Source: an uncultured Pirellulaceae bacterium (GTDB taxonomy: Bacteria > Planctomycetota > Planctomycetia > Pirellulales > Pirellulaceae). From it: 36,105 nt of DNA. The DNA is taken from contig CALDEW010000394.1 of assembly GCA_937942355.1 (NCBI GenBank), positions 1-36,105 of the forward strand, read 5' to 3'. Positions 1 through 36,105 of this stretch are shown here, in pieces. How positions within the stretch are numbered: position 1 is the first letter of the stretch; every line of letters starts with the position of its first letter. Under the pieces are notes generated by a model. That model saw nothing but the letters and a program-made list of their open reading frames with translations. It did not search any database and was not told the origin of the DNA. The position numbers and the translations under genes were made by a program.

Positions 1-69
1 GCCGATCTCAACAACAGCATCATGTGGGTGGATTGGATCCGCGTCTACGAACTCTCCGACCAAAAATAG
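1..69 (+). CDS. C-terminal end of a probable GH16 / concanavalin-like glycoside hydrolase (5' truncated by window edge)
   Basis: Frame 1 reads ADLNNSIMWVDWIRVYELSDQK*; the 'M.VDWIRVYE' ending is typical of the last beta strand of GH16-type laminarinase/agarase domains. Only 22 codons are visible. Confidence 0.45.
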   Translation, partial: ADLNNSIMWVDWIRVYELSDQK

Positions 70-434
70 ACGCTCGCAGAGTCATTGTTAACGTTTTGCG
101 AAGCGAGTCTTCTTTCAGGGATAAGATCCCATTATCGCCAACCGGATTTCTTACCAGAATCCTCCGCAGTGTCCTCTATTGGTTGACAGCAATCAACGCG
201 CACAGTGCATCAAGTGTCAACACTTTGGCTCTCAAGCGCCTTAACCTTCTTGTGTGATCGCCACATCCCTAACAACCGACAGTTCTTACGAGTGCACGAT
301 ATCCGGTTGTAGCTGCGGGTGAACTCAAGTGCCAGTCAGGGCATCAAAAGGTTCGAAAACAATGTAGTGGCGCGGTATGCGCACAAGCCACCTCAGGAAT
401 CTCTTTTCTCTCGCTTCCGTTTAAGGCAATTTCG

Positions 435-3400
435 ATGTCATTCTCTGACAAGCACTATCTTTCATTCTTTGAGCGACTTGAAGACCGCGTTCTCTTTGAC
501 GGAGTGCCTGATGCGACATTCATCTCCATGCCAGCCGAACACGCAGCTCCAACGGCCCCTCAAGCGTCACCACTGAATCAATCACAAGCCCCTTCACCAA
601 CCGAACTGATCGTCATTGATTCCAACGTGCAAGACAGCGACGTACTTCTACAGTCACTGATCGAATCCAATCCGTCAACGGCTTTTACGATTCACATCCT
701 CGACGTCAGCACCGATGGCGTCCAGCAAATCACTGACTTCCTTTCGATATCCAACAGTCAATTTGAAGCCGTCCACATTCTCTCACACGGCAACGCTGGA
801 AACGTGCAACTGGGCAACACACAGCTCAACACCGACAACGTCAGCCACTACGTCGATGAACTGGCCTCTTGGTCATCTTCTCTAACCCAGGACGCAGATC
901 TTCTTTTCTACGGATGCGAATTAGCCTTTAACGCCGATGGCCAATCACTGATTCAAACCGTCAGCGCCGTCACCGGCGCCGATGTGGCCGCGTCGATCGA
1001 CGTGACGGGTGATTCCGCCCAAAGCGCTGACTGGCATCTGGAATATGTCACCGGTCACGTCGAAACTCAAGCGCTATCATCACACAACTGGTCCGGCACG
1101 CTGGCCATCGAAGCCACCGACGGCGCTGTCACGATCGAAAACGCCGAAAACTCAGCCGCCGGCACAATCACGTTGACCAACAACGGCGATCCCGAAGTTG
1201 TCACCGTGATCAACACGCCGACGCGCGTTGGCCAGATGCTCGAGCGCGTCTGGCAGTTCAACGAAACGGCCGACACCGGCCGCGCGACCTACGTTTTCGA
1301 CGTCAGCGGCATTGCGGGCATCAACGCAACCATCGCTTCAGAATTTGGCTTGATCGTTTCCGATCAACCTGACCTTGCCGACGGACCTAACACGACGACA
1401 CTCGTCGCCAGTGGCTACGATGCGGCCAACGGGCTGGTCTACTTTCATCAAGTCGACCTGAATTCCGGGGACTACTTCGGACTGGCCACCGAAGTCGTTC
1501 AAGACAACTATTCCGTCTTTCCAACGGCGACGGGCTTGGAAGACAATTCCATTGATCTTGGGCTGACTCTATCGCCGTCGCTGACCCAAGGTGGTCAGTT
1601 ACAAGACATCATCGCCACCGACGCCGGGTTTCGGGCAGGCAACGCCGGTACCACGACGACCGATTTCTTTATTCCTGCGGGAACGACCGGGATTAGGATC
1701 ACTGGGTATTCCACGCGCGACATCGGAACCGCAGCCAGCGACCTTTACAACGATGACTATCAATTCCTCAATGTCAGTATCGATCTAAACACAGAAACCT
1801 CCAACGGCTACATCGGCCACATCATTGACCAAGGTCCCAGCCGCAGCGACCAGTTTGGCTTCAGCGATGCTCCTTTGGGCTCACCAATTTTGACCGGTGG
1901 CGGCACCATCGTCGGTGATGCCAACGACAACATCAACCCAACCTTCACGATCGTCGATGGCGTTTTGATGATCGAAGAAAATCACCAACTGCAAACGGCC
2001 TACCATGTCGAGTATCTGACCAACGCCACCAGCAGCGCTGAATTCATTCGTACGTCATCCGCCGTTCTGCAAAACAACGATCAATCGCTGGCCACGTTAA
2101 CCGTGCCAGCCAACGCCGACTTTTTGGTGGTCAACATCACTGACGCGGCGGCCGGGTCAAACTCCCGAATCGAATACAAAGGCAACAGCCGCGTCTACAT
2201 TGACCTCGCGACCCTGCAGGCATCGGGCGTTGTTGCGGCTGAAATCGGCGAAACCGACACGCGTGTTGTGGCTTACGGATTTGAAGACTACGACGTCTCA
2301 TCAGTTACCAATGGCTCCATCCTGTCAGGCGCCGGCACGATTGTCGGTGACACGACGGGACTTGCCAACGTCATCAATGACAATCAAATCTACATCGACG
2401 CTTCAGGCAATCTGGTCATCGACCGCAACAATTCTTTTGCCGGCACTTTCAATAGCCTAATCACTGTCGAATACTACGAACGCAGACCCTTCGGATCCTC
2501 GGCTGAGCAACTTGGCGAAGCGACCGATTATGGTTTTTGGAACTCGGACCCGTCCAACCCAACTTCGACGCTTGAATTCGACATCCCTGACAACGCGACC
2601 TTGGGGATTTTGAACCTGACCCAGAACGGCACCAACACCAATGATACGAACGAAAATTCGGGGGCTGCATTCGCCGTCATCGACCTGGCCAACGGGACCA
2701 GCAGCGGCTCGATTTACTTCGTCCGCGCCGGTAGCCGGGTTGACCTGGTGGGATGGGATGCGACCCCCTTTGGAACAGCCTTCTTTGACGACCCCAACTC
2801 GATCAGCAACCACACCACCATCAATCAGTTCGTCGACCCCTTCGCTGGAACGGCGACATTCAACCTAATCAACGGCGGCACAACACTGGAATTAGCAGTC
2901 AACAGTGACAGCGGTGGCACCCAATCTTTCCTCGATTATTTTGCCGGTGGTCAAGTCGAATGGTTCGGGGCAGCTCCGTTTGAAGTTTCCGGTTCTGTTG
3001 CCGGAGGCTCGTTCAGTCAAGGAACCCTAAACCCGGTGACGGGCAACTTCGAACTGACAATTGCCGAAGCGTCAATGGGCCTGTCTTATATCCCACCCAC
3101 ACACGTCTCGGGCACCGTTCCCGTCGACATAATGCTACGCATCGGCGATGAAACAGAAACCACCGCCGTGACCATCCAAGCCGTTATCGACCCTATCGAT
3201 TTCAGCATGGTTCCCGACGCATGCGGCGATGAAGACACCGACATCCCGATCACCGCCAACATCACACCAACCTTCGTCGATCAGGACGGCAGCGAAACGC
3301 TGACATCGCAAGTCCTTTCCAACATCCCGATCGGCCACACACTGACCGATGGCACCAACACTTTTGTCTCCTCCGCCGGTAGCCAGTCGGTTGACATTAC

Positions 3401-6400
3401 CGCTTGGAATGCCAGTTCCATCACCTACCGAGCCAACCCCAACGAAAGTGGCACCTTCACCGTCACCATGGACGTCGATTGGCAAGACGTCGGAGGCGGA
3501 GTCACCGATACCGATTCGATGCAGACCACCTTTGACGTCGTCGTCAAACCGATCAATGATCCGCCGGTCGCGGTCGATGACTTTTACACCGTCCTTGGCA
3601 ACACAACACTAACCACGACTGTCGCCAATGGAGTCCTAAACAACGACAGCGACCCCGAAAGTGACCCTCTAACAGTTAACACAACGCCGCTTTCAGGGCC
3701 AAGCAACGGAACGCTTACTTTAAACAGCGACGGCACGTTCACTTACATACCCAACTCAGGATTCTCTGGGCCAGATTCATTCGACTACGAAATCAGCGAT
3801 GGCAATGGAGGCACAACAACCGCAACTGCCTTCATCGACGTTTCCGATCCCGTCACCGGCCCCTTGGACGCGATGGACGACGCGGTCACGACTAACGAAG
3901 AAACGTTGATCAACATCGCCGTGATGGCAAACGATGACCTGCCGACCACCGGTGCGTTTAATATTCAATCCACCACACCGCCAAGCAACGGGGCGATCAC
4001 GGTTCTGCCCAACGGAACGATTGACTACACGCCAAACCCGGACTTCTTTGGCACCGATACGTTTACCTATACGCTGGCCGATGCCAGCGGACGCACCAGC
4101 ACCGCAACAGTAACCGTGACCGTCCTCAACGTCCAAGACCCGCCTGTTGCGAACGCCGACAGCGGCAGCACTCCCGAAGACACGACGCTGCCCAGCATCA
4201 ACATTCTGTCCAACGATAGCGACCCCGATAACGATCCACTGACGGTGACAATGGCGATCGCCGCCAACGGAACCGTTGTCATCAACGCCGATGGCACCAT
4301 CGACTATACCCCCAACCCCGGTTTCAACGGCACCGACACTGTCAACTACACGATCAGCGACGGCAACGGCGGGTTCGCCTCCAGCACCGTCTTGATCAAT
4401 GTGGTTCCTGTCGCCGATCCGCCAACATCAGCCGACAACGCCGTTACGACCGTCGAAGATATTTCTTACACGTTCGTCGCCAGCGATTTCCCCTTTGCCG
4501 ACCAGGACGCCGGCGATTCTCTGGTCACCGTCCGAATTGACAGCCTGCCGGCGGACGGACAACTGCTGGTTAACGGCAATCCCGCCACCGCTGGCCAAAT
4601 TGTTTCGTTGACCGAAATCAACAACGGCAATTTGATTTTCGTTCCTGACCCGGATGACTTTGGCAACAACTACACAACCTTCGACTTCTCTGTCAGCGAC
4701 GGCATCCTGTTCCAAACGACGCCCAACACAATGACGGTCAACGTGACGCCGGTTCAAGATCCTCCGATCGCGACCGACAACGCAATCACCGTCAACGAAG
4801 ATTCAACCGCCAACCAACTGGGCTTGGCCACGCCAACGGATGTCGATGGTGATACACTCACCGCGACCGTAACCGGTCTACCAACACAAGGAACTGTTTT
4901 CTTGGCCAATGGTGTCACGGTCGTCAACAACGGCGACATGCTCACGATGGCCCAGTTAACCAGTTTGGTCTACGACGCTCCGACTGTCTTCACCGTCGCG
5001 GGCGCCGGCAGCTTCACCTACGACGTCACCGACGGCACCGACACCGACAGCGGTCAAGTCGACATCACGATCGTGCCGGTGAACGATCCCCCGGTAGTCG
5101 ATCTCAATGGACCTGCTGCCGGTGAAGATTACGCCGACACCTTCACCGAAGGCGGGCCGCCGGTCGCTTTAGCCGATGCAACCGTTGCCGTTACCGACCA
5201 AGATGATATCCGAGTGCCGTTTGTAAAAATTGACTTCGACGCCAGCACCCTTCTGGATGCGGGCGATGAATTCTTGGAGATCGGCGGAGTTGATTTCCAG
5301 CTTGATGCCGCCACCAGCTCCACAACCACTGTCACCATCGGCACCACCGACTACGACGTCACTTTCACCGCAGCAACAGCGCGTTTTGATATCGTCCGCA
5401 CTGACGGACTCGAAATGACGCTGGCCCAAGCCGAAGTTGTCCTTCGCACGACGGCCTATCGAAACGATTCGGTACTTCCCACCGTTGGCGATCGCGATTT
5501 TGACATTTGCACAAACGATGGCGATGCTGATAGTAACACCGCAACCACCGTCATCAGTGTGGTGCGTGACTCAGAACCCGCCGAGTGGTCGATCACGGGT
5601 TCAGCCACCGTTATTGATGGCAACAGCGCGACTTATACCGTATCACTTTCGAATCCGCTGCGCGGCGGAGAAACGGCTTCGGTTGATCTTGGGTTGATGG
5701 ACATCGACACAACCAGCGCCGACTACGGGCCTTTGAGCACGGCAATCAATTCGGCGGTCGCTGCCTATTCGGGACCGGGAACGCTTGCCTTTAATGGAAC
5801 CACGCTGACCTTCACCAGCGACGGCACCGGCGCGATGACTCCGCTGTCGATCACCTTGCCGACAACGCCTGATGGAGCCTACGAAGGCGACGAAGACTTC
5901 GCGATCAACCTTTCCAATCCGGCCAGCACCACCGGCGAAACGATCACCATCGACGCGGCGGCGGATGAAGTCGTCACCACGATCATCGACAACACGCCAG
6001 CGCCCACGGTAATGATCACAGGCGGTTCTGCAATCGAAGGCAATCCCGTCAGGTTCCGCATCGATCTGGATGTTGCGTCCTTTGAAGACATTGTCTTGGA
6101 CCTGTCTGTCGCCAGCGGATCAGCGACCGCGGGCGCTGATTTTGAAACGACCAACTTTGAATACTTCGACGGCACGGTATGGTTGCCCGCGACTGCCGGC
6201 ACACAAGTCACCTTACCCGCCGGCACAACGGCGCTGAATGTGCGCGTCGATTCGGTTCAAGAAACGCTGGTCGAACCCGACGAAACGTTCACCATGTCCG
6301 CAACCGTGATCTCCGGGACCGTCACCAACGCCAGCGATACGGGGACCGGCACAATCATCAACGACGATGTGGCGAACATCTCTATCGATGACGTCACCGT

Positions 6401-9400
6401 CGATGAAGACAACGGGACAATAACTTTTACAATTTCATTAGACCAACCCTCGGTCACCCCGGTTTCAGTCGACTGGGCCACCTCCAACGGTACCGCCACG
6501 GGCCTTGACTTCACCGCGGCTTCGGGAACTGCTAATTTTGCCCCGAGTGTGCAAACGCAAACGGTGACGATCGCAATCACCCAAGACAACATCTTCGAAG
6601 GACCACACTCGTTTGATGTAAACCTTTCCAATGCCAGCGGCGGCACAATTCTTGACGGGCTGGGCGTGGGAACCATCATCGACGACGGCACCGGACCCAA
6701 CGGTAGCGACGATGATCGTCCAATCCTCAGCGTCGACAATGTGACATCGACCGAAACGGTAGACACTCACGCCGTCTTTACTCTCAGCCTATCCAACCCA
6801 AGCATTCAGAACACCGACCTATCTCTGGCGTTGGTCGATGCGACCGCAACCAGCGGTGCCGACTACGGACCGGGACTGGAGTTTTTCGATGGGACCGCTT
6901 GGCAAGCCGTCACCGGCAGCGTCACGATCCCTGCGGGTTCGACCTCGGTTCAAGTCCGCACGCCGATCATTGACGATCCGATCGCCGACAACAACGAAAC
7001 TTATATGCTGGTCGCGACGCGCGTCAACGGAACCACATTCAACACCAGCGCGACCGGCACCGGCACGATCCTTGACGATGCTGACCCAACACTGGTCAGC
7101 ATCACCGGTCCAGCCAGCGTAACCGAAGGCGCTTCAGCCGTTTACAACATCTCGATCGACAACACACCGATCACACCGGTCGCCCTGACCTTCACTTACA
7201 CCGGTACCGCGAACAACGGAACGGACTACACCGGAGTCGCCACGATCACGATTCCCGCAGGCTCCAACACCGGTACGGTCACGATCCCCACGATCGACGA
7301 TACGCTGGGCGAACCGCTTGAGAATTTCACAATCACGATCAATTCTGCCACCGGCGGTTCGTTTGAAGACTTCCAAATTGATCCGACCGACTTCCAAGTC
7401 ACCACCGACATCATTGACGATGACGTGCCGGCGATTGACGTCAACGATGTCATTGTCACCGAAGGCGCAGATCCCTTCGCTGAATTCACAGTTGAACTTA
7501 GTAACCCAACCTTTGAAACGATCGCCTTCAGCATTTCCGCAACCAGCGTATCGGCCAACGGTGAAACGGTCGACTTTGGAATTCTGGGGCTGGATGAACT
7601 GGAAGTCTTCAACGGTACCACCTTCGTGCCGGCCACGTCGGCATCCTTCGCCCCCGGTGACACGACGATCCTCATGCGGACGCCAATTACCGATGACGCG
7701 TTCGCAGAAGGCATCGAAACATTCACCGTCACCGTGACCACAACGGCGGGAACGACTTCCAACCCGTCGGACACCGGAACGGGCACGATCCAAGACGACA
7801 CGTCAGACCCCGAAACGGTTTTGGTTTCGATCGTGGGTCCACCGTCGGTCGTTGAAGGGGCGACCACCACCAATTACACGATCGACTTGACCGATCCAAT
7901 GGGTCAGCCCATCAATGCGGCAGAAGACGTGACGGTTACGTTGGCCTACACCGGAGTCGCCGCCGATGGTTCGGACTACACGGGCCTGGCCACCGTCGTG
8001 ATTCCAGCGGGATTTGATTCAGGCACTTTCACCTTGCCGACAGTGAACGATTCGCTGTACGAAGGCAGTGAAGACATTATTATCACCATCGACAGCGTTA
8101 CCGGTGGCGGATTTGAAGGCATCGCTGCCGATCCGACCGCGGATTCGGTGACGACCTTGATCATCGACACCGCCGACATCCCAACGGTCGCCATCAACGA
8201 CGTGACTTCCGTCGAAGGCACCGATAATTTCGCGCGATTCAACGTCACCCTTTCTAATCTGTCATTCGAAGACATCGACATCAGCTTGGCTTTGGCTGGC
8301 GGCACAGCACTCGGTGGCGGCGTCGACTTTGGCTCCGCGGGTGCCGGCAACCTCCAGTTCTTCGACGGGACAAACTGGGTCGATGCAACCACCGCGACAA
8401 TCCTTGCCGGCGATTCGATTGCTGAATTCCGAGTCCCCATCACCGACGATTTGATCGACGAACCGATCGAAAACTACACACTGACCGTCGATGTTACCGC
8501 GGGAACAACGACCAACATCCAAGTCATCGGCACCGGCACCATCATCGACGACGATCCCGCGCCCGACGTGACGATCGACAACGCGACGGCAAACGAAGGC
8601 GACCCGCTGGTCTTCAATGTGACCCTTTCCAACCCATCCAGCCAAGCGATCGTGTTGGACTTCGCGGCCAGTGATACCACCGCCACCGCCGCGACCGACT
8701 ACAACGCGGCCGCTTTTGAGTTCTCCACCGATGGCGGTGCGACTTGGATGGCTGCCGCCGGCGGTTCCCAAGTCACGATTCCCGCTGGATCGACCGGGAT
8801 TCAGGTGCGCGTGATGACCACCGAAGACCTGACGCTGGAAACAACCGAAACGATGGAACTGGCGATCAACGGAGTCGTCTCTGGTTTGGTCGGCAACACC
8901 ACTGACACCGCCGTGGGAACGATCATCGACGATGATTCTGCGCTGGTCTCGATTGTCGCCAATGACCCGGTCGCTGGCGAACCTTCGGACAACGGCCAGT
9001 TTACCGTTTCGATGACCAACCCTTCGGACACACCCACCGTAATCAACTACACGGTCTCCGGATCAGCCACCAGTGGCGTTGATTTCGCGGCGCTCTCGGG
9101 GACGATCACGCTCCCTGCCGGTGTCACCTCGGACACGATCGAATTATCGGTGATCGACGATACGATTATCGAAGGCATCGAAGACGTAACGATCACGCTT
9201 ACATCCATTGTCTCGGGCGACGCAAATATTTCGATCGACGCCGCCAACAATGCCGACACCGCGACGATCAGTGACGATGATACGGCATCTTGGGCGCTGA
9301 CCGGCGACACCACCGTCAATGAAGGGGCCGATGCGACCTACAATTTAGCGCTCAGCGGCACCCTACAGTCGGGCGAAAGTACTTCGGTCGATTTGGTTCT

Positions 9401-12400
9401 CTCCGATACGACAACCTCGCCGGCGGACTACGCTTCCTTCGACAGCGCCGTCGCCGCTGCGGTCGCGGCTTACGCCGGTCCAGGCACGGTCAGTTGGGAC
9501 GGTGCTGCCATCACATTTACCAGCGATGGCACAGGGCAAATGGCTCCGTTAGTCATCAACGTCATGGCCATCAACGACGCGATCGTCGAAGGCGTCGAGG
9601 AGTACAACGTTTCAATCTCCGGCGCGGCCAGCACAACCGGCATCGCCGTCGGCATCGACGCGCTGAACAATTCGGTCGACACCGAAATCCAGGACACCAT
9701 CGACGCGGTCGGCACGGCGCTTGATAAGGCCAGTTGGTCCATCACCGGCGCGACCTCCGTCAACGAAGCCAGCACGACCAATTACACAATCACCATCGAC
9801 GCCACACTGCAAGCGCTTGAGGTTGCCGAAGTCGATATTTCTCTGACGAACATCGACACTAGCAATGGCGACATCACCGGAATCGGCGCCGCCGTGGTCG
9901 CTGCGGTTGCCAACTACAACGCCAGCGGTCAACCGGGAACATTGGCGTTTAACGGCACCACATTAAGCTTCACCAGTGACGGCACCGGTCCGATGGGCGA
10001 CCTGATCGTTCAAATCTCCGCCAACGCCGACGGCTTCCTCGAAGGACCCGAAGACTACTCGATCCAGCTGACCAACCCCAACAGCACCACCGGCGCGTGC
10101 GTTGTATTGGACGTCAACAATTCGGTGACAACTACGATTAACCCAGACGCGACCGCCGCACAGTGGTCCATCGGAGTCGACAACAGCGGCGATGAAGGGT
10201 CGACCGTTTCCTACGGCGTTGAATTGACGCAAGCCTTTGGAGCCGGTGATTCGGCGGCGGTTGATTTGGCGCTGAACGATGTTGATACCAATTCAGCCGA
10301 CTATGGCAACTTTGTGACGGCAGTCAACGATGCGATTGCAGCCTACACCGGGCCTGGAACCCTAACCTTCGACGGAACGACGCTGACTTACACCGCCACC
10401 AACGATGGCGACATGATGACGGGCCTGACGATCGACCTCGATCTCACTGACGACCCGATCGTCGAAGGCGTCGAAACCTTCACCGTCGACCTGAGCAACC
10501 CGGATGGCCCCACTGGTGTCAACGTTGCCGTTTCAACGACTGACGACAGTGTAACAACAACGATCATTGACACGATCGGCGCCGGTGGATCTCCTGACAT
10601 CGCGACTTGGTCGGTCACCGGACCTGCCGCGGGCGACGAAGGCACCAACGCGCAGTACACGGTCGAGCTTGACGGAGCCCTTGGCGCTGGAGAATCCGTT
10701 TCGGTTGTTTTAAGTTTGACCGATGTCGACACAACCAGCGGCGACTACGCCTCGATTATTGCCGCTGCCACCGCAGCGGCGGCCTCGAACCCTGATGTAA
10801 CGTTTGATCCAATCACCGGGACGTTCACTTATACCGCGCCATCCGATGGCGCGCTGATGGCCGATCTGGTGATCGATCTTGGACTGGCCACCGATGCGAT
10901 TGCCGAAGGCCCGGAAGATTTTGAGATCGCTTTAAGCGCCGCGGCTTCCACAACCGGTGCGGCAGTTACCATCGACGGCGCAGCCGATATGGTCACGACA
11001 ACGATCAACGACCTGACCGCTCCACTAGAATGGGCAATCACCGGCCCTCTCAACGCCGACGAAGGCGCGACAGCCCAGTACACCGTTACGCTCGGCGGCG
11101 CCCTTGGTGCTGGTGAAACGGCCAGCGTTGTTATTGGGCTGACTGATTTGACAACCAGCCCCAATGACCGCGCAGACATCAACGCAGCGATCACGTTAGC
11201 CATTAGTGGTAATCCCAACCTTGCCTACGATCTCGTTTCTGGGACGCTGACGTTCACATCGCCAACCGACGGCGCGACGATGCCGCCGGTGCTGATCGAT
11301 CTAGGCATCGTCAACGACGCATTTGTAGAAGGATCCGAGAACTTCTCGATTGGGCTCTCCAGTGCCTCGTCGACGACGGGTGCCGTGGCCACTATTTCGA
11401 CCACCGACAATTTGGTGACAACGGAGATCTTTGACACGCAAGACGCGGGGCTGGGTCCTGATCAAGCCGTCTGGTCGATCACCGGTGACGTGGTGGTGGC
11501 CGAAGGTGGGACGGCTCAGTACACGGTGGCGTTGGCCGGGCAGTTTGGCGCTGGCGAAGTCGCCACCGTTGAATTGGGCCAAGCCAACGTCGATACAGCT
11601 AATAGCGACTATCTGGACTTGATCGCCGCGGTAAATAGCGCCGTAGCAGCGTACTCGGGACCGGGCACCGTCACTTTTGACGGGACAACGATCACCTTCA
11701 CCGCCGCCAATGACGGCGATGTCATGTCGGACTTAGTGATCGACTTAGGAGCCGTCGATGACTTGATTGTCGAAGGTGATGAAGACTACACCGTTTCGAT
11801 TCTCAATCCAGGATCCACTACCGGCGGCACGGTCTTCACGGACAACGCATCAAGAATCGTCACCACGACGATCACCGACAATGACGCCGCGACGTGGAGC
11901 ATCACCGGCGATGCTACTGTTAGTGAAGGTGCCACGGCGCAGTACACCGTCGCGCTGGATGGCCTATTTGGAGCCGGCGAAGTTGCCACCGTTGAAATTG
12001 GACGCACGAACGTTGACACCACCAACGCCGATTCAGCTGATCTGATCGCAGCGGTCAACAGCGCCGTCGCGGCCTACATGGGGCCGGGTTCGGTTGCCTT
12101 TGACGGGACGACCATCACCTTCACCGCCGCAATGGATGGCGACGTCATGTCAGATTTGGTGATCGACCTTGGTGCTGTTGATGACACAATCGTCGAAGGC
12201 GATGAAGATTACACCGTGTCGATCTTCAACCCCGGTTCAACTACTGGAGGCCAGGTCCTTAACGACAACACGGCGCGGATCGTCACCACAACCATTACCG
12301 ACAACGATGCCGCAGCGTGGCAGTTGACCGGTGACACGACGGTCAACGAAGGTGCCGATGCAAATTACGAACTCGTTTTGACAGCAGCGCTACAGTCGGG

Positions 12401-15400
12401 TGAAAGTTCAACCGTTGATCTTTCGATTACAGACGTCACCACCAATCCAGCGGATTACGCTTCGTTCAATGCAGCGGTTGCCGCAGCGGTGGCTGCTTAC
12501 AGTGGGCCGGGCACGGTCAGCTGGGATGGCGCTGCGATCACGTTTACCAGTGATGGGACCGGTCCGATGGCGGCGCTGATGATCGACCTAAGCGCCATCA
12601 ATGACGCCGTCGTCGAAGGTACCGAACAATACAATGTTTCGATCGCCAATCCGGTCACCACGACAGGCATTGCGGTCAGCATCGACGCGGCCAATAACTC
12701 GGTCGATACCGAAATCCAAGACACCGTTGACGCTGCCGGGACAGCTTTGGACAAAGCGCTTTGGTCGATCACCGGAGCAACGTCTGTTGATGAAGCCAAC
12801 ACCACCGACTACACCGTCACCATCGACGCGGTACTGCAATCTGGAGAAACGGCTTTGGTCGATCTCACGTTGGCAAATATTGACACGACCGCCGGTGATA
12901 TCACAGCGCTCAACACCGCCGTCAATGCCGCGGTCGCCACTTACAACGCCAGCGGCCAACCGGGATCGGTCACTTGGAACGGTACGACGCTGACCTTCAC
13001 CAGTGATGGCACCGGACCGATGGGCGATTTGGTGATTCAGATCACGGCCACCTCCGACGGGTTCTTGGAGGCGGCTGAAGATTACTCGTTAACGCTGACC
13101 AATCCAACCAGCACCACCGGCGCTTGCCTTGGTTTGGATCCAAACAGTTCCGTCACCACGACAATCAACCCCAGCACAACGGTGGCTCAATGGTCGATCG
13201 GCGTGGACAATCAAAACGATGAAGGCGGCGCGGTGCAGTACACGGTCAGTCTCTCAGAGACCTTTGGTGCCGGCGAATCAGCCACCGTTGACATCGGACT
13301 CAATGACATCGATACAAATTCGACCGACTACGCCAACTTCGTAGGGCAAGTCAGCGCGGCGGTTGCTGGTTACACTGGCCCGGGGACGCTGACCTTTGAT
13401 GGTACCACGTTAACCTTCACTGCCAATGCTGATGGAGATGGGATGACGGACTTGGTCATCCTGCTGGGGCTGAACAACGACGCGATCGTCGAAGGCGTTG
13501 AAACATTCACCGTCGATTTGACCAATCCAACGGGGCCGACGGGCGTTGCCGTTTCGATTGCACCAGCTCAGGACAGCGTGACGACCACGATCAACGACAC
13601 GCAAAACGTTGGCGGCGCTCCAGACGTGGCGACGTGGTCCATCATCGGTCCAACATCGGGCAACGAAGGCACCACCGTTACTTACCGCGTGGGGCTCAAC
13701 GGTGCGATCGGAGTAGGTGAATCCATTTCGGTCGACCTAAATCTGAATGACTTGACCACCAACAGCAGCGACTATGCTTCGATTGTGGCGGCCATTACCG
13801 CTGCCGCGGCGGCGGATCCGGACGTCACGTTCAACGCCGCCACCGGAACGTTGACTTATACCGCGCCGACCGATGGTGCGTCGTTGACACCGCTGACGAT
13901 CAACTTAGGACTCAGCACCGACGCGCTTTCAGAAGGCAACGAAGACTTCCAACTGGAGTTGACCAATCCAGCCTCCTCCTCCGGCGCCGCGGTTGTCATC
14001 AATCCAACCCTATCTGATGTCGTGACAACAATCATCGACCAAACAGCAGCGACCCAGTGGAGCATCACCGGTCCAGCGTTTGAGGACGAAGGCGGCTCCG
14101 CGGCCTATGTAGTAGAGCTCAGCGGATCCTTTGGAGCTGGTGAAACGGCGACTGTCGCGATTGGATTGACTGACATCTCGACCAATGGAACTGACTTGGG
14201 ATCGTTAAACGGCGCGATCAATGCCGCGATCGCTGGCAATCCGAACTTGAGCTTCAACCCGGCCACCGGTGAATTGACTTACACCGCCCCAGCCGATGGC
14301 GCGACGATGCCGGCGCTGACGGTTGTGTTACCCGTGCTTAACGACGCTTTAGTCGAGGGAACCGAACAGTACACAATCGCGCTCAGCAGCCCCAGTTCGA
14401 CCACCGGTGCCGCCGTCGCCGTTTCCGCCACCGACAACAGCGTGACCACGACGATCAACGATACTCAAAATGTCGGAGGCGCAGCTGATTCAGCCCAATG
14501 GTCAATCACCGGCAGCACGACCGTCGATGAAGGTGCAAACGCTACCTACACCGTCGCTCTTGGGGGCGCCTTTGGCGCGGGGGAATCGGTTTCAGTGGAT
14601 GTTGGTTTGACGAACGTCGACACCAACTCCGGCGACTACGCACCGTTTGTGGCGGCGGTCAACGCTGCGGTGGCGGCTTACGCGGGTCCTGGCGCTGTTG
14701 CGTTTGACGGCACGACGCTGACATTCACTGCCGCGGTCGACGGCGATGTGATGGATGACTTGGTTGTCGATCTATTGGCCATTGATGATGCCTTGATCGA
14801 AGGCCCCGAAGACCTAACCGTTGCTTTATCTGGTGCCGCGACGACGACTGGAGCCGCTGTTTCGATCAGCGCTGCCGAGAACAGCGTCACCACGACCATC
14901 ATCGACAACGATACCGCTACTTGGAGCATCACGGGCGACGCGACGGTCGGCGAAGGCGCGACCGCTCAGTACACCGTCGTGCTTGACGGGCAGCTGGGGG
15001 CAGGTGAAGTCGCCACCGTCGAAATTGGAAACGCCAACGTCGACACGGCAAACACTGACTATTTGGATTTAGTCGCGGCCGTCAACAGCGCCGTGGCGGC
15101 TTATACCGGACCGGGCACCGTTACTTTCGACGGCACGACGATCACCTTCACCGCCGCCATGGATGGCGATGTGATGTCCGACCTGATTATCAATTTTGGC
15201 ACCGTGGATGATTTGCTGGCCGAAGGCGATGAAGACTACACCGTTTCTATTTTCAACCCAGGCTCAACGACCGGCGGTATTGTGCTTACCGACAACACGT
15301 CGCGCATCGTCACCACCACCATCATCGACAACGATGTTACTCAGTGGAGCATCACCGGTGACACCACCGTAAACGAAGGGGCCGATGCCAAGTACGTCGT

Positions 15401-18400
15401 CGAATTGATCGGCGCGCTGCAATCAGGCGAAACGGCCACCATTGAATTGGCGATCGGCAACACCGACACCACTTCGGCGGACTACGCGAACTTCGTCAAT
15501 GCAGTCAACACAGCGATCAGCAATTACGCTGGTCCGGGTGCGCTTTCCTTCGACGGAACCACGCTGACATTTACCAGCGACGGTAATCCAATGGGCGATT
15601 TGTGTATCGAGCTAACCACCGTTGATGATGCCTTGACCGAAGGTGATGAAGCCTTCACGGTTTCGATTGCCAACCCGGGATCAACCACCGGAAGCGCAAT
15701 CGCGTCCACCGGTCCAACCACCGTTGCGACAACGATCGTTGACAACGACGTGGTGTCATGGAGTATCACGGGAGACACGTCGGTCGTCGAAGGAGACGAT
15801 GCCAAATATGTAATTGAGTTGGCGGGAACATTGCAGGACGGTGAAACCGCGACAATCGACCTGAACATCGGCGACACCAGCACCACGTCCGCGGACTACG
15901 CCAATTTTGTTTCGGCGGTGAACACGGCGATCGCTAACTACACCGGAACCGGTACGCTGGCCTTCGACGGGACGACGTTAACATTCACCAGCGCCGGCGA
16001 CCCGATGCAAGATCTTTGTATCGAACTGACGGCCGTTGACGATGTGATCACCGAAGGCAGCGAAGACTATACCGTGGGCTTGAATAATCCAGGATCAACC
16101 ACCGGAAGCAGCGTCACGGGGCTGGCCAGTCCTGTGATGACGACCATCATCGACAACGATGCGGTGCAGTGGTACCTCATGGGCGATGTAACGGTCGACG
16201 AAGGTGGCACGGCGCAGTACATGGTCGGACTCAGCGGCATTCTCCAATCGGGTGAGAATTCGAGCGTGTTATTGACCTTGGCGGACCTTGAAACCAACTC
16301 CACCGACTACGACAACTTTGTCACCGCCGTCCAAACGGCGGTCGCAGCTCGATCAGATTTGGCGTTTGATGCCGCCACCGGAACGTTGACCGTCACCGGA
16401 ACAGGCGCTCCGATGGCTGACTTGATCATCGACCTCGATGCAATCGACGACACGTTGATCGAGGGCCCCGAACGATATCAAGTGCTGCTGTCCAGTTCGG
16501 CCAGCATGACGGGGTCGACAACCGGCATTGATCCGGCCAAAAGTATCGTCACCACGACGATTCGCGACACTGTCGGAGATGGTGGCGCATTGGCAACCGC
16601 CATATGGTCGATTGGCGTCGATCAAACTGTCGCTGAAGGCAACACCGCGGCGTACGTATTAGATTTAGCCGGTGATTTGCAGGCTGGGGAAATCGTCACC
16701 GTCGACGTGAAGTTGTCGGACGTGGACACCATTGCGACCGATTACGGAAGTTTGGATTCGGCGATCACGCTGGCGGTAGCAACCTACACCGGACCGGGCA
16801 GCGTTGCTTGGGATGGTACAACGTTGACCTTCACCAGCGATGGCACCGGACCGATGGATGGCCTGCCGCTGAACTTGGCAACGATCAACGACAGCTTTGC
16901 CGAGGGCGCTGAAGATTTCTTGATCACGCTGTGCAACTCGAATTCCCTGACGGGCGCGGCCAACGCAATCGACGTGGCAGCGGATGATGTTGTGACCACA
17001 ATCGACGATACGTTCGGGCCAGGTGCAGACGATGTGACGTGGACGATCGTTGGCGACAACGGTGTCGATGAAGGCGGCACCGCCACTTACACCGTTGCGA
17101 TCACCAACGCGCTGGCGGCAGGTGACGATGCGACGGTTGAACTTTCGATCGGCGACATTGACACCAGCAGCGCTGACTATGCCGGATTCAACGCAGCGGT
17201 TATTGCCGCGGTGGCAAACTACAACTCGGGAAGTAACCCCGGCAGCGTCAGTTGGGACGGCGCTACGCTGACCTTCACCGCAGCGGTCGATGGCGACACG
17301 TTAACCGGATTAGTGATTGACCTTGCATCGGTTGATGATGCATTTTTGGAAGGCCCCGAGATCTACGATGTAACGCTGGCCAATTCGGGCAGCAACACAG
17401 GCATCGTGGTATTCATTGATCCCGTCCTCAATACCGTTCTGACCACCATCAACGACACCGACGGTGACGGTGGACCGGCAGAACCCGGTGGCGAGTGGTC
17501 GATCACCGGCGTGACTGCGGTCACCGAAGGCGATCCGATCACCTTCACCATTGGTTTGACAGGCAATCTTCAATCAGGCGAACGGGCGACGGTGCAGTTT
17601 GGTGCCGGCGACATCGAAACCAACGGTGGTGACTACTCCAATGTGAGCGCTTCGGTGGGCGCAGCCGTGGTGGCCTATAACAACGATCCAGCCAATCCGG
17701 GAACGCTCAGTTGGGACGGGACATTGCTGACCTTTGTCAGTGACGGCACCGGACCGATGAATAATTTGGACGTGACCTTCGCTTCGGTCGACGATTTGTT
17801 GGTCGAAGGCGACGAGCGTTTGAATTTAGCGCTTTCCAATGCTTCGAGTACAACCGGTTTGAGCCCAACGATTTCGCCAACAGACAATCTGGTCACGACT
17901 ACGATCGTCGACAACGATAACGCTCAGTGGTCCATTGCGGGGCCGGTCGTAACGGGCGAAGGTTCGACGGCAGACTATACCGTTTCGCTGGCTGGCGTTT
18001 TCCAAGCCGGAGAAGTCGTTTCGGTCGATCTTGGTTTGACAGACATCGACACGACCAGCGGCGACTACGGTAGCTTGTCCGCCGCGATCAGCGCTGCGGT
18101 CACATCCAACTCGGACGTGGTCTTTGACGCCGCCACGGGGACACTGACCTATACCGCGCCAGCCGACGGTGCGACGATGGCAGATTTGATTATCCAGCTG
18201 CCCATCACGTCCGACGGCATCAGCGAAGCCCCCGAAGACTACGTGATCGCGCTGAGCAATCCCTCCAGCAGCAGCGGACTTTCGCCGACCATTGATCCGG
18301 CCGCCGACGATGTGTTGACCACCATCAACGGATCACCCGTCACCAATCCCGATGATTATTTCACCAACATTGACACACCCTTTGTGGGTAACGTGCTGAC

Positions 18401-20501
18401 CAACGATTCGGATCCTGATGGGGATGTCTTGATGGTCGTTGAGGTTGATGGCCAGCCCATCGGAGCGCCGATCGTGACCGATTGTGGCACCGTTGAGATG
18501 AATCCCAATGGTTCGTTTACCTTCACACCGTTTCCCGGATTCTCGGGCGTGGATACGTTTGAGTACACCGTTGTTGATGAATTTGGCAACCAGCAAACCG
18601 AAACCGTCACCATCACGATCAACGAAGCGGCCATCGGATCGGCCAAGGACGTTTCTGATGCGGTGCCTAATGGAGACAACTTTGATGTGACGTTCACCAT
18701 CGTCGTCGGGAACCTTGGCAATGTCGCCTTGGATAACTTGACGGTGTATGACGACGTCACTGCCAGATTCGGTCCGGCTTTGGTTGCCGTCTCAACGCCA
18801 GCGATTTTAAGCACCGAAGGCCTCGGCACTCCACCGACAATCAATCCGGCTTGGACCGGCGACACTTCACAGAATTTAATCACCGGCGGTATGCTGCTGC
18901 CGGGGGCATCGTTCCAAATAACATTTACGGTCACCATCGACCCCGATGCTGCCGGCCCGGCTCAATCGCTTGGCAATCAAGCCACCGTCTCGGGGCAAGG
19001 CATCAATCCCGATGGTACGGTGATGACTGATAGCAATGGTGATCCCGTCGTCGCCACTGACGACAGCGACAGCGGCACCAATCCCTCGGGAGAGAACGGC
19101 GACGAAGGTTCGGTTGACGGTATTGAGGGCAACGATGTTACCGACATTGTGATCGCGGACTTGGGCGTGGCCAAAGCCATTGCGGGCCAACCTGATCTGC
19201 TACCCAACGGAAATTATCTGGTGACTTTCAGTGTCGTCGTCGAGAACACGGGAACCGTTGATCTGGCCAGCCTCAGTTTGCAAGAGGATCTTGCGAATCA
19301 GTTCGGCGGGGCACTGGTGGGCATCAGCGGTCTGCAATTGGCTGATCCACCGTCGAATTCCGGAAGCAACGTCGCTGTCAACGCGCCTTTTGATGGAGCC
19401 ACCACGACTGAACTGCTGGACACCGCCAATAGCGTTTTAGCGGTGGGCGATTCCTTCACACTGGAATTCAGTGTTGAACTTGATCCGACCAACGTGGCCG
19501 GCAGCGTAGGCAATCAGATTTCGGCAACCGCTGGAGCCATCGATAGCAGCGGCAACGAGCTGCTGGATTCCTCAGGCAATCCGGTCGTCGCGAGTGATCT
19601 CAGCGACAGCGGCACCGATCCGGGCTCAACCAATGCGGGATCACCGGATGACACCGGTTCGAGTTCGGACATCACCTCGTTCACGCCGCCAGATGTTCCT
19701 TTAGGTGAGATTTCGGGCACGGTGTTCGTTGATGACAACAACAACGGCATCTTCGATCCGGGCGAAAATGGTATCGCCGGCGTGGAGATCAACTTGACCG
19801 GCACCGATGTTTATGGAAACGCGGTCGACCTGACCGTGCTGACTGACGCGGCAGGGAATTACTCGTTTGAGAATCTCGTTGCAGGCGTCTACGACGTGGT
19901 CGAAATTCAACCGGCGCAGTTCAACGACGGCATCGATAGTTCCAACGCTGCGGCATCCGTTGGCGACGATCGGTTCAATGCCATCGGCCTTGGTTTCGGC
20001 GAAAACCTGTTCAACAACAATTTTGGCGAAAGGGCATTTGGAACTTCTGGCAATCCAGCGCGTTTCCCAGCACTGCTACCCTTTGGTAACGAGGGGCTCA
20101 GCAACCGCATCAGCGACTTCTTGGGTAGCCCGGGCCCTATTTATTCCGGCGTTCCCATTGGCAGCAACTCTCATCCTTTGTCCCTTCGTAGTGGCCGCCC
20201 GATAACCGGTGGCTATGTGGCGGAGTTCGCTGTAGCTCCACCGGTCGAACTTTGTGTCCCTTGCGATGAACCGGCTGTGATCGCAGAAGTTGACAGCTGC
20301 GAGCAAGAGGTTGCTGAGGAGACCTACATCACCGAAGAACTTTCTCCAGACGTCGTCGAGTGCCCGGCTTGCGTTGAAGAAACGACCACGTGCGACACCT
20401 GCGAAGAATGTTCTAACTGCTGCGGATGTTGCGACGACGCAACGTCGGTTCAAAGACACGGAGTGCTATTTAGGTTGATGAACTGGCTGAGAAATCGGTA
20501 G
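435..20501 (+). CDS. Giant multidomain surface/secreted protein (6688 aa): LEPR/LEDRVLFDG-type N-terminus, DUF4347-like domain, cadherin/Ig-like repeats, Calx-beta-like repeats, DUF11-like and SdrD_B-like domains, Cys-rich C-terminus
   Basis: Single uninterrupted ORF. N-term 'FERLEDRVLFDG'; 'LIVIDSNVQDSDVLLQSLIESNP...VHILSHGNAGNVQLGN...LLFYGCELA' resembles DUF4347; 'NDSDPESDPLTVNT...GTFTYIPNSGFSGPDSFDYEISDGNGG' are cadherin-like/VCBS-type repeats; many 'xV.EG....Y.V.LS...' Calx-beta units; 'GTVFVDDNNNGIFDPGENGIAGVEINLTG...GNYSFENLVAGVYDV' is an SdrD_B-like domain. Confidence 0.93.
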   Translation: MSFSDKHYLSFFERLEDRVLFDGVPDATFISMPAEHAAPTAPQASPLNQSQAPSPTELIVIDSNVQDSDVLLQSLIESNPSTAFTIHILDVSTDGVQQITDFLSISNSQFEAVHILSHGNAGNVQLGNTQLNTDNVSHYVDELASWSSSLTQDADLLFYGCELAFNADGQSLIQTVSAVTGADVAASIDVTGDSAQSADWHLEYVTGHVETQALSSHNWSGTLAIEATDGAVTIENAENSAAGTITLTNNGDPEVVTVINTPTRVGQMLERVWQFNETADTGRATYVFDVSGIAGINATIASEFGLIVSDQPDLADGPNTTTLVASGYDAANGLVYFHQVDLNSGDYFGLATEVVQDNYSVFPTATGLEDNSIDLGLTLSPSLTQGGQLQDIIATDAGFRAGNAGTTTTDFFIPAGTTGIRITGYSTRDIGTAASDLYNDDYQFLNVSIDLNTETSNGYIGHIIDQGPSRSDQFGFSDAPLGSPILTGGGTIVGDANDNINPTFTIVDGVLMIEENHQLQTAYHVEYLTNATSSAEFIRTSSAVLQNNDQSLATLTVPANADFLVVNITDAAAGSNSRIEYKGNSRVYIDLATLQASGVVAAEIGETDTRVVAYGFEDYDVSSVTNGSILSGAGTIVGDTTGLANVINDNQIYIDASGNLVIDRNNSFAGTFNSLITVEYYERRPFGSSAEQLGEATDYGFWNSDPSNPTSTLEFDIPDNATLGILNLTQNGTNTNDTNENSGAAFAVIDLANGTSSGSIYFVRAGSRVDLVGWDATPFGTAFFDDPNSISNHTTINQFVDPFAGTATFNLINGGTTLELAVNSDSGGTQSFLDYFAGGQVEWFGAAPFEVSGSVAGGSFSQGTLNPVTGNFELTIAEASMGLSYIPPTHVSGTVPVDIMLRIGDETETTAVTIQAVIDPIDFSMVPDACGDEDTDIPITANITPTFVDQDGSETLTSQVLSNIPIGHTLTDGTNTFVSSAGSQSVDITAWNASSITYRANPNESGTFTVTMDVDWQDVGGGVTDTDSMQTTFDVVVKPINDPPVAVDDFYTVLGNTTLTTTVANGVLNNDSDPESDPLTVNTTPLSGPSNGTLTLNSDGTFTYIPNSGFSGPDSFDYEISDGNGGTTTATAFIDVSDPVTGPLDAMDDAVTTNEETLINIAVMANDDLPTTGAFNIQSTTPPSNGAITVLPNGTIDYTPNPDFFGTDTFTYTLADASGRTSTATVTVTVLNVQDPPVANADSGSTPEDTTLPSINILSNDSDPDNDPLTVTMAIAANGTVVINADGTIDYTPNPGFNGTDTVNYTISDGNGGFASSTVLINVVPVADPPTSADNAVTTVEDISYTFVASDFPFADQDAGDSLVTVRIDSLPADGQLLVNGNPATAGQIVSLTEINNGNLIFVPDPDDFGNNYTTFDFSVSDGILFQTTPNTMTVNVTPVQDPPIATDNAITVNEDSTANQLGLATPTDVDGDTLTATVTGLPTQGTVFLANGVTVVNNGDMLTMAQLTSLVYDAPTVFTVAGAGSFTYDVTDGTDTDSGQVDITIVPVNDPPVVDLNGPAAGEDYADTFTEGGPPVALADATVAVTDQDDIRVPFVKIDFDASTLLDAGDEFLEIGGVDFQLDAATSSTTTVTIGTTDYDVTFTAATARFDIVRTDGLEMTLAQAEVVLRTTAYRNDSVLPTVGDRDFDICTNDGDADSNTATTVISVVRDSEPAEWSITGSATVIDGNSATYTVSLSNPLRGGETASVDLGLMDIDTTSADYGPLSTAINSAVAAYSGPGTLAFNGTTLTFTSDGTGAMTPLSITLPTTPDGAYEGDEDFAINLSNPASTTGETITIDAAADEVVTTIIDNTPAPTVMITGGSAIEGNPVRFRIDLDVASFEDIVLDLSVASGSATAGADFETTNFEYFDGTVWLPATAGTQVTLPAGTTALNVRVDSVQETLVEPDETFTMSATVISGTVTNASDTGTGTIINDDVANISIDDVTVDEDNGTITFTISLDQPSVTPVSVDWATSNGTATGLDFTAASGTANFAPSVQTQTVTIAITQDNIFEGPHSFDVNLSNASGGTILDGLGVGTIIDDGTGPNGSDDDRPILSVDNVTSTETVDTHAVFTLSLSNPSIQNTDLSLALVDATATSGADYGPGLEFFDGTAWQAVTGSVTIPAGSTSVQVRTPIIDDPIADNNETYMLVATRVNGTTFNTSATGTGTILDDADPTLVSITGPASVTEGASAVYNISIDNTPITPVALTFTYTGTANNGTDYTGVATITIPAGSNTGTVTIPTIDDTLGEPLENFTITINSATGGSFEDFQIDPTDFQVTTDIIDDDVPAIDVNDVIVTEGADPFAEFTVELSNPTFETIAFSISATSVSANGETVDFGILGLDELEVFNGTTFVPATSASFAPGDTTILMRTPITDDAFAEGIETFTVTVTTTAGTTSNPSDTGTGTIQDDTSDPETVLVSIVGPPSVVEGATTTNYTIDLTDPMGQPINAAEDVTVTLAYTGVAADGSDYTGLATVVIPAGFDSGTFTLPTVNDSLYEGSEDIIITIDSVTGGGFEGIAADPTADSVTTLIIDTADIPTVAINDVTSVEGTDNFARFNVTLSNLSFEDIDISLALAGGTALGGGVDFGSAGAGNLQFFDGTNWVDATTATILAGDSIAEFRVPITDDLIDEPIENYTLTVDVTAGTTTNIQVIGTGTIIDDDPAPDVTIDNATANEGDPLVFNVTLSNPSSQAIVLDFAASDTTATAATDYNAAAFEFSTDGGATWMAAAGGSQVTIPAGSTGIQVRVMTTEDLTLETTETMELAINGVVSGLVGNTTDTAVGTIIDDDSALVSIVANDPVAGEPSDNGQFTVSMTNPSDTPTVINYTVSGSATSGVDFAALSGTITLPAGVTSDTIELSVIDDTIIEGIEDVTITLTSIVSGDANISIDAANNADTATISDDDTASWALTGDTTVNEGADATYNLALSGTLQSGESTSVDLVLSDTTTSPADYASFDSAVAAAVAAYAGPGTVSWDGAAITFTSDGTGQMAPLVINVMAINDAIVEGVEEYNVSISGAASTTGIAVGIDALNNSVDTEIQDTIDAVGTALDKASWSITGATSVNEASTTNYTITIDATLQALEVAEVDISLTNIDTSNGDITGIGAAVVAAVANYNASGQPGTLAFNGTTLSFTSDGTGPMGDLIVQISANADGFLEGPEDYSIQLTNPNSTTGACVVLDVNNSVTTTINPDATAAQWSIGVDNSGDEGSTVSYGVELTQAFGAGDSAAVDLALNDVDTNSADYGNFVTAVNDAIAAYTGPGTLTFDGTTLTYTATNDGDMMTGLTIDLDLTDDPIVEGVETFTVDLSNPDGPTGVNVAVSTTDDSVTTTIIDTIGAGGSPDIATWSVTGPAAGDEGTNAQYTVELDGALGAGESVSVVLSLTDVDTTSGDYASIIAAATAAAASNPDVTFDPITGTFTYTAPSDGALMADLVIDLGLATDAIAEGPEDFEIALSAAASTTGAAVTIDGAADMVTTTINDLTAPLEWAITGPLNADEGATAQYTVTLGGALGAGETASVVIGLTDLTTSPNDRADINAAITLAISGNPNLAYDLVSGTLTFTSPTDGATMPPVLIDLGIVNDAFVEGSENFSIGLSSASSTTGAVATISTTDNLVTTEIFDTQDAGLGPDQAVWSITGDVVVAEGGTAQYTVALAGQFGAGEVATVELGQANVDTANSDYLDLIAAVNSAVAAYSGPGTVTFDGTTITFTAANDGDVMSDLVIDLGAVDDLIVEGDEDYTVSILNPGSTTGGTVFTDNASRIVTTTITDNDAATWSITGDATVSEGATAQYTVALDGLFGAGEVATVEIGRTNVDTTNADSADLIAAVNSAVAAYMGPGSVAFDGTTITFTAAMDGDVMSDLVIDLGAVDDTIVEGDEDYTVSIFNPGSTTGGQVLNDNTARIVTTTITDNDAAAWQLTGDTTVNEGADANYELVLTAALQSGESSTVDLSITDVTTNPADYASFNAAVAAAVAAYSGPGTVSWDGAAITFTSDGTGPMAALMIDLSAINDAVVEGTEQYNVSIANPVTTTGIAVSIDAANNSVDTEIQDTVDAAGTALDKALWSITGATSVDEANTTDYTVTIDAVLQSGETALVDLTLANIDTTAGDITALNTAVNAAVATYNASGQPGSVTWNGTTLTFTSDGTGPMGDLVIQITATSDGFLEAAEDYSLTLTNPTSTTGACLGLDPNSSVTTTINPSTTVAQWSIGVDNQNDEGGAVQYTVSLSETFGAGESATVDIGLNDIDTNSTDYANFVGQVSAAVAGYTGPGTLTFDGTTLTFTANADGDGMTDLVILLGLNNDAIVEGVETFTVDLTNPTGPTGVAVSIAPAQDSVTTTINDTQNVGGAPDVATWSIIGPTSGNEGTTVTYRVGLNGAIGVGESISVDLNLNDLTTNSSDYASIVAAITAAAAADPDVTFNAATGTLTYTAPTDGASLTPLTINLGLSTDALSEGNEDFQLELTNPASSSGAAVVINPTLSDVVTTIIDQTAATQWSITGPAFEDEGGSAAYVVELSGSFGAGETATVAIGLTDISTNGTDLGSLNGAINAAIAGNPNLSFNPATGELTYTAPADGATMPALTVVLPVLNDALVEGTEQYTIALSSPSSTTGAAVAVSATDNSVTTTINDTQNVGGAADSAQWSITGSTTVDEGANATYTVALGGAFGAGESVSVDVGLTNVDTNSGDYAPFVAAVNAAVAAYAGPGAVAFDGTTLTFTAAVDGDVMDDLVVDLLAIDDALIEGPEDLTVALSGAATTTGAAVSISAAENSVTTTIIDNDTATWSITGDATVGEGATAQYTVVLDGQLGAGEVATVEIGNANVDTANTDYLDLVAAVNSAVAAYTGPGTVTFDGTTITFTAAMDGDVMSDLIINFGTVDDLLAEGDEDYTVSIFNPGSTTGGIVLTDNTSRIVTTTIIDNDVTQWSITGDTTVNEGADAKYVVELIGALQSGETATIELAIGNTDTTSADYANFVNAVNTAISNYAGPGALSFDGTTLTFTSDGNPMGDLCIELTTVDDALTEGDEAFTVSIANPGSTTGSAIASTGPTTVATTIVDNDVVSWSITGDTSVVEGDDAKYVIELAGTLQDGETATIDLNIGDTSTTSADYANFVSAVNTAIANYTGTGTLAFDGTTLTFTSAGDPMQDLCIELTAVDDVITEGSEDYTVGLNNPGSTTGSSVTGLASPVMTTIIDNDAVQWYLMGDVTVDEGGTAQYMVGLSGILQSGENSSVLLTLADLETNSTDYDNFVTAVQTAVAARSDLAFDAATGTLTVTGTGAPMADLIIDLDAIDDTLIEGPERYQVLLSSSASMTGSTTGIDPAKSIVTTTIRDTVGDGGALATAIWSIGVDQTVAEGNTAAYVLDLAGDLQAGEIVTVDVKLSDVDTIATDYGSLDSAITLAVATYTGPGSVAWDGTTLTFTSDGTGPMDGLPLNLATINDSFAEGAEDFLITLCNSNSLTGAANAIDVAADDVVTTIDDTFGPGADDVTWTIVGDNGVDEGGTATYTVAITNALAAGDDATVELSIGDIDTSSADYAGFNAAVIAAVANYNSGSNPGSVSWDGATLTFTAAVDGDTLTGLVIDLASVDDAFLEGPEIYDVTLANSGSNTGIVVFIDPVLNTVLTTINDTDGDGGPAEPGGEWSITGVTAVTEGDPITFTIGLTGNLQSGERATVQFGAGDIETNGGDYSNVSASVGAAVVAYNNDPANPGTLSWDGTLLTFVSDGTGPMNNLDVTFASVDDLLVEGDERLNLALSNASSTTGLSPTISPTDNLVTTTIVDNDNAQWSIAGPVVTGEGSTADYTVSLAGVFQAGEVVSVDLGLTDIDTTSGDYGSLSAAISAAVTSNSDVVFDAATGTLTYTAPADGATMADLIIQLPITSDGISEAPEDYVIALSNPSSSSGLSPTIDPAADDVLTTINGSPVTNPDDYFTNIDTPFVGNVLTNDSDPDGDVLMVVEVDGQPIGAPIVTDCGTVEMNPNGSFTFTPFPGFSGVDTFEYTVVDEFGNQQTETVTITINEAAIGSAKDVSDAVPNGDNFDVTFTIVVGNLGNVALDNLTVYDDVTARFGPALVAVSTPAILSTEGLGTPPTINPAWTGDTSQNLITGGMLLPGASFQITFTVTIDPDAAGPAQSLGNQATVSGQGINPDGTVMTDSNGDPVVATDDSDSGTNPSGENGDEGSVDGIEGNDVTDIVIADLGVAKAIAGQPDLLPNGNYLVTFSVVVENTGTVDLASLSLQEDLANQFGGALVGISGLQLADPPSNSGSNVAVNAPFDGATTTELLDTANSVLAVGDSFTLEFSVELDPTNVAGSVGNQISATAGAIDSSGNELLDSSGNPVVASDLSDSGTDPGSTNAGSPDDTGSSSDITSFTPPDVPLGEISGTVFVDDNNNGIFDPGENGIAGVEINLTGTDVYGNAVDLTVLTDAAGNYSFENLVAGVYDVVEIQPAQFNDGIDSSNAAASVGDDRFNAIGLGFGENLFNNNFGERAFGTSGNPARFPALLPFGNEGLSNRISDFLGSPGPIYSGVPIGSNSHPLSLRSGRPITGGYVAEFAVAPPVELCVPCDEPAVIAEVDSCEQEVAEETYITEELSPDVVECPACVEETTTCDTCEECSNCCGCCDDATSVQRHGVLFRLMNWLRNR
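9291..12317 (+). repeat. Seven-module super-repeat, copy 1 (modules of 444, 429, 444, 423, 441, 423 and 423 bp)
   Basis: Module-start Trp codons (W of W[SA][IL].G) at 9291, 9735, 10164, 10608, 11031, 11472 and 11895; next block begins at 12318. Confidence 0.88.
12318..15344 (+). repeat. Seven-module super-repeat, copy 2 (same module lengths, same order)
   Basis: Module-start Trp codons at 12318, 12762, 13191, 13635, 14058, 14499 and 14922, each exactly 3027 bp after the corresponding copy-1 codon. Paired modules share signature text, e.g. TEIQDT(I/V)DA(V/A)GTALDKA, YNASGQPG and QWSIGVDN. Confidence 0.88.
15345..18330 (+). repeat. Third run of seven related modules, not in register with copies 1 and 2 (approximate end)
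   Basis: Module-start Trp codons at 15345, 15759, 16170, 16605, 17040, 17496 and 17928; spacing 414, 411, 435, 435, 456 and 432 bp; same consensus, different order of subtypes. Confidence 0.75.
20253..20432 (+). other. Cys-rich C-terminal tail of the giant protein
   Basis: CVPC...DSC...ECPAC...TTCDTCEECSNCCGCC: 12 Cys in 60 residues, followed by a basic tail RHGVLFRLMNWLRNR. Confidence 0.85.
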
Positions 20502-20873
20502 TGCTTCAATCAGGGGCCGTCGACTTTGAGCGATCAAAATATCGACAACTTTAGCTCTTCAGCGTGTTTCAAATTGCTGTCGATGGCCACGGGCAAATAC
20601 TCTTCTTTAGGCGATCTCCCCTGAATGACTGTCCAGTATTCACCTGAATTGCTTAGATCCTGCTGACGCTCCGTTGAATACATTTGTGCATGGACTAACC
20701 TACAGACTTACGGGCTATTGATCTTTGCTAGGGCTGATAATGCCGGCAAGAAAGCGATTTGACAGTAATCATCTCCAATAATTAGAGACCAAACTTATTA
20801 CTTTCGAAATTTATCGGAGCCTGTCAAGCTTTTCCCATTCGGAACCGGAAGTCGAATCAAGATAGGAAATAAG

Positions 20874-21623
20874 ATGCCAACAGCAGTCATTACAGGGGGC
20901 GGATCTGGAATCGGTCAAGCGATCGCGATGCGGTTAGCAGCTGATGGATTTCATGCTGTCCTATTAGAATTCAGCGACGAAAACGGCGCAGCCACCGTCG
21001 GTTTGATCACCGAAGCCGGCGGCAGCGCTGAACACATTAAGACCGACGTTGGTTCGACCGAATCGGTGAAGGCCGCTTTTGATCAGCTCGATGAGGTAAA
21101 CGTGTTGGTCAACAACGCCGGAGTCGCCTCGATCGGGAACTTGGAAAACTGCTCGCCCGAGGAACTTGACCGAATCTATGCAATCAACGTCAAAGGCGTT
21201 TACCACTGTTTGTATTTCGCGGTCCCCAAAATGGTTGCTGCCGGTGGCGGAGCGATTCTTAATTTAGCTTCGATCGCCAGCAAGGTCGGGATCGCGGATC
21301 GGTTTGCTTATTCGATGTCCAAAGGTGCCGTCCTGACGATGACGCTTTCGGTGGCAAGAGACTACGTCGACAAAGGCATCCGCGCCAACTGCATTTGCCC
21401 GGCGCGTGTCCGCACGCCTTTCGTTGACGGCTATCTGGCCAACAATTTCAGCGACGAAGAACGCCCCGAAATGGAAGCCAAACTATCCGCGGCTCAACCG
21501 ATTGGCCGGATGGGAAAGCCCGATGAAATCGCGGAGTTGGCCGCGTTTCTTTGTTCAGACAAATCACAATTCATCACCGGCAGTGCCTACGACATCGACG
21601 GCGGATTTACGCTGCTGCGATAG
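20874..21623 (+). CDS. SDR-family NAD(P)-dependent oxidoreductase; probable 2-keto-3-deoxy-L-fuconate dehydrogenase by context
   Basis: TGGGSGIG nucleotide-binding motif, NNAG, YSMSK catalytic motif, C-terminal ITGSAYDIDGG; upstream 'aggaaataag' as possible SD; next to FAH and fuconate-dehydratase-like genes. Confidence 0.85.
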   Translation: MPTAVITGGGSGIGQAIAMRLAADGFHAVLLEFSDENGAATVGLITEAGGSAEHIKTDVGSTESVKAAFDQLDEVNVLVNNAGVASIGNLENCSPEELDRIYAINVKGVYHCLYFAVPKMVAAGGGAILNLASIASKVGIADRFAYSMSKGAVLTMTLSVARDYVDKGIRANCICPARVRTPFVDGYLANNFSDEERPEMEAKLSAAQPIGRMGKPDEIAELAAFLCSDKSQFITGSAYDIDGGFTLLR

Positions 21624-21704
21624 CGGGTTGATTCGTTCAGCCGGTTCGCGCTCTCGCCTAAACCAATTCGAACTTTTAATCAAAAACCTAACAAACAATA
21701 TCCG

Positions 21705-22562
21705 ATGAAACTTACCCGCTACTACGACGACAATAAAATCATCCCTGCCGTTTTCTCTGACGAAACGACCATCGTGAACTGTGCTTCCTTTGGCGAAGAC
21801 TGGAATGAAGCCTTCTTCGACAACGATGGTCTAGCACGTTTGGGAAAATTCTTAGAGGAGAAGCAATCTGATCTTCCGACTGTGAAGATGGACAACGTGC
21901 GACTGGCACCGGCGATTGCACGTCCGTCAAAGATCGTATGCGTTGGTTTAAATTACGCCAAACACGCAGCAGAATCGGGCATGAAAGCTCCAAGTGAACC
22001 CGTGCTGTTCTTCAAAGCCACAAGCGCTTGGGCGGCGCCTTTTGACGACATGGTCATCCCGCGCGATTCGGACAAATCGGATTGGGAAGTCGAACTGGCG
22101 GTCGTGATCGGAAAAAAAGCCAAGTACGTTTCCAAAGAAAACGCGATGGACTACGTCGCAGGTTACGGCGTACATAACGATTACTCAGAGCGAGCCTGGC
22201 AGATTGAGAAAGAAGGCCAGTGGTGCAAAGGTAAATCAGCCGACACTTATGCTCCTTTCGGGCCCTTCATGGCAACGACTGATGAAATCACCAACCCCAA
22301 CAACCTGCACCTGTGGCTCAAACGCAACGGCGAGACCATTCAGGATTCCAACACCAACGATTTCATCTTTGACGTGCAGACGGTTGTTAGTTACATCTCA
22401 AATTTCATGACGCTGCTTCCCGGTGACGTGATCTCCACGGGAACACCTGCCGGTGTTGGCTTTGGCATGGATCCCCAACAATACCTGGTTGACGGCGACG
22501 TAATTGAACTGGGCATTGAGGGTTTGGGTGTGCAAAAACAAACAGCCGTCAAAGAGAAGTAG
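21705..22562 (+). CDS. Fumarylacetoacetate hydrolase (FAH) family protein; probable 2,4-diketo-3-deoxy-L-fuconate hydrolase by context
   Basis: IVCVGLNYAKHAAESG, 'EPVLFFKATSA', 'DWEVELAVVIGK', 'GYGVHNDYSER', 'PGDVISTGTPAGVGFG' are FAH-family signatures. Confidence 0.85.
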   Translation: MKLTRYYDDNKIIPAVFSDETTIVNCASFGEDWNEAFFDNDGLARLGKFLEEKQSDLPTVKMDNVRLAPAIARPSKIVCVGLNYAKHAAESGMKAPSEPVLFFKATSAWAAPFDDMVIPRDSDKSDWEVELAVVIGKKAKYVSKENAMDYVAGYGVHNDYSERAWQIEKEGQWCKGKSADTYAPFGPFMATTDEITNPNNLHLWLKRNGETIQDSNTNDFIFDVQTVVSYISNFMTLLPGDVISTGTPAGVGFGMDPQQYLVDGDVIELGIEGLGVQKQTAVKEK

Positions 22563-22566
22563 ATTG

Positions 22567-22631
22567 TAGGACTGGTTCCAACCGGCCGTGCGTTAACCTT
22601 TACCTCAAACGGCCGGTGGGAACCGGCCCTA
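22567..22631. repeat. REP-like intergenic inverted repeat
   Basis: Left arm TAGGACTGGTTCCAACCGGCCGT (22567-22589) and right arm ACGGCCGGTGGGAACCGGCCCTA (22609-22631) pair at 20 of 23 positions. Confidence 0.75.
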
Positions 22632-22666
22632 CGTACTCAGAACTTCAACTTTCAAACCGACCTACG

Positions 22667-24007
22667 ATGTCAAAATCAGCAATTAAGATTACTTCGGCCA
22701 ACGTAATCGACCTACGTGTGCCCACTTCGGACAACATGCTGGGCTCGGATCCGTTTCACAAGGAACCGGATTACTCTTCAGCGGTTCTACACCTGGAAAC
22801 CGACAACGGCCTGCGCGGTGTTTCGGTCGTGTTTACTGTTGGAGCAGGAACCGATTGGATCTGTCATGGTATCGAAGACCTTTGCCAGTTGATTATTGGA
22901 TCCTCCGTGCAAGAGTTCGCCGAGGCACCGATTCGTTTGTACCGGCGGTTGATTGACCATCACCAGTTGCGTTGGTTGCATGACGGAGTTTTTCGCATGG
23001 CTGCGGGCGCGGTGATCAACGCGATGTGGGACCTGTGGGCGAAGTCCGAAGGGAAACCATTGTGGAAATTGCTGGTTGATCTGGAACCAGAGTTTGTCGC
23101 CGACTGTATCGATTGGCGCAACATCGGCGACGCACTGACACGCGATGAAGCGATCGAAATCCTCTCCGCTTGCCGCCCCAACGTCGAAAAGCGCGAAAGT
23201 GAAATGACCCCCGTTGGACCCAAGGCTTATTGCACCGCGGGATGGTTGGGGTTGAGCGATGAACAGATTCTGGCGACGATTCGAAAACTGGAAGAGTCCG
23301 GTTTTGATTCGTTCAAACTGAAGGTGGGACGTGATTCGGATGACGATGTCCGCCGGATCAAGTTCATGCGAGAAGCGATCGGCAATGACCTCAATCTGAT
23401 GGTTGACGCGAACCAGTTCTGGGGTGTGGAAGAAGCTAAAAAACACGTTGAAAGATATGTGCCTTACAACCTGAAGTGGGTGGAAGAGCCGATTGCAAGG
23501 GATGACGTGCTGGGTTACGTGGAACTATCGGAGACGTTCCCTGACGCCAGTTTCAATTTTGCTTGTGGCGAACAAGGTGCCTCGCCGGTGATCTTCAAGC
23601 AGTTGCTAAAGAGCGGCGCGATCGGATATTGCCAGATCGACGCGGTGCGCGTCGCGGGCGTGAACGATGTAATGGCGATCATTTTAATGGCTGCGAAATA
23701 CAAGGTTCCCGTTTGTCCTCACGGTGGTGGAATCGCGCTATGCAACATGATCCAGCACTACGGTATGTGGGATCAGATCGCCGTTTCGGGACACTCGGAT
23801 ACTCAGATGATTGAGTACATTGATTTCCTTCAGGAATCCGTCGAACATCCGGTTCAAGTCAAAGACGGATGCTACGTTACTCCGACGGCGCCGGGCTGGG
23901 GGCTTGAGTTTGTCCCTGAGTTCCTTGAGAAGCATACGTTTCCCGACGGAGAAGTCTGGCACGATCGCGACCCCAAGAAAAAGGGCGCCGCGTACGAAGT
24001 GGAGTAA
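22667..24007 (+). CDS. Enolase-superfamily dehydratase, probable L-fuconate dehydratase
   Basis: 'SFKLKVGRD' (KxK), 'LMVDANQFW', 'KWVEEPIARDD', 'CPHGGGIALCNMIQHYGMWD...MIEYIDFLQESVEHPV' resemble the fuconate dehydratase branch of the mandelate racemase group. Start taken at ATG 22667 (MSKSAIKITS) instead of the ORF-track start at 22616, which lies inside the inverted repeat. Confidence 0.82.
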   Translation: MSKSAIKITSANVIDLRVPTSDNMLGSDPFHKEPDYSSAVLHLETDNGLRGVSVVFTVGAGTDWICHGIEDLCQLIIGSSVQEFAEAPIRLYRRLIDHHQLRWLHDGVFRMAAGAVINAMWDLWAKSEGKPLWKLLVDLEPEFVADCIDWRNIGDALTRDEAIEILSACRPNVEKRESEMTPVGPKAYCTAGWLGLSDEQILATIRKLEESGFDSFKLKVGRDSDDDVRRIKFMREAIGNDLNLMVDANQFWGVEEAKKHVERYVPYNLKWVEEPIARDDVLGYVELSETFPDASFNFACGEQGASPVIFKQLLKSGAIGYCQIDAVRVAGVNDVMAIILMAAKYKVPVCPHGGGIALCNMIQHYGMWDQIAVSGHSDTQMIEYIDFLQESVEHPVQVKDGCYVTPTAPGWGLEFVPEFLEKHTFPDGEVWHDRDPKKKGAAYEVE

Positions 24008-24020
24008 TTACGAGTTACTT

Positions 24021-24045
24021 CTAAGATGGGCATTGCCCACCTTAG
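24021..24045. repeat. Short inverted repeat downstream of the fuconate dehydratase gene
   Basis: CTAAGATGGGC-ATT-GCCCACCTTAG, 10 of 11 pairs. Confidence 0.7.
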
Positions 24046-24063
24046 GCAATAAAGGAAGCAGCG

Positions 24064-24097
24064 GGGATGGTTGGGCGATGCCCGCCATCCCTTTTTT
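24064..24097 (+). terminator. Rho-independent terminator
   Basis: GGGATGG-TT-GGGC-GAT-GCCC-G-CCATCCC followed directly by TTTTTT. Confidence 0.8.
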
Positions 24098-24227
24098 GCT
24101 GGAGCAACCACATGCGGAGAAACGGTGAGATTTTTAAGGTGAAATAGGCTTTTCGGCCCTCCAAGGATCGGTACAATCTCGCCACTGACATTTTGTCGGC
24201 AGACTACGACACCGCAAGAGGAAGCCA

Positions 24228-25667
24228 ATGCTCACCGAGCCTATGCTTGTTTCTCCTGGTACGTTTGAACCAGAACATCACTTTTACCCGCGCGTGCTCA
24301 ACGCTCATATCCACCCACTGGTCCGGAATCTGATGGAGATGGGCAATGACCGTATCGCATCTCGGTTTTGCCACCTCCACCCAGAAGTCAGTTCTGAAGC
24401 GGTCAAGTCGTTGTTGCACTCTGTCCCGAAGTATTTTCGCTGGGGCGGATGCGATTTGTTCCATGTCACCTCCGAGACCGGCAATCGCAGTGTCGTCGTG
24501 ATCGAAACTAACTCTTGTCCATCGGGCCAGAAATCAATGCCGCGCGTGAGCGAGTCGATTGAAATGGCCGGGTATGAACGTCTGTTACGCGACTCTTTTC
24601 TCAAGCAAGTAAAGGCGCGGAAAAGCGGCATCAAGGGTGACCTTGCGATTCTTTATGACAAAAATCACATGGAGAATTCTGGCTATGCTGCGACGCTTGC
24701 TGATTTAACCAACAGTAATGTTTGGCTGGTTCCGTTTCACAAGCATAACGTCGGTCGGACGGCGGAATTCGACGAAAAAGGTGTACTGCACGTGTTGCAC
24801 AATGGAGAGCGTATTCCCATTCGCGCTGCATTTCGCTATGTCACGCAGCAGCCTTGGAATCGCATCCCACCGCTGACGAAGACACTCATTTATAATCCTG
24901 TATTGGTATGTTTGGCTGGTGGCCGAAACAAACTGGTTGCGTCAAAAGCGTACGACATCTTTAACGCATCACAATTCGAATCGGGCTTAACCATCAACAC
25001 GCCAGAGACAATCTGGGATGTCTCCAAAGAAGAAGTTCCCCTCTGGGTGAGTCGCATGGGTGGCATTGCCGTTGTGAAGGTGCCTTATTCCAATGCCGGG
25101 CAAGGAGTTTACACCATCACCAGTGAACGGGAGCTCGAAGCGTTCATGGCGATAGAGCACAATTACGATCACTACATCGTTCAGTCATTGATCGGCAATT
25201 CCAAATGGAGCTCCCAAAGCCAGCATGGGCGTCTATTTCACATCGGCACCATGCCTGATAAAAAAATGAATCTCTACGCTGCCGACGTTCGATTCATGGT
25301 GGGGACCGGGCCAGAGGGGTTCTTTCCTGTGGCGGTCTACGCACGCAGGGCGCGAAAGCCGTTATCTTCGGACTTGCGGGCAGGCGAGGACTCATGGGAC
25401 ATGCTGGGCACCAACCTCTCGGTAAAACAATCAGATGGATCATTCGCTACGCAGCCCGAGCGTTTACTGCTGGTCGACAGTCGCGACTTCAATCGGCTCG
25501 GGTTTGGAATGGATGACTTGATCGAAAGTTACCTTCAGTCAGTCATGTCAATCGTCGCGATCGACAACATGTCCAAGACTCTGATCAACACAAAAGGCAA
25601 GTTTCGGAAAAAGCTCTTTGCTTCTATCAATCCTGATCGACGCTTCAACGAGGAGATTTCGTTTTGA
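24228..25667 (+). CDS. Conserved hypothetical protein, possibly ATP-grasp-like
   Basis: 479-aa ORF; 'VVVIETNSCPSGQKSMP', 'GGIAVVKVPYSNAGQGVYTITS' (glycine-rich ATP-grasp-like segment) and 'NLYAADVRFMVG'; stop overlaps the next gene's start (TTTTGAATGA). Confidence 0.7.
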   Translation: MLTEPMLVSPGTFEPEHHFYPRVLNAHIHPLVRNLMEMGNDRIASRFCHLHPEVSSEAVKSLLHSVPKYFRWGGCDLFHVTSETGNRSVVVIETNSCPSGQKSMPRVSESIEMAGYERLLRDSFLKQVKARKSGIKGDLAILYDKNHMENSGYAATLADLTNSNVWLVPFHKHNVGRTAEFDEKGVLHVLHNGERIPIRAAFRYVTQQPWNRIPPLTKTLIYNPVLVCLAGGRNKLVASKAYDIFNASQFESGLTINTPETIWDVSKEEVPLWVSRMGGIAVVKVPYSNAGQGVYTITSERELEAFMAIEHNYDHYIVQSLIGNSKWSSQSQHGRLFHIGTMPDKKMNLYAADVRFMVGTGPEGFFPVAVYARRARKPLSSDLRAGEDSWDMLGTNLSVKQSDGSFATQPERLLLVDSRDFNRLGFGMDDLIESYLQSVMSIVAIDNMSKTLINTKGKFRKKLFASINPDRRFNEEISF

Positions 25668-26749
25668 ATGACCCATCCCAAATTCCGCTAAGCAACGGTT
25701 ACGAGAACGTACGACATGTGAAACGTGTTGACCGACTTGAAATCGAATCGCTTCCCAAAGGTGAATTTACAAAGCTGTTCATTGAGTTAGTGGAGAATGG
25801 AATCGGACGATCAGTCGAAGTACCGGTCGTTGTGGCGCGTGGTAAAAAGGATGGGCCAATTTTTGGCATCACGGCCGCTCTACATGGGAACGAGCTTAAC
25901 GGCATTCCCGTGATTCACCAATTGTTAAGTAAGATCAATTTGAAGACGCTGCGCGGTACCATTGTGTGCGTGATCGTGGCCAATATGCCAGGATTGCTGG
26001 CGGAACAGCGCGAGTTTATTGACGGACAAGATCTCAATCACATCATGCCCGGCAAACCCAATGGCAAACTTTCTCAGGTCTATGCCTTTAACTTGGTTGA
26101 TCGAATCACCAGCCATTTCGATTACTTGGTCGATCTTCATACCGCCAGCCAAGGACGAGTCAATTCGCTGTATGTGCGTGCTGATTTAAGCACGCCGATG
26201 ACCGGGCAGATGGCGTATCTGCTCCAGCCCCAGATCATCGTGGACAACCCTGCATCTGATTACACGTTACGTGGCGTTGCCGCAGAAGCCGGGATCCCAG
26301 CAATCACGGTCGAGATTTGTGATCCTGGTAAGTTCCAACGCGATCCCATCAAACGCACGCTCCAAGGTCTTCGTCGAATTTTGCGACATGTGGGGATGGT
26401 TTCAGCCAAACAGCAGAACGTGGTTGTTCATAAATCGCCCGTGTTGTGCAAAGAATCCTATTGGATTTTGGCAAACCGTGGCGGGATGATGCGGGTCAAG
26501 CACAAGGTGGCCGAACGAGTAAAAAAGGGCGATCCTATTTGCACGCAAGTCAACATCTTTGGTGACGTCGTGTGCGAGTACGTTGCGCCCGAAAATGGAA
26601 TTGTGATCGGGCACTGCGTCAATCCGATCGGTCAAACCGGTGCCCGGATCATGCACTTGGGGGTACCGATGGATGAAGCTGGTAAGCAGAGATTTGTCGA
26701 AGTGACCGGTTGTTCGCTAGGTGATGCGCCAACGAGCTCAGCAAAGTAA
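25664..26749 (+). CDS. Succinylglutamate desuccinylase / aspartoacylase (AstE/AspA, M14-like) family protein
   Basis: 'AALHGNELNGIPVIHQL' (HGNE zinc motif), 'DYLVDLHTAS', 'AITVEICDPG'; starts in a 4-nt ATGA overlap with the upstream gene. Confidence 0.88.
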   Translation: MNDPSQIPLSNGYENVRHVKRVDRLEIESLPKGEFTKLFIELVENGIGRSVEVPVVVARGKKDGPIFGITAALHGNELNGIPVIHQLLSKINLKTLRGTIVCVIVANMPGLLAEQREFIDGQDLNHIMPGKPNGKLSQVYAFNLVDRITSHFDYLVDLHTASQGRVNSLYVRADLSTPMTGQMAYLLQPQIIVDNPASDYTLRGVAAEAGIPAITVEICDPGKFQRDPIKRTLQGLRRILRHVGMVSAKQQNVVVHKSPVLCKESYWILANRGGMMRVKHKVAERVKKGDPICTQVNIFGDVVCEYVAPENGIVIGHCVNPIGQTGARIMHLGVPMDEAGKQRFVEVTGCSLGDAPTSSAK

Positions 26750-26755
26750 GAAACG

Positions 26756-27742
26756 ATGCGTATATTCGTTGTTGTTAATCAGGTGAATGAAATTGGCTTT
26801 CGCCAAACGACGGCTTTGCTGATCGGGGCGATGGTTCGACGCAAGCATGAGGTTTGGATCGCAAACGTCGATGCTTTCTCCGCATTCGCGGGCGCGGACC
26901 AAACGACTGTGTTCGCGCGAGCTATTAAAATGCCTTGGTCTGGGGATTGCCAAAGTGTGCAGGTCCAATCGCATACGAGGTCTGAAACGGTCAGCTCTCT
27001 TGAGCGGCTCGGCAGTGACGATGTCATCATGATTCGAACCAACCCCGGACGTGATATCCAACGCACGCAAATTCATGAATCGTTTTTGCACCTTTGCTGT
27101 GCGGCCGAAGCGACTGGGGTGCGCGTGGTCAATTCACCAGAAAACTTGCGTTACTTTGCCAGCAAATCAGCACTACTGTCGGTTGCCCCCGAGTTTCGGC
27201 CGACGATGGTTGTGACCGGTGACTTACAGCAAATGCTTGATTTCATTGACAACGCTCCGGCTGATTGCGTCGCCAAGCCGTTGTTCGGTTCGCGCGGCGA
27301 AAACGTGATGCGCATCTCCAAATCAGATAAAGACCTTAAGGCAAAACTCTCGGCTACCTTTGGTACTTCCCAGATTGTTCTTCAGCACTTCGTCAGCGCT
27401 GAACATCTGGGGGACAAACGGGTGGTTGTCGTCAACGGCGAAATCCTAGCGGTTAAGGGACACATCGCCGGAATCGAACGCCGTCCTGCGGTCAACGACT
27501 TCCGCGCTAATCTACATGCCGGTGGGTCGGCACATCAACTTACGCTTTCCAAGGACGCGCTGACAGCCGTACAGTGCGCTGCGTGGCTGCTAAATGAAAG
27601 CGGCATTTGGTTGGCGGGAATCGACTTGATTGGCGACAAGATTATTGAATTCAACGTCTTCAGCACCGGCGGACTCTACGATGCGATCCAGTTCTCAGGG
27701 ATCGCGTTTGACGATTTGGTGATCGAAAAACTATTCGGATGA
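26756..27742 (+). CDS. Glutathione synthetase (GshB)-like ATP-grasp ligase
   Basis: 'CVAKPLFGSRGENVMRI', 'DKRVVVVNGE', 'RANLHAGGSAH', 'GIDLIGDKIIEFNVFSTGG' match the ATP-grasp core of prokaryotic glutathione synthetases; starts 7 nt after the preceding stop codon. Confidence 0.85.
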   Translation: MRIFVVVNQVNEIGFRQTTALLIGAMVRRKHEVWIANVDAFSAFAGADQTTVFARAIKMPWSGDCQSVQVQSHTRSETVSSLERLGSDDVIMIRTNPGRDIQRTQIHESFLHLCCAAEATGVRVVNSPENLRYFASKSALLSVAPEFRPTMVVTGDLQQMLDFIDNAPADCVAKPLFGSRGENVMRISKSDKDLKAKLSATFGTSQIVLQHFVSAEHLGDKRVVVVNGEILAVKGHIAGIERRPAVNDFRANLHAGGSAHQLTLSKDALTAVQCAAWLLNESGIWLAGIDLIGDKIIEFNVFSTGGLYDAIQFSGIAFDDLVIEKLFG

Positions 27743-27818
27743 ATAAGTTTCCTGTATTGCCATTACCGCCGCGTAGCGATTAGGGTGGACTTTGCCCGCT
27801 CGCCTTACTTGCGATCGG

Positions 27819-28820
27819 TTACTTGTTGGGATCCACTCGCTGGATTTCGGTCTTTCGTCTTAGTTGCAATTGATCGTTTTCCAAGTCATTTAACTTGTGA
27901 AGCCGCAAGACGGATTGGGGCCAACCGGAGCTCAAGTCCATCTTGCCTTTGATGGATGAATCTGAAAGCACGGTAACTTTCGGAAAGCTAGTTCGTGGCT
28001 TGTGATCGGGAGCCAGTTCCTGAACCGCCGCGTCCATTGCCTGTACAAATTTTTCTCCCGCTTCCTGCCCCTCAACAATGCGCTGAAACTGAACCACTGC
28101 AAAATTTGATTCAGTGTCCATCTCTAAGACTCGATAAGTTTCGGTTGCGGGCAAGCCAGAAGCATTTCCCATATCGACTTCTGTATGGCTAATTTCTGGT
28201 TTGCCAATTTCATGGTCGGTGTTCACGAATTCCAGAATCAACTGCCGGGGCGCCTGCACCTTTTGCAGCGCGGCTTCAGTGCTACCCTGAGTTTTCATGA
28301 TCATGGCAACGAGCCGATCGAATTCCGCCGGATCTTTTCCCATCTTCATTAGTGCAGGCTTCATCTTGTTTAAGATTTCGAGGACCAACTCGCGATTCTG
28401 CGCGAGGGCTGCTTCGATTTCTTCCATGTTCTGAAACTCCGAAAAAACTCCTCGACGAGCCAAGACAACTTCAAAGACTAACGAATCCCAAAGTGCTTTG
28501 ACCTGTTTGGCCACCGGATCAGATTCGACTTGTTTCAGCGTCGCATCGTCAACTTGAGCAACCAGCTTCATCGTTGCCACGATTTTTTCGTCGTTGACCG
28601 AGAGAATTTTCAGTGAAAGCCTATCGGTCTTAACGGAAGTTTCTTCGCCGTTTTTGTACTGCGTTTCAGTGACATCGTAGGTGTGCACTTCACCTTCATT
28701 GCAAACAAAAGGGATGTGGACAGTCCTTGCTTCTTGGTTTCCGCTCTCCTGAGTTGCTTTCTCCTGAGCGAGGGCCAGTGATTGAAGAAATAGAAGCAGT
28801 AGAATTGAAAGACTACGCAT
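27819..28820 (-). CDS. Secreted hypothetical protein
   Basis: Start placed at ATG 28820: MRSLSILLLLFLQSLALAQE looks like a signal peptide; no motif recognised in the mature part. Confidence 0.72.
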   Translation of the reverse strand: MRSLSILLLLFLQSLALAQEKATQESGNQEARTVHIPFVCNEGEVHTYDVTETQYKNGEETSVKTDRLSLKILSVNDEKIVATMKLVAQVDDATLKQVESDPVAKQVKALWDSLVFEVVLARRGVFSEFQNMEEIEAALAQNRELVLEILNKMKPALMKMGKDPAEFDRLVAMIMKTQGSTEAALQKVQAPRQLILEFVNTDHEIGKPEISHTEVDMGNASGLPATETYRVLEMDTESNFAVVQFQRIVEGQEAGEKFVQAMDAAVQELAPDHKPRTSFPKVTVLSDSSIKGKMDLSSGWPQSVLRLHKLNDLENDQLQLRRKTEIQRVDPNK

Positions 28821-29050
28821 AGTAGATCCCAAGGGCAGAAAGGAAATAAGTGTGTATCGTAACCTTGCCACCGAAAACACCCAAGCAGAGGAGAAGGCCT
28901 CACTACTGGCGTAAATGTCCTCGGAGACGGTAAGTTTCGTGTAAGATATTTCGTGGGCCTCAATTTTGTGGAACGCTCAACTTTCTGACGCTGGGCTCAT
29001 TGCATCGCCTAATTATCCATTCGCATCGTTGCTCCAATTGGCTGGTTCAA

Positions 29051-29818
29051 ATGAAACATAACTTTGCTCCTCAATCCCAAAGCTACTCCGGGGCTTTGAT
29101 CATCCCCCGCCGCAGGTTCCTCACCATGTCCATGGCAGGTCTGGGAGCGGCGTGCTGGGGAAGTCAGTGTCGGGCGATGGACAAACCTGGCGAATTTGCA
29201 GAAGCACTTTTTAAGACGCCGCAGATGGCCGAAGGGCCTTTCTATCCAGACAAGCTTCCACTGGACACCGACAATGATCTGTTGATTTTGAACGATTCAA
29301 TCACCGCGGCCGTTGGCCAAGTCACTCATCTCAGCGGCCGCGTGCTGACCACGGCCGGCAGTCCCGTGAGAAATGCATTTGTTGAAATCTGGCAGGTCGA
29401 TAGCAAGGGAGTTTACCTTCACAAAAACTCTTCCAACGCGAAGCAGCGCGATACCAACTTCCAGGCGTACGGACGCTTCCTGACCAATCGCAAGGGCGAG
29501 TACTATTTCCGGACGATCAAACCGGTTTCTTATCCGGGGCGGACGCCGCACATTCATTTTGCGGTTTCCATGAACGGACATCGCGTACTGACCACGCAAA
29601 TGCTGACGCGCGGAAACAAAGCAAACGATCGGGACGGACTGTTCAAACGGTTCAAAGACGATCAAAGCCGTGCTGCAATCACAGGCGTTTATAAACCGTT
29701 GCCGGATTCAAAGATCAATGAACTGGTGGTCAACCATGATCTCGTGCTTGGCATCACTCCCGACGAAAATACTCCAGCAGCCGTTACGGGTGGTGTCGCC
29801 AAACCCACTCGCCGGTAA
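29051..29818 (+). CDS. Tat-exported intradiol ring-cleavage dioxygenase-like protein
   Basis: Twin-arginine signal 'PRRRFLTMSMAGLGAAC'; 'AEGPFYPD', 'LSGRVLTTAGSPVRNAFVEIWQVDSKGVY', 'SYPGRTPHIHFAV' (Tyr/His/His iron-ligand pattern of the protocatechuate 3,4-dioxygenase family). ATG at 29051 preferred over TTG at 29000. Confidence 0.82.
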   Translation: MKHNFAPQSQSYSGALIIPRRRFLTMSMAGLGAACWGSQCRAMDKPGEFAEALFKTPQMAEGPFYPDKLPLDTDNDLLILNDSITAAVGQVTHLSGRVLTTAGSPVRNAFVEIWQVDSKGVYLHKNSSNAKQRDTNFQAYGRFLTNRKGEYYFRTIKPVSYPGRTPHIHFAVSMNGHRVLTTQMLTRGNKANDRDGLFKRFKDDQSRAAITGVYKPLPDSKINELVVNHDLVLGITPDENTPAAVTGGVAKPTRR

Positions 29819-30016
29819 ATCGCAGGCCAAGCGGTAACCTAATGCCCCTTACTTTACTTTGAGCCGCGGGTTGTTGAGCGTTTGCCTGAAAAGTCGTGAA
29901 AAGCTTGCTCAAAGAACCGGAGAGCTAGCGCCCCCTACCGCTAGAAATGGGAAAGTCCGAGCGGAGTAGGCGCTTCACCACTCGAAGCAATGCGGCCCAG
30001 CCATTGCCCCACGATC

Positions 30017-31600
30017 CTATTCCAACACCACCTTAAACACGGTCGTGATGACGTTGGCATCGGAAGCGGTGGGAGCCACGAGCTTCAGCGCGCCATCTTC
30101 GTAGGACCAGTCGCAGTCTTCGTCGATACCAAGCAACTGAACATCCTTGATCGCGAAATCAGATTCGGCACCATCAGCCAAATGTTTGACTCTAATCTGG
30201 TCGCCAGCGTTGGGTTGCCCCAGCAAAAACACATAGATCGTTTTACCATCGGCCGAACGAGTGAATCGAATGTCCTTAGAGGAGTACTTGATCGTTGCCG
30301 ACTGACCGCCAAAGTGCCCTTCCTTGATCGCGGCTTCGCCGTAACCGAAAATTGCGTGCGGTCGCGTTCCGTACACCGCTTCCCCGTAGACCTTCATCCA
30401 ATCCCCCAAACCTTTCAGCCGATCGCGCTGTTGCTGGATGATAACGCCGTCCGCTTTTGGCGAAACGTTTAGCAATACGACGCCTCGTTTGCTCCACACA
30501 TCAACCATATTGCGGACCAACAAATCCACGGGTTTGTACTTTTGATTCTGAACGTAGCACCAACCGCTTTTACTAAGCGTGACGTCGGTCATCCAAAGTC
30601 GATCGGGCATTTCCTTCATCCCGCCCTGTTCGATATCCAGCACACGCAATTCATCTGGCAGATCCTGTTGTTTACAGATCAAAGCCACTTCCTGCTGGCG
30701 CGACTCAGCCGCATTGAAATGATGAGCCGCCATCCGCTGTTGGTAGTTTTCAGGAATAACATCCAACCAGGAATCAAACCAAATCATGTCTGGTTCGTAT
30801 TTGTCAACGACTTCTTGGACAAGGTTGAGCCAATATTCGTTGAACTCTTCCTCGGGCATATTCCCGTACAGCTTTCGAAGCTTGGGATCTTCTGAAGACG
30901 TGAACAGGTCTTTATCGTACCGGTAGTAACTCAGCGGGCGCTCGCCTTTGGGCTGGCCGTCACGTTGCCTCTGGCCGGTAAACGAATGATGGAAAGTGGT
31001 GATCGTTTTCATGCCGCGCTTCCGCAAGGAAGCCAACAATTCGCCGGTAATATCACGCTTGGGCCCCTCAAGCATAGCGTTGTTGGGGTTTACTTGGCTG
31101 TCCCACATCGAAAACCCATCATGATGTTGAGCTACCGGGCCAGCGAATCGAGCACCGGCAGATTGAAACAGATCAGCCCATTCCTCGGGATCAAAATGTT
31201 CGGCAGTGAACATGGGAATGAAGTGGTGATACCCGAACTCTTCAATCGGCCCATAGTTTTTTTCATGATACTCTTGCGAACCGGCGCCCCATTTTTTGGG
31301 ATTCTCAATATGAATCCAACGAGGATACCATTCCGTTTTGAAGGCGGGAACGCTGTAGGGGCCCCAGTGAAAATAGATCCCTAGCTTGGCATCGTTCAAC
31401 CACTGAGGTGCACTGCCGTGTTTGGCCAATGATTCCCAATTGGGTTGGTAGACTTCAGGGTATTGGGCGGGTTTGAAATCAGAAACGACAGATGGGCCAG
31501 GCGTTGTCGTTTCAGTTTGAGCATTGGCTTGCTCGGTCGCGGTGACGAACACGGACAGGCCAGCCAACAATAGCCATAATGCGGTCTTATTAATCTTCAT
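30017..31600 (-). CDS. Alpha-L-fucosidase, GH29 family, secreted
   Basis: 'WLNDAKLGIYFHWGPYSVPAFKTEWYPRWI', 'FQSAGARFAGPVAQHHDGFSMWDS', 'PDMIWFDSWLDV', 'VVLLNVSPKADGVI'; signal peptide MKINKTALWLLLAGLSVFVTATEQANAQ beginning at ATG 31600. Confidence 0.9.
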   Translation of the reverse strand: MKINKTALWLLLAGLSVFVTATEQANAQTETTTPGPSVVSDFKPAQYPEVYQPNWESLAKHGSAPQWLNDAKLGIYFHWGPYSVPAFKTEWYPRWIHIENPKKWGAGSQEYHEKNYGPIEEFGYHHFIPMFTAEHFDPEEWADLFQSAGARFAGPVAQHHDGFSMWDSQVNPNNAMLEGPKRDITGELLASLRKRGMKTITTFHHSFTGQRQRDGQPKGERPLSYYRYDKDLFTSSEDPKLRKLYGNMPEEEFNEYWLNLVQEVVDKYEPDMIWFDSWLDVIPENYQQRMAAHHFNAAESRQQEVALICKQQDLPDELRVLDIEQGGMKEMPDRLWMTDVTLSKSGWCYVQNQKYKPVDLLVRNMVDVWSKRGVVLLNVSPKADGVIIQQQRDRLKGLGDWMKVYGEAVYGTRPHAIFGYGEAAIKEGHFGGQSATIKYSSKDIRFTRSADGKTIYVFLLGQPNAGDQIRVKHLADGAESDFAIKDVQLLGIDEDCDWSYEDGALKLVAPTASDANVITTVFKVVLE

Positions 31601-31683
31601 TAGTTCAAATTGTTTCTTCAATTAAGTTTAGAGAGTTATAAGTGTGATGAGAGTCGTGGAACAAAATAGCATCGTCTGCGAAA

Positions 31684-32001
31684 CTACATTTCGATCTCAT
31701 AACCTTTTCGGTACGGACGCGCCATCATGCTTTTAGCCAACTCATCACCGACAATTGACTCAGAAGACTGATCCCATTTGATGGTACGACCCAAACGGCA
31801 ACTGATGCCGGCCAAGTGACAAACGTTGAGCATTTTCATGTGAGAGTGAACATCAGAAATCGGCAGCGTTCGGCTGACAATCGCTTGAATAAAGCTTACC
31901 CAATGAGCGTCTCGATACCCAGCATCGCGATGTCAATGTGACGAGCCCCCCGCATCAAGGCCGACGGTAATCTTTTTCAATTTGCCAATTGAAGGACCAA
32001 A
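31684..32001 (-). pseudogene. Decayed C-terminal remnant of a Gfo/Idh/MocA-type oxidoreductase
   Basis: Minus-strand reading: FGPSIGKLKKITVGLDAGGSSH*HRDAGYRDAHWVSFIQAIVSRTLPISDVHSHMKMLNVCHLAGISCRLGRTIKWDQSSESIVGDELAKSMMARPYRKGYEIEM*. There is an in-frame TGA at 31933-31935, a further in-frame stop at 32002-32004, and no plausible start. Confidence 0.68.
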
Positions 32002-32110
32002 TCAACGGAAAAAATACTAACCACGGAACCCGCAGCCAGCGCAATAAACGCTGGGGTGAAGATCATATCATACATCGGAAGGTTCCAAGATATTTGATAG
32101 AATCTGACTC

Positions 32111-32947
32111 ATGAATACAGACTCAATCGTGCACCTAGAAGATCTTGTTCCCGGCTACCCTGTGCTGACGATCAAACATCCAAAATGTAATGGGCAAATA
32201 GCGTTGCATGGGGCGCATGTGATGTCGTGGAGCCCCGAGGGGGCCGAAGAAGTTCTCTACCTGAGCCCCGACGCGGTATACCGTGAAGGGAAGGCAATCC
32301 GCGGAGGGATTCCTCTCTGTTGGCCTTGGTTCAATGCACACCCCAGCAACCCCGATCTGCCCTCGCATGGTCTTGTACGGGCCCAATTTTGGGAGCTCGA
32401 GTCAACCGACGTTACCGATGATGGCGTCGTAGTAAAACTTCGTTGCGACAGTGAACAGTGGTCTGCTGTGGCGACCATCAGCATGGGAAGCTCGTTGGAG
32501 GTCGCACTCCAATCCACCAACCTTGCTGACGATCCCTTATTGGTTTCCGGTGCGCTGCACAGTTATTTCTCCGTAGGAGAAGTCCAAAAAATCACGATCA
32601 AGGGTTTGGAGAACACGAACTATCTGGACACCGTTGGCGATCACACGGTCCGCCATCAGGACGGAGTGATTCATATCGATCAGGAAGTGGACCGGTACTA
32701 CGACAGCAGCGGATCGGTGCGACTGGAAGATCCGTTGAAAAACCGCACGATTCTGATCGAGAAGAAAGCCAGTCCTTCAACGGTCGTCTGGAATCCGTGG
32801 ATTGAAAAAGCTGCGGCGCTGAGCGACCTTCCCAACGATGGTTATCAGAACTTCGTCTGCATCGAGGCCGCGATCACCAACGACCACGCGGTCGCTGTGG
32901 GCAAAGGGGAAAGTCACTGTTTCTCTACACGAATCTCTGTGAAGTGA
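32111..32947 (+). CDS. Aldose 1-epimerase / D-hexose-6-phosphate mutarotase-like protein
   Basis: 'ISLHGAHV'-type segment (ALHGAHVMSWSPEGAEEVLYLSP), 'IRGGIPLCWPWF', 'SHGLVRAQFWELES', 'NPWIEKAAALSDLPNDGYQNFVCIEAA' match the YeaD-like family. Confidence 0.87.
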   Translation: MNTDSIVHLEDLVPGYPVLTIKHPKCNGQIALHGAHVMSWSPEGAEEVLYLSPDAVYREGKAIRGGIPLCWPWFNAHPSNPDLPSHGLVRAQFWELESTDVTDDGVVVKLRCDSEQWSAVATISMGSSLEVALQSTNLADDPLLVSGALHSYFSVGEVQKITIKGLENTNYLDTVGDHTVRHQDGVIHIDQEVDRYYDSSGSVRLEDPLKNRTILIEKKASPSTVVWNPWIEKAAALSDLPNDGYQNFVCIEAAITNDHAVAVGKGESHCFSTRISVK

Positions 32948-33247
32948 ATTTCCCTTCGCGGGAGAAATGTTCCTTAGTGCCGATGAGAACAATGGCTGCG
33001 TCATTTAGCTCCGCACGTTTTTCGAAGCTCTCATTTCGCGACGAGAGGACATGGTGTTGGCGGCATTGAATAGGCACTGCAATGGGCTTCAGCTAATCAT
33101 TATTGTGGTATTTGATGCGGTTGTTGTTCTTCAGTAGGATTTCAACGCCTATTTCCGTCGGATATAATGAAGTGATAGCGTTATGCCGATGAAGGTACTA
33201 TTCTCTCTTTTTTCGAGCGATCTTTACGCAGTTGCAACGAATAGATA

Positions 33248-34036
33248 ATGTCAGACGCCTCAAACTTTACGATCAACCGCGACCAGCTATTCAACGGTGG
33301 CAAGCCGCTCGCAAATGCTCCTGTACATGAAGCGGTTATTCACTGGAGGGCAAGAAGCGAGAAACCTTTGGTGCCTGAGGAGCTTCTGAAAGAGCTTTCT
33401 CACAAACTGCAAGATTACCCTGTGATCTCGCCGCAACACGAATTGGAAATGGAATTCAGTTCTGGACCAGAAGGGGCAAGCCATTCTCAGAAAGCATGCT
33501 GGCAAGGGTTCCGGCTTGAATCAAAAGACAAATTACATGTTGCGCAATTCGGCAGAAACGGTTTCGCATTTAGTCGACTCAAGCAATACGATGACTGGAC
33601 GCAGTTTACAGGTGAAGCAATTCGACTTTGGAAGATTTACGTTGAACTTGCTAAACCGATCGAAATTGAACGGCTTGGAATTCGGTTTATCAACATGTTA
33701 GAAGTTAGTTCACCCGCGAAATTAGGAGATTTGCTGAAAAATCCACCAACAAGTCCACCAGGCCTAAGCCTTCCCGTCCAAAACTTCGTACACCAAACTA
33801 GCTATGCAATACCGGATCACCCCTACGGTTTGAACGTAGTCCAAGTAATTCAACCATCTGGAAACTCGCCAAGTGAATCATTGAACCTTATACTTGACTT
33901 AGATGTCTCAACAGTTCATTTGCCAGTTAAGCCTGACGATTCACAGATGATGGATAGACTGGAAGATATGCGGTGGATCAAAAATAAGGCATTCCAGTCA
34001 TACATGACAGAAGACGCAATCAAGAGTTTTCAATAA
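33248..34036 (+). CDS. TIGR04255-like family protein
   Basis: Recognised pattern: 'LANAPVHEAVIHWRAR', 'AQFGRNGFAFSRLKQYDDWTQFTGEAIRLWKIYVELAKPIEIERLGIRFINML', C-terminal 'DRLEDMRWIKNKAFQSYMTEDAIKSF'. Confidence 0.72.
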   Translation: MSDASNFTINRDQLFNGGKPLANAPVHEAVIHWRARSEKPLVPEELLKELSHKLQDYPVISPQHELEMEFSSGPEGASHSQKACWQGFRLESKDKLHVAQFGRNGFAFSRLKQYDDWTQFTGEAIRLWKIYVELAKPIEIERLGIRFINMLEVSSPAKLGDLLKNPPTSPPGLSLPVQNFVHQTSYAIPDHPYGLNVVQVIQPSGNSPSESLNLILDLDVSTVHLPVKPDDSQMMDRLEDMRWIKNKAFQSYMTEDAIKSFQ

Positions 34037-34049
34037 CATCGAGGGACCA

Positions 34050-34517
34050 ATGGCGACAATAGCCTACGACCGATACGACGTGAAGCGAGGCAGTAGTCCG
34101 ATCGCAGATGATATAGCCGAGGCTGTTGAAAAACTTAGCCGGTATATTCATAAATCGTACGCAGGTGCAGAGCCGTTGATTCGGAGCGAACTCTATGAAC
34201 TGATTGAAGAGTGTAGTGAGCCAAATTGGGATGGCTACGAAGCTGCGCCAGTCAGCCGTGATTCAATACTTGCAGCTAAAAAATTCCTTCTCTCGCTACC
34301 GTTGGGAACAAAGCTACCTTCGGTCGGTCTTCTCCCAAGCGGCAATGTTACGTTGGAATGGCAACACTCCCGTCGTCGCAGCCTAACCCTAAGTTTTTCA
34401 CCAGAAAGTGAAATTCATTACGCCGCACTGTTGGGCGCTGGCCGACAGTCGGGAACCGAACCATTTTACGGAGATGTTCCGGCGACAATTCTTAACTTGC
34501 TGGAAAGAATCTACTGA
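34050..34517 (+). CDS. Hypothetical protein (155 aa), middle gene of three-gene cassette
   Basis: ORF with operon-like spacing (13 nt after the upstream stop); contains 'EPNWDGYEAAPVS' and 'LPSVGLLPSGNVTLEW'. Confidence 0.7.
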   Translation: MATIAYDRYDVKRGSSPIADDIAEAVEKLSRYIHKSYAGAEPLIRSELYELIEECSEPNWDGYEAAPVSRDSILAAKKFLLSLPLGTKLPSVGLLPSGNVTLEWQHSRRRSLTLSFSPESEIHYAALLGAGRQSGTEPFYGDVPATILNLLERIY

Positions 34518-34939
34518 TGCTCGATCCGGAGAACTTGCCCGAAGTTGAACCGGACGAACGTACGGCGCGTTTTATCGTAGACAAAAGACATCTTAATCGC
34601 TCTACCATTCCGCCAACAGTTAAAGCGAATGCTTATATGCCGCGAAAAAATGAAGAAGGCGTTTCAATCACTCGCTTGGTTCAAATTACCGCTGACGAAG
34701 TTTGGGCGATTGGCATGGCGATGGCCGCAAACAGAAATCCGCCGAGAAAACTTAAGGGCAGATCAGATGTTTTGGCAGCCACCTTTCAGGGCCAAGGTTT
34801 GGAAGTCAAGCCAGTGGCCGTAGATGGCAATCCAAACCATGCAGAAGCTTGCGGGTGGCCAAGCTTAGAGTCGGACCAACTGATGATCGCCAAGGAAATC
34901 GCAGCGGTCGCGAAGTTTGTGGCTGCACCGGAAGTGTAA
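34517..34939 (+). CDS. Hypothetical protein (140 aa), third gene of cassette
   Basis: Starts in a TGATG overlap with the upstream stop; 'DGNPNHAEACGWPSLESDQLMIAKEIAAVAKFV' near the C-terminus. Confidence 0.7.
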   Translation: MLDPENLPEVEPDERTARFIVDKRHLNRSTIPPTVKANAYMPRKNEEGVSITRLVQITADEVWAIGMAMAANRNPPRKLKGRSDVLAATFQGQGLEVKPVAVDGNPNHAEACGWPSLESDQLMIAKEIAAVAKFVAAPEV

Positions 34940-34964
34940 CCATGCCCAGGCTTCACAACGGGCA

Positions 34965-34999
34965 GAAGCCAGCGCGTCTGCCAATTCCGCCACATCCGC
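34965..34999 (-). pseudogene. Truncated tRNA-Leu gene (5' half only)
   Basis: Minus strand reads GCGGATGTGGCGGAATTGGCAGACGCGCTGGCTTC: acceptor 5' strand, D-arm and 5' anticodon-stem strand of a bacterial tRNA-Leu; no variable arm, T-arm or 3' acceptor strand follows. Confidence 0.72.
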
Positions 35000-35009
35000 A
35001 AAAATGCGA

Positions 35010-35025
35010 TGGACTAATTAGTCCA
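35010..35025. repeat. 16-bp perfect palindrome
   Basis: TGGACTAATTAGTCCA equals its own reverse complement. Confidence 0.9.
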
Positions 35026-35040
35026 ACACGCGTTTTAGTT

Positions 35041-36105
35041 TCATTCCTGATCAGCGACGAGGTAAGGATCAAACTTGTTGTTCTTCTTGGTCAGAAGCTT
35101 CAATAGTTTTGGATGAACGAACAGCTTCTCTCGCCCCACCGTAATGTAGGTCAACACTTCACATTCGACTAATTGCTTAAGTTGTCTCGAAGCAGCTTGC
35201 CGGCCAGCAATATCAGCGTCGACGACATCTTGTATCCGACAATAAGGCAACTCAAAAATTAAACTTAACAGCTCATAGCTATAAATGCGGCCAAGTCGGC
35301 TGCGGCTGTATTCACAAGTGTGATCAAACAGTAGTCGAATCGCTTCAATTTTTGATTTTGTTCGTTCTGCAGTTTCCTCAACACCTTTAACGATAAATAA
35401 CAACCATTGTTCCCAATTGCCTTTGGCTGTGACTTCCAGCAGCAACCGGTAGTAGTCATCCTTGTTATCAATGATGTAGCTACTCAAATACAGAATCGGG
35501 AGCGAAAGCAGTTTTTCGTTGATCAAAAATAAGCTATTGAGCACGCGGCCGGTTCGACCATTGCCGTCAGTGAATGGGTGAATGGCTTCAAACTGATAAT
35601 GGCCTACCGCCATTCGCACCAGCGGATCCAAATCCTGTTCGTTATGAATGAACTTTTCCCAGTTCGCCAACAGGGCACGAAGCAGATCTTCTCCAACGGG
35701 GGGAGTATAGACGACTTCCCCTGATTCTTTTGCAAGTGCCGTTCCGGGCACATTCCGCACCTTCATCGACCGGCCTTTGATCTTGCTACAAATCTCTTCG
35801 GCCGTTCTGGTGGTTAATGGTTTTTTCTCAAGCGATCGAAAACCTTCGAACATCGCTTGGCTATATCGAAGCGCTTCTTTCGTTGCAGGGTCAGCATGTT
35901 CGTCCTGGTGCTGATGTTGAAATAGCTTGTCGGTGGTGGTGACAATATTCTCAATGGCAGTACTGGCTTGCGACTCCAGCATCGGCAGCGTATTGACCAA
36001 CATGGCTTGGTTAGGAATTAGCTGGGCAGCCTGTTTCAGTTCCGCTACTGCCGCTCTAGCAGAAATGCATGCTTTCAAGACAGCACGCGTTTCTAATTCG
36101 ACCGC
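35041..36105 (-). CDS. Fic-family protein (AMPylase-type) with C-terminal winged-helix-like region; 5' end outside window
   Basis: Fic motif 'HPFTDGNGRTGR'; N-terminal 'STAIENI' fits the (S/T)xxxE(G/N) inhibitory motif; the frame stays open to the window edge (AVELETRAVLKACISARAAV...), so the listed ORF start at 36078 (a TTG) is probably not the true start. Confidence 0.88.
   Translation of the reverse strand, partial: AVELETRAVLKACISARAAVAELKQAAQLIPNQAMLVNTLPMLESQASTAIENIVTTTDKLFQHQHQDEHADPATKEALRYSQAMFEGFRSLEKKPLTTRTAEEICSKIKGRSMKVRNVPGTALAKESGEVVYTPPVGEDLLRALLANWEKFIHNEQDLDPLVRMAVGHYQFEAIHPFTDGNGRTGRVLNSLFLINEKLLSLPILYLSSYIIDNKDDYYRLLLEVTAKGNWEQWLLFIVKGVEETAERTKSKIEAIRLLFDHTCEYSRSRLGRIYSYELLSLIFELPYCRIQDVVDADIAGRQAASRQLKQLVECEVLTYITVGREKLFVHPKLLKLLTKKNNKFDPYLVADQE

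Follow-up and report, generated by a model that had tools for sequence, protein, structure and literature searches.

Probable ancient duplication of a six-module block in a giant planctomycete protein of Calx-beta-type domains

A giant gene of a marine planctomycete, an uncultured Pirellulaceae bacterium, contains two successive blocks of modules that repeat each other at a distance of exactly 3027 bp, which raises the question of whether selection has held a unit of seven domains at a fixed length or spacing. The window, that is, the whole stretch of 36,105 nucleotides that we analyzed, is contig C394 of a draft assembly (G000; 4.6 Mb in 559 contigs, 82.6% complete), and the host genus is very probably Mariniblastus, that of Mariniblastus fucicola. 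The gene is a single open reading frame on the plus strand (435 to 20501) encoding 6,688 amino acids, with the domain order N-terminal LEDRVLFDG motif, DUF4347, cadherin/Big_9-type repeats, Calx-beta-type modules, SdrD_B-like domain, and acidic, Cys-rich tail. A LEPR-XLL match fell below the cut-off, and a surface location is suggested by the N-terminal motif and the domain content. Literature searches on Calx-beta domains with Planctomycetes and on DUF4347 yielded nothing on this protein.

The sequence-only reading had listed seven module-start Trp codons in the first block and a partner for each in the second, and this proved exact, all 14 codons lying in frame where they had been placed and each partner at precisely +3027. 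The irregular module lengths also recur in the same order (148, 143, 148, 141, 147, 141, and 141 codons). In an ungapped comparison, positions 9291 to 12317 and 12318 to 15344 aligned over 1009 codons at 66.4% nucleotide and 66.4% amino acid identity, and all other offsets within 60 bp gave 33% identity or less. The best ungapped diagonal (9254 to 12556; 3303 bp) reached slightly past the earlier limits of the first block. Between the copies, 346 codons are synonymously different, and differences number 274, 192, and 552 at codon positions 1, 2, and 3, in line with the many synonymous changes reported before. The proposal that an old segmental duplication took place and that length has stayed the same overall is supported. 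Tandem Repeats Finder, with its period limit of 500, missed the 3027-bp repeat, and the junctions harbored no shared exact stretch longer than 14 bp and no remaining long exact DNA repeats.

Module types were called by tree and best match, all modules being on the plus strand. Block copy 1 consists of six modules, A to F (9291 to 11894; 868 amino acids, a length conserved in orthologues), followed by an F-type core module (module 7; 11895 to 12317). Copy 2 consists of modules a to f (12318 to 14921), again six modules of 868 amino acids in total, with 64% amino acid identity to copy 1 and no gaps; its last module (module 13, f; 14499 to 14921) is the register partner of module 6, and a second F-type module follows (module 14; 14922 to 15344). 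Two short core modules (k; 15345 to 16169; 138 and 137 amino acids), a type amplified to 5 to 11 copies in other species, and a conserved C-terminal block of five modules, J to N (16170 to 18344), make up the third run of seven modules that had been described as out of register and that is indeed present at 15345 to 18344. We rejected the idea that this run repeats the block a third time, since the +3027 diagonal breaks off halfway through module 15 and the order k-k-J-K-L-M-N has orthologues of its own.

In a tree of the 21 modules, the register partners 1-8, 2-9, 3-10, and 5-12 were sisters with good support, and 4-11 were sisters with moderate support, module 21 competing for this position. 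The pairing by subtype read from the sequence thus holds for these five pairs, moderately so for 4-11, and fails for 6-13. Modules 6, 7, and 14 form one clade (support 100/100) and are 80 to 82% identical (80 to 81% between module 14 and the other two), against 35 to 60% for most modules in the identity matrix; module 13 lies outside this clade, with 60% identity to module 6. For one pair of the seven, this is the outcome that had been named beforehand as speaking against the proposal. On whether module 7 or module 6 is the sister of module 14, the trees disagree. Because orthologues carry six modules, A to F, and because module 6 is not the sister of module 13, the duplicated unit does not clearly appear to be one of seven modules; an original unit of seven (A to F plus one F) is possible.

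The block was matched in 8 of the 28 genomes of the genus, G000 included, and a scan of named genomes returned the record of the sister genome G012 (uncultured Pirellulaceae bacterium; CAKZVF010000247.1) and one weak contig labelled Rhizobiaceae. The architecture ABCDEF-F-abcdef-F-kk-JKLMN of G000 corresponds to ABCDEF-kkFF-abcdef-F-kk-JKLMN in G012. We found ABCDEF, a contig break, and k-KLMN in G013; ABCDEF-k5-JKLM-k, a contig break, and k-JKLMN in the draft assembly G015; ABCDEF-k5-JKLM-k6-JKLMN in G025, a single contig of 6,570,840 bp; ABCDEF-k11-KLN in G001; and k8-JKLMN in the draft assembly G004. The unit conserved between species is thus six modules, A to F (866 to 868 amino acids), which four other species show once. 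G004, near G000 by J-M (79%; L037/L038), lacks the A-F block entirely. The J-M part occurs twice in G025 (L033/L034) and in G015 (L030/L039), 64 to 69% identical and without gaps; in this gene, then, another block was duplicated independently, before the split of G015 and G025. The eleven core modules of G001 (L035/L036, contig C44) form one within-genome clade, which suggests that the core alone expanded recently or evolved in concert. G001 also encodes a second giant protein with related modules (contig C166, L040; open frame of 8,472 amino acids), which is a paralogue.

A comparison of G000 with G012 bears directly on the spacing. Copies 1 and 2 of G012 are 92.2% and 90.3% identical to those of G000, but their spacing is 1426 amino acids (ten modules) and not the 1009 of G000. 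Along almost the whole length, the closest G012 partner of G000 module 6 is module 06 and that of module 7 is module 10, so that three whole modules differ between the two species. The difference is clean and sits between modules 6 and 7, the modules that precede the G012 orthologue of module 7 being k, k, and F. Because the 06/07/14 group excludes G012 module 09 (86.6/87, moderate support), the change was more likely a deletion in the G000 lineage, in which case the 3027-bp register would be a derived state.

These data speak against the suggestion that the length or spacing of a seven-domain unit is under selection, an idea we tested against G012 and rejected. In its fullest form, this explanation holds that a titin-like super-repeat of seven modules is kept in register by selection on its total length or spacing and serves as a ruler or a repeating binding platform. 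The absence of any gap in 1009 codons at 66% identity favors it, as does the fact that modules 7 and 14 are both of F type and of equal length. The missing indels are, however, not special to the duplicate. The A-F block measures 866 amino acids in G015 and G001, 867 in G025, and 868 in G013 and in each copy of G000 and G012; copy 1 of G000 aligns with G013 without a gap at 71% identity and with G001 with four gap events at 53.5% identity. Orthologous A-F blocks at 65 to 71% identity differ by 0 to 2 single-residue gaps, and over all A-F blocks 0 to 4 gap events separate the block from copy 1. The J-M part (586 amino acids in the seven copies compared) is likewise gap-free at 60 to 91% identity. 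Among orthologues, gap events per 100 differences amount to 0 to 1.5 in the N-terminal 3,000 residues and 2.5 to 6.2 in the C-terminal tail, and the pooled orthologous A-F blocks gave about 0.57 against copy 1 of G000. At this rate, 1.8 gap events are expected for the 311 differences between the copies, and by our own arithmetic the probability of finding none is about 0.17, so that their absence is unremarkable. Length thus depends on the fold and position of the individual module, with no seven-module ruler behind it, and being duplicated makes no visible difference. Together with the ten-module spacing in G012, the failure of modules 6 and 13 to pair, and the other species, in which at most one A-F block is seen, this makes a ruler very improbable.

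The age of the duplication was assessed against G013. In a tree of the concatenated block, copy 1 and G013 group together to the exclusion of copy 2 (support 98.8/98), and the duplication is older than the divergence from G013: an approximately unbiased (AU) test rejected a duplication after this split (P = 0.005) and accepted both a duplication between the split from G015 and G025 and this one (P = 0.74) and a duplication preceding the two splits (P = 0.32). One could nevertheless suppose that the duplication is younger and that copy 2 looks old through faster evolution. Module 1 (with its partner 8) does favor recent common ancestry, rejecting (P < 0.01) both topologies that separate copy 2 from copy 1 and G013 and place it as far out as G015/G025 or further; the proportion of synonymous differences (pS) between the copies (0.68) is not above that between copy 1 and G013 (0.73); and only block 1 was seen in G013, whose contig ends directly after it, so that loss and an assembly gap are alike possible. 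But besides the concatenated test, modules 3, 4, 5, and 6 each reject recent ancestry (P = 0.0045, 0.025, 0.020, and 0.045; about 140 columns per module, P values uncorrected for multiple testing), and the copies diverge alike between G000 and G012, so that no clearly higher present-day rate is seen for copy 2. We consider a younger duplication unlikely. Still less credible, to the point of being nearly negligible, is an artefact of metagenome-bin assembly. The fragmented and incomplete state of G000 would allow for one, but copies that are 34% divergent cannot arise from misjoining a single locus, and G012, a separate assembly of another species, harbors both copies in the same order with orthologous divergence.

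The simplest reading of the conflicting module histories would be local gene conversion at module A (1/8) before the split of G000 and G012, because module 1 favors recent ancestry while modules 3 to 6 reject it. The dN/dS ratio (NG86) was about 0.16 between the copies and 0.07 to 0.10 between orthologues, values that are only indicative with dS near saturation (1.8), for which reason we dropped the ratio as a measure of age; they point to purifying selection on both copies.

An AlphaFold model of module 14, with the 21 window modules as alignment, had a pLDDT of 88, and all eight PDB matches with an E value of 0.001 or less in a fold search were NCX/CALX calcium-binding domains or the exchanger (TM score, 0.50 to 0.57). 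The predicted fold is an immunoglobulin-like beta-sandwich as in these domains. Pfam PF03160 matched 4 of the 21 modules at this E value (best, 5.2e-05), with strong matches also to the whole region and to the module immediately preceding the block. Across 147 modules, D97, E101, and E104 are present in all, D46 is present in 146, and E11 is present in 139, with E or D in nearly all. The segment around D97/E101/E104 aligns with NCX1 DDDIFEEDENF, the sole and weak NCX1 stretch in a PDB sequence search (E value, 0.38); these acidic residues presumably correspond to calcium ligands of NCX1. The modules are like Calx-beta domains (PF03160; NCX/CALX CBD1 2dpk, 3gin, 3ead) in their predicted fold and invariant acidic D-x-x-x-E-x-x-E residues, but differ in carrying an inserted helix (residues 50 to 60), in their length of about 137 to 152 amino acids, and in the low number of Pfam matches. 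From model and sequence, we predict that they bind calcium.

We consider it quite likely that the locus reflects an ancient tandem segmental duplication of the six-module A-F block inside a giant secreted stalk protein of Calx-beta-type domains. The gene has stable flanks (A-F on the N-terminal and J-N on the C-terminal side) around an F/k core whose module count varies between species, and unequal homologous recombination between modules is the likely mechanism suggested by the architecture. By this route, A-F would have been copied in the lineage of G000 and G012 and J-M in that of G015 and G025 (M. fucicola), with core modules gained or lost elsewhere. Today's register would result from the block duplication and the later three-module difference from G012. 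Both copies remained under purifying selection, apparently with later local homogenization at module A, and modules 3 to 6 retain an older history. The protein may be a stalk, either secreted or attached to the surface, whose domains are stiffened by calcium and which grows and shrinks through recombination in its core.

A basic-aromatic C-terminal motif (FLKRxxxWLxR or similar; 20450 to 20498 here) is shared by all complete orthologues seen and could be a sorting signal. The G+C content of the giant gene is mostly 55 to 59%, against mostly 45 to 54% in the downstream genes. These include genes for an SDR, an FAA hydrolase, an enolase-superfamily enzyme, an alpha-L-fucosidase, and an aldose epimerase (20874 to 24007, 30017 to 31621, and 32111 to 32947), which look like a set for L-fucose use, fitting an alga-associated planctomycete.

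Several known systems resemble this protein in part. The D-zone super-repeats of the titin A-band consist of seven Ig/FnIII domains in six copies matched to the thick filament; as here, whole blocks recur with their subtypes in the same order, domains at corresponding positions are usually the most similar, and growth is by block duplication (PMC10665226). In our protein, however, there are only two copies, the domains are not homologous to those of titin, the spacing changes in the sister species, and a position is most like its counterpart in the next block for positions 1 to 3 and 5, moderately for 4, and not for 6, the trees being split on 7. Periscope Proteins are monomeric bacterial surface stalks of varying domain number, a change proposed to occur by homologous recombination, and are defined by highly identical repeats (PMC9704523); the modules described here are mostly far less alike, modules 6, 7, and 14 excepted, and the variation in domain number seen here is between species, with one genome for each. 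With adhesins of the LapA/BapA type, the protein shares its giant, repetitive, putative surface character, LapA-domain matches upstream of the duplicated block (Pfam scan), and a weak BapA-type match, but Pfam and NCBIfam scans found no RTX nonapeptide repeats or type I secretion signal at its C terminus, which is different, and its N-terminal motif is of planctomycete type.

The duplication is real and ordinary in kind, probably an instance of repeat-protein growth by recombination that brings ideas from titin and the Periscope Proteins to a planctomycete, without fixed spacing or near-identical repeats. More tentatively, and with some doubt on our side, giant planctomycete stalks might share a fixed plan in which two constrained, nearly indel-free flanks (A-F and J-N), occasionally copied, serve as binding or assembly segments around a freely expanding core that acts as an adjustable spacer. 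The seven architectures in one genus represent a natural series for the growth of a giant stalk, in which block duplication, core expansion, deletion, and local homogenization can be separated module by module. Overall, perfect register within a single genome does not by itself indicate that the spacing of two copies is under selection, a reading that a sister species here directly contradicts.
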